Assembly: GCA_914767715.1 (NCBI GenBank)
Contig: OU612067.1
Coordinates: forward strand, 14,327,001 to 14,391,000
Direction: 5' to 3'
Length of the DNA: 64,000 bases
DNA from: Membranipora membranacea
Taxonomy: Eukaryota; Bryozoa; Gymnolaemata; Cheilostomatida; Membraniporidae
In this document: positions 1-64,000 of the stretch, piece by piece
Position numbering within the stretch: position 1 is the first letter of the stretch
Layout of the letters: every line of letters starts with the position of its first letter
The notes under the pieces: model-generated
The model's database searches: none
The model's input: the letters and a program-made list of their open reading frames with translations, nothing else
Told to the model about the DNA's origin: nothing
Made by a program: the position numbers and the translations under genes

Positions 1-1247
1 GTCAGCCGATCAAAACAAAACACAAGCACATGGGTCCATTTATAAAGGTACAATAATAGTGATACATGAGCAGATAACACCACACAAGCAATATCCAACA
101 TCACCAATAACGCAGACAAGGCTTCATTGTTGGCCTGAATCCCAGGCTACCAGTGTGCACCAATTCAGCTTCTTATTTCTCAGCACAGACTTAGGAAAAC
201 CACTAACTGGGCCTTCCACCGTTGAGATTGCAAGAAAAATCATATTATTTATTTGATGCAAATGAATTATAATTTTCAGATCGTTGGCGGGAGTATTGTG
301 TCTAGAGGCTAAAGTAACCTTATAGGAAGTTAATTAAATGTTGGTTAAAAACGTTATTTAAATTCTTAAGAATGGGCAGCAACATAATGGGTGCCATAGG
401 GGCTAGGCCACCAATATCTGCGGCAATTTCCTCTCAGTTTGTAGGCAGGTCGTAGCACACAAACATGTCCCAGTAGTCAGTGGGCTGCATTGGGATTCAA
501 TTCAAACCCACGCCTTTCAACAACTTTTGCAGGCTGAGGGACGCGCTCTAACTAGCTGAGCCACCTCCTAGTCCTTAACAGTGTGTAACTCATTAGTTCT
601 AGGGTAAAGATAATTTTAAAGTTTTACTGGGAGTTGCACTGTTGACATTTAACTAAAAACCTGTTCTGTTATTACTCGATCGATATTGTGCTGTATTATT
701 AAATCTACAATCCTCTAACACAAGGGTCAATAATATATCACCTCACAACTTCAAAGAATTATTTATTTAGTCTGAGCGCTTGGGGTGCAGGTAAATTTTA
801 GCTTTGCAAGGTTTGTTTTGCTCGGCTCAAGTTTGAAAACCTAGTGATAGAAAACCACCTGTAACAATAACTTGAGCACACACCTCCCGATTTAAACCTA
901 TGATCAAGTTTAACAAACAAGAAACAAGCAAGCAAAGTCTACTCACTTCTAATACCAACATCAAACTTATCGACAGTAAGTGATATGCTTGCTATGATGT
1001 ATTGATAGGCTTAATAAATCTAAATCCTTCACCGAGTCAAAATGCAAACACATTACTAGAACAACATCAAAATAAAAAACAATTTAGTAAACACAATGTT
1101 TAGTTAGCTCGGGCACCTAAAAACATAACTTGGTCTCTTTATCACAGAAAGTGCATGTAATGGATGATAACTCATATTATTGAGAGAAATACGGACGGCT
1201 GTTTGACAGATCTAAAAATAATCAGATGCAAGACAACACCGACAAAT
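1..1247. other. Non-coding segment 3' of the U1 GST gene
   Basis: This stretch lies downstream of the GST stop codon. It contains a tRNA-derived SINE-like segment (about 415-580) and otherwise AT-rich sequence without a recognisable gene. Short open frames here have no domain or splice support. The same stretch recurs at 10260-11507, 20244-21491, 30239-31485 and 46410-47656. Confidence 0.7.
415..580 (-). mobile_element. tRNA-derived SINE-like segment
   Basis: On the minus strand the sequence reads GTGGCTCAGCTAGTTAGAGCG (positions about 566-546), an RNA polymerase III A-box of tRNA type, followed about 50 nt later by a degenerate B-box (GGGTTTGAATTGAATCCC, about 510-492) and an unrelated body. 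No aminoacyl stem closes, so it is not a working tRNA gene. Equivalent copies lie in U2-U5 at the matching offsets. The 3' limit is estimated. Confidence 0.5.
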
Positions 1248-3946
1248 TTACAAATTGGAGTCGGGTCGACCGGCGAGGTATTTCTTTACACGCGGATCTG
1301 CCTCAAACTTGGCCGACCATTGTTTAGCGAAAGGAGTTACGCTCATCACATCTGGTGTGGCTAGTTTAGCGAAGTCCATACCGCACCATAACCATACATC
1401 AGCAAGACCAATCTGCAAAATTAAAAAATGTTGTCTGCATAATTCTTCTGCATGCAGAGAGGCGTGAATCTAAGAAAATTCTGATATGCACTGGAAGAAT
1501 TGGAGAAAATTTTTTGCATTCACTTGCTTTAGTAATATAGGTGAAGCAATCATATCCCTTTTGCACTGTGGGTCAGAATATGGAAAACATAATCAAGGGA
1601 CTAATAACTGGTTTGTGGCGATGTGTAGTGACACATTGTGCATATCAAACCATTATATTTGGCATGAGCATTTGTTACCATAGAACTTGCCCTGGGTAAA
1701 CAGGCCAAATAACACATAATACAAAACTTCATAAGTACTTCACATTTGTCCTGATCCATACCTCAGGCCAATTTGTAGAAATTATCTATCAATTGCCACC
1801 CGTCTTATATGTAATAGCAGTTAACAAGAATTCGGACACAAAATTGATCCGCCCAAAGAATTCTGGCCAATGTACACTACAGTACGAAAACACTTTGACT
1901 ATGACCCAGGTACTGTATTCTATTGATTAGCAGAGATATGTAAAAGTTGTCTTACCTCGTTTCCGAAAAGAAATTTCTTAGATCCGCAACTTTTTGATAG
2001 CTTCTCAGCCAAGTTAAGGGCGGTGACCCATCTCTGTTTGGCTTTCTCCAAGACTTCGTCCTTGTTTTCTGGCTCTGGGACAGACTTGAACACCATCCAA
2101 GCGTAGATATGTGGAACGGCGTAGGAGTTCATTACATCCTGAGCTGTCTCGAGCACCATATCGTGTAAAGTCTCTTCCCATGGGGTCTTTCCAGCCATAC
2201 CTGTGAAAGGTTGATTAAACGTTTATTAAACGTTGATTAAAGGTTGATTAAATGTTGATTCAAGGTTGATTCAAGGTTGATTCAAGGTTGATTCAAGGTT
2301 GATTCAAGGTTGATTAAAATTAAGTTAATTAAATTAAAATTAAAGGTAGGGAACATGAGTTATAACAAACCTCATGATCGCTGTGTAGTGGTTAGAAGTT
2401 CTGTTTGAATCAAGTAGCATCATTTGTTGTGACATTGGCGCACTGTATTAGCAACCTTTTTTTTGGCAACCTTTTTTTTAGCTGCATGACGAGGTTAGCA
2501 CTGTATACCTATGTCACAAGCGTTACTCCACACTCAAGGCAAATTCATTCATCTTTTCGGGGACTAGAAAGTTATGAATCGAATGAGAAGGATGTGCAGC
2601 CTTGAAAATATACCAAAAACTACGGTGTAAGCTGGGGGGTCTTTCAATTAGAAACAGCCAAAATCGCAATATTATCGCTCACTCACTGAGTGAGCGATAC
2701 CTGCTAGGGGTCTCGCTTTCAGATCGCTCAGTCACTTGATGGAACTATATACATTCTGAGTGAGCGATTTGGGAGCGATTTTCTCTAATTGAAACACCAA
2801 TTGAGTGATAATTTTGAGCGATGTGATAGTGATGTGATAGTGATAACTTGCTTTAGTAAAGGATCACTCTTTCTAATTGAAAGACCCCCCAGGTTAATTC
2901 AAACTTCATAATTCAAAATTCCTTTTAAGGAAAATTGGTCCCTTCAGCCAGATCTCAATGCATTCTAATATCACTTAATTCAGACTCTGCTTAATAAGAA
3001 CACATTTTTTTTTCCCCAGAGGTTAGAATTAAGTATACGGCGCTGTATATTATTAAGCTAACTGTATGGGAAAACCTTTAGGAAACCCAATGAGAAAACT
3101 ACTCAAGTAAGTGGCCAATCAAATCGTACTCAGTTTAATCTAAGAAGAGTACAAGGAGAATTGAACCCACCAAATTTCTTGGCGACGTGTCTGGCGATGA
3201 CGTTGGAGCAGCAGATGAGACCATCACTAGTTGTTAATGTGGGCAGCTGACCCAATGGCTGAGCTGTAAATAAGAAGAGTAAAATTATAAGTCAAATGTA
3301 AAATATGGTTAAAACTTTCCAATTTATCTCAAATCAGCAATAATTCATCTTCATTATTTCAAAAACATGTCATCTATGACGAGGGTAAAAGCACAGCCAG
3401 CCCTTAAAAGCGTTCGGGATGGCTATCGCGGCCGTAGGCGGTCGTTGGACCGCCTACGGCCGCGATCGCCATCCCGAACGCTTTTAAGGGCTGGCTGTGG
3501 GTAAAGCTGTGGCTTTTTGATTTTACCAGTTTTCTTCTTTTTTGGGTCACAATAACAGGTGATCAAATAAAAAGTTAACTTAAAACAAAGAATATTGTAG
3601 CTACTATTACTTCTTATACAGTTATTGATAAACGTTATCCAAAAATACTAAAGATAGATAAAGATAAAGATAAGGCTAATTGGAGGTTGTTGGAGTTGTC
3701 TGGTCTTGAGACAGAACCCAAAGATAGCTTATTTTCTTAGAAATGATTTAGATTGCCAAATAAAGTATTAAAGCAGAAAAATTGATTTCACAGATACTTA
3801 CATGGCTTCATCTCAGCCCATTGCTCGAAGGTGACTCGCTTGTCCTCCATCTTCTTGCCGGCGATGGCGTACAGCATACGAGTGGCCTCACCACGAGCTC
3901 GGATACCGAAGTACAGAAGGGAATCATCTCCTTTCTTGCCAGCCAT
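1248..3946 (-). CDS. Sigma-class glutathione S-transferase, U1 copy
   Basis: A soluble GST-fold enzyme expected to conjugate glutathione to electrophiles or, as in prostaglandin D synthases of this class, to isomerise endogenous substrates. Four coding exons on the minus strand: 3802-3946, 3171-3263, 1956-2200 and 1248-1412. All introns are GT-AG, phases agree, and the product is 215 aa, normal for the family. The N-terminal thioredoxin-like domain shows LLYFGIRARGEATR with the presumed catalytic Tyr12, then GQLPTL (53-58, with the cis-Pro) and SDG near 61-63. The usual Gln-Ser of the glutathione site appears as Cys-Ser (67-68). Exons 3-4 encode the helical C-terminal domain, ending in FEADPRVKKYLAGRP. 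No signal peptide is present. The start is the ATG at 3946, opening MAGKKGDD. It is divergent from the peptide gene at 7679. Class is judged from motifs only. Confidence 0.9.
2209..2318. repeat. 11-bp minisatellite in GST intron 2
   Basis: Tandem GGTTGATTCAA-type units directly next to the acceptor of exon 3. The number of perfect GATTCAA units differs: five in U1, seven in U2 (about 12469-12595), six in U3 (about 22453-22547) and five in U5 (about 48618-48725). On the transcribed strand it reads as repeated TTGAATCAACC and forms the sequence just upstream of the splice acceptor, where branch point and pyrimidine tract normally sit. Confidence 0.85.
2634..2890. mobile_element. MITE with GGGG-TCTTTCAATTAGA inverted termini, unique to U1
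   Basis: About 257 bp starting GGGGGGTCTTTCAATTAGAA and ending with the reverse complement (TTCTAATTGAAAGACCCCCC). It sits in GST intron 2 of U1, whereas U2, U3 and U5 have an uninterrupted site at the same place, giving a clean empty-site comparison. The interior contains repeated GAGTGAGCGAT motifs. No protein is encoded. The target duplication is ambiguous because the ends merge with flanking G and C runs. A diverged relative lies at 58054-58259 in the opposite orientation. Confidence 0.85.
3392..3499. repeat. Near-perfect 108-nt hairpin in GST intron 1 (U1)
   Basis: Two 52-nt arms with one mismatch and a 4-nt loop (GTTG, 3444-3447). The tips read CACAGCC...GGCTGTG and the core is GC-rich, unlike the AT-rich intron. 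It is flanked by direct repeats of GGTAAAAG (intact in U3 and U5, one A lost on the right in U1 and U2), which looks like an 8-bp target duplication as produced by hAT-type elements. As RNA it would form an unusually stable stem in the GST pre-mRNA. Confidence 0.85.
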
Positions 3947-4070
3947 TTTATTTCAGTGGTTTTGCTGTTTAAAATATAATAAGATTGATTTAGGATATAT
4001 CCTCAGCCCGCTAGCATTTTAGTACTCGAAATTCGCTGTGCATAACAGGCGAACAGCGAAATCATATCTG

Positions 4071-4176
4071 GAGCTCTAGTCTAAGTGCTCAGACAGCTGC
4101 AATGTGAGTGTTTGATAACGTAATGTTGCTAACTCGCTTTGCAGCCGTCTGAGCACTTAGACTACTAGAGGAGCTC
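4071..4176. repeat. Inverted repeat upstream of the GST start (U1)
   Basis: Arms of about 32 nt (TAGTCTAAGTGCTCAGAC is shared exactly, then a purine change and GCTGCAA), with outer GAGCTC on both sides and a 6-nt bulge in the right arm. The spacer is about 36 nt. It begins 125 bp upstream of the GST ATG on the transcribed side. It could be a small foldback element, a promoter element or a transcribed hairpin. A shorter stem (TTCGCTGT/ACAGCGAA, 4032-4060) lies just inside it. Confidence 0.75.
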
Positions 4177-5312
4177 ATGAGATGAATCAGAATGTGCACA
4201 ACACATCACATCCTGATGCTCCTTGTTTACTTGCAGTGCAGTAGGAATCAAATTCAAATTCTGCTATTTGGTTATTGTTGTGCAGAGCTTTTCAACAAGA
4301 CGCAACACGGGAAAATCATTGTGCCGTCATCAGATAATCATCTCTTTACATCCTAGTTTGAATATCAAGGCTAATCCATTACTTCCACCCTTCCCATCAT
4401 CAAAACACCTCAGAAACTCAAGCTAATCACAGTCTAGATCATGGCTGGGCAACCTTTTATTGAAAAAGGCCACATTTTACGCAGGCTCAACTCAAAAGGC
4501 CGCAGCATATCTTCCAGGGATAAAATTGGAACTGGAGTAACAATTTTGGCACTTCTATTTTGTAAAAACTGCAGTATGTTGCAAGAAACATCAACCAAGC
4601 AGATATACCGGTTTATCTAATCTTCAGGAGTTTTGTGATGTCGTTTTACCTCATGATTTTATTGTGTACATATATGTTTTATGTGTATGACAAAGGGCAG
4701 GATGTGTGTGGGAGGGGTGCTGTAGTTTCCTCCCAGGAGCCAAAGTGTAAAAAAGTGGCGATTGGGAAAAATTAATTTCGCGCAGCGTAAAAATAATTTT
4801 GACGCCCTGTTATAATTTTGGTCTGACAGCGCCTGCCCTCCTGCAACAGGGGAAATCTTTTGCAAATGGTTGTGAAATGAATGCATAATGCCGGAGTAAT
4901 TGTGACAAATTGTAACACTTTCGTCCAAAATTTTGCAGTTTTGCAAAAAATAATAATTACTATTATGTTAGAGAACTTTGTAATTTTTAATATGCCAATG
5001 TCACTGTTTTGTGTCATTTCGAAAGAAAAACAACTTGAAAAAGTCATTGGCATTCGGCAAATCATCATATTATGATGATTTTGTGTAGAGTGGCTAGGGA
5101 CGCTTGGCTCCATGCATGATACAGAATGGCCACTACTTTGAAATATCTTGGACTTACAGAATGCTATGCATACTTGTTTCTCAACATAATGAAAGAGGAA
5201 TCAAAATTAATGTGTGATAAATCTTACAGGTGTAAGGCCACAATTAGGCCGCAAAAGATTACCTATTAGGTCGCACTGGCAAAAAGGCTGCAGGTTGCCC
5301 ACAGCTGGCGTC

Positions 5313-5691
5313 GATCATTGTATCCTGACGTTGATAAAAGTCACAAGAATAGATATTTTTATGACATTTTATGTAATCATTTTCAATTGGCTTGATTAGC
5401 CCTTGGAACTTGGCAAAAATTGTGCAGTGTCATCTAACATAGATATTTGAAGCTCAAATGGCCTAGATCATTGTATTCTGACGTTGATAAAAGTCACAAG
5501 AATAGATATTTTTATGACATTTTATGTAATCATTTTCAATTGGTTTGATTAGCCCTTGGACCTTGGCAAAAATTGTGCAGTGTCATCTAACATAGATATT
5601 TGAAGCTCAAATGGCGTAGATCATTGTATTCTGACATTGATAAAAGTCACAAGAGTAGATATTTTTATGACATTTTATGTAATCATTTGTA
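5313..5691. repeat. 153-bp tandem repeat, about 2.5 copies
   Basis: The motif beginning GATCATTGTA recurs at 5313, 5466 and 5619, a period of 153 bp. U2 (15299-15677) and U3 (25290-25668) have the same 2.5 copies; U4 has about 1.5 (41612-41833). It is non-coding. Confidence 0.85.
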
Positions 5692-7595
5692 AAAATTGAC
5701 TGCTTTTTCCATGACACTTCGTCCCTGACACCAAATTTAATTGCATTTGATAGAGCTAGATTTTAATTTATCTTGTTTTGTAATAGGAACTACTATTTCT
5801 GGATTCACTTTTCTTAGGAAATATGAGGCAAGTTTTTGTTAACCAAATAAGGTTAGCAAATGCAGTTTTACAGCGGTGATCAAGGGAGGTCACTCTGAAA
5901 AATATAACATAACATACATATAATACATACAATATAATCATTCATAGTCATAAAGAATATTCTCATGAAATATACCAATAACTATATTGTATTATTTTTT
6001 GTTTACATAACAGTTTTGACACATATAAAGCAGTCAACGAAGTACTTTATGCACACAAATCAACACCAGACAAGTTTTACATCCTCTGTTGTGTGCTTTT
6101 TCCTGATAGAGAGTTTGAGTGTGACAGAGTAATGAGTCATGTTACAATCCTTATAACATTTGGGCTCACATGTTCCAGATTGTCTCCCATTTTACCAGCA
6201 ATTGAGAATATTTATCTCTACAGTAACAAACCTTCCTGCAGGCCTTCCTGCGCCCCTGTTGCCCTCCCACCCCCGAGCCCCCCGAGCCCCTGTTGCACCC
6301 TCATTGCAACATAATACTACCAACACAACCCTTGCCCCGCCACTTTACAAGTCATAGGTACAGCCCTGCTGCAGATCGTCATCATAGAAATACATCTTGT
6401 TATGCAAGGTTTGTCCTGCTTACTTGAGTATCGTTCCATTACTGCATTTATATAAAGAAGGGGCCCAGTATTTGTGGTGATTGATTTAAGGTAAGGCCAC
6501 ACGTTCTCATGCAAATTTCTGCTTCTTCTTGCAAATATAATTTCGTACTAATGTCAACCTGCCACACATGATTCTCATCTCCGAAAATTGTATGAGCGCA
6601 ATCCTTCTGCGCTAATACGAACCATTCCCCAACAGTGATATGAAATAAAAAGATTTATACCAAGGAGAAGCTGTTACTCGTTGTTTATACCAACCGCCCA
6701 GTGATTCAGCTTCTATGTATGCCTCAACCATCTCCTAATAATTGTTTCAATTTGATACTCATAATTCACTGTATCCCTTCCCCTCTTACTCCAGGTCCAA
6801 AATTGAATGAGAAACTCTACATATTGATCATCCACTCCATCTTTTTACCAAAGTTGTGTTTGCATAGATATGACCTTGACTTTTCAATCAAAACGGGCAG
6901 CCACTCAGATAGCATTTTGTGAAAATTTATACTATCTGGTTACGTACATTGTTAACATACAGCGTTCCACAAATTGTGGAAATCCCAATCCGAACGACAG
7001 TTTACATGAAATTTACTCCTAATTGTGAGAAAACAACCCCATATGACTTCACTTTAAGACAGATTTTTCTTTTGGTTTTACTAACAAGAAAATTCAGTGA
7101 CAAGTTTATGACATGGCAGCCTAGAACCCTAAATGTTTCAACTGTGGCTTAAGATGTTTGCTATTGAATTGTGTTAAATGCAGATGAGAAGTCCCAAAAG
7201 TAAACATCACATATTGCATACGAGGCATTCTGGTCTATAACGTAAGTGACACTTTCAGGACCTGTATTGGGTAAACTGGCTTGCTCTGTATGCAACTATT
7301 GCCATGGGTAGTGGTTAGTGATATATTGCTATAGAAGAATTTGGAAAGACGCATCGTGATGGTGTGACGTGTTTCAATTCCTTATTTTGCCAGACAGTTG
7401 TGGTTTCCCACAGTTTTACAAGTTTGGCAAGCATTCATTATTCCCTCCATAATAATCAAAATATGATTTTTCCCAGAATAACAATAATAACTAGCTTTAT
7501 CAACAGTGATCATAACAAAATGAATACAACCCTGAAGTTAATTAATGGATATTCAATAGTTAACATTTGGTCTTGTGATGGGGGATCTTGTGCAC

Positions 7596-7603
7596 TATAT
7601 AAG
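7596..7603 (+). promoter_or_regulatory. TATA box of peptide gene, U1
   Basis: TATATAAG 76 bp before the coding ATG. Transcription starting 25-30 bp downstream would give a short leader of about 50 nt. The same motif precedes the peptide gene in every unit that has one. Confidence 0.7.
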
Positions 7604-7678
7604 CTGGTTCTGCAGGCTCAACACAGTCATCATCTAAATCAGCAGTCGAGCAGATAGACATAATTCAGCTTCTTCACA

Positions 7679-8274
7679 ATGGCACGATTCATATTGGTGG
7701 TTATTGCTTGCCTGTTCATGGCCGCTGTTGGTGAGAATACTTTAATTAGTTATAGTTATTGTAATATGACGACTACAGTATTTATTCATGTGAACTATGT
7801 TCTGTTTATCGTTTAAGAATATTTCAAACTATTTAAAATGTGATTTTCTCAATAAATAATTGTAAATTGATAATACAAAAAGAAGAAATCTCAGACTTTG
7901 AGATAACAAAGTCAAGAACTAGTTGAGAATTTAAACAAAATTGCAAGCGTGACATGAAACAATTCATGATCGTTTAAATGCTAATTAAAATCTTTTAATT
8001 TTTTCAGTTGATGCTGTCTTCGTCACAGAAAAATTCTGCAGGAGTTTGAACCCTGAGGGTTTTGAACAGTGCGTGCAAACTAAAGACTGCGTCGGCTACG
8101 GCACCCGCAATAAATACTGCTGTACTGATTGCAAATTTAATACTTGTATGCCTGATGATGAATGTTGGTCCGACGGTAAGTATTTTAAAGTTTCAATTTT
8201 TTTTATCTCCATATGTTGCCCATTCAGCAGATTACAACTATGAAGATTTGCTCAAACCGAAAGTATATACCTAA
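7679..8274 (+). CDS. Secreted cysteine-rich peptide, U1 copy
   Basis: Three coding exons: 7679-7730, 8008-8175 and 8228-8274, giving 88 aa. Exon 1 encodes a hydrophobic signal peptide starting MARFILVVIACLFMAAV. A plausible cleavage follows Val-Asp-Ala20. The mature part has eight cysteines (28, 39, 45, 55, 56, 59, 64, 70), spaced C-x10-C-x5-C-x9-CC-x2-C-x4-C-x5-C, then an acidic/aromatic tail ending in KPKVYT. Eight cysteines allow four disulfides. The last intron ends in CAGCAG, a tandem acceptor, so two isoforms differing by one residue (Ala-Asp versus Asp after Asp73) are possible. A TATA box lies 76 bp before the end of the 5' leader. I do not recognise the family; three cysteines before and three after the CC pair do not fit a WAP domain. 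It could be antimicrobial, signalling, structural or venom-like; none is shown. Confidence 0.82.
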
Positions 8275-8326
8275 TGGTCTAATATGTGACTGATTCTAGG
8301 GCTATATGGTTTCAGAATTTCGATAG

Positions 8327-8346
8327 TCTAGACTCTAGAGTCTAGA
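8327..8346. repeat. Perfect 20-nt palindrome downstream of the peptide gene
   Basis: TCTAGACTCTAGAGTCTAGA is its own reverse complement, about 53 bp after the stop codon. It is present in every unit with a peptide gene (for example about 18314-18333). It might act as a transcript-end structure, but nothing else supports a role. Confidence 0.8.
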
Positions 8347-8789
8347 GTGTCTTAAGAACGTTGTCTCCAATTGATTAAGTTACGTTGTGTCCAATTATTA
8401 AGTACGCTGTGTCTAATTATGAACAAAAGGATATTATTTTTTGTTTCTTAATCTTTGTAATTTAATATAATTCTGACTCTCTGGAATAACTGATGACTCC
8501 CTCTCTTTTATTTCCATGAGTCAGATCTCTTTGTTGATTACAATTTAGAAGGGGGGGGGGGGGCGTCGGACAAAAGGGGTGGCAAAAGTCTATCTTGGTC
8601 TCTGTCAGCAACAACCCTTTATTAAATTGATGGAAGATGACCTCTTAGGCAAGATGCAAAGAATGTTTTTGACCCAGTAAATCTTAAAGCTTCAGCTGTG
8701 TTCAAAGGCAATCACAAAGTTCCCATGCATTGATTGGAACTCAAAATGTAGCGAATCCCTCACCATTTGAAATGGGATGCTTGAAAAAA

Positions 8790-8880
8790 ATTCAAAAAGG
8801 TCTACCGCAGTCGGGAATTGAACCAGTCTTTGATGCTATCCACTGTGCTCGGCCCTAATCGAACGAAGGAACACAAACCA
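8790..8880 (-). mobile_element. Second tRNA-derived SINE-like segment
   Basis: On the minus strand there is an A-box-like GCACAGTGGATAGCAT and a B-box-like GGTTCAATTCC, closer together than in a real tRNA. No cloverleaf closes. Equivalents are present in U2, U3 and U4. Limits are approximate. Confidence 0.4.
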
Positions 8881-9349
8881 ATACGCAACTAAATTGAACC
8901 CATGCTTTTGCCATGATTCCATAGCTCCTCAAGTTGATGTGAACACAATGAATGGCAACTTAGTGAATGTCAAAGGTTGCTGACGCATGTAAAATTAGAC
9001 TGAGAACTTCAAAACAATACCAAACAATATGATAGCGACACTGTGACTTAAATTAAATGATTTACACCAGGACTTATGATAGCATCAAAGTAGAGAACTG
9101 CTTTCTTAGCTTTGTCAAATTCACTAAAGTATATTTTTATTTGTGTCTTATAGGTAGTTGATACATCCGCCATCACCAGAACGGACAAGCTGCGCAAGTA
9201 CTTCACTATGCCCTTCTGACCTATGAATATGACGAATTCCTTTGAACACATCATTTTCTATCATAATCTTAGCTACAAAACAATAAAACTTCATCAAAGA
9301 ACCCACAGTGATTTCATTTATGAGCTCTTGAAGTTGTAATGAGTACAAG

Positions 9350-9416
9350 TGCTGCCCCGGCAGGGGGGCGTCAGATGTGGGGGCACGAGTCTAGGGGGCT
9401 CAGACTAGCTACACAG
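9350..9416 (+). repeat. G-rich dispersed repeat (array copy)
   Basis: Contains GGCAGGGGGGCGTCAGA, then a CACGAGTCTAGGGGGCTCAG segment and CTAG. Related stretches occur in every unit carrying this part and outside the array at about 51237-51296, 51690-51745 and, on the opposite strand, 52806-52872, so it is a dispersed family rather than a unit-specific feature. Confidence 0.55.
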
Positions 9417-10199
9417 TCATGATGACAGACCATTTGATTGAAAACCGCATCATGAGTAATTGTTGAAGTGCGTTTTTTCAGGTTAGTCATTATTGTCGAG
9501 CATGTGCTGGGGTATCCAGCAGTACGGTCATAACCTTGCCATAATGCCTGGTCAAAATACCATCAGGACAAAATGCGCAGAGAGCATGATATGCCAATGA
9601 AAAAAAATCCAGGAAATATACCAAGGCCCAAATAAACTTTCGTTAAAACACCAGTTGTTGCAACAGTCAAGAGCCCAGTGGAATCAAAGTCAGGTTGGAC
9701 ATAACACCATTTGGGACAACAAGCCACATCCAGCGTTTAGTCAACATAGGTTTATGACTGTCAGTTTCTAAGTGACAGTAACAGTGACAAAGACTGTCAT
9801 TTTATAGTCTGAGTTTACATCCAAATTGCAATAATACTAACTGTAAGAGACAGAGCACGTATTAGATCCATATTTGTAGGGTCGGATTATCGCCTACCCA
9901 GTATACATGTGTATTATATATATCACGATGATTTACAAATTAATGAGTATGGTAAGGGATACTGGTGAATTTGAAATAGTCTTTGTTAAAGCCCCAAATA
10001 ATATAATGTAGAAACCCACCCAATAGGCCTACCAAGATTATTCACAGGCTATTGTTTTGGAATCGGCCAAGCCATAGATGGACATGTCGGGTAAATAAAT
10101 TTGACTAATTTTATGTGCCTTTTTACGCCCTATCAGGCCTGTCAAAGAGATCAACACTCTTGTATGACAATCCAGTTCATGTAGGGTCTTCATGATGGT

Positions 10200-10420
10200 A
10201 CCTGGAGATTTAAAAGTTTCAGGATGCAGATAACTCCACACAATAACAAACCAAAACCTGTCAGCCGATCAAAACAAAACACAAGCACATGGGTCCATTT
10301 ATAAAGGTACAATAATAGTGATACATGAGCAGATAACACCACACAAGCAATATCCAACATCACCAATAACGCAGACAAGGCTTCATTGTTGGCCTGAATC
10401 CCAGGCTACCAGTGTGCACC
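10200..10420 (-). other. Open frame with two hydrophobic stretches across the U1/U2 boundary
   Basis: On the minus strand an open frame of about 65 codons encodes two hydrophobic segments (around SALLVMLDIACVVLSAHV and GFGLLLCGVICILKLL). It is followed by a possible donor (CAG then GTACC) and preceded by AG dinucleotides that could be acceptors. At the U4/U5 boundary (about 46384) a small insertion puts a stop in the same frame, and I find no partner exons. I regard it as probably non-coding. Confidence 0.2.
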
Positions 10421-11507
10421 AATTCAGCTTCTTATTTCTCAGCACAGACTTAGGAAAACCACTAACTGGGCCTTCCACCGTTGAGATTGCAAGAAAAATC
10501 ATATTATTTATTTGATGCAAATGAATTATAATTTTCAGATCGTTGGCGGGAGTATTGTGTCTAGAGGCTAAAGTAACCTTATAGGAAGTTAATTAAATGT
10601 TGGTTAAAAACGTTATTTAAATTCTTAAGAATGGGCAGCAACATAATGGGTGCCATAGGGGCTAGGCCACCAATATCTGCGGCAATTTCCTCTCAGTTTG
10701 TAGGCAGGTCGTAGCACACAAACATGTCCCAGTAGTCAGTGGGCTGCATTGGGATTCAATTCAAACCCACGCCTTTCAACACTTTTGCATGCTGAGGGAC
10801 GCGCTCTAACTAGCTGAGCCACCTCCTAGTCCTTAACAGTGTGTAACTCATTAGTTCTAGGGTAAAGATAATTTTAAAGTTTTACTGGGAGTTGCATTGT
10901 TGACATTTAACTAAAAACCTGTTCTGTTATTACTCGATCGATATTGTGCTGTATTATTAAATCTACAATCCTCTAACACAAGGGTCAATAATATATCACC
11001 TCACAACTTCAAAAGAATTATTTATTTAGTCTGAGCGCTTGGGGTGCAGGTAAATTTTAGCTTTGCAAGGTTTGTTTTGCTCGGCTCAAGTTTGAAAACC
11101 TAGTGATAGAAAACCACCTGTAACAATAACTTGAGCACACACCTCCCGATTTAAACCTATGATCAAGTTTAACAAACAAGAAACAAGCAAGCAAAGTCTA
11201 CTCACTTCTAATACCAACATCAAACTTATCGACAGTAAGTGATATGCTTGCTATGATGTATTGATAGGCTTAATAAATCTAAATCCTTCACCAAGTCAAA
11301 ATGCAAACACATTACTAGAACAACATCAAAAATAAAAAACAATTTAGTAAACACAATGTTTAGTTAGCTCGGGCACCTAAAAACATAACTTGGTCTCTTT
11401 ATCACAGAAAGTGCATGTAATGGATGATAACTCATATTATTGAGAGAAATACGGACGGCTGTTTGACAGATCTAAAAATAATCAGATGCAAGACAACACC
11501 GACAAAT

Positions 11508-13932
11508 TTACAAATTGGAGTCGGGTCGACCGGCGAGGTATTTCTTTACACGCGGATCTGCCTCAAACTTGGCCGACCATTGTTTAGCGAAAGGAGTTAC
11601 GCTCATCACATCTGGTGTGGCTAGTTTAGCGAAGTCCATACCGCACCATAACCATACATCAGCAAGACCAATCTGCAAATTTAAATAATGTTGTCTGCAT
11701 AATTCTTCTGCATGCAGAGAGGCGTGAATCTAAGAAAATTCTGATATGCACTGGAAGCATTGGAGAAAATTTTTTGCATTCACTTGCTTTAGTAATATAG
11801 GTGAAGCAATCATATCCCTTTTGCACTGTGGGTCAGAATATGGAAAACATAATCAAGGGACTAATAACTGGTTTGTGGCGATGTGTAGTGACACATTGTG
11901 CATATCAAACCATTATATTTGGCATGAGCATTTGTTACCATAGAACTTGCCCTGGGTAAACAGGCCAAATAACACATAATACAAAACTTCATAAGTACTT
12001 CACATTTGTCCTGATCCATACCTCAGGCCAATTTGTAGAAATTGTCTATCAATTGCCACCCGTCTTATATGTAATAGCAGTTAACAAGAATTCGGACACA
12101 AAATTGATCCGCCCAAAGAAATCTGGCCAATGTACACTACAGTACGAAAACACTTTGACTATGACCCAGGTACTGTATTCTATTGATTAGCAGAGATATG
12201 TAAAAGTTGTCTTACCTCGTTTCCGAAAAGAAATTTCTTAGATCCGCAACTTTTTGATAGCTTCTCAGCCAAGTTAAGGGCGGTGACCCATCTCTGTTTG
12301 GCTTTCTCCAAGACTTCGTCCTTGTTTTCTGGCTCTGGGACAGACTTGAACACCATCCAAGCGTAGATATGTGGAACGGCGTAGGAGTTCATTACATCCT
12401 GAGCTGTCTCGAGCACCATATCGTGTAAAGTCTCTTCCCATGGGGTCTTTCCAGCCATACCTGTGAAAGGTTGATTAAACGTTTATTAAACGTTGATTAA
12501 AGGTTGATTAAATGTTGATTCAAGGTTGATTCAAGGTTGATTCAAGGTTGATTCAAGGTTGATTCAAGGTTGATTCAAGGTTGATTCAAGGTTGATTGAA
12601 ATTAAATTAATTAAATTAAAATTAAAGGTAGGGAACATGAGTTATAACAAACATCATGATCGCTGTGTAGTGGTTAGAAGTTCTGTTTGAATCAAGTAGC
12701 ATCATTTGTTGTGACATTGGCGCACTGTATTAGCAACCTTTTTTTTGGCAACCTTTTTTTTAGCTGCATGACGAGGTTAGCACTGTATACCTATGTCACA
12801 AGGGGACTAGAAAGTTATGAATCGAATGAGAAGGATGTGCAGCCTTGAAAATATACCAAAAACTACGGTGTAAGCTGGTTAATTCAAACTTCATAATTCA
12901 AAATTCCTTTTAAGGAAAATTGGTCCCTTCAGCCAGATCTCAATGCATTCTAATATCACTTAATTCAGATTCTGCTTAATAAGAACACATTTTTGTGTTC
13001 CCCAGAGGTTAGAATTAAGTATACGGCGCTGTATATTATTAAGCTAACTGTATGGGAAAACCTTTAGGAAACCCAATGAGAAAACTACTCAAGTAAGTGG
13101 CCAATCAAATCGTACTCAGTTTAATCTAAGAAGAGTACAAGGAGAATTGAACCCACCAAATTTCTTGGCGACGTGTCTGGCGATGACGTTGGAGCAGCAG
13201 ATGAGACCATCACTAGTTGTTAATGTGGGCAGCTGACCCAATGGCTGAGCTGTAAATAAGAAGAGTAAAATTATAAGTCAAATGTAAAATATGGTTAAAA
13301 CTTTCCAATTTATCTCAAATCAGCAATAATTCATCTTCATTATTTCAAAAACATGTCATCTATGATGAGGGTAAAAGCACAGCCAGCCCTTAAAAGCGTT
13401 CGGGATGGCTATCGCGGCCGTAGGCGGTCGTTGGACCGCCTACGGCCGCGATCGCCATCCCGAACGCTTTTAAGGGCTGGCTGTGGGTAAAGCTGTGGCT
13501 TTTTGATTTTGTCAGTTTTCTTCTTTTTTGGGTCACAATAACAGGTGATCAAATAAAAAGTTAACTTAAAACAAAGAATATTGTAGCTACTATTACTTCT
13601 TATACAGTTATTGATAAACGTTATCCAAAAATACTAAAGATAGATAAAGATAAAGATAAGGCTAATTGGAGGTTGTTGGAGTTGTCTGGTCTTGAGACAG
13701 AACCCAAAGATAGCTTATTTTCTTAGAAATGATTTAGATTGCCAAATAAAGTATTAAAGCAGAAAAATTGATTTCACAGATACTTACATGGCTTCATCTC
13801 AGCCCATTGCTCGAAGGTGACTCGCTTGTCCTCCATCTTCTTGCCGGCGATGGCGTACAGCATACGAGTGGCCTCACCACGAGCTCGGATACCGAAGTAC
13901 AGAAGGGAATCATCTCCTTTCTTGCCAGCCAT
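11508..13932 (-). CDS. Sigma-class glutathione S-transferase, U2 copy
   Basis: Exons 13788-13932, 13157-13249, 12216-12460 and 11508-11672, with splice sites and reading frame identical to the U1 copy. I see no amino-acid change relative to U1. Intron 2 is shorter than in U1 because the MITE and a 38-bp segment are absent, although the minisatellite next to exon 3 is longer (seven GATTCAA units against five). Intron 1 carries the 108-nt hairpin at 13378-13485. An intact frame and splice sites make a functional gene likely. Confidence 0.9.
13378..13485. repeat. Hairpin element in GST intron 1 (U2)
   Basis: Same 52-nt arms and GTTG loop as in U1, with the right flanking repeat again missing one A. 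Confidence 0.85.
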
Positions 13933-14056
13933 TTTATTTCAGTGGTTTTGCTGTTTAAAATATAATAAGATTGATTTAGGATATATCCTCAGCCCGCTAG
14001 CATTTTAGTACTCGAAATTCGCTGTGCATAACAGGCGAACAGCGAAATCATATCTG

Positions 14057-14162
14057 GAGCTCTAGTCTAAGTGCTCAGACAGCTGCAATGTGAGTGTTTG
14101 ATAACGTAATGTTGCTAACTCGCTTTGCAGCCGTCTGAGCACTTAGACTACTAGAGGAGCTC
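14057..14162. repeat. Inverted repeat upstream of GST (U2)
   Basis: Same arms as in U1, at the same distance from the GST start. Confidence 0.75.
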
Positions 14163-17100
14163 ATGAGATGAATCAGAATGTGCACAACACATCACATCCT
14201 GATGCTCTTTGTTTACTTGCAGTGCAGTAGGAATCAAATTCAAATTCTGCTATTTGGTTATTGTTGTGCAGAGCTTTTCAACAAGACGCAACACGGGAAA
14301 ATCATTGTGCCGTCATCAGATAATCATCTCTTTGCATCCTAGTTTGAATATCAAGGCTATGCCATTACTTCCACCCCTCCCATCATCAAAACACCTCAGA
14401 AACTCAAGCTAATCACAGTCTAGATCATGGCTGGGCAACCTTTTATTGAAAAAGGTCACATTTTACGCAGGCTCAACTCAAAAGGCCGCAACATATCTTC
14501 CAGGGATAAAATTGGAACTGGAGTAACAATTTTGGCACTTCTATTTTGTAAAAACTGCAGTATGTTGCAAGAAACATCAACCAAGCAGATATACCGGTTT
14601 ATCTAATCTTCAGGAGTTTTGTGATGTCGTTTTACCTCATGATTTTATTGTGTACATATATGTTTCATGTGTATGACAAAGGGCAGGATGTGTGTGGGAG
14701 GGGTGCTGTAGTTTCCTCCCAGGAGCCAAAGTGTAAAAAAGTGGCGATTGGGAAAAAATAATTTCGCGCAGCGTAAAAATAATTTTGACGCCCTGTTATA
14801 ATTTTGGTCTGACAGCGCCTGCCCTCCTGCAACAGGGGAAATCTTTTGCAAATGGTTGTGAAATGAATGCATAATGCCGGAGTAATTGTGACAAATTGTA
14901 ACACTTTCGTCCAAAATTTTGCAGTTTTGCAAAAAATAATAATTACTATTATGTTAGAGAACTTTGTAATTTTTAATATGCCAATGTCACTGTTTTGTGT
15001 CATTTCGAAAGAAAAACAACTTGAAAAAGTCATTGGCATTCGGCAAATCATCATATTATGATAATTTTGTGTAGAGTGGCTAGGGACGCTTGGCTCCATG
15101 CATGATACAGAATGGCCACTACTTTGAAATATCTTGGACTTACAGAATGCTATGCATACTTGTTTCTCAACATAATGAAAGAGGAATCAAAATTAATGTG
15201 TGATAAATCTTACAGGTGTAAGGCCACAATTAGGCCGCAAAAGATTACCTATTAGGTCGCACTGGCAAAAAGGCTGCAGGTTGCCCACAGCTGGCGTCGA
15301 TCATTGTATCCTGACGTTGATAAAAGTCACAAGAATAGATATTTTTATGACATTTTATGTAATCATTTTCAATTGGCTTGATTAGCCCTTGGAACTTGGC
15401 AAAAATTGTGCAGTGTCATCTAACATAGATATTTGAAGCTCAAATGGCCTAGATCATTGTATTCTGACGTTGATAAAAGTCACAAGAATAGATATTTTTA
15501 TGACATTTTATGTAATCATTTTCAATTGGTTTGATTAGCCCTTGGACCTTGGCAAAAATTGTGCAGTGTCATCTAACATAGATATTTGAAGCTCAAATGG
15601 CGTAGATCATTGTATTCTGACATTGATAAAAGTCACAAGAATAGATATTTTTATGACATTTTATGTAATCATTTGTAAAAATTGACTGCTTTTTCCATGA
15701 CACTTCGTCCCTGACACCAAATTTAATTGCATTTGATAGAGCTAGATTTTAATTTATCTTGTTTTGTAATAGGAACTACTATTTCTGGATTCACTTTTCT
15801 TAGGAAATATGAGGCAAGTTTTTGTTAACCAAATAAGGTTAGCAAATGCAGTTTTACAGCGGTGATCAAGGGAGGTCACTCTGAAAAATATAACATAACA
15901 TACATATAATACATACAATATAATCATTCATAGTCATAAAGAATATTCTCATGAAATATACCAATAACTATATTGTATTATTTTTTGTTTACATAACAGT
16001 TTTGACACATATAAAGCAGTCAACGAAGTACTTTATGCACACAAATCAACACCAGACAAGTTTTACATCCTCTGTTGTGTGCTTTTTCCTGATAGAGAGT
16101 TTGAGTGTGACAGAGTAATGAGTCATGTTACAATCCTTATAACATTTGGGCTCACATGTTCCAGATTGTCTCCCATTTTACCAGCAATTGAGAATATTTA
16201 TCTCTACAGTAGCAAACCTTCCTGCAGGCCTTCCTGCGCCCCTGTTGCCCTCCCACCCCCGAGCCCCCCGAGCCCCTGTTGCACCCTCATTGCAACATAA
16301 TACTACCAACACAACCCTTGCCCCGCCACTTTACAAGTCATAGGTACAGCCCTGCTGCAGATCGTCATCATAGAAATACATCTTGTTATGCAAGGTTTGT
16401 CCTGCTTACTTGAGTATCGTTCCATTACTGCATTTATATAAAGAAGGGGCCCAGTATTTGTGGTGATTGATTTAAGGTAAGGCCACACGTTCTCATGCAA
16501 ATTTCTGCTTCTTCTTGCAAATATAATTTCGTACTAATGTCAACCTGCCACACATGATTCTCATCTCCGAAAATTGTATGAGCGCAATCCTTCTGCGCTA
16601 ATACGAACCATAGCCCTAACAGTGATATGAAATAAAAAGATTTATACCAAGGAGAAGCTGTTACTCGTTGTTTATACCAACCGCCCAGTGATTCAGCTTC
16701 TATGTATGCCTCAACCATCTCCTAATAATTGTTTCAATTTGATACTCATAATTCACTGTATCCCTTCCCCTCTTACTCCAGGTCCAAAATTGAATGAGAA
16801 ACTCTACATATTGATCATCCACTCCATCTTTTTACCAAAGTTGTGTTTGCATAGATATGACCTTGACTTTTCAATCAAAACGGGCAGCCACTCAGATAGC
16901 ATTTTGTGAAAATTTATACTATCTGGTTACGTACATTGTTAACATACAGCGTTCCACAAATTGTGGAAATCCCAATTCGAACGACAGTTTACATGAAATT
17001 TACTCCTAATTGTGAGAAAACAACCCCATATGACTTCACTTTAAGACAGATTTTTCTTTTGGTTTTACTAACAAGAAAATTCAGTGACAAGTTTATGACA

Positions 17101-17582
17101 TGGCAGCCTAGAACCCTAAATGTTTCAACTCTGGCTTAAGATGTTTGCTATTGAATTGTGTTAAATGCAGATGAGAAGTCCCAAAAGTAAACATCACATA
17201 TTGCATACGAGGCATTCTGGTCTATAACGTAAGTGACACTTTCAGGACCTGTATTGGGTAAACTGGCTTGCTCTGTATGCAACTATTGCCATGGGTAGTG
17301 GTTAGTGATATATTGCTATAGAAGAATTTGGAAAGACGCATCGTGATGGTGTGACGTGTTTCAATTCCTTATTTTGCCAGACAGTTGTGGTTTCCCACAG
17401 TTTTACAAGTTTGGCAAGCATTCATTATTCCCTCCATAATAATCAAAATATGATTTTTCCCAGAATAACAATAATAACTAGCTTTATCAACAGTGATCAT
17501 AACAAAATGAATACAACCCTGAAGTTAATTAATGGATATTCAATAGTTAACATTTGGTCTTGTGATGGGGGATCTTGTGCAC

Positions 17583-17590
17583 TATATAAG
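17583..17590 (+). promoter_or_regulatory. TATA box of peptide gene, U2
   Basis: TATATAAG at the same distance from the ATG (17666) as in U1. A C-to-T substitution a few bases downstream (ctggttttg) is shared with U3 and U4 and not U1. Confidence 0.68.
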
Positions 17591-17665
17591 CTGGTTTTGC
17601 AGGCTCAACACAGTCATCATCTAAATCAGCAGTCGAGCAGATAGACATAATTCAGCTTCTTCACA

Positions 17666-18261
17666 ATGGCACGATTCATATTGGTGGTTATTGCTTGCCT
17701 GTTCATGGCCGCTGTTGGTGAGAATACTTTAATTAGTTATAGTTAGTGTAATATGACGACTACAGTATTTATTCATGTGAACTATGTTCTGTTTATCGTT
17801 TAAGAATATTTCAAACTATTTAAAATGTGATTTTCTCAATAAATAATAGTAAATTGATAATACACAAAGAAGAAATCTCAGACTTTGAGATAACAAAGTC
17901 AAGAACTAGTTGAGAATTTAAACAAAATTGCAAGCGTGACATAAAACAATTCATGATCGTTTAAATGCTAATTAAAATCTTTTAATTTTTTCAGTTGATG
18001 CTGTCTTCGTCACAGAAAAATTCTGCAGGAGTTTGAACCCTGAGGGTTTTGAACAGTGCGTGCAAACTAAAGACTGCGTCGGCTACGGCACCCGCAATAA
18101 ATACTGCTGTACTGATTGCAAATTTAATACTTGTATGCCTGATGATGAATGTTGGTCCGACGGTAAGTATTTTAAAGTTTCAATTTTTTTTATCTCCATA
18201 TGTTGCCCATTCAGCAGATTACAACTATGAAGATTTGCTCAAACCGAAAGTATATACCTAA
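17666..18261 (+). CDS. Secreted cysteine-rich peptide, U2 copy
   Basis: Exons 17666-17717, 17995-18162 and 18215-18261. The coding sequence, both introns' splice sites and the CAGCAG acceptor match U1; only intronic and flanking substitutions are visible. The TATA box is at 17583-17590. Same 88-aa product as U1. Confidence 0.82.
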
Positions 18262-21200
18262 TGGTCTAATATGTGACTGATTCTAGGGCTATATGGTTTC
18301 AGAATTTCGATAGTCTAGACTCTAGAGTCTAGAGTGTCTTAAGAACGTTGTCTCCAATTGATTAAGTTACGTTGTGTCCAATTATTAAGTACGCTGTGTC
18401 TAATTATGAACAAAAGGATATTATTTTTTGTTTCTTAATCTTTGTAATTTAATATAATTCTGACTCTCTGGAATAACTGATGACTCCCTCTCTTTTATTT
18501 CCATGAGTCAGATCTCTTTGCTGATTACAATTTAGAAGGGGGGGGGGCGTCGGACAAAAGGGGTGGCAAAAGTCTATCTTGGTCTCTGTCAGCAACAACC
18601 CTTTATTAAATTGATGGAAGATGACCTCTTAGGCAAGATGCAAAGAATGTTTTTGACCCAGTAAATCTTAAAGCTTCAGCTGTGTTCAAAGGCAATCACA
18701 AAGTTCCCATGCATTGATTGGAACTCAAAATGAAGCGAATCCCTCACCATTTGAAATGGGATGCTTGAAAAAAATTCAAAAAGGTCTACCGCAGTCGGGA
18801 ATTGAACCAGTCTTTGATGCTATCCACTGTGCTCGGCCCTAATCGAACGAAGGAACACAAACCAATACGCAACTAAATTGAACCCATGCTTTTGCCATGA
18901 TTCCATAGCTCCTCAAGTTGATGTGAACACAATGAATGGCAACTTAGTGAATGTCAAAGGTTGCTGACGCATGTAAAATTAGACTGAGAACTTCAAAACA
19001 ATACCAAACAATATGATAGCGACACTGTGACTTAAATTAAATGATTTACACCAGGACTTATGATAGCATCAAAGTAGAGAACTGCTTTCTTAGCTTTGTC
19101 AAATTCACTAAAGTATATTTTTATTTGTGTCTTATAGGTAGTTGATACATCCGCCATCACCAGAACGGACAAGCTGCGCAAGTACTTCACTATGCCCTTC
19201 TGACCTATGAATATGACGAATTCCTTTGAACACATCATTTTCTATCATAATCTTAGCTACAAAACAATAAAACTTCATCAAAGAACCCACAGTGATTTCA
19301 TTTATGAGCTCTTGAAGTTGTAATGAGTACAAGTGCTGCCCCGGCAGGGGGGCGTCAGATGTGGGGGCACGAGTCTAGGGGGCTCAGACTAGCTACACAG
19401 TCATGATGACAGACCATTTGATTGAAAACCGCATCATGAGTAATTGTTGAAGTGCATTTTTTCAGGTTAGTCATTATTGTCGAGCATGTGCTGGGGTATC
19501 CAGCAGTATGGTCATAACCTTGCCATAATGCCTGGTCAAAATACCATCAGGATAAAATGCGCAGAGAGCATGATATGCCAATGAAAAAAAATCCAGGAAA
19601 TATACCAAGGCCCAAATAAACTTTCGTTAAAACACCAGTTGTTGCAACAGTCAAGAGCCCAGTGGAATCAAAGTCAGGTTGGACATAACACCATTTGGGA
19701 CAACAAGCCACATCCAGCGTTTAGTCAACATAGGTTTATGACTGTCAGTTTCTAAGTGACAGTAACAGTGACAAAGACTGTCATTTTATAGTCTGAGTTT
19801 ACATCCAAATTGCAATAATACTAACTGTAAGAGACAGAGCACGTATTAGATCCATATTTGTAGGGTCGGATTATCGCCTACCCAGTATACATGTGTATTA
19901 TATATATCACGATGATTTACAGATTAATGAGTATGGTAAGGGATACTGGTGAATTTGAAATAGTCTTTGTTAAAGCCCCAAATAATATAATGTAGAAACC
20001 CACCCAATAGGCCTACCAAGATTATTCACAGGCTATTGTTTTGGAATCGGCCAAGCCATAAATGGACATGTCGGGTAAATAAATTTGACTAATTTTATGT
20101 GCCTTTTTACGCCCTATCAGGCCTGTCAAAGAGATCAACACTCTTGTATGACAATTCAGTTCATGTAGGGTCTTCATGATGGTACCTGGAGATTTAAAAG
20201 TTTCAGGTTGCAGATAACTCCACACAATAACAAACCAAAACCTGTCAGCCGATCAAAACAAAACACAAGCACATGGGTCCATTTATAAAGGTACAATAAT
20301 AGTGATACATGAGCAGATAACAGCACAGAAGCAATATCCAACATCACCAATAACGCAGACAAGGCTTCATTGTTGGCCTGAATCCCAGGCTACCAGTGTG
20401 CACCAATTCAGCTTCTTATTTCTCAGCACAGACTTAGGAAAACCACTAACTGGGCCTTCCACCGTTGAGATTGCAAGAAAAATCATATTATTTATTTGAT
20501 GCAAATGAATTATAATTTTCAGATCGTTGGCGGGAGTATTGTGTCTAGAGGCTAAAGTAACCTTATAGGAAGTTAATTAAATGTTGGTTAAAAACGTTAT
20601 TTAAATTCTTAAGAATGGGCAGCAACATAATGGGTGCCATAGGGGCTAGGCCGCCAATGTCTGCGGCAATTTCCTCTCAGTTTGTAGGCAGGTCGTAGCA
20701 CACAAACATGTCCCAGTAGTCAGTGGGCTGCATTGGGATTCAATTCAAACCCACGCCTTTCAACACTTTTGCATGCTGAGGGACGCGCTCTAACTAGCTG
20801 AGCCACCTCCTAGTCCTTAACAGTGTGTAACTCATTAGTTCTAGGGTAAAGATAATTTTAAAGTTTTACTGGGAGTTGCATTGTTGACATTTAACTAAAA
20901 ACCTGTTCTGTTATTACTCGATCGATATTGTGCTGTATTATTAAATCTACAATCCTCTAACACAAGGGTCAATAATATATCACCTCACAACTTCAAAGAA
21001 TTATTTATTTAGTCTGAGCGCTTGGGGTGCAGGTAAATTTTAGCTTTGCAAGGTTTGTTTTGCTCGGCTCAAGTTTGAAAACCTAGTGATAGAAAACCAC
21101 CTGTAACAATAACTTGAGCACACACCTCCCGATTTAAACCTATGATCAAGTTTAACAAACAAGAAACAAGCAAGCAAAGTCTACTCACTTTTAATACCAA

Positions 21201-21491
21201 CATCAAACTTATCGACAGTAAGTGATATGCTTGCTATGATGTATTGATAGGCTTAATAAATCTAAATCCTTCGCCGAGTCAAAATGCAAACACATTACTA
21301 GAACAACATCAAAAAATAAAAAACAATTTAGTAAACACAATGTTTATTTAGCTCGGGCACCTAAAAACATAACTTGGTCTCTTTATCACAGAAAGTGCAT
21401 GTAATGGATGATAACTCATATTATTGAGAGAAATACGGACGGCTGTTTGACAGATCTAAAAATAATCAGATGCAAGACAACACCGACAAAT

Positions 21492-23923
21492 TTACAAATT
21501 GGAGTCGGGTCGACCGGCGAGGTATTTCTTTACACGCGGATCTGCCTCAAACTTGGCCGACCATTGTGTAGCGAAAGGAGTTATGCTCATCACATCTGGT
21601 GTGGCTAGTTTAGCGAAGTCCATACCGCACCATAACCATACATCAGCAAGACCAATCTGCAAAATTAAATAATGTTGTCTGCATAATTCTTCTGCATGCA
21701 GAGAGGCGTGAATCTAAGAAAATTCTGATATGCACTGGAAGAATTGGAGAAAATTTTTTGCATTCACTTGCTTTAGTAATATAGGTGAAGCAATCATATC
21801 CCTTTTGCACTGTGGGTCAGAATATGGAAAACATAATCAAGGGACTAATAACTGGTTTGTGGCGATGTGTAGTGACACATTGTGCATATCAAACCATTAT
21901 ATTTGGCATGAGCATTTGTTACCATAGAACTTGCCCTGGGTAAACAGGCCAAATAACACATAATACAAAACTTCATAAGTACTTCACATTTGTCCTGATC
22001 CATACCTCAGGCCAATTTGTAGAAATTATCTATCAATTGCCACCCGTCTTATATGTAATAGCAGTTAACAAGAATTCGGACACAAAATTGATCCGCCCAA
22101 AGAATTCTGGCCAATGTACACTACAGTACGAAAACACTTTGACTATGACCCAGGTACTGTATTCTATTGATTAGCAGAGATATGTAAAAGTTGTCTTACC
22201 TCGTTTCCGAAAAGAAATTTCTTAGATCCGCAACTTTTTGATAGCTTCTCAGCCAAGTTAAGGGCGGTGACCCATCTCTGTTTGGCTTTCTCCAAGACTT
22301 CGTCCTTGTTTTCTGGCTCTGGGACAGACTTGAACACCATCCAAGCGTAGATATGTGGAACGGCGTAGGAGTTCATTACATCCTGAGCTGTCTCGAGCAC
22401 CATATCGTGTAAAGTCTCTTCCCATGGGGTCTTTCCAGCCATACCTGTGAAAGGTTGATTAAAAGTTTATTAAACGTTGATTCAAGGTTGATTCAAGGTT
22501 GATTCAAGGTTGATTCAAGGTTGATTCAAGGTTGATTCAAGGTTGATTAAAATTAAATTAATTAAATTAAAATTAAAGGTAGGGAACATGAGTTATAACA
22601 AACATCATGATCGCTGTGTAGTGGTTAGAAGTTCTGTTTGAATCAAGTAGCATCATTTGTTGTGACATTGGCGCACTGTATTAACAACCTTGTTTTTGGC
22701 AACCTTTTTTTTAGCTGCATGACGAGGTTAGCACTGTATACCTATGTCACAAGCGTTACTCCACACTCAAGGCAAATTCGTTCATCTTTTCGGGGACTAG
22801 AAAGTTATGAATCGAATGAGAAGGATGTGCAGCCTTGAAAATATACCAAAAACTACGGTGTAAGCTGGTTAATTCAAACTTCATAATTCAGAATTCCTTT
22901 TAAGGAAAATTGGTCCCTTCAGCCAGATCTCAATGCATTCTAATATCACTTAATTCAGACTCTGCTTAATAAGAACACATTTTTGTGTTCCCCAGAGGTT
23001 AGAATTAAGTATACGGCGCTGTATATTATTAAGCTAACTGTATGGGAAAACCTTTAGGAAACCCAATGAGAAAACCACCCAAGTAAGTGGCCAATCAAAT
23101 CGTACTCAGTTTAATCTAAGAAGAGTACAAGGAGAATTGAACCCACCAAATTTCTTGGCGACGTGTCTGGCGATGACGTTGGAGCAGCAGATGAGACCAT
23201 CACTAGTTGTTAATGTGGGCAGCTGACCCAATGGCTGAGCTGTAAATAAGAAGAGTAAAATTATAAGTCAAATGTAAAATATGGTTAAAACTTTCCAATT
23301 TATCTCAAATCAGCAATAATTCATCTTCATTATTTCAAAAACATGTCATCTATGATGCGGGTAAAAGCACAGCCAGCCCTTAAAAGCGTTCGGGATGGCT
23401 ATCGCGGCCGTAGGCAGTCGTTGGACCGCCTACGGCCGCGATCGCCATCCCGAACGCTTTTAAGGGCTGGCTGTGGGTAAAAGCTGTGGCTTTTTGATTT
23501 TGTCAGTTTTCTTCTTTTTTGGGTCACAATAACAGGTGATCAAATAAAAAGTTAACTTAAAACAAAGAATATTGTAGCTACTATTACTTCTTATACAGTT
23601 ATTGATAAACGTTATCCAAAAATACTAAAGATAGATAAAGATAAAGATAAGGCTAATTGGAGGTTGTTGGAGTTGTCTGGTCTTGAGACAGAACCCAAAG
23701 ATAGCTTATTTTCTTAAAAATGATTTAGATTGCCAAATAAAGTATTAAAGCAGAAAAATTGATTTCACAGATACTTACATGGCTTCATCTCAGCCCATTG
23801 CTCGAAGGTGACTCGCTTGTCCTCCATCTTCTTGCCGGCGATGGCGTACAGCATACGAGTGGCCTCACCACGAGCTCGGATACCAAAGTACAGAAGGGAA
23901 TCATCTCCTTTCTTGCCAGCCAT
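21492..23923 (-). CDS. Sigma-class glutathione S-transferase, U3 copy with two substitutions
   Basis: Exons 23779-23923, 23147-23239, 22200-22444 and 21492-21656, 215 aa. This is the only copy whose protein differs visibly: in the last exon Val186 becomes Ile and Lys191 becomes Thr, both in the C-terminal helical domain. In many GSTs this region lines the hydrophobic substrate site, so a small change in substrate preference is conceivable but not shown. A synonymous change lies in the first exon (Phe13 codon). The minisatellite has six GATTCAA units. Confidence 0.9.
23368..23475. repeat. Hairpin element in GST intron 1 (U3)
   Basis: Same element with one extra mismatch (GGCAGTC instead of GGCGGTC near the loop). 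Flanking GGTAAAAG repeats are intact on both sides. Confidence 0.85.
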
Positions 23924-24047
23924 TTTATTTCAGTGGTTTTGCTGTTTAAAATATAATAAGATTGATTTAGGATATATCCTCAGCCCGCTAGCATTTTAGT
24001 ACTCGAATTTCGCTGTGCATAACAGGCGAACAGCGAAATCATATCTG

Positions 24048-24153
24048 GAGCTCTAGTCTAAGTGCTCAGACAGCTGCAATGTGAGTGTTTGATAACGTAA
24101 TGTTGCTAACTCGCTTTGCAGCCGTCTGAGCACTTAGACTACTAGAGGAGCTC
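24048..24153. repeat. Inverted repeat upstream of GST (U3)
   Basis: Same arms as in U1. The adjacent short hairpin has one substitution outside its stem (CGAATTTCGC instead of CGAAATTCGC). Confidence 0.75.
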
Positions 24154-27100
24154 ATGAGATGAATCAGAATGTGCACAACACATCACATCCTGATGCTCTT
24201 TGTTTACTTGCAGTGCAGTAGGAATCAAATTCAAATTCTGCTATTTGGTTATTGTTGTGCAGAGCTTTTCAACAAGACGCAACACGGGAAAATCATTGTG
24301 CCGTCATCAGATAATCATCTCTTTGCATCCTAGTTTGAATATCAAGGCTATGCCATTACTTCCACCCCTCCCATCATCAAAACACCTCAGAAACTCAAGC
24401 TAATCACAGTCTAGATCATGGCTGGGCACCCTTTTATTGAAAAAGGCCACATTTTACGCAGGCTCAACTCAAAAGGCCGCAACATATCTTCCAGGGATAA
24501 AATTGGAACTGGAGTAACAATTTTGGCACTTCTATTTTGTAAAAACTGCAGTATGTTGCAAGAAACATCAACCAAGCAGATATACCGGTTTATCTAATCT
24601 TCAGGAGTTTTGTGATGTCGTTTTACCTCATGATTTTATTGTGTACATATATGTTTCATGTGTATGACAAAGGGCAGGATGTGTGTGGGAGGGGTGCTGT
24701 AGTTTCCTCCCAGGAGCCAAAGTGTAAAAAAGTGGCGATTGGGAAAAAATAATTTCGCGCAGCGTAAAAATAATTTTGACGCCCTGTTATAATTTTGGTC
24801 TGACAGCGCCTGCCCTCCTGCAACAGGGGAAATCTTTTGCAAATGGTTGTGAAATGAATGCATAATGCCGGAGTAATTGTGACAAATTGTAACACTTTCG
24901 TCCAAAATTTTGCAGTTTTGCAAAAAATAATAATTACTATTATGTTAGAGAACTTTGTAATTTTTAATATGCCAATGTCACTGTTTTGTGTCATTTCGAA
25001 AGAAAAACAACTTGAAAAAGTCATTGGCATTCGGCAAATCATCATATTATGATGATTTTGTGTAGAGTGGCTAGGGACGCTTGGCTCCATGCATGATACA
25101 GAATGGCCACTACTTTGAAATATCTTGGACTTACAGAATGCTATGCATACTTGTTTCTCAACATAATGAAAGAGGAATCAAAATTAATGTGTGATAAATC
25201 TTACAGGTGTAAGGCCACAATTAGGCCGCAAAAGATTACCTATTAGGTCGCACTGGCAAAAAGGCTGCAGGTTGCCCACAGCTGGCGTCGATCATTGTAT
25301 CCTGACGTTGATAAAAGTCACAAGAATAGATATTTTTATGACATTTTATGTAATCATTTTCAATTGGCTTGATTAGCCCTTGGAACTTGGCAAAAATTGT
25401 GCAGTGTCATCTAGCATAGATATTTGAAGCTCAAATGGCCTAGATCATTGTATTCTGACGTTGATAAAAGTCACAAGAATAGATATTTTTATGACATTTT
25501 ATGTAATCATTTTCAATTGGTTTGATTAGCCCTTGGACCTTGGCAAAAATTGTGCAGTGTCATCTAACATAGATATTTGAAGCTCAAATGGCGTAGATCA
25601 TTGTATTCTGACATTGATAAAAGTCACAAGAATAGATATTTTTATGACATTTTATGTAATCATTTGTAAAAATTGACTGCTTTTTCCATGACACTTCGTC
25701 CCTGACACCAAATTTAATTGCATTTGATAGAGCTAGATTTTAATTTATCTTGTTTTGTAATAGGAACTACTATTTCTGGATTCACTTTTCTTAGGAAATA
25801 TGAGGCAAGTTTTTGTTAACCAAATAAGGTTAGCAAATGCAGTTTTACAGCGGTGATCAAGGGAGGTCACTCTGAAAAATATAACATAACATACATATAA
25901 TACATACAATATAATCATTCATAGTCATAAAGAATATTCTCATGAAATATACCAATAACTATATTGTATTATTTTTTGTTTACATAACAGTTTTGACACA
26001 TATAAAGCAGTCAACGAAGTACTTTATGCACACAAATCAACACCAGACAAGTTTTACATCCTCTGTTGTGTGCTTTTTCCTGATAGAGAGTTTGAGTGTG
26101 ACAGAGTAATGAGTCATGTTACAATCCTTATAACATTTGGGCTCACATGTTCCAGATTGTCTCCCATTTTACCAGCAATTGAGAATATTTATCTCTACAG
26201 TAACAAACCTTCCTGCAGGCCTTCCTGCGCCCCTGTTGCCCTCCCACCCCCGAGCCCCCCGAGCCCCTGTTGCACCCTCATTGCAACATAATACTACCAA
26301 CACAACCCTTGCCCCGCCACTTTACAAGTCATAGGTACAGCCCTGCTGCAGATCGTCATCATAGAAATACATCTTGTTATGCAAGGTTTGTCCTGCTTAC
26401 TTGAGTATCGTTCCATTACTGCATTTATATAAAGAAGGGGCCCAGTATTTGTGGTGATTGATTTAAGGTAAGGCCACACGTTCTCATGCAAATTTCTGCT
26501 TCTTCTTGCAAATATAATTTCGTACTAATGTCAACCTGCCACACATGATTCTCATCTCCGAAAATTGTATGAGCGCAATCCTTCTGCGCTAATACGAACC
26601 ATTCCCCAACAGTGATATGAAATAAAAAGATTTATACCAAGGAGAAGCTGTTACTCGTTGTTTATACCAACCGCCCAGTGATTCAGCTTCTATGTATGCC
26701 TCAACCATCTCCTAATAATTGTTTCAATTTGATACTCATAATTCACTGTATCCCTTCCCCTCTTACTCCAGGTCCAAAATTGAATGAGAAACTCTACATA
26801 TTGATCATCCACTCCATCTTTTTACCAAAGTTGTGTTTGCATAGATATGACCTTGACTTTTCAATCAAAACGGGCAGCCACACAGATAGCATTTTGTGAA
26901 AATTTATACTATCTGGTTACGTACATTGTTAACATACAGCGTTCCACAAATTGTGGAAATCCCAATCCGAACGACAGTTTACATGAAATTTACTCCTAAT
27001 TGTGAGAAAACAACCCCATATGACTTCACTTTAAGACAGATTTTTCTTTTGGTTTTACTAACAAGAAAATTCAGTGACAAGTTTATGACATGGCAGCCTA

Positions 27101-27572
27101 GAACCCTAAATGTTTCAACTCTGGCTTAAGATGTTTGCTATTGAATTGTGTTAAATGCAGATGAGAAGTCCCAAAAGTAAACATCACATATTGCATACGA
27201 GGCATTCTGGTCTATAACGTAAGTGACACTTTCAGGACCTGTATTGGGTAAACTGGCTTGCTCTGTATGCAACTATTGCCATGGGTAGTGGTTAGTGATA
27301 TATTGCTATAGAAGAATTTGGAAAGACGCATCGTGATGGTGTGACGTGTTTCAATTCCTTATTTTGCCAGACAGTTGTGGTTTCCCACAGTTTTACAAGT
27401 TTGGCAAGCATTCATTATTCCCTCCATAATAATCAAAATATGATTTTTCCCAGAATAACAATAATAACTAGCTTTATCAACAGTGATCATAACAAAATGA
27501 ATACAACCCTGAAGTTAATTAATGGATATTCAATAGTTAACATTTGGTCTTGTGATGGGGGATCTTGTGCAC

Positions 27573-27580
27573 TATATAAG
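27573..27580 (+). promoter_or_regulatory. TATA box of peptide gene, U3
   Basis: TATATAAG conserved upstream of the ATG at 27656. Confidence 0.68.
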
Positions 27581-27655
27581 CTGGTTTTGCAGGCTCAACA
27601 CAGTCATCATCTAAATCAGCAGTCGAGCAGATAGACATAATTCAGCTTCTTCACA

Positions 27656-28251
27656 ATGGCACGATTCATATTGGTGGTTATTGCTTGCCTGTTCATGGCC
27701 GCTGTTGGTGAGAATACTTTAATTAGTTATAGTTATTGTAATATGACGACTACAGTATTTATTCATGTGAACTATGTTCTGTTTATCGTTTAAGAATATT
27801 TCAAACTATTTAAAATGTGATTTTCTCAATAAATAATTGTAAATTGATAATACAAAAAGAAGAAATCTCAGACTTTGAGATAACAAAGTCAAGAACTAGT
27901 TGAGAATTTAAACAAAATTGCAAGCGTGACATGAAACAATTCATGATCGTTTAAATGCTAATTAAAATCTTTTAATTTTTTCAGTTGATGCTGTCTTCGT
28001 CACAGAAAAATTCTGCAGGAGTTTGAACCCTGAGGGTTTTGAACAGTGCGTGCAAACTAAAGACTGCGTCGGCTACGGCACCCGCAATAAATACTGCTGT
28101 ACTGATTGCAAATTTAATACTTGTATGCCTGATGATGAATGTTGGTCCGACGGTAAGTATTTTAAAGTTTCAATTTTTTTTATCTCCATATGTTTCCCAT
28201 TCAGCAGATTACAACTATGAAGATTTGCTCAAACCGAAAGTATATACCTAA
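27656..28251 (+). CDS. Secreted cysteine-rich peptide, U3 copy
   Basis: Exons 27656-27707, 27985-28152 and 28205-28251, encoding the same 88-aa product. A G-to-T change in the polypyrimidine stretch before the CAGCAG acceptor (near 28195) is the only difference close to a splice site, and it makes that tract slightly more pyrimidine-rich. The TATA box is at 27573-27580. Confidence 0.82.
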
Positions 28252-30238
28252 TGGTCTAATATGTGACTGATTCTAGGGCTATATGGTTTCAGAATTTCGA
28301 TAGTCTAGACTCTAGAGTCTAGAGTGTCTTAAGAACGTTGTCTCCAATTGATTAAGTTACGTTGTGTCCAATTATTAAGTACGCTGTGTCTAATTATGAA
28401 CAAAAGGATATTATTTTTTGTTTCTTAATCTTTGTAATTTAATATAATTCTGACTCTCTGGAATAACTGATGACTCCCTCTCTTTTATTTCCATGAGTCA
28501 GATCTCTTTGTTGATTACAATTTAGAAGGGGGGGGGGGGGGGCGTCGGACAAAAGGGGTGGCAAAAGTCTATCTTGGTCTCTGTCAGCAACAACCCTTTA
28601 TTAAATTGATGGAAGATGACCTCTTAGGCAAGATGCAAAGAATGTTTTTGACCCAGTAAATCTTAAAGCTTCAGCTGTGTTCAAAGGCAATCACAAAGTT
28701 CCCATGCATTGATTGGAACTCAAAATGAAGCGAATCCCTCACCATTTGAAATGGGATGCTTGAAAAAAATTCAAAAAGGTCTACCGCAGTCGGGAATTGA
28801 ACCAGTCTTTGATGCTATCCACTGTGCTCGGCCCTAATCGAACGAAGGAACACAAACCAATACGCAACTAAATTGAACCCATGCTTTTGCCATGATTCCA
28901 TAGCTCCTCAAGTTGATGTGAACACAATGAATGGCAACTTAGTGAATGTCAAAGGTTGCTGACGCATGTAAAATTAGACTGAGAACTTCAAAACAATACC
29001 AAACAATATGATAGCGACACTGTGACTTAAATTAAATGATTTACACCAGGACTTATGATAGCATCAAAGTAGAGAACTGCTTTCTTAGCTTTGTCAAATT
29101 CACTAAAGTATATTTTTATTTGTGTCTTATAGGTAGTTGATACATCCGCCATCACCAGAACGGACAAGCTGCGCAAGTACTTCACTATGCCCTTCTGACC
29201 TATGAATATGACGAATTCCTTTGAACACATCATTTTCTATCATAATCTTAGCTACAAAACAATAAAACTTCATCAAAGAACCCACAGTGATTTCATTTAT
29301 GAGCTCTTGAAGTTGTAATGAGTACAAGTGCTGCCCCGGCAGGGGGGCGTCAGATGTGGGGGCACGAGTCTAGGGGGCTCAGACTAGCTACACAGTCATG
29401 ATGACAGACCATTTGATTGAAAACCGCATCATGAGTAATTGTTGAAGTGCGTTTTTTCAGGTTAGTCATTATTGTCGAGCATGTGCTGGGGTATCCAGCA
29501 GTACGGTCATAACCTTGCCATAATGCCTGGTCAAAATACCATCAGGACAAAATGCGCAGAGAGCATGATATGCCAATGAAAAAAAATGCAGGAAATATAC
29601 CAAGGCCCAAATAAACTTTCGTTAAAACACCAGTTGTTGCAACAGTCAAGAGCCCAGTGGAATCAAAGTCAGGTTGGACATAACACCATTTGGGACAACA
29701 AGCCACATCCAGCGTTTAGTCAACATAGGTTTATGACTGTCAGTTTCTAAGTGACAGTAACAGTGACAAAGACAGTCATTTTATAGTCTGAGTTTACATC
29801 CAAATTGCAATTATACTAACTGTAAGAGACAGAGCACGTATTAGATCCATATTTGTAGGGTCGGATTATCGCCTACCCAGTATACATGTGTATTATATAT
29901 ATCACGATGATTTACAAATTAATGAGTATGGTAAGGGATACTGGTGAATTTGAAATAGTCTTTGTTAAAGCCCCAAATAATATAATGTAGAAACCCACCC
30001 AATAGGCCTACCAAGATTATTCACAGGCTATTGTTTTGGAATCGGCCAAGCCATAGATGGACATGTCGGGTAAATAAATTTGACTAATTTTATGTGCCTT
30101 TTTACGCCCTATCAGGCCTGTCAAAGAGATCAACACTCTTGTATGACAATCCAGTTCATGTAGGGTCTTCATGATGGTACCTGGAGATTTAAAAGTTTCA
30201 GGTTGCAGATAACTCCACACAATAACAAACCAAAACCT

Positions 30239-32120
30239 GTCAGCCGATCAAAACAAAACACAAGCACATGGGTCCATTTATAAAGGTACAATAATAGTGA
30301 TACATGAGCAGATAACACCACACAAGCAATATCCAACATCACCAATAACGCAGACAAGGCTTCATTGTTGGCCTGAATCCCAGGCTACCAGTGTGCACCA
30401 ATTCAGCTTCTTATTTCTCAGCACAGACTTAAGAAAACCACTAACTGGGCCTTCCACCGTTGAGATTGCAAGAAAAATCATATTATTCATTTGATGCAAA
30501 TGAATTATATTTTTCAGATCGTTGGCGGGAGTATTGTGTCTAGAGGCTAAAGTAACCTTATAGGAAGTTAATTAAATGTTGGTTAAAAACGTTATTTAAA
30601 TTCTTAAGAATGGGCAGCAACATAATGGGTGCCATAGGGGCTAGGCCACCAATATCTGCGGCAATTTCCTCTCAGTTTGTAGGCAGGTCGTAGCACACAA
30701 ACATGTCCCAGTAGTCAGTGGGCTGCATTGGGATTCAATTCAAACCCACGCCTTTCAACACTTTTGCATGCTGAGGGACGCGCTCTAACTAGCTGAGCCA
30801 CCTCCTAGTCCTTAACAGTGTGTAACTCATTAGTTCTAGGGTAAAGATAATTTTAAAGTTTTACTGGGAGTTGCATTGTTGACATTTAACTAAAAACCTG
30901 TTCTGTTATTACTCGATCGATATTGTGCTGTATTATTAAATCTACAATCCTCTAACACAAGGGTCAATAATATATCACCTCACAACTTCAAAGAATTATT
31001 TATTCAGTCTGAGCGCTTGGGGTGCAGGTAAATTTTAGCTTTGCAAGGTTTGTTTTGCTCGGCTCAAGTTTGAAAACCTAGTGATAGAAAACCACCTGTA
31101 ACAATAACTTGAGCACACACCTCCCGATTTAAACCTATGATCAAGTTTAACAAACAAGAAACAAGCAAGCAAAGTCTACTCACTTCTAATACCAACATCA
31201 AACTTATCGACAGTAAGTGATATGCTTGCTATGATGTATTGATAGGCTTAATAAATCTAAATCCTTCACCGAGTCAAAATGCAAACACATTACTAGAACA
31301 ACATCAAAAATAAAAAACAATTTAGTAAACACAATGTTTAGTTAGCTCGGGCACCTAAAAACATAACTTGGTCTCTTTATCACAGAAAGTGCATGTAATG
31401 GATGATAACTCATATTATTGAGAGAAATACGGACGGCTGTTTGACAGATCTAAAAATAATCAGATGCAAGACAACACCGACAAATTTACAAATTGGAGTC
31501 GGGTCGACCGGCGAGGTATTTCTTTACACGCGGATCTGCCTCAAACTTGGCCGACCATTGTTTAGCGAAAGGAGTTACGCTCATCACATCTGGTGTGGCT
31601 AGTTTAGCGAAGTCCATACCGCACCATAACCATACATCAGCAAGACCAATCTGCAAAATTAAATAATGTTGTCTGCATAATTCTTCTGCATGCAGAGAGG
31701 CGTGAATCTAAGAAAATTCTGATATGCACTGGAAGAATTGGAGAAAATTTTTTGCATTCACTTGCTTTAGTAATATAGGTGAAGCAATCATATCCCTTTT
31801 GCACTGTGGGTCAGAATATGGAAAACATAATCAAGGGACTAATAACTGGTTTGTGGCGATGTGTAGTGACACATTGTGCATATCAAACCATTATATTTGG
31901 CATGAGCATTTGTTACCATAGAACTTGCCCTGGGTAAACAGGCCAAATAACACATAATACAAAACTTCATAAGTACTTCACATTTGTCCTGATCCATACC
32001 TCAGGCCAATTTGTAGAAATTATCTATCAATTGCCACCCGTCTTATATGTAATAGCAGTTAACAAGAATTCGGACACAAAATTGATCCGCCCAAAGAATT
32101 CTGGCCAATGTACACTACAG
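30239..32120. repeat. Unit U4, left fragment, ends at a junction in GST intron 3
   Basis: This segment aligns to U1 1-1882 and stops abruptly after position 32120, where leucine-rich repeat coding sequence begins. It retains the SINE-like segment and the last GST exon (31486-31650). The remaining part of this unit resumes at 41347, corresponding to U1 from about 5047, so about 3.16 kb of unit sequence is missing. Confidence 0.92.
31486..31650 (-). pseudogene. GST remnant: last exon only (U4)
   Basis: The final coding exon of the GST gene (55 codons including the stop) is intact, with its acceptor, and is identical in translation to U1. Exons 1-3, the promoter and most of intron 3 are gone, cut off at 32120 where the LRR-ROC-COR-caspase segment starts. 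On this strand there is nothing upstream to supply exons 1-3, so the fragment cannot make a GST. The intact frame suggests the loss is recent or that exchange with neighbouring units has kept it unchanged. Confidence 0.88.
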
Positions 32121-32121
32121 C

Positions 32122-35100
32122 CACTCACTCACTACTATACCTGAGAGTATTGGTCAGCTGACTAATCTCACCTCACTGGATATCAGAGGCTACTCACTCA
32201 CTACCATACCTGAGAGCATCGGTCAGCTGACTAATCTCACCTCACTGAGTATCTTCATCGACTCACTCCCTACCATACCTGAGAGCATCAGTCAGCAGAC
32301 TAATCTCACCTCATTAAGTATCAGCAGCCGCTCACTCACTACCATACCTGAGAGTATCGGTCAGCTGACTAATCTCACCTCACTGCAGATCAGCGGCAAC
32401 TCACTCACTACCATCCCTGAGAGTATTGGTCAGCTGACTAATCTCACCTCACTGACTATCAGCAGCCGCTCACTCACTGCCATACCTGAGATCATCTTCG
32501 ACATTATATCGTTGCAACAGCTCAGATGTGATGGCTGTTATTCTCTAACATCACCACCTAGAGAGGTCTGTGAACAGGGCATTTTTGCTGTTAGAAGGTA
32601 CGTCTCTGACTTGCATTTGGAGAGAGGGCGTAACCAGCATCTTATTCCTGTTACGGTTATTGGGAATCGCAAAGCAGGAAAAACAAGTCTAGTGTTGAGT
32701 GTTCAGCAAAATAAAAGAGTACTAACTGCACGTAATCCTGCTGAGAGCAAATTGGATGAGGCAACAAGAGTCTTCAAAGTATGCGAGGCGGATGTCAATG
32801 AAAGTTCTAAATTGGTATTTTCTGACTTTGGAGGGCAAAAGATTTCCAGTTTCTCATACCAGTTGAGCTTCAAAGCCCGTTGCCTTCCGCTGCTTGTAAT
32901 AGATATAGCGGATTTTGACAGATTAGCCTCACTGGATGGAGAAGAAGTAGCATGCCAAGAACTTTGTATAAAGTGGCTGACACACCTGTATCTCTCATGT
33001 CCGAGTCTCGGCCGACCAATAATAGTCCTAACACATTGTGACAGAGTTACTAATGAATGCTTGAAACATCGAACGCAACAACTTGTGAACACTACAGAAA
33101 CTCTACGTATGAGGATAATCAAGGAGGAGAACAAAGTAGGATCTACATTGAGCCCATTCTTTATCATGGCTAGCTTCGCAGATATCACTGAACTGTTTGT
33201 AAGGACAGAAAACATTGCCAACCTATCAAAGACCTCTAATCTAGCTGACATTGAGAGACTTAAAGAATTCCTTGAAGCTGCAGGATCTAAGATTATCACA
33301 GAATTACCGGCAAGCTGGTACCGAATACTCATCAAAATAACAAGTGACAAAGACAGGCCGTTCTTCACCCTTTCTGAGATAGACGAGCTCTTTCCTGATG
33401 ACACTGATCATGTGGCACTTCAGTATCTTCATGATTCAGGCAGAATAATGTGGTTCAAGAGTGTCGAAGGTCTCGCCTCCTTTATATTCCATCGCCCTGA
33501 GGTTCTCACTGCTCTTATTGAGACGCTGTATAATCACACTCAAGATGCCGCCTGGGTTACACGATTAGCTAGCTTTACCTCATATATCTGGGCCGGAAAG
33601 ACAATCGAGACTAGAAAATATACGGAGATGGTCAATCAGTTTCAATCAACAGGGGTTATGGAAGCTGCATTGCTCCATCATTTACTAGAACAAGAATCAG
33701 AGCTTCACCCTGACATTGGAATTGAAGTCCTGAAAACTTTCCACCTTATACACAAATTCGCAGATAAATGTATTATCCCTTACTTTGCTACCAGGAAAGT
33801 CTCAATTCCTGCCATTCATACTCATCTCATCCCACTGAAAGTAGATCTGTTTCTACAAGGTCTCCCTATCCCCACATATGTCTACTCACTCATTACGGCG
33901 GCATATCTAGACATCAATGTGAATCCAGTCAATCATGTCGAGGCTGGAAGGAATGGCGCTGATGTCACAGAGATCACCGGTCTGTTCAAATACCTTGTTC
34001 ATGATGAATCTGCCAGATGTGTGACATTAACCATCCTCTGCCCGGCCAAGAGAATCTGCGAGGCGTGGAGGGATCAATTGGACACGCTGAGCAAACTAAC
34101 AACTGAATTAAAAACCGTGTGGAAGGCTGTCCGTTATGAGAGTGTTTTCTATTGCTCACATTGTCTGCTGAACAGCATACAAAACCCAACTACGAATGTT
34201 GATCCTGCTTGGCTCGAGAAGCCACTACAACTAGAGAGCAGTTTTTCAGGAGATGAGACATGCTACTGCCGACATGTGAAGAATAGTGAGGTTGATCGAT
34301 CGATTCCACTCCCACTGATGTATCCATGTAAGTAGCAAAACCATTATCTTTTCTAGAAATATCCAGATCACATTTGATGTGTTATTCTTGCTCATCTTTG
34401 TCAGCTCATGTCAATTCTTTTTATGGCAAGACATTATTCCTAAACTAGGATGTTTTACTGAAGTGTTTTTTTATGTAGTTTTCTAGTACCAGGTTTTTGA
34501 CACAGATGTTGGGTCAAAATCACATTTTATGCAGACAAATTTTGGTCAAACATAATACAGTCAAGCAGATGATGATAGATGATAGATAGATGATGAGTTT
34601 ATTTGGTTTATTATACTTGATGGTCTCATTGCAGGTTTGACCAGCAGCGAGCTAGGAATTGATAGATTACAAGACTATGTGACAAATCTCACGGCTCTGT
34701 CCGGTAAGTCAGATAAGTCAGCTCCGACAGGGCTTCACAATTATTCAATCTGATCATGGATTCTAATTAAAATCCTCTTGAACTACCAGAAATTACTTAT
34801 TCGCAGGCTGATTGTTAGGTTAGGAAAATTGCAAAGAATACTCTAATTGAATCCAATCAAAAGCAACTGGACACAAATGGAAGAGAATGCATTATAAAGC
34901 AGGTTGATCTGCTTTAAAAATTAGCGTTTGGTGTGTTTATTCCTATTTTCGCGCATAGCTTCAACATCGGTGTAGCAGTGACAACCTCTAAAACTACATT
35001 AATTTATTCTCATAGATAAGTCGCAAGTGATGAAACTGCTTGTGGAAAAGTATCCACTAGACATGAGCGACATCAGACTGTTATGTGATCTCAGTGATCA

Positions 35101-36203
35101 GTACATCATACCCTATACACAAACTCATGTGAAACGATGTGGGCTCGTGCTGTTCAACAAAGATGGTAGAGTCAACGCGCTAGAGGAGGCCTATGCTATG
35201 GACGACGGCCTCACAAGAGCAGGCATTGAGACGAAGAAGACAGAATGGTCTAGTGCTATACAGCTGTTTGACTTGATAGAAACTCAAATCACAGAACTGG
35301 TCTCATGTGGACTATCCCTACTTGTGATGTCCATCATGTCGCATGGTATAGCTGGAATGCTAACAGGAAGTGACCGCACACAGGCAATCATTTCTGACAT
35401 CCTCAAAGAAACAGAGAAACAACTCCCAGAGCATATACCGTTGGTAAAAAGAGTTATTAACCTTTTGTTCACTTATGTCATTTTTGGAATAGTTTCACAG
35501 GGTTTACATGAGATCTACCAGTACCAGTCATGTGACCACATCCACCATTGTAAATTTCTGCAAAAAATGATGATGTGAGTTAGTCTGAGAACAGACACAA
35601 CGCCAGGATGATGATGTGGAACACAAAGAAATTCAAACTTTGCATCCACTCCACACGTTATACGTTTCAGCTTGAAATGGGTATCAACTACAATTCCCAA
35701 ACAAGAGCATGTATGTATGTAACCTGCCCCTTTACTGTTTTGAAAACATGATGATTTGTAGTTGTATTCTATCGTCGTAGATAATTATGATCCAGGCCTG
35801 TCAGGGTGAACATAAAGCTTCTGGATCAACCTCTACAAGCAGCCTAAGAGATGCCCAGGGCTCAACAGAAAAGGATAACCAGCTGATCAAACTGAAGAGG
35901 CCTCACACCTTGTTACTCATGTCTACAGTACATGGAGGGATGTCTGTCAGAGGGGCGTTCACTGGAGCTATCGCGAGACAGATAGTTAAAGCTGATGGTA
36001 AGACTACTATAGAAGAGATGGTGACTAAGGCTAATATAGATCTAAAGAAGAACGAACCAGATCAGTACAATCAGACACCAGAACTAAGAAGTACACTTCA
36101 GAAGAGTCTAGTACTTCCACCAGGGGAGCAGAAATCTGATTCTCTACAAAGCCTGAATAAACCATCTAAGATCAGTCTTCTCAAAAAGCTTGGTGTTCTT
36201 TAG
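32122..36203 (+). CDS. LRR-ROC-COR-caspase fusion protein, 5'-incomplete
   Basis: Four exons: 32122-34327 (5' end open), 34635-34703, 35016-35443 and 35781-36203. Phases agree and about 1041 residues are visible. Domains: LRRs (residues about 2-139, consensus SLTTIPESIGQLTNLTSL); ROC GTPase with P-loop GNRKAGKTS (181-189), switch DFGGQ (235-239) and THCD (304-307, in the NKxD position); COR to about 735, ending with paired-Cys motifs (YCSHC); a linker; caspase about 790-1041. The caspase has catalytic His868 in MSHG and Cys908 in QACQG, 40 residues apart as expected, and a p10-like part (STVHGGMSVRG, Arg958; STLQKSL). The p20 RxGTxxD motif is not recognisable. ROCO GTPases are nucleotide-dependent dimers; caspases are dimerisation-activated proteases. 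A receptor-to-protease switch in the cytosol is inferred. No in-frame ATG precedes the P-loop, so the gene is truncated or has an upstream exon I cannot see. Confidence 0.88.
32125..32469 (+). repeat. Five near-identical 69-bp leucine-rich repeat modules
   Basis: Modules start at 32125, 32194, 32263, 32332 and 32401, each 69 bp (23 residues), followed by a diverged sixth at 32470. The segment coding for TIPESIGQLTNLTSL is almost unchanged at nucleotide level, while the three or four residues after the Leu-x-Ile strand (RGY, FID, SSR, SGN) vary. The array begins at the junction with GST intron sequence, so more modules may have existed upstream. Confidence 0.9.
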
Positions 36204-36902
36204 AACGCAAACACATAACAATCTCTCTCAGTTTAGTTACATTCATCGGCCATCACTCGGGGAACCTGAATTCATAGACTTTCAACAAGCATGTATAGAA
36301 ATGTGTGTATAAATATAATGCCAATGCAAGGATGTAGTATAGACATATTATTCATCTATTCATTTCAATATCATTACTAAGCGTATTATAACAACGCATC
36401 CCTAATTTTTTTCCATGTTTGAGTTCTTGTAATTTTTGTAATTGTTCATCTACAACTATTCTGTATTATTTCTATAACATGTAATATATATTTACTAATA
36501 ATGAATACTTTCATAGTAATATGCTTCTCTCCATCACCCCTGCTGGTAGTTAAGCCAGTCAGATATTTGGCTATCTTTGGAAATTTCTCATTCATTACCA
36601 TACTTTATTTCTGTATCATATTCAATACAACAAATATATCCTACACTTATTACACTATGTGATGCTACCGAGAATCTATATTGAAATGATAGATTGAGAA
36701 GACAATTATCAATGCGAACAACACTTGCCTGTCTGACAAGCTATATTTCGGGGGGGGGGGGGAAGGGGGCAATTGACGCCCAATCAAGGGGGTGGTAGGA
36801 TAAAGCTTGACAACTTTCAATAACAAAGTTGGTTTAGAAGTACAAAAGTGTCAACCTTTCAGCTCTTGCCAACTACTTCACAGTTTTCTTGAAACAGCTT
36901 AA

Positions 36903-37279
36903 AGGGCAACCAAGGTTTCAAACAACTTCTCATTGATGGCCATTGATTAATAGCAGATTGCACCTTCTGCATGGGGAAAAAGACAAAATATAATTCGGAT
37001 GATTATTCAGCCAGAATTCTTGTGAAACATTTCTTCCATCAGGCACTCAAACTCAGCTAAAAGAGAATACCACATAGCAGTTTCCTGTTCCTGTTATTAT
37101 TTAGCCTGTGCTCTATAATTATTACAGCAAAGTCTTGGAACCTCCCCTAAACTGAAGTGTTACCCAGCTTAGAGTCAGCAACTACTTTGAGTTTTGCATC
37201 GCGTAATGCACAAAGCTGATGCTGCCCAGCACATTATATCCTACCCATTAATGCATTGCTGCGAAACCTTGGTTGCCCT
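36903..37279. mobile_element. TTAA-flanked MITE, family A
   Basis: Starts AGGGCAACCAAGGTTTC and ends with the exact reverse complement, with TTAA on each side (36899-36902 and 37280-37283). A 377-bp non-coding element with terminal inverted repeats and TTAA duplication is the signature of piggyBac-type non-autonomous elements. The interior shows no coding capacity. Confidence 0.8.
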
Positions 37280-39402
37280 TTAAAGTTTTAAGATCTACAA
37301 CAAATAGTGTACTGTATTTTTGAAATTGTTTTCCCCTTGCCGGCATGTGGAACTAACCTTCAATACATCTGTGATACAATTGCGATTAAGCTGGGTACAT
37401 TAAACAGTAGCTAACTTTGTACGAGGGAACTTGTAAATATTCAATGGTATGATATTATAAACGCATGGTCTTTGACTAGAAAAATTGACAGGGGAGGCAA
37501 CAATATGAAGAGCAGATGTGCCGGTGAGAAGATGACACTGAGTGGGCATTGTAACTCAGTGACTTATATGGTTTCCTCGTTATCTCCCCCTACATTTTTT
37601 AAATTTGATGCAGAAACCATCACAAATTGATTGAAAGTTATTGTGCAGGCTTGGTGGTTGAATTACCATTTAATCCACGAAATGAATGCAAAAAATCATG
37701 AATTTCATAAAAAATCATGAATTGTTGGCAAAAAGTTGTCTTTTAACCAGATGACTCAATTAAAATGCACTTCTACATATGCTAGAAGCGTCAAATTTTT
37801 TTGCTAACCACATTATGATGATATCAATATATGAATCATTTTGGATCACTCTATCGCTATTTCCCTTCATTTAATGCAGCATTTCTTAAAATTTATTCTC
37901 AGTTTTCTCATATAAACTTTTGATGCAAGCTGGTACATTTATCCTCTATTGAATAGCACGAGGCACAGCATATAAAGGATTCCTTTGTTTACCAAATGTT
38001 GAAACAATGAAAAGTATTGAATCGTATAGAGGCCTCACACTCAGCACAATACAATGTTACAAAATTAATATCACAATGAAGGTTTGATGTGAACCTGTAG
38101 TCTTGTCTTCTAACATGACATCACTTAAAATGATAACAGATTATGAGCATCGAATGCTGACTTAGATTATTGTTCCTAAAATGAAGATGGAACCCTTATT
38201 TAATTTTGAAATCAGAATATAAAAATTACTTAGGTATGATAGAAAAACCAGTAATTTTAGAAACCTCCACATGACAGAGAATATTAGGATTCTAAAACAG
38301 GGACCGGCAGATTTATTCAATATTTTACCTTAGTCATTTCAGTACCCATGAATGGGGGTTAATGTGACCACAGTACACTCTTCATTTTTTAACACCTATA
38401 AGATAATTTGTCAAGTCTTATGAGCTTGCCCAGATCATAACCTTACAGCAAATTTACACATCAAGCAACACTATTAGCAATGACAATAGTAACAAGATCT
38501 CGGAAATCCCTGTCAAAGAGTAGCAAATTCAAGCAGCATCCAGGCATTGTATCATTTTACATTGTACAGGGGCACACACAGCAATTCCACTGTGTTATGT
38601 TGTAATATTTCAAAACTTCTAGACTCTAGTGTTTTGTCAGATCAGGGAAACACATTTCTTCTCAGCTGTAAACACTTGATTACGTATTTTTCACATATTT
38701 TGAGTACTGTGTATTGCCAGCTTTTCAAATAGGCCCAATGTGATTATTAACCATAACCATAAACCCTGCTTGGTGATTTCACCTGGGTTTGTTATTGAAA
38801 CATCTATTGTGAAAACTACTCTGAGTTTGTTCACCTAAACAAGGATAGGTGTCTCCTGTCTCTTTGAAATAGTTTCATCGATATTGAGTTTACAATGGAT
38901 GTGAAGCCTAATCCCCCAAGAAACAATAGAGTGAAGGCTGATTATTATCTCTAGGTATTTACACATTAAAGTGTGCTATGTAATGTTACTTGATAAAATC
39001 TCTTATAAATGGTCTGTGTAAGGTGGGTTCAGTGAATGAGATTATCCTGTTATTGCCAAAAATTTTCAATGGCTCCTGCAGTGAGAGCTTGCTCCTGTAG
39101 ACTAGCTATATTGTAGAAGACAATATCAAATTGTTTGCAATTATGGACTCAAATTTAATTGCTTGAGTTTGATATTTCAGGGAGGGTGGCAGAGGGTATA
39201 TCCCACCCTCCCTGGTTATTTCAGACCATCATTGTATTGGTATTAATTTTAAATATGTGTAGATTGGTGTACCAAAATCAAGGATGAAGAAAATCAGTGC
39301 CTAGTGACGTTGGCTATAGCTTTTTGCTCAGATTGCAGGCAAAAACATATGAAAGACATTTATTCTGTGTCACAGGTATTTCATGATGCAAGCCTGTTTT
39401 AA

Positions 39403-39736
39403 ACCACTGCTGCCACACAGCCAAATGTGTGCTTATAGAATTCTGTGTAGCTCAAAACTAATAAAATAAGGCTGCAATCTCAGCATTGTCACCTAATGAG
39501 CAAATAATTTGCACAAATTGATCGTCAAAATTAGGGTATGAAACTAATTATGTCTTACTAGCGCACACTGTACACGTCATAAGCTGGTGCGTAGATTTCA
39601 TGCCCTGATTTTGAAGATCAGTTTGTGCAAATTATTTGTCCATTAGGTGACAATTATGAGATTTAAGTCTCAATTAATTATCTTGGAGCTATGCAGAATT
39701 CAATGAGCACAAATTTGTATGAGTGGCAGCAGTAGT
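39403..39736. mobile_element. TTAA-flanked foldback MITE, family B, copy 1
   Basis: Flanked by TTAA (39399-39402 and 39737-39740). Termini ACCACTGCTGCCAC and ACTACTGCTGCCAC (inverted), with the similarity continuing imperfectly inward through GAATTCTG, AGGTGACAAT-type and TTTGTGCAAATTATTTG segments, so most of the element can fold back. Non-coding. A second copy is at 58980-59336. Confidence 0.8.
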
Positions 39737-42700
39737 TTAAGGGCAGTCCAAGGGAAAAATCATGGTAATTGGCTATTGCACTGCTCTGCCTATTCTACCC
39801 AGGGCTGTATCCATGGATTTCGATAGACAAACCAGGCTGGGTACAGGAAATGCGTTGGAAAGTCTTCCCGCAGGGAAGGATATTGAGGAACTATCTGAGG
39901 AATAGAGGTAGTTTAATGTGTTCCAGCCCATTTTGGAAGGAAAATTATCGATCGGCTTGCTGCAGAAACAATCCATGGAAAATTTATCGAATTACGGAGC
40001 TCATTCATGAGCTGCTTGATGATTTTGACTTTGCTGCAACAAATATTATGCATGGGTGTTATTTCATTCGACGGGCATCTTAAATTGAGACTTGCTTGAA
40101 AATGATTCAGACAGCGGCAATATCACATTTCTGGCCATAGCCTACCTTATGTCAAAAATATCAGTTTAAAACTCATTGATGACATCTTAACCTCAAAACA
40201 TGTAAGAATTGGCAAACCACACCATATCAACCAGCCTAATCCATTCATAATCCCAACCAATCTCACAATGGCCCCTCTGCGCGCCTGGTTATTAAAAGTT
40301 TAAGGGGTTTCAAGAGGATTTTCAAAATTGACACGCTGAAAATTGGTAGGGTCAAGCCCACTAAAAGCCGTTCCGACGAATACACTATTGACTCTACCCC
40401 ACATACCTGTAATACCAACTTGTGGCAAGAAATTTAAAAGTATCATAGAGAATAAAGAGTAGAGGAAACTATCGGATACTAAGTTGTTGCAGCTCTAATG
40501 CTGCCATCGTGAGTTAAATGCTGCTGCTCTAGATTATCATCAATTTGTCAAGTTTGTTTAAGGAAACTTTATACCTCCTAGTCTCCAGTCCTCTGTCGAT
40601 AAAGTTCCAACTCAGTGAGCATGGTATACGATAGGCAGATTTAAAAATACCATACAAGGCTAAGACCAAAGCTACCAAAACCTTGCAGAATCAAACTCAA
40701 ATTTAATTGATCAGTAATTGTGTGTATTGATAATATCACTTGTTAATTTCCGGACCTTATTAGAGTTAGAATTGACAAAAATTCACTGCTGCTGCATAAA
40801 TATTTCTCCATTACTTTTGCTTAGTAATAGTTCAGTATAGCAAAATTTTGTGTGCATTGAATTCTATTTCAAAATCACAATGTTTCAAAATGTTTGTGTG
40901 GCATCATTTGAGTGCCATACATGGAATTAGCATCAACACTTAATTTTAGTATAGCAGGTCAAATTCAAAACTGCTGGGCTTTCAATCAACAGACAAACCA
41001 GTTGATACAAACTAGAATATCCACTGTCTTTTGTTTCTATTCTTCTAAATTTCTTGTGGATTTTGTTTAGCAGAACAAAAGACTTTCTATATGTATATAA
41101 AATTTGTGGGGTAATAACTCTAGTTTAAATATTTATACAAACAAGGAGATGATAATTCCTGCAGCTATTGAACTACGAAATCCATATAAGTCACTGAGAA
41201 GCTGTATCTATGATTTGCTGGAACTAAACTCAGTCGTTGGTACTTTCCCCTGACCTTGTAAACAGAATCTGGATGTAGACTCGCAATACCACTTGGTCTC
41301 TGCTCTGCCATTATTAGCGGCTAAGTTTTACTGTATATCGTCTATCTGGCATTCGTCAAATCATCATATTATGATGATTTTGTGTAGAGTGGCTAGGGAC
41401 GCTTGGCTCCATGCATGATACAGAATGGCCACTACTTTGAAAAATCTTGGACTTACAGAATGCTATGCATACTTGTTTCTCAACATAATGAAAGAGGAAT
41501 CAAAATTAATGTGTGATAAATCTTACAGGTGTAAGGCCACAATTAGGCCGCAAAAGATTACCTATTAGGCCGCACTGGCAAAAAGGCCGCAGGTTGCCCA
41601 CAGCTGGCGTCAATCATTGTATCCTGAAGTTGATAAAAGTCACAAGAATAGATATTTTTATGACATTTTATGTAATCATTTTCAATTGGTTTGATTAGCC
41701 CTTGGACCTTGGCAAAAATTGTGCAGTGTCATCTAACATAGATATTTGAAGCTCAAATGGCGTAGATCATTGTATTCTGACGTTGATAAAAGTCACAAGA
41801 ATAGATATTTTTATGACATTTTATGTAATCATTTGTAAAAATTGACTGCTTTTTCCATGACACTTCGTCCCTGACACCAAATTTCATTGCATTTGATAGA
41901 GCTAGATTTTAATTTATTTTGTTTTGTAATAGGAATTACTATTTTTGGATTCACTTTTCTTAGGAAATATGAGGCAAGTTTTTGTTAACCAAATAAGGTT
42001 AGCAAATGCAGTTTTACAGCGGTGATCAAGGGAAGTCACTCTGAAAAATATAACATAACATACATATAATACATACAATATAATCATTCATAGTCATAAA
42101 GAATATTCTCATGAAATATACCAATAACTATATTGTATTATTTTTTGTTTACATAACAGTTTTGACACATATAAAGCAGTCAACGAAGTACTTTATGCAC
42201 ACAAATCAACACCAGACAAGTTTTACATCCTCTGTCGTGTGCTTTTTCCTGATAGAGAGTTTGAGTGTGACAGAGTAATGAGTCATGTTACAATCCTTAT
42301 AACATTTGGGCTCACATGTTCCAGATTGTCTCCCATTTTACCAGCAATTGAGAATATTTATCTCTACAGTAACAAACCTTCCTGCAGGCCTTCCTGCGCC
42401 CCTGTTGCCCTCCCACCCCCGAGCCCCCCGAGCCCCTGTTGCACCCTCATTGCAACATAATACTACCAACACAACCCTTGCCCCGCCACTTTACAAGTCA
42501 TAGGTACAGCCCTGCTGCAGATCGTCATCATAGAAATACATCTTGTTATGCAAGGTTTGTCCTGCTTACTTGAGTATCGTTCCATTACTGCATTTATATA
42601 AAGAAGGGGCCCAGTATTTGTGGTGATTGATTTAAGGTAAGGCCACACGTTCTCATGCAAATTTCTGCTTCTTCTTGCAAATATAATTTCGTACTAATGT

Positions 42701-43744
42701 CAACCTGCCACACATGATTCTCATCTCCGAAAATTGTATGAGCGCAATCCTTCTGCGCTAATACGAACCATAGCCCTAACAGTGATATGAAATAAAAAGA
42801 TTTATACCAAGGAGAAGCTGTTACTCGTTGTTTATACCAACCGCCCAGTGATTCAGCTTCTATGTATGCCTCAACCATCTCCTAATAATTGTTTCAATTT
42901 GATACTCATAATTCACTGTATCCCTTCCCCTCTTACTCCAGGTCCAAAATTGAATGAGAAACTCTACATATTGATCATCCACTCCATCTTTTTACCAAAG
43001 TTGTGTTTGCATAGATATGACCTTGACTTTTCAATCAAAACGGGCAGCCACTTTCAGATAGCATTTTGTGAAAATTTATACTATCTGGTTACGTACATTG
43101 TTAACATACAGCGTTCCACAAATTGTGGAAATCCCAATCCGAACGACAGTTTACATGAAATTTACTCCTAATTGTGAGAAAACAACCCCATATGACTTCA
43201 CTTTAAGACAGATTTTTCTTTTGGTTTTACTAACAAGAAAATTCAGTGACAAGTTTATGACATGGCAGCCTAGAACCCTAAATGTTTCAACTCTGGCTTA
43301 AGATGTTTGCTATTGAATTGTGTTAAATGCAGATGAGAAGTCCCAAAAGTAAACATCACATATTGCATACGAGGCATTCTGGTCTATAACGTAAGTGACA
43401 CTTTCAGGACCTGTATTGGGTAAACTGGCTTGCTCTGTATGCAACTATTGCCATGGGTAGTGGTTAGTGATATATTGCTATAGAAGAATTTGGAAAGACG
43501 CATCGTGATGGTGTGACGTGTTTCAATTCCTTATTTTGCCAGACAGTTGTGGTTTCCCACAGTTTTACAAGTTTGGCAAGCATTCATTATTCCCTCCATA
43601 ATAATCAAAATATGATTTTTCCCAGAATAACAATAATAACTAGCTTTATCAACAGTGATCATAACAAAATGAATACAACCCTGAAGTTAATTAATGGATA
43701 TTCAATAGTTAACATTTGGCCTTGTGATGGGGGATCTTGTGCAC

Positions 43745-43752
43745 TATATAAG
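43745..43752 (+). promoter_or_regulatory. TATA box of peptide gene, U4
   Basis: TATATAAG conserved upstream of the ATG at 43828, so the core promoter survives despite the replacement further upstream. Confidence 0.68.
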
Positions 43753-43827
43753 CTGGTTTTGCAGGCTCAACACAGTCATCATCTAGATCAGCAGTCGAGC
43801 AGATAGACATAATTCAGCTTCTTCACA

Positions 43828-44423
43828 ATGGCACGATTCATATTGGTGGTTATTGCTTGCCTGTTCATGGCCGCTGTTGGTGAGAATACTTTAATTATTT
43901 ATAGTTATTGTAATATGACGACTACAGTATTTATTCATGTGAACTATGTTCTGTTTATCGATTAAGAATATTTCAAACTATTAAAACTGTGATTTTCTTA
44001 ATAAATAATAGTAAATTGATAATACACAAAGAAGAAATCTCAGACTTTGAGATAACAAAGTCAAGAACTAGTTGAGAATTTAAACAAAATTGCAAGCGTG
44101 ACATGAAACAATTCATGATCGTTTAAATGCTAATTAAAATCTTTTAATTTTTTCAGTTGATACTGTCTTCGTCACAGAAAAATTCTGCAGGAGTTTGAAC
44201 CCTGAGGGTTTTGAACAGTGCGTGCAAACTAAAGACTGCGTCGGCTACGGCACCCGCAATAAATACTGCTGTACTGATTGCAAATTTAATACTTGTATGC
44301 CTGATGATGAATGTTGGTCCGACGGTAAGTATTTTAAAGTTTCAATTTTTTTTATCTCCATATGTTGCCCATTCAGCAGATTACAACTATGAAGATTTGC
44401 TCAAACCGAAAGTATATACCTAA
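43828..44423 (+). CDS. Secreted cysteine-rich peptide, U4 copy, Ala20Thr
   Basis: Exons 43828-43879, 44157-44324 and 44377-44423. One coding change sets it apart: codon 20 is ACT rather than GCT, replacing the Ala that I predict to be the -1 residue of the signal-peptidase site with Thr. Cleavage there should be less favoured, so processing could shift to the Ala15-Ala16 region. The gene keeps its TATA box (43745-43752), but its divergent GST partner has been destroyed by the 9.2-kb replacement, and its upstream array sequence ends at 41347, about 2.5 kb before the start codon. Confidence 0.82.
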
Positions 44424-47400
44424 TGGTCTAATATGTGACTGATTCTAGGGCTATATGGTTTCAGAATTTCGATAGTCTAGACTCTAGAGTCTAGAGTGTC
44501 TTAAGAACGTTGTCTCCAATTGATTAAGTTACGTTGTGTCCAATTATTAAGTACGCTGTGTCTAATTATGAACAAAAGGATATTATTTTTTGTTTCTTAA
44601 TCTTTGTAATTTAATATAATTCTGACTCTCTGGAATAACTGATGACTCCCTCTCTTTTATTTCCGTGAGTCAGATCTCTTTGTTGATTACAATTTAGAAG
44701 GGGGGGGGGCGTCGGACAAAAGGGGTGGCAAAAGTCTATCTTGGTCTCTGTCAGCAACAACCCTTTATTAAATTGATGGAAGATGACCTCTTAGGCAAGA
44801 TGCAAAGAATGTTTTTGACCCAGTAAATCTTAAAGGTTCAGCTGTGTTCAAAGGCAATCACAAAGTTCCCATGCATTGATTGGAACTCAAAATGAAGCGA
44901 ATCCCTCACCATTTGAAATGGGATGCTTGAAAAAAATTCAAAAAGGTCTACCGCAGTCGGGAATTGAACCAGTCTTTGATGCTATCCACTGTGCTCGGCC
45001 CTAATCGAACGAAGGAACACAAACCAATACGCAACTAAATTGAACCCATGCTTTTGCCATGATTTCATAGCTCCTCAAGTTGATGTGAACACAATGAATG
45101 GCAACTTAGTGAATGTCAAAGGTTGCTGACGCATGTAAAATTAGACTGAGAACTTCAAAACAATACCAAACAATATGATAGCGACACTGTGACTTAAATT
45201 AAATGATTTACACCAGGACTTATGATAGCATCAAAGTAGAGAACTGCTTTCTTAGCTTTGTCAAATTCACTAAAGTATATTTTTATTTGTGTCTTATAGG
45301 TAGTTGATACATCCGCCATCACCAGAACGGACAAGCTGCGCAAGTACTTCACTATGCCCTTCTGACCTATGAATATGACGAATTCCTTTGAACACATCAT
45401 TTTCTATCATAATCTTAGCTACAAAACAATAAAACTTCATCAAAGTACCCACAGTGATTTTATTTATGAGCTCTTGAAGTTGTAATGAGTACAAGTGCTG
45501 CCCCGGCAGGGGGGCGTCAGATGTGGGGGCACGAGTCTAGGGGGCTCAGACTAGCTACACAGACATGATGACAGACCATTTGATTGAAAACCACATCATG
45601 AGTAATTTGTTGAAGTGCGTTTTTTCAGGTTAGTCATTATTGTCGAGCATGTGCTGGGGTATCCAGCAGTACGGTCATAACCTTGCCATAATGCCTGGTC
45701 AAAATACCATCAGGACAAAATGCGCAGAGAGCATGATATGCCAATGAAAAAAAATCCAGGAAATATACCAAGGCCCAAATAAACTTTCGTTAAAACACCA
45801 GTTGTTGCAACAGTCAAGAGCCCAGTGGAATCAAAGTCAGGTTGGACATAACACCATTTGGGACAACAAGCCACATCCAGCGTTTAGTCAACATAGGTTT
45901 ATGACTGTCAGTTTCTAAGTGACAGTAACAGTGACAAAGACTGTCATTTTATAGTCTGAGTTTACATCCAAATTGCAATAATACTAACTGTAAGAGACAG
46001 AGCACGTATTAGATCCATATTTGTAGGGTCGGATTATCGCCTACCCAGTATACATGTGTATTATATATATCACGATGATTTACAGATTAATGAGTATGGT
46101 AAGGGATACTGGTGAATTTGAAATTGTCTTTGTTAAAGCCCCAAATGATATAATGTAGAAACCCACCCAATAGGCCTACCAAGATTATTCACAGGCTATT
46201 GTTTTGGAATCGGCCAAGCAATAGATGGACATGTCGGGTAAATAAATTTGACTAACTTTATGTGCCTTTTTACGCCCTATCAGGCCTGTCAAAGAGATCA
46301 ACACTCTTGTATGACAATCCAGTTCATGTAGGGTCTTCATGATGGTACCTGGAGATTTAAAAGTTTCAGGTTGCAGATAACTCAATAACACAATAACAAA
46401 CCAAAACCTGTCAGCCGATCAAAACAAAACACAAGCACATGGGTCCATTTATAAAGGTACAATAATAGTGATACATGAGCAGATAACAGCACAGAAGCAA
46501 TATCCAACATCACCAATAACGCAGACAAGGCTTCATTGTTGGCCTGAATCCCAGGCTACCAGTGTGCACCAATTCAGCTTCTTATTTCTCAGCACAGACT
46601 TAGGAAAACCACTAACTGGGCCTTCCACCGTTGAGATTGCAAGAAAAATCATATTATTTATTTGATGCAAATGAATTATAATTTTCAGATCGTTGGCGGG
46701 AGTATTGTGTCTAGAGGCTAAAGTAACCTTATAGGAAGTTAATTAAATGTTGGTTAAAAACGTTATTTAAATTCTTAAGAATGGGCAGCAACATAATGGG
46801 TGCCATAGGGGCTAGGCCGCCAATGTCTGCGGCAATTTCCTCTCAATTTGTAGGCAGGTCGTAGCACACAAACATGTCCCAGTAGTCAGTGGGCTGCATT
46901 GGGATTCAATTCAAACCCACGCCTTTCAACACTTTTGCATGCTGAGGGACGTGCTCTAACTAGCTGAGCCACCTCCTAGTCCTTAACAGTGTGTAACTCA
47001 TTAGTTCTAGGGTAAAGATAATTTTAAAGTTTTACTGGGAGTTGCATTGTTGACATTTAACTAAAAACCTGTTCTGTTATTACTCGATCGATATTGTGCT
47101 GTATTATTAAATCTACAATCCTCTAACACAAGGGTCAATAATATATCACCTCACAACTTCAAAGAATTATTTATTTAGTCTGAGCGCTTGGGGTGCAGAT
47201 AAATTTTAGCTTTGCAAGGTTTGTTTTGCTCGGCTCAAGTTTGAAAACCTAGTGATAGAAAACCACCTGTAACAATAACTTGAGCACACACCTCCCGATT
47301 TAAACCTATGATCAAGTTTAACAAACAAGAAACAAGCAAGCAAAGTCTACTCACTTCTAATACCAACATCAAACTTATCGACAGTAAGTGATATGCTTGC

Positions 47401-47656
47401 TATGATGTATTGATAGGCTTAATAAATCTAAATCCTTCGCCGAGTCAAAATGCAAACACATTACTAGAACAACATCAAAAATAAAAAACAATTTAGTAAA
47501 CACAATGTTTAGTTAGCTCGGGCACCTAAAAACATAACTTGGTCTCTTTATCACAGAAAGTGCATGTAATGGATGATAACTCATATTATTGAGAGAAATA
47601 CGGACGGCTGTTTGACAGATCTAAAATTAATCAGATGCAAGACAACACCGACAAAT

Positions 47657-50093
47657 TTACAAATTGGAGTCGGGTCGACCGGCGAGGTATTTCTTTACAC
47701 GCGGATCTGCCTCAAACTTGGCCGACCATTGTTTAGCGAAAGGAGTTACGCTCATCACATCTGGTGTGGCTAGTTTAGCGAAGTCCATACCGCACCATAA
47801 CCATACATCAGCAAGACCAATCTGCAAAATTAAATAATGTTGTCTGCATAATTCTTCTGCATGCAGAGAGGCGTGAATCTAAGAAAATTCTGATATGCAC
47901 TGGAAGAATTGGAGAAAAATTTTTGCATTCACTTGCTTTAGTAATATAGGTGAAGCAATCATATCCCTTTTGCACTGTGGGTCAGAATATGGAAAACATA
48001 ATCAAGAGACTAATAACTGGTTTGTGGCGATGTGTAGTGACACATTGTGCATATCAAACCATTATATTTGGCATGAGCATTTGTTACCATAGAACTTGCC
48101 CTGGGTAAACAGGCCAAATAACACATAATACAAAACTTCATAAGTACTTCACATTTGTCCTGATCCATACCTCAGGCCAATTTGTAGAAATTGTCTATCA
48201 ATTGCCACCCGTCTTATATGTAATAGCAGTTAACAAGAATTCGGACACAAAATTGATCCGCCCAAAGAATTCTGGCCAATGTACACTACAGTACGAAAAC
48301 ACTTTGACTATGACCCAGGTACTGTATTCTATTGATTAGCAGAGATATGTAAAAGTTGTCTTACCTCGTTTCCGAAAAGAAATTTCTTAGATCCGCAACT
48401 TTTTGATAGCTTCTCAGCCAAGTTAAGGGCGGTGACCCATCTCTGTTTGGCTTTCTCCAAGACTTCGTCCTTGTTTTCTGGCTCTGGGACAGACTTGAAC
48501 ACCATCCAAGCGTAGATATGTGGAACGGCGTAGGAGTTCATTACATCCTGAGCTGTCTCGAGCACCATATCGTGTAAAGTCTCTTCCCATGGGGTCTTTC
48601 CAGCCATACCTGTGAAAGGTTGATTAAACGTTTATTAAACGTTGATTAAAGGTTGATTAAATGTTGATTCAAGGTTGATTCAAGGTTGATTCAAGGTTGA
48701 TTCAAGGTTGATTCAAGGTTGATTAAAATTAAATTAATTAAATTAAAATTAAAGGTAGGGAACATGAGTTATAACAAACATCATGATCGCTGTGTAGTGG
48801 TTAGAAGTTCTGTTTGAATCAAGTAGCATCATTTGTTGTGACATTGGCGCACTGTATTAGCAACCTTGTTTTTGGCAACCTTTTTTTTAGCTGCATGACG
48901 AGGTTAGCACTGTATACCTATGTCACAAGCGTTACTCCACACTCAAGGCAAATTCATTCATCTTTTCGGGGACTAGAAAGTTATGAATCGAATGAGAAGG
49001 ATGTGCAGCCTTGAAAATATACCAAAAACTACGGTGTAAGCTGGTTAATTCAAACTTCATAATTCAGAATTCCTTTTAAGGAAAATTGGTCCCTTCAGCC
49101 AGATCTCAATGCATTCTAATATCACTTAATTCAGACTCTGCTTAATAAGAACACATTTTTGTGTTCCCCAGAGGTTAGAATTAAGTATACGGCGCTGTAT
49201 ATTATTAAGCTAACTGTATGGGAAAACCTTTAGGAAACCCAATGAGAAAACTACTCAAGTAAGTGGCCAATCAAATCGTACTCAGTTTAATCTAAGAAGA
49301 GTACAAGGAGAATTGAACCCACCAAATTTCTTGGCGACGTGTCTGGCGATGACGTTGGAGCAGCAGATGAGACCATCACTAGTTGTTAATGTGGGCAGCT
49401 GACCCAATGGCTGAGCTGTAAATAAGAAGAGTAAAATTATAAGTCAAATGTAAAATATGGTTAAAACTTTCCAATTTATCTCAAATCAGCAATAATTCAT
49501 CTTCATTATTTCAAAAACATGTCATCTATGATGCGGGTAAAAGCACAGCCAGCCCTTAAAAGCGTTCGGGATGGCTATCGCGGCCGTAGGCGGTCGTTGG
49601 ACCGCCTACGGCCGCGATCGCCATCCCGAACGCTTTTAAGGGCTGGCTGTGGGTAAAAGCTGTGGCTTTTTGATTTTGTCAGTTTTCTTCTTTTTTGGGT
49701 CACAATAACAGGTGATCAAATAAAAAGTTAACTTAAAACAAAGAATATTGTAGCTACTATTACTTCTTATACAGTTATTGATAAACGTTATCCAAAAATA
49801 CTAAAGATAGATAAAGATAAGGCTAATTGGAGGTTGTTGGAGTTGTCTGGTCTTGAGACAGAACCCAAAGATAGCTTATTTTCTTAAAAATGATTTAGAT
49901 TGCCAAATAAAGTATTAAAGCAGAAAAATTGATTTCACAGATACTTACATGGCTTCATCTCAGCCCATTGCTCGAAGGTGACTCGCTTGTCCTCCATCTT
50001 CTTGCCGGCGATGGCGTACAGCATACGAGTGGCCTCACCACGAGCTCGGATACCGAAGTACAGAAGGGAATCATCTCCTTTCTTGCCAGCCAT
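47657..50093 (-). CDS. Sigma-class glutathione S-transferase, U5 copy
   Basis: Exons 49949-50093, 49323-49415, 48365-48609 and 47657-47821, all junctions conserved, 215 aa with no visible change from U1. Its upstream region is shortened: only about 490 bp of unit sequence remain before the array ends at 50586, and it has no divergent peptide partner. If distal control elements lie in the shared intergenic region, this copy has lost them, but the inverted repeat at 50218-50323 is retained. Confidence 0.9.
49544..49651. repeat. Hairpin element in GST intron 1 (U5)
   Basis: Same arms and loop, with flanking GGTAAAAG repeats intact on both sides as in U3. Confidence 0.85.
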
Positions 50094-50217
50094 TTTATTT
50101 CAGTGGTTTTGCTGTTTAAAATATAATAAGATTGATTTAGGATATATCCTCAGCCCGCTAACATTTTAGTACTCGAAATTCGCTGTGCATAACAGGCGAA
50201 CAGCGAAATCATATCTG

Positions 50218-50323
50218 GAGCTCTAGTCTAAGTGCTCAGACAGCTGCAATGTGAGTGTTTGATAACGTAATGTTGCTAACTCGCTTTGCAGCCGTCTGAG
50301 CACTTAGACTACTAGAGGAGCTC
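50218..50323. repeat. Inverted repeat upstream of GST (U5)
   Basis: Same arms as in U1, retained although the array ends only 263 bp further on. Confidence 0.75.
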
Positions 50324-51236
50324 ATGAGATGAATCAGAATGTGCACAACACATCACATCCTGATGCTCTTTGTTTACTTGCAGTGCAGTAGGAATCAAAT
50401 TCAAATTCTGCTATTTGGTTATTGTTGTGCAGAGCTTTTCAACAAGACGCAACACGGGAAAATCATTGTGCCGTCATCAGATAATCATCTCTTTGCATCC
50501 TAGTTTGAATATCAAGGCTATGCCATTACTTCCACCCCTCCCATCATCAAAACACCTCAGAAACTCAAGCTAATCACAGTCTAGATGGACATGTCACAAG
50601 TCAAATGACACAACGACTGAGGACTTTGGACGAAATAAAAACAACTAAGACGCGCCTGCATGTTATAGCATGCATATAAATGCATGCATATATTGCAACA
50701 CAATTCCCGCTTCAAGGTTAGAAAATATTTTCTCACCTGTGATTTGCAGTGTAAGAATCTACGAACAGTGGCCTCCTTTCACTTAGCAAGTTTGTGACAG
50801 ACTGAGCTACAATAATACCTGGATAAACCTTATAATCAAGCACTTTATATGAAATTATTCTAATAGCAGCAAATGATAAGTAAATTTGTACAATGACTGT
50901 GCAGAATTTTATTCAATACAGCCGTAAGCATGCGAACAATACAGCTTGTCAGATGAACATAAGTGTGTGTCTTATCACAACAGCAAGATAGACTTGTAAC
51001 TACATTGGCATTACACCGCCTTGATGGTATGGGATCAAACCCCCCTAATACAGAACTATGTTGCGGAAACTTAGGCAGTATATCGTAAACAGCTCAATAT
51101 TGATATCTGCATTGCAGCTCACGGGCTTTAAATCAATATATAGCACAATAGCCGCATTGATAGCAGCATGACCAACAAATTTTGAATCCAATTTTGGAAA
51201 CATAAGGGGTCAATAATTTGGACCACTCAACTGGCA

Positions 51237-51296
51237 TAAGGAGGAGGCTGTCAGGCAAGGGTGGGGGCAAGAGTTTGAGGGGGGGGGGGGGGCTAT
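51237..51296 (+). repeat. G-rich dispersed repeat
   Basis: Contains a GGCAAGGGTGGGGGCAAGAG segment followed by a long G-run and CTATGACTAAG, matching the array copy at 9350-9416 in the order of its blocks. Confidence 0.5.
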
Positions 51297-51689
51297 GACT
51301 AAGCATTATTATAATATCCCCAAAACACAGGGGTGTAATACACCTTATGGTTTGTGATTCGGCATACAGAGATGAAAAATGTGCAAGAGTCCATCAATAT
51401 CTGACACAGTTTGTGATGTTGTTATTCTCCATTAAAATTTGGGACAACACCACATACAGGGTTGAGTTTCCAGTCTGCCCCCTGCACAACTTGTCTACCC
51501 TAGCTTGATCAGTCGCTCTATATAGCATGTGCGTGCTAAATAGAATTACAAATGTTATTTTCCCTGGATCCTGTAATTCTCTTGGAACATCATCTTACAT
51601 CGCATAAAAAAATAAGGCGCATACTGCAGATTCCAAATCTATAACTTTAAATTAACAAATTTACAGCCCTATTGAGAGATGGCATGATC

Positions 51690-51745
51690 CCTGAACGGAG
51701 GCCGTCGGGAGGGGTAAGAGTCTGGGGGCTCAGACTAGATGCTCT
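51690..51745 (+). repeat. G-rich dispersed repeat
   Basis: GGCCGTCGGGAGGGGTAAGA followed by GTCTGGGGGCTCAGACTAGA; the second block matches the array copy almost exactly. Confidence 0.5.
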
Positions 51746-52805
51746 CAATTGCGAGGTCGTGAACGGCATTAGTCTTTTCAGATGATTGCCAAATTATGAA
51801 TTTGAGTTTTAGCAAACACTGTACAGGCAGCAACGCATCTGAGCCGCTGGCAGAAAGCGAACTATATTATATACAGGTAAACGACTGTATTGGATTATTT
51901 TATCGTAGCATTGTAGAGAAAGGTATACCATGGCTAAACCACACAAAACAGTCAGATGGAAAAACCAGCTAACGATGCTGCATGGTGCGATGGAACAGGA
52001 GGGGGAGCAGAAATACCCTACAAAATAATGATGCACAGCGTAGAAACTGAGCCTATTTTTAGCAGATTAACATCAAATGATTGCATAGCGTCAATCAAAC
52101 AAACAAAAACCCAAACTAAGAAGGTGACTTTCACATATTGACCCCCCCCCCCCCCCCCCCCCCCCCGTTTAATAGGGGTTGGTAAAGCAACCTTTACTGC
52201 AAGTGGAAATAACTAACCTGAAAAATGCACTTAATTTTAAATCCCATGGAAATTCAAATAAACATTGTGATTACTATACCCTCATTTATTTCCAAGATTA
52301 ACATACCAACAAATGACTTCCGAACCTTTAGACAGCCCGATAATGAAAGTTGAGCTCTGATACGAAATCAGTTTTGAAATTTAAGTTTAAATGAAATCGG
52401 AAAGTTCTGATCATTTTAAATTAAGAGCGCCATATTCAGTTATTGTTAATATGCATTTTTGACCAACATAGTCCGAGTTCCATAGGGTTTTTTTAACGTC
52501 GGTACAGATGCACCAAAAACATTTGCTGAGTCAGGCAGGCAGACAGCTCAGCCTAGATTTCCTTTCAAACAGTGGAATGAAATATGTCTAATTGGCATCA
52601 GATTATGTAAGATTTGCAATGTGCACCATGACCAATGAGTATTTATAATCTTTGCTATGACTGTGCAAAAATTTTACCCAGAGCATTCATACAAAGCTTG
52701 TTATATGAGCAGCCGAGTGCTCATGTACTTATAACAGCAATATTGATCAGCCAGTCCACTGCCCAGGGGGTCTAGCCATCTATATGTGGCCATTTTGCAT
52801 GTAGG

Positions 52806-52872
52806 CTACATAGACCCTAGTTTGAGCCACCCCCCTTAAACTCTTGTCCCTTGCCCGACACCCCCCTGCCAT
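52806..52872 (-). repeat. G-rich dispersed repeat, opposite orientation
   Basis: Read on the minus strand: GGCAGGGGGGTGTCGGGCAA, then an ACAAGAGTTTAAGGGGG block and CTCAAACTAGGG. Same block order as the plus-strand copies. Confidence 0.5.
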
Positions 52873-54329
52873 CTTCGTACCCTAACTCCAGAGTTACTTA
52901 AATGCTAACCCTGCGGATATTTAGGTTTGTATAGCCAGCCAGAGCTATGGTGCTCACACAGCACTGCACTTCATCCCAGCAGAACAATATTGATGTTTGC
53001 AATGCAGCTCACTGGCTTCCCATGATCAATCCAAGCTATGACTGCCCATATCTGAAAGCAGGTAAACTCAACTACAGCTTGATTTAGGTTTGTTATTTAC
53101 ACCTACTGTCAAAAAGCCTTGTCATTCTTATCACTGGGCTATCGGTACATTTGTGTTTGAAAGTGATCACCAAATCTTTCCAGCTTTGAGTACATTAGAT
53201 CAATTAATGGTCCGGGTTTTTATGGAGAATGCTCTATTAATTTTCCTTGTTGTTTTACTTTGAGCTCCGCTTGATGTACCAAGAGTACGTAAGAAGTCTG
53301 AACACGCCTTTTCATTGCTAAGCACTGCTGGTTGTGCTGTGTTGGTCACCTCTTTCTTTAGTATGGACGGTTATGTTGTGTTAATGTGATGTAACGGCTG
53401 TGATGACGTTTTCTCGGCCAAATAAATACAATAATATCTCACTTTTGGGTTTCCAAAATAAAATTTATTTGACTGCATGTGGCTGGCTTTAGTGACATTC
53501 GACCTCAAAAACCTGTCCCATTCTGCTTCACAGATAATATTAGATTATGTCACAATTTCAAGTCTTCCTTGAAATATTCACAACCATTATTAATACTGTC
53601 CTATTTTTCTATTGACGTGGAAGGAGGCATCACTCAAGATTCCGCATTAAAGAATTTGACATTATATCAAGGTCATTGCCTCAGTTACTACTTAGTCCAT
53701 TTGTATCTCTCTTTTATTTGAATCATGCTCAAATTTATTCAGCGCAAGCATAAAATATACTTGGCACATAAGTCGTTGCACCTGTTAAGTCTGCATCATC
53801 ATTCATGCAGAGGGCTAGCCACTTAGAGGAAATCAGAAAAAATAATTCTCTGCTGCAACTGATTATGGACCAGGGGACATCATTTAAGATTATATAACTC
53901 TCCAAATATTGGGCATTCGTGATATTGCGACGTCAATAACCAGGTATATACCAGAGACTATAGATAATCTATCTATATCTAATATCTAATATCTCTATAG
54001 TCTCTGCTAATACTACAGAGAGCATTGTCATGCCTAGACTGTCGGAAGGTCGTTGACAATATTGCTCAGTATGAAATATCCAATAGCGTGTCATGCTAAC
54101 CAACATTATGGCCAATCTTTTGTCTGATTCTATTGATTGATAATCACGAAATAAAAATAATAAATTATTGGCCACTTAATAAAATGTATGCAGAGAGTAA
54201 ACAGCAACTAATTATAAAAAGAAAGTAGAAAAATAAAAAATGCAAGCTGTCAAATTTTATAAAAATTTGCAAAAACTGAATTACTTACTAGCACTTGGCA
54301 CTTTGGCAGTCAGACCATCAAAACCCTAG

Positions 54330-54460
54330 TGTGGTCCATTTGCCTGCATTTGGAGATGCTCCCCCTTCACTGGTCACGCCGCAGTGGAAGGTAATCCAGT
54401 GGACAACGGAAGGGAGCAACTGGAATGCAGGCAATTGGATTAAACTTGATCTATCAGGAA
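54330..54460. mobile_element. Palindromic MITE near the 3' end of ECI2
   Basis: Left end TCCATTTGCCTGCATTTGG, right end inverted (GAATGCAGGCAATTGGATTA). Inside these, GCTCCC and GGGAGC are also inverted. A related element is in ECI2 intron 6 (55694-55810) and a fragment lies at about 58745-58785 beside exon 1. Non-coding. Confidence 0.55.
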
Positions 54461-54476
54461 AACCATACCTGACACG

Positions 54477-57400
54477 TCAAAGTTTAGACTTTTTACTCCT
54501 GCTCAAGAAATTCATAATTACTTCAACGGCTTCTGGGGAGGCCATCAATGTTCTTAATACATCGTTCTCTTTATGGTTTATCTCATGAAGTTTTGCCCTC
54601 AACTCTGCTGGACGGATTAGCGCTTTGCCTTCCATCAAAGACTGCAAAATATATAGTTATAAATATTTAATAAGTGGTAAAATAGGCAGTATGGCGAATT
54701 GTGGAGAAATAAAATCATTATAAATATAACTTTGTGTCAGAAATCGTATCTAGCTAAAATATATATCAGTGGTTATAAATAATGTAGCTTTGGTGGATGT
54801 TGAGTGTAAATTTTTTGTGCATGTAGTCAACTCAGCTACAATGAAATGATTTAATCTGCTATCCCAACTTGACATTGATCTGATCAGGTAAAATACTAGC
54901 CGATTAAAATTATGAACATTCAATGCAGGTAAAAGTTTATTCAAAACTCAAGACATGTTGAGGTAAGAGAATGAAATTCTTATCGGAATGTGTTTAGTCA
55001 TGGAAATTTGAGACTTATGTTTTCCAGGTAATTGAGCAAGTATTCAAACATTCAGCAATTACACAATTACAAGGACGGACATAGTAGTCACTGTGATTGT
55101 GACCATGGGGCAAGGCTGTGACAAACTAGGAATTACGTACACCCTACAGAGGGGGGGGCAAGTCTCAGAGACTCTATTATAGTGAGTTCTCAAAATATCC
55201 GAGTCACCGCATCAAATGCGATTCTGTAAAAGTGTTTTAATATCAGCATAGCTTATTGCTAGTTATCGCAACACTGAATCAAAGTCGGGTTGTGTGAAAA
55301 AATCAAGTATAGTGGCCAGTACAACAATTCTCAGGTTTGTCTGTCTCGGTAAAAAATTTGGATTTAAAAAATCTTGTCAAGACAGGCTAGATTGGATCAT
55401 CAAGTTAATAACATCCAATAGGGGCATGTGGATTAATCATCAGTGTAGTTGAAGCGAATAACAAACATGCTCTGTAACAAATAACAGACTCACTTTTTGT
55501 GGAAGCTGTCGCATCTCATCAATCATGGCTCTTGTTTGTTGTATGAACTTATCATGAGGGATAACTCTCGATACTAATCCCCAATCGTACATCTCCTCAG
55601 CGGTAGCCTTCTTGTTGAAAAGTAACATCTCAGCGGCCTAGTAATATATGATAAGATTGTCATTGTTCTAAATATTAAAGGTAGATTATGTTTGATCCAA
55701 TTGGCCTGCAGGTTGTTCCCTTTCTACCGCTGGGCAGTCGTCACATGGCCAAAAAAGTTGTTGGTGGCTCGAAGGGGCAGAGGGAACTTTAAATGCAGGC
55801 AAATTGGATCATACTTGATCTAGGTTTGAGGTATCGTACATAATCTGCGTGATATATGTTGTACTATTGTAAATAATTTCAGATGCACCCAGTTTTTACC
55901 GATGACCATGTAAGCTCCCTGACTGGGTTTCCTTTTATCTTGGTATTTTTTGTCAAACTTTTTATACTTTGAGATAGAACTGCTACTTGTTTACTTTGCC
56001 TTATATTCCATATACATTTTCTGAGGCCAGGGAGTAACCCTGCTACACAAAATTCGGACAGATGGCACCAATCCAATAAATTAAAATGATGTACTCCTAC
56101 AATGGGTCATATAAGCTCTACGAACATACTACACATAGGCTGTCCCAAATAGGTGGTAACGCCATGGTAAAAGTTGAATGGTAAGCACATGGACAAAACA
56201 CACGTTATGTGTTTTGTCTATGGGTAAGCATGTGGGCCTGTGGTGGAGTGCTAAGCCCAGATACATGAAGAATACACCGATTAGGATCACCGATCCCTCT
56301 GTTTTAAAGAAGAGTTTGTTATGTTAGCCCTGCCAGCTGATAAGTGTCATAGCAGTTGTGGGTTCAGGTCCTGCATATTAATGGACTGTTACGGATCTCT
56401 GCACCTTCAGGGGTATTTGTTTCTCTTGGAAAATTATCGGTTATTCAGACTACATCAAGTTTTCATCACTTACCTTAGAATAGCCCATAATCTTTGGAAA
56501 CATGTATGAAGAACATCCCTCAGCATTTAAGGCTAGTCTCGTAAAAGGGCAAGTAAAGGTAGCCTACAAACAAGAAACAAGATGATGATTGAATCAAAGA
56601 CAGTAGGCTTTTCTCATTTTCATATTATTCAATAAATGAAACCTACTGCTTGCCAATCAAAACAGCAAACCGAAGACAATAGGATAACCGCATTTACTAA
56701 ATATATAGGCCTACACTTTTTTTTTTTGTAAAATCTGTTAAAACTCCTCATTCTAGTTCAATAAGTTCCCAGAATGTTTATTCAACCTGCATTATTGGCA
56801 ATCTTGGTGCATGTGTGAGTGCGGCATTGTCGAATCGTTACACAGATGCAACTAGTGTGCACTGATAATTTCACATGGATTTGCCTACTCATGAATGATG
56901 AGCAGACAACTCACGTACTAATGCTACAACCAAAGACATATATTATCATATTAAAATTATGCAATCACATCCAAAACATTTCGATTATACTTTAAAGTAC
57001 TCTTACCGTGTCAGAGGCTACAACCAGGTCACAATGTGACAGTATAGTCACGCCCATCCCTACAGACGGTCCGTTCACTAGGGCTATCAATGGTTTCGTC
57101 ATATCTATAAGCTGACCTATCAAGTTTCTAAAGAAATCAGAAAGTGCACAAAATAATAAAAAGAATCCAAATTAGGTTAAGAAGAGGCACCATAATAACA
57201 TTTCGAGGATGTTTAACAACATCATATAACTTATGTACACAATAGAGAGGTTGACCGTCTACGTTCATACAAGGTAATTGTGCCACTGCTAAAACACTGT
57301 GTAAAGCTTTACCCATCAAATGGGTAACGGATAGACAACCATACACATTGAACACAATGAAGTAGTTTGGAGGGGATTCTGGGACAGAGCAATGGGGGCC

Positions 57401-58909
57401 ATGAATCTTCATTAATCCCTAGCCACTACCTTCCCTTCCCTCTTAACGGTTTGCAAAACAGCTTGATATATCTATCACTGATCAATGAAGTTGTTCACAC
57501 CCCCCCCCCCTCCCGAATCATACTTGTTACATTTCATTACAAGATTGATGCACTACGCATAATTTTCTCAATCTACACTTCATCAATTTAATCTGTGGAT
57601 AACCCTTAGTCCCAGGTATTGCTCAAACTAAATCTGTGCTAGTCTTGTTTCCAAAAACAGAGTAATAGAGCAAACGGACTGTCACAGCAATGGTATAACT
57701 GCACATTTTTTATCCAGGGGGAGCAGAACGACCATTGGACTCACTTGAAATCATCTTTGTGTTCGAATGTATCCGATCTCACCATGTTACTCTGGTCATT
57801 GCCACTAGTGAAATACTTTCCATTACCTATATACAATAAATACACAAATAAATAACTGATTTTCAGAAGAGGGGGAGCAACTCCAAATTAAGATAAATAC
57901 ATACATTCACAAACAGTCATTCTGGTCGAACAAAAAACATATTTTCACTCTTGATGATTGTAAAAAAGTTTGGGAATACTATGTGAATAATATCAAATAT
58001 CCTGAAGTGGTTAAGGCAGATTACTGCAAGGTCATTTGATACAGATACAATCAGGGGTTCTTTCAATTAAGAATTATAATTACCTCATGGCTCAAAATTA
58101 TCGCTCACTTGGTCTTTCAATAAGACAAATTCGTTCCCAAATCACTCACTCTAAAACTATATTGTTCCATCAATGAGTGAGCGATTGGTGAGCGAGACCT
58201 GCCAGGAGTTAGTGGGTGATCGGATTGCAATTTTGGCTGTCTTCAATTGAAATATCCCCGACGGTCAGCTACGTATAGACAGAAACAAGGTAAAGATTTG
58301 CAGGCAGAGGATAATGAAGATGGTGCCCACAGCTCAGATGATCAGAACAATGGTACCCTAACAAGTCTACTGCGTATAAATAAACTCAATATATCATTGA
58401 TTCCTGTCATAATGAATGTTTACCAGTTAGGACGATGATTTTAACATCTTCTCTCTCTTCGGCAGCCTTCAGCGCAGGCATCCAAATGTCATAAACCTGC
58501 AAAAGATAATATACAATAATATAATATACACCCATCGTGTCATGTTCAGGCTTGGTAGTAGCACTTTATGTGTGAGTAGAACAATGCCAAATTCTCTTTT
58601 TTTCAGCGAGTATGTGAACTTGACGCTTGAGTTGATAGAAGTGGCATGCCGTTATTTAAGACATCCAAATCTTATTGCTGGATGAGATCCGATTTACATG
58701 CATTTTGGTAGCTCTCAATTTACTGGTAAGCCGTTAGTGGCTATAGGGGAGCAACTCCGAAGGCAGGGAAATTGAATCAAGGGGATCCCCCTGTCGTAAG
58801 CCATACTTACATCGTAGCTTATTGCGTTGTATTTTGCTGGCCTGTTGAAAGTTATCCAGCACACACCATCTGTATACTCCACCAAAACTTCTTTTTGATT
58901 TGAAGCCAT
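54477..58909 (-). CDS. ECI2: Peroxisomal enoyl-CoA delta isomerase 2-like
   Basis: Crotonase-fold enzyme that moves cis-3/trans-3 double bonds to trans-2 during beta-oxidation of unsaturated fatty acids. Seven coding exons on the minus strand: 58811-58909, 58424-58496, 57745-57826, 57007-57127, 56474-56563, 55494-55637 and 54477-54641. All are GT-AG with consistent phases, giving 257 aa. Markers: ITFNRPAKYNAIS (19-31), oxyanion-hole segments TSGND (64-68) and GPSVGM (104-109), the isomerase motif AEGCSSY with presumed catalytic Glu140, and FPKIMGYSKAAEM after it. The C-terminus is SKL, a type-1 peroxisomal signal. An upstream in-frame ATG at 58924 overlaps a good splice acceptor (TTTATGCAG), so I start at 58909 and expect an upstream non-coding exon. 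The N-terminal acyl-CoA-binding domain found in vertebrate ECI2 is not seen; it could lie in an upstream exon. Confidence 0.9.
55694..55810. mobile_element. Palindromic MITE in ECI2
   Basis: GATCCAATTGGCCTGCA at the left and TGCAGGCAAATTGGATC at the right, inverted around about 80 bp. It lies between exons 5 and 6 on the genomic map. Same family as 54330-54460, judged by the CCAATT..GCCTGCA terminus. Confidence 0.6.
58054..58259. mobile_element. Diverged MITE related to the U1-specific insertion
   Basis: Begins GGGGTTCTTTCAATTAAGAA and ends CAATTGAAATATCCCC. Compared with the reverse complement of 2634-2890 it keeps CTCAAAATTATC, TCCCAAATC and GTTCCATCAA blocks in the same order. It lies in the intron between ECI2 coding exons 2 and 3 and has accumulated many differences, so it is older than the U1 insertion. 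Confidence 0.75.
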
Positions 58910-58979
58910 CTCGATTAGCTGCATAAACAGAACGTTAAACTAAATATTAGATTAGATCTAGTCCAACAAGACCTCTTAA

Positions 58980-59336
58980 ACCACTGCTGCCACACAGCCA
59001 AATGTGTGCTTATAGAATTCTGTATAGCTCAAAACTAATAAAATGAGGCTCCAATCTCAGCATTGTCACATAATGAGCAAATAATTTGCACAAACTGATC
59101 GTCAAAATTAGGGTATGGAACTAATTATCTACGCATCAGGTGACGTAGTTACCGTCTTACTAGTGCCAACTGTACACATTATAAGCTGGTGCGTAGATTT
59201 CATGCCCTGATTTTGAAGATCAGTTTGTGCAACTTATTTGCCCGTTAGGTGACAATTATGAGATTTAAGTCTCAATTAATTATTGGGGCTATGCAGAATT
59301 CAATGAGCACAAATTTGCATGAGTGGCAGCAGTAGT
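58980..59336. mobile_element. TTAA-flanked foldback MITE, family B, copy 2
   Basis: TTAA at 58976-58979 and 59337-59340. Same termini and interior as 39403-39736 with scattered substitutions and about 23 bp extra in the centre (CTACGCATCAGGTGACGTAG region), which makes the central fold longer. It lies just upstream of the ECI2 first coding exon. Confidence 0.8.
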
Positions 59337-59639
59337 TTAAGTTCAGGCAATGGTGATTGCCCAGTGATAGATAATGGTGTCGTGCCAATGCTGCGATGAG
59401 TTTGATGACATCTTTACACCTGCTTACAACATCATGAGACACCTGGTGCTCGGTGAGTGGAGTGGTCACAGAGTTTTGTGTGCCTGTAAATGTCTCAAGC
59501 TCATGTACATTTCTTGTTTACTTAATATGATGTTACGTAGCGCCATAGATTACTAATGACAAACATGAGATCTGTCGTTAGTAAGAGTAGGAGCCGGGAG
59601 CAATCAGATTATGTTCCAAGGTTCATCTCTGAGTCGCAA

Positions 59640-60045
59640 ACTGTAGGCCCTAATGGTTTAAGATCCGGCAGTCCGTCTCCATTCCTGTAATTACCGGATA
59701 AAAGTTGATGCAAGTTCAGTGCCCCAATGGTTGAAGCACTGACTGGCCTCTGGGTCATTCAACTTGTACAAACTATATTGTGTTCTAATGGTAGAGTAGG
59801 CTAGGCATCTGGAGCTACAAGTACTTTGACTGGTCCAATCAACAAAGGGGAAACTGTGGAACGCCCTACCGATTCGCAGCACCCTCCTCGAGGGACCCCC
59901 AGTGGCAGGCTAAGGTTGATGGCGATCGATCTACCGACCCTACGTTGCAGACCCGGAACGGAGACGGACAGACGAGATGACATATTGCCACAACCTTCTT
60001 ACAGAAGTTGGCGATTAAACTTCAAGTACCAAGCAAGTAAGTAAG
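59640..60045 (+). mobile_element. Possible retroposon tail with AAGT repeats
   Basis: A stretch of higher GC than its surroundings containing several short related modules (CCCTAATGGTTTAAGATC, CCCCAATGGTTGAAGCAC) and ending in CAAGCAAGTAAGTAAGG. A 3' end with short tandem tetranucleotides is typical of some SINEs and LINEs. A 72-codon open frame inside (59826-60044) has no domain I recognise. Limits and class are uncertain. Confidence 0.3.
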
Positions 60046-60437
60046 GGGATGGTTGGATCATAATACGGACAGGGACAATGTCATACATGATTATGTGCGA
60101 TTGTTACTCCATTGAGTTGCAAGCACACCCAATCATGTATGATATGCAAAAGCTAGTGAAAAGAACTACTACTTCCAAGGAGTTACTAGGTCAGACTAGG
60201 AATACCTGAATGAAGCTCAGACCAATGTACTTGCTTTAGTTCAAGTGCTCAGGCAACCAGACATGCCATTGGCATTGCCTACTACCAGAACACAACAGCC
60301 TATATTTGCTGTGAATGCTTCATTTCTTAGGACTGAAAAGGGCATATGTCACTTCTTATGCAAGATTTTGTTAAGTATTCATTGTTTGATTGCAAGGTAT
60401 GTGAAAAGAAACATGTGAGAAAGAAACTACTACTGAC

Positions 60438-60458
60438 CTTACTTACTTACTTACTTAC
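60438..60458. repeat. (CTTA)n microsatellite
   Basis: About five CTTA units; the complement matches the tetranucleotide at the end of 59640-60045. Confidence 0.85.
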
Positions 60459-60943
60459 AAGATAAATTCCAAAAATTTTGCTGCAGAGTGACAAAGTAGG
60501 CGTGACCCTGACTGAGGGTCAAGGTTGCAGATATTATCTCAATTTTGATTGCACACTTAATTGAGTAGTTTTCTCATTGGGTTTCTTGAAGGTTTTCCCT
60601 ACAGTTCAGCTAAATCATAATTATACTAGCATTGAGTACAGTTTATTCTTTGAAGCTACAGCAGGATTATCAGAGGATAATGAATGCAGAGGTTACATTT
60701 TTTCCTCACAACTGAATTCCAGAACAAAAAAATGGAAAGAATCATTGACTAACTTACAGTTAAGAGTGCCTTTGCGGGATTGAAAAGTGAAGTCGAAATG
60801 ATCATGAATAACATCTGCCTCAAATTTTGATGTATCTCTATTTCCGGGGCGTAGCGACCCAATCATAGCTAAGTTACATCAAGAGACCATTTTCATTAGG
60901 ACGTATACATAGAAACAGCTATTGTTTATCCTAGTAAGCCTAC

Positions 60944-61050
60944 AACAAGTTTGTCCGATCTGGTGACGGTGTGATATTGTAAAGGATATGACAGGTATAT
61001 CCGCACCTTGATAAGTATACATCCGCCACCAGATGGAACAGACTTGTTCG
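60944..61050. mobile_element. Imperfect foldback element, about 107 bp
   Basis: The left arm AACAAGTTTGTCCGATCTGG is inverted at the right as CCAGATGGAACAGACTTGTT, and a GACGG/CCGCC segment continues the pairing. A related sequence occurs in each array unit at about 9140-9200, inside short open frames there, which argues those frames are element-derived. Confidence 0.5.
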
Positions 61051-64000
61051 ATAGAAATCCATTGTTGTCATTTTGGTCGCCTCACAAATCTATTCTTATC
61101 CAGTGTATAAGAAAGTTTAATGGAAATAAAATTAGCTTGTGAACTATGTAGTAATTGTCATCTAACATATTTTAGGAGGATAACTCCCGACAACTAAGCT
61201 CTCAGAAACAAAATGCTTCACAACCTGTCATCTCCAATCACATAGGTCAGCAAAGGGATTGAGAGGTGCTTTAGGATGTAAAACTTACATCTACCTGTTG
61301 TCTTAGCCCAACATAAATTATTGTATAAGAAATTTCTTCAACTCTTGTATCATATTGACAAGCAGAAATCAACTATCAACATTAATACTAAAATTGGCTG
61401 CTAATTTTGATCAGTGAGATGACCCGCTATCAGCGTTTCAACCTACCTCAGACTAGGGCAATAGCCTCAATAGAACGTGCAACAGCTGTATCCCTACAAT
61501 AAGTCTTATTCAGAAGATTACTATTTTAATTTGATCAAAGTTTTTTTCAAGTTTCTGCTGTTGTCATCAGTCAGTATCGGCTACTAATAAAACTTTGGCC
61601 AACTTTTTAATTAGGGAACCAAAATCGTTCTGAAATATTGAACTTCTGTTTAATCATTTCTGATATGATTTCAACAAGAGTCATCGCTGCAGTCAGGACT
61701 AAGACATGCACAGAGGAATAAGCTGTTCTAACAGATTTAGCATCATTTGGAAAACCATAACACAGAAAAAGCGTCACCAAAAATTAGACCCTGTTTTTTT
61801 CAGTACTCAATGCAAAATTACCAGTTACTTACCAAAAGTTAATGAGCAAAATAGGATGGGGCATATATAGGTCCCCACCTTCAGTCTCTTCCCTTTAGCG
61901 GCCAAATTCCGTCACCCAGTTTATTATGAACTGGTTTTGATATCAGACGACAGACACAACCTTTGTTTTGTTATCATACGGCTCTGGGTTCCACCATCAG
62001 TATTGGTCGGCAATCAACTGTGGATATAAACAAAGACATAAATAGGATAATCCTACACACTTCTGTGGTGACAATGATGTAAAGTGAGTCATAATTTTCC
62101 TAAAACTTGACATTATTTAATTAGTCCAGACACAGCTTATCTTTCTACTGGTGCTATGGTAGCTTATTATATGTGGCATGTGTTGAGTTGATAAGCAAAA
62201 AGAAAAGAATCTAAATTTAATAAAGGGCTTAGATAGGTATACAATGTGTTAAAACATGACATGATGAAAGATCAGCCCCTTTATTAGATTATCGGCCATA
62301 TGGTCAACGCTGCTGCGCTCACAGAATAAACTTCTAGCACTCTGTCATGAAAATCATTCACAATGCAGGGCTACCTTGTTGCTTTCTTTTGTTTCCAAAT
62401 AACCCATTAAAGACAGAAAGACAATAATGGGAGCATTTAGAGAAAACATACACAGTTTGTTTAGGGTAAACAGAAGGCCGTTTTAACACTCCTAATTCAA
62501 TACTAAACATAAGGGGCATACTGTCGCTCTCACCATTGATTGAATACATAAACACAAGCCAGCTTTCAATGGTTACTGTTTTCACCAAAATATTGGTTTT
62601 AACTGTTTCATTGTTGAGATGTAGCCAGGCGGAATGTTCTCAAATAAGAGACAATCATTTAGTTTCTCACCTAACAGCACTATCCTTTTTTCTTGTTGGA
62701 CCTTCCCTCAATAACAAAACAAACTTCATACCATCTTACAGTAGCCATATAGATTATTTTTTGCGAATAAATTGTGTCAACCGCAATTTGTTTTAATTCA
62801 AATGATTACCAGGATACATGTATCCAAATTACAAAATGAAGGTCACGGCGGCTTTCACTTTGGTTAATTGAAAGACAAAATCTGTTATCTTGGCCAAGTA
62901 AAATCGAGAACTGTGGCCGCTATTTTAAGGAACAACTCCTCGGCTGTCGACACATGCGGTTACAAAGTCATAATTAATGAAATATCACCAACTATTTGGC
63001 CGATGGACTTTGGCCTGAGTCTCTAACCTTGTACTTTTTTAATAGAAAAAATAGAAACTTGAAACTTTGTTAAAGATCAAGATCAATGTTTATGGATGTG
63101 CCCTAATCATAGATCACACATATGACAGCTTTTGCACTGACAAAGGTTTGATGCAAACTTGTGAAAGCCCAAGCTGGAAGCCATCTTAAATTACAGTGAC
63201 AAACAATAAACCTAGCACTTTGTAGGCATGAAAATAGATAGTAACTTTCAAAAGTGATCAGGTAATATTATACTCCCTCATTATGATCGGTGAATAGTTT
63301 GTATTGATGCTTGGATTGATGCTAATTTTGCACTAATTTATCAATCAATATTGAGACAATCCAGCTCCTTGGATGGTCGGTAGTAATATTTACTTTACAG
63401 CTTAGTCGTGTCCCTTTGTTTTACTTGTGCTCAGGCATGTGCCACTTATAACAGAATCTAATTCAATCGGATTATTGATGTGATGCTTCCATCAGGGGTG
63501 GCAACTCTATGTCCGATGTATGAAAGAGATCACCTAATTTTTATAATATAATCACAGAGTTAGGATATATGTGCAGTACAGTACAGGAAAATATACAAGT
63601 ACAGGGCTGCATTTGCTTTGTGTAATTTGTGTAATTTACAAGAATAAAGCACTTTTTTTCTTAAATAGGTTCAATGCGCTATTTAAATGTCTATTTTAAG
63701 CCAGTATTATTAAAAAACACTCTATTATGCATGGTAGCCTGTCTCTACAAGCTTTGTTGCTTAGACAGACCACTACTTCTTATGTAATGTTTTCGGTAGA
63801 CTACCATAAATTCTGACACAGGGTGGACCATTGAAATAAGTAAAACTAAGGGAAATGCAAAAATATTGAAATTTCACCATTCTTGTTGTTAGATTTCTAC
63901 TCTTTGCGACAGTCTTAAGATACCGTGCCATTTTAGTAGCTTGGGATATTCTATTTGATGATGCTACCCCTGAAGTGTGACTACCTTGTGGCCTGAGCAA
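61051..64000. other. Right end of window, no gene recognised
   Basis: AT-rich single-copy sequence. The open frames (for example 62358-62588 minus, 62536-62796 plus, and 63773-64000 minus, which runs off the window) show no domain, and I could not link them to neighbouring exons. The last one could be part of a gene continuing beyond the window, but there is nothing to identify it. Confidence 0.5.

Follow-up and report, generated by a model that had tools for sequence, protein, structure and literature searches.

Organisation of the locus

Sequence analysis confirmed that the window, the whole 64-kb stretch of DNA analysed here, encodes LRR, ROC and COR modules predicted to be spliced to a caspase in which the catalytic His and Cys are present. 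The following features were found at this locus:

1..32120, tandem units of ~9985 bp, roughly three in number, that include a GST-like gene (minus strand); 32120 is the last base of the final unit
32120..32121, rearrangement junction from tandem unit to LRR block, not present in the three other units compared
32122..34327, plus strand, exon 1, 5′ end open, with six LRR unit starts, ROC and COR
32128..32496, plus strand, the LRRs that are left, 23 residues (69 bp) each
32128, 32197, 32266, 32335, 32404 and 32473, plus strand, LRR unit starts
32662..32688, plus strand, ROC P-loop GNRKAGKTS
32824..32838, plus strand, DFGGQ, 3′ of the P-loop
33031..33042, plus strand, THCD, 3′ of the P-loop
33313..33597, plus strand, COR-A (Pfam, residues 410-504, under cut-off)
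34635..34703, plus strand, exon 2, bridging COR and caspase (69 bp, phase 1-1)
35016..35443, plus strand, exon 3, linker and caspase p20, with the presumed S1 Arg codon at 35168 and the catalytic His codon at 35342
35781..36203, plus strand, exon 4, QACQG (Cys codon 35799), p10 and stop; its variable linker holds a conserved Asp codon (35850) before Ala, and the p10 S1 Arg codon is at 35949
36204..41346, gap between the gene and the resumption of the tandem unit at 41347; its first 700 bases are common to paralogues

All three introns are GT-AG (exon ends 34327, 34703 and 35443; exon starts 34635, 35016 and 35781), in agreement with the first-pass annotation of this DNA, which had described three well-formed introns and the same 35443/35781 junction. 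The exon 1 donor is in phase 1 and follows ...PLMYPC, as judged from the open frame 32086-34335, a splice model, Pfam and the predicted fold. COR-A is followed by the remainder of COR and then by a conserved Cys/His cluster, and in the spliced product the catalytic His and Cys are 40 residues apart. The LRRs, P-loop, DFGGQ, COR, caspase His and Cys and p10 Arg listed in that annotation could all be located in the window.

The GTPase part is a ROC-COR unit

When Pfam was run on the spliced window product, two of the domains proposed earlier were recovered, namely LRR_8 (44.5 bits) and Peptidase_C14 (48.4 bits, cut-off 21.4), the latter at residues 822-1023 and thus within the predicted residues 790-1041. 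Roc (21.3 bits) and COR-A (22.5 bits), on the other hand, stayed under their cut-offs of 27 and 35.3. The ROC-COR assignment is nevertheless well supported by sequence and structure predictions, because the paralogue L044 passes the Roc cut-off (27.5), a profile of 21 relatives retrieves the C. tepidum Roco protein (E 8e-15) and a Foldseek search with the predicted fold retrieves LRRK1 (2e-14) and CtRoco (1e-12). LRRK2 and the COR structure 3dpt (TM 0.55 by target length) were matched as well by this fold model, which is of medium confidence (pLDDT 69, pTM 0.49). In the four relatives scanned with Pfam, Roc passed in three and lay at the cut-off in one, and COR-A was above its cut-off in none. 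The nucleotide-binding motifs G-x4-GKTS, D-x-GG and T-x2-D are intact, with G81, G86-K87-T88-S89, D135-x-G137-G138 and T204-x2-D207 invariant in all 21 aligned sequences, and ROC is directly followed by COR, as is expected of a ROCO protein. No NACHT domain appeared among the Pfam matches of the window product up to E 1, and the product does not classify as an NLR. NCBIfam matches of the window ORF stem from the LRRs and are far under cut-off, and PADLOC returned nothing for two proteins.

An expanded family with a diversified putative LRR sensor

In the 339-Mb genome, which is taken to be that of an animal from its caspase type, spliceosomal introns and size, at least 135 distinct loci combine ROC-COR with a caspase when Pfam Roc matches are included; many matches are near-identical copies, and the locus counts are not independent. 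Because the same order recurs at these loci, the architecture in the window is not due to chance. For 115 of the 125 ROC-COR matches listed, a same-strand caspase match lay at most 5 kb away on the downstream side; none was upstream or on the opposite strand, and none was listed for the remaining 10. Pfam Roc matches in long open frames had a caspase match among those listed in 50/67 cases (none listed for 17), those in short frames in 0/81. ROC-COR, p20 and p10 follow each other in the same order and strand in all 20 fetched loci, each of which had been picked for a p10 match.

Four relatives contain 24-40 LRR starts each within the part fetched, and in L053 the LRRs sit on repeated exons. 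In L044, the five concave LRR positions, which were picked after inspecting this locus, showed 78 nonsynonymous and 3 synonymous differences, compared to 42 and 44 elsewhere. L045 and L046 followed the same trend, and L048 was not scorable. LRR changes in intact relatives are thus clustered on the presumed concave face. Where dN/dS could be computed for diverged pairs, both halves gave values of 0.07-0.43, which points to constraint, with many dS values above 1 or saturated; p10 gave 0.90-0.99 in the two closest pairs, which differ by few changes.

The Pfam searches found no match in the N-terminal exon of L044 or L053, and comparing frames further upstream in L059, L060 and L061 yielded nothing beyond short, weak similarities (best E 0.003). 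An extra N-terminal effector domain was rejected on these grounds. A separate fusion in the C9 clade, for which the comparison consists of one locus, L062, is less likely, since its COR exon has its end at the corresponding position (CCAT/GTAAGT) and is followed by a weakly similar bridging exon (2, 42, 77 and 286 of 2000 shuffles were as good, depending on the reference). Horizontal transfer from bacteria was also considered: no relative was confirmed in GTDB or IMG/VR contigs, and in GTDB 0/9 pattern matches held up with two patterns of low sensitivity, although such short-pattern scans prove little.

An apparently catalytic caspase, probably on the same transcript

The caspase part is divergent, with a best PDB match of E 1.5e-4 alone and 1.4e-7 as a profile, and its closest PDB relative is caspase-8. 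A Peptidase_C14 match was obtained in 6/6 diverged members. The catalytic His and Cys are kept in 21/21 copies, as is the p10 Arg, and the presumed first S1 Arg occurs in all 17 copies that retain that part of p20. The putative S1-pocket residues for Asp, R51, Q147 and R199 (Arg-Gln-Arg), are invariant across the six diverged members; we take R51 (codon 35168) to be the first S1 Arg from motif spacing and from the start of the Pfam Peptidase_C14 match at this residue. This Arg had been overlooked in the first-pass annotation. A phase-0 GT/AG intron is found at the p20/p10 boundary in 21/21. The p20/p10 linker is variable apart from an Asp-Ala pair, seen in 18/20 distinct linkers versus 4.5 expected from shuffling; the Asp is missing from L042 and L043. 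The caspase domain thus appears catalytic, as had been proposed. It is improbable that it instead serves as a regulatory pseudo-protease of the cFLIP type for docking or dimerisation. That idea would fit the divergence of the domain, the in-frame loss of the p20 start from four copies and the Glu found in the window caspase at the last position of RxGxxxD, where Asp is usual, but the retention of the catalytic pair, the presumed S1 arginines and the linker Asp-Ala argues against it, as do RKGADID, GHG and QACAGG in the second clade (L062).

All data are from genomic DNA, so that a ROCO gene and a caspase gene might simply be neighbours that were duplicated together as a block. Tandem duplication would likewise preserve their spacing and yield correlated distances, and the distances are indeed correlated (r 0.97 for the window and 15 loci; 0/5000 permutations). 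However, all 16 testable fetched loci share a single splice donor position at the end of the COR exon, and the COR frame is free of stops through this donor, ending at a stop in the intron, in 14/16 of them and in the window; the exceptions are L042, where ROC contains a stop, and L058, where the ROC frame is broken. A phase-1 bridging exon of 22-32 residues lies between the two parts in the window and in 15/15 scored loci, with 0/40 shuffles as good at each of the 13 loci tested. Seven of these 15 exons were assigned a non-consensus donor, which leaves their 3′ ends uncertain. Relatives from metagenomes share the PLxxPC exon end in 13/13 cases, and no Met precedes the caspase core in the aligned p20 of L049, L052, L053, L054, L055 and L056. 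We consider two separate genes very improbable; the common donor, the bridging exon and the phases point to one transcript for ROC-COR and caspase, as first suggested.

The window copy lacks its 5′ part

The tandem units upstream of the gene are 97-99.5% identical (self-BLAST). A GST-like frame at 31486-31707 on the minus strand scored 18.9 bits for GST_C_3 (cut-off 21.6), and a second one at 22164-22466 was without Pfam match. Past the junction base, the three other tandem units compared run into different sequence. The same junction is present in L039, L040, L041, L042, L043 and L047. At the other end, the L039-L044 matches stop at 36904, ~100 bases short of the ends of those loci. Since 32120 is a rearrangement junction, the 1041-residue product of the first-pass annotation is incomplete, and it does not stand as a whole protein.

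The window copy might still be a working chimeric gene, with a 5′ exon spliced from inside the GST-type unit. An AG is available at 32119-32120, exons 1-4 are open with intact splice sites, and L043, which shares the junction, is likewise open. Against this, no in-frame ATG was found 5′ of the P-loop in this copy (counting from 32086, the first in-frame Met is residue 342 and the P-loop residues 193-201), its N-terminal exon was not found within the 64-kb window, and 5/7 junction-bearing copies have an in-frame deletion (L039, L040, L041 and L047) or a stop in ROC (L042). A search for the exon with which the full-length gene begins was likewise negative. We regard a working chimera as improbable. 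The window copy is probably a pseudogene and most likely a non-functional duplicate of a gene like L044, its intact neighbour 160 kb away.

Discussion

Our favoured and fairly likely reading is that the gene in the window belongs to an expanded family of one-chain receptors but is truncated, its 5′ part having been lost by rearrangement with the GST-like tandem array. The full-length protein would comprise an N-terminal exon, a long LRR array, ROC GTPase, COR, a short bridge and caspase p20-p10. The diversified concave LRR face would bind a ligand. Nucleotide exchange alters the ROC-COR dimer state in other ROCO proteins, and may do so here. Two fused caspase domains would then meet, be activated by proximity and cleave the conserved Asp-Ala of their own p20/p10 linkers, and the active caspase could trigger cell death or an inflammation-like response. 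The single-chain sensor, switch and protease envisaged earlier would hence apply to the family of at least 135 loci, but not to the 5′-truncated copy for which it was proposed. Instead of sensing microbes, the same molecule could act in development, in apoptosis or in telling self from non-self; LRR diversification and growth in copy number fit allorecognition equally well, and we rate such a use as rather unlikely. More tentatively, and at somewhat less than even chances, the one-chain receptors may be this animal's main expanded family of cytosolic recognition receptors in place of NACHT NLRs (only ROCO loci were counted), each a one-molecule inflammasome with hypervariable LRR, GTPase dimer switch and self-processing caspase, without adaptor.

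In the NLR inflammasome with caspase-1 and the apoptosome with caspase-9, a repeat sensor and a nucleotide switch act on a proximity-activated caspase; the switch is a NACHT or NB-ARC ATPase and the caspase a separate, recruited protein. In the family described here, ROC-COR takes the place of NACHT or NB-ARC and the caspase is in the same chain. LRRK1/2, MFHAS1 and DAPK1 share the ROC-COR unit, and MFHAS1 is also LRR-ROC-COR, but they carry a kinase, a death domain or no effector, and the available part of PMC6337361 does not mention a caspase. According to sections of PMC5094078 and PMC4104024, cnidarian NG1 is LRR-Roc-COR-TIR and Trichoplax has at least 17 ROCOs, some with CARD, death or TIR domains; these proteins of early-branching animals similarly join recognition or signalling modules to ROC-COR, but no caspase protease domain is named in those sections. 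Brown-algal ROCOs, candidate immune receptors in the excerpted text of PMC4104024, are clustered, expanded LRR-ROC-COR genes whose LRRs, like those of L053, are encoded by repeated exons, but other effectors or none are named there. Close counterparts are the bacterial LRR-AP-GTPase(ROC)-COR conflict proteins, which, in the portion of Kaur et al. 2021 (PMC8195603) at hand, combine fast-evolving LRRs, AP-GTPase and COR with variable C-terminal effectors of many types, caspase included, and occur as several paralogues per genome. The window architecture shows the same LRR-AP-GTPase-COR and C-terminal effector arrangement. Unlike the bacterial proteins, the present family occupies at least 135 loci of a single genome with introns and has a caspase at 115/125 ROC-COR matches listed. 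No animal ROC-COR-caspase was found in the literature searched, mostly seen as excerpts, in line with the earlier claim of novelty, but the bacterial counterpart has been published (PMC8195603), and so have animal ROCOs that carry TIR, CARD or death domains. The novelty is thus narrowed to an animal-type family with a predicted metazoan-like caspase, absent from the excerpts searched.

Sensor, adaptor and caspase are separate parts in inflammasomes and apoptosomes. With ROC-COR and caspase in one chain, self-cleavage would give a direct read-out of the ROC-COR nucleotide cycle, the role of which is debated and bears on LRRK2. Brown-algal ROCOs have reportedly been treated as candidate immune receptors in a further study (PMC11378527). 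The family would show that animals have multiplied ROCO GTPases, like NLRs, into sets of diversified receptors, in parallel to the expansions in bacteria and brown algae.

Domain assignment of the window copy

The window corresponds to 14.327-14.391 Mb on contig C3 of the 339-Mb, 18-contig genome, and contains the following features.

1-32120 and 41347-50586, frames on the minus strand: tandem units of about 9985 bp with GST-like frames
32122-36203, plus strand: the window copy, four exons
39399-39741 and 58975-59341: a short self-complementary (MITE-like) repeat, the two copies 88% alike

The motifs and splice junctions described in the first-pass annotation were exact on re-reading of the sequence, and a Pfam search of the product placed Peptidase_C14 and LRRs above the cut-off. 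Roc and COR-A were both recovered, though below the cut-off in this copy. A profile of 21 ROC-COR relatives matched the C. tepidum Roco structure (E 8e-15). A Foldseek search with an AlphaFold model of ROC-COR (pLDDT 69, pTM 0.49) gave ROCO proteins (LRRK1, LRRK2, CtRoco) for all of the top 16 matches, with low TM-scores. Near the COR end, all 21 aligned sequences share an invariant C-x-H-C plus one more Cys (alignment residues 578-616 of the ROC-COR stretch). This cluster, at about 34153-34269 a short way 5′ of the splice donor, resembles a metal site.

Truncation of the window copy

The tandem unit, one GST-like frame of which gave a sub-threshold GST_C_3 match, ends at 32120 and restarts at 41347 in another phase. 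The 32120 junction also cuts the GST-like gene of the last unit. In the window copy the first in-frame Met lies downstream of the P-loop, and the N-terminal exon of L044, an intact family member about 160 kb away, was looked for in the 64-kb window and not found. The window copy may start with a chimeric exon across 32120, with which the AG at 32119-32120 is compatible. The junction may also be a mis-assembly. Six other loci (L039, L040, L041, L042, L043 and L047) have the same junction, and a deletion or stop is present in five of the seven copies. In the most economical interpretation, a gene fragment was placed into the GST-like array and then amplified with it. Base 36904 may be a second breakpoint, as the matches to the six paralogue loci compared (L039-L044) all stop there. 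The MITE-like repeat is also present upstream of L044 (8739-9043 of the flank L059).

A probable single transcript from COR to caspase

The order ROC-COR, p20, p10 was found in all 20 fetched loci, every one of which had been selected for a p10 match. In four of them (L039, L040, L041 and L047) an in-frame deletion joins COR to p20. The deletion, common to the four, links COR residue ~626 with p20 residue ~823 within a single open frame, and the result is a natural shortened ROC-COR-p20 fusion. The splice donor after the PC residues is preserved in 16 of the 16 remaining loci, in 15 by pattern and in L045 as GTAAGA. In 14 of these and in the window the COR frame continues past the donor to a stop codon inside the intron, the exceptions being L042 (stop in ROC) and L058 (broken ROC frame). 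A bridging exon with the approximate pattern G-x-LQ-x-Y-I-x-x-L-x-x-LS was the top candidate in the window and in all 15 scored loci, and none of 40 interval shuffles equalled the real score in each of the 13 loci tested. Since the chosen donor is non-consensus in 7 of the 15 scored loci, the 3′ end of this exon is uncertain there. In 21/21 sequences the p20/p10 intron is bounded by GT and AG in phase 0, when these are looked for up to 12 bases from where they were expected.

All 13 metagenome relatives reach the PLxxPC exon end, as in the genome loci. The metagenome fragments P0007 (ROC-COR) and P0017 (p10) are each assigned to an ENA contig 4898 bases long, from which we infer that they lie on one and the same contig. 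ROC-COR and caspase distances correlate (r 0.97, window plus 15 loci), which fits a fusion, and joint duplication as well.

In a distant clade on contig C9, the one locus read (L062) has RKGADID, GHG and QACAGG. The COR exon of L062 has the same end point as in the rest of the family and its bridging exon shows weak similarity to theirs, so the clade and the rest of the family probably stem from one fusion event.

Family size and pairing

Genome searches, all counts of which are inflated by near-identical tandem copies, gave at least 150 matches for the p10 exon (150 of 256 candidates scored), 125 for ROC-COR (125 of 215), 148 for Pfam Roc (150 of 372) and 145 for Peptidase_C14 (140 of 515). 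Merging ROC-COR and Pfam Roc matches left at least 135 distinct loci.

Loci per contig (at least 135 in total)
C3 54, C1 26, C5 21, C9 16, C10 13, C11 2, C2 2, C8 1

Among the 125 listed ROC-COR matches, 115 have a same-strand caspase match no more than 5 kb downstream, with none upstream or on the opposite strand. With the limit raised to 8 kb the numbers were 116, 0 and 1, and with a wider upstream span 116, 1 and 1; ten have no caspase partner among the matches listed. Pairing was seen for 50 of 67 listed Pfam Roc matches with open frames of at least 350 residues and for 0 of 81 with shorter ones. Of the 285 merged caspase loci, 135 have a ROC match upstream among the matches listed. About 150 have none among these matches, and caspases therefore seem expanded outside the ROC-COR context too.

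Catalytic features and LRR diversification

The catalytic His and Cys and the p10 Arg are present in 21/21 sequences, and the first presumed S1 Arg in all 17 retaining that part. Arg-Gln-Arg is kept in six members, which share 54-75% identity with the first of them. Both the length and the sequence of the p20/p10 linker vary, yet 18 of 20 distinct linkers have Asp-Ala in one alignment column, against a shuffling expectation of 4.5/20 for Asp-Ala anywhere in the linker, with kinship among linkers ignored; the two without it are truncated copies (L042, L043). For diverged pairs, dN/dS was 0.07-0.43 in both halves where computable, with many dS values above 1 or saturated. In the two closest pairs p10 gave 0.90-0.99, from few changes.

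In L044 a single open frame spans 1705 codons and includes 40 LRR starts; the N-terminal exon of this locus is also present in L053 (38% identity). The fetched parts of L045, L046 and L048 have 31, 24 and 34 LRR starts. Unlike the single frame of L044, L053 has LRR frames recurring about every 377 bp (about 5.9-8.0 kb of L061 joined to L053), which resembles the repetition of LRR exons described in ROCO genes of brown algae (PMC4104024).

Scoring took in only LRR units spaced exactly 23 residues apart (L044 34, L045 27, L046 17; others dropped), which left out L048 with its 24-residue spacing. At five positions, presumed concave from LRR geometry and picked after inspection of L044, this locus departs from the commonest codon by 78 nonsynonymous vs 3 synonymous differences, compared to 42 vs 44 at the other 18. 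The ratios were 45:7 vs 11:26 in L045 and 30:7 vs 13:24 in L046, tests only partly independent because the loci are paralogues.

Comparison with known systems and proposed mechanism

Bacterial LRR-AP-GTPase-COR proteins carry at least 24 C-terminal effectors, caspase included (Kaur et al. 2021, PMC8195603), and the nearest eukaryotic cases in the literature covered are cnidarian LRR-Roc-COR-TIR (PMC5094078) and the ROCOs of Trichoplax and ROCO clusters of brown algae (PMC4104024). The available text of a ROCO review (PMC6337361) does not mention caspase, and a sponge NLR figure legend names COR and caspase domains (PMC12909245). No animal ROC-COR-caspase was found in the portions covered of PMC7159879, PMC4715348 and PMC6208332, within mostly non-subscription literature.

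The first-pass annotation had read the window copy as sensor, switch and protease in one chain. Its observation stands and the fusion architecture holds for the family, but the window copy is probably not a working gene. Across the family, domain order, splice logic and catalytic and nucleotide-binding residues are retained, the linker Asp is conserved and LRR positions are diversified. In other ROCO proteins ROC-COR dimerisation is nucleotide-dependent, and initiator caspases become active on dimerising and cleave their own linker. In the proposed mechanism, sensing of a ligand by the LRRs would lead to ROC-COR dimerisation, which in turn would activate the fused caspase.
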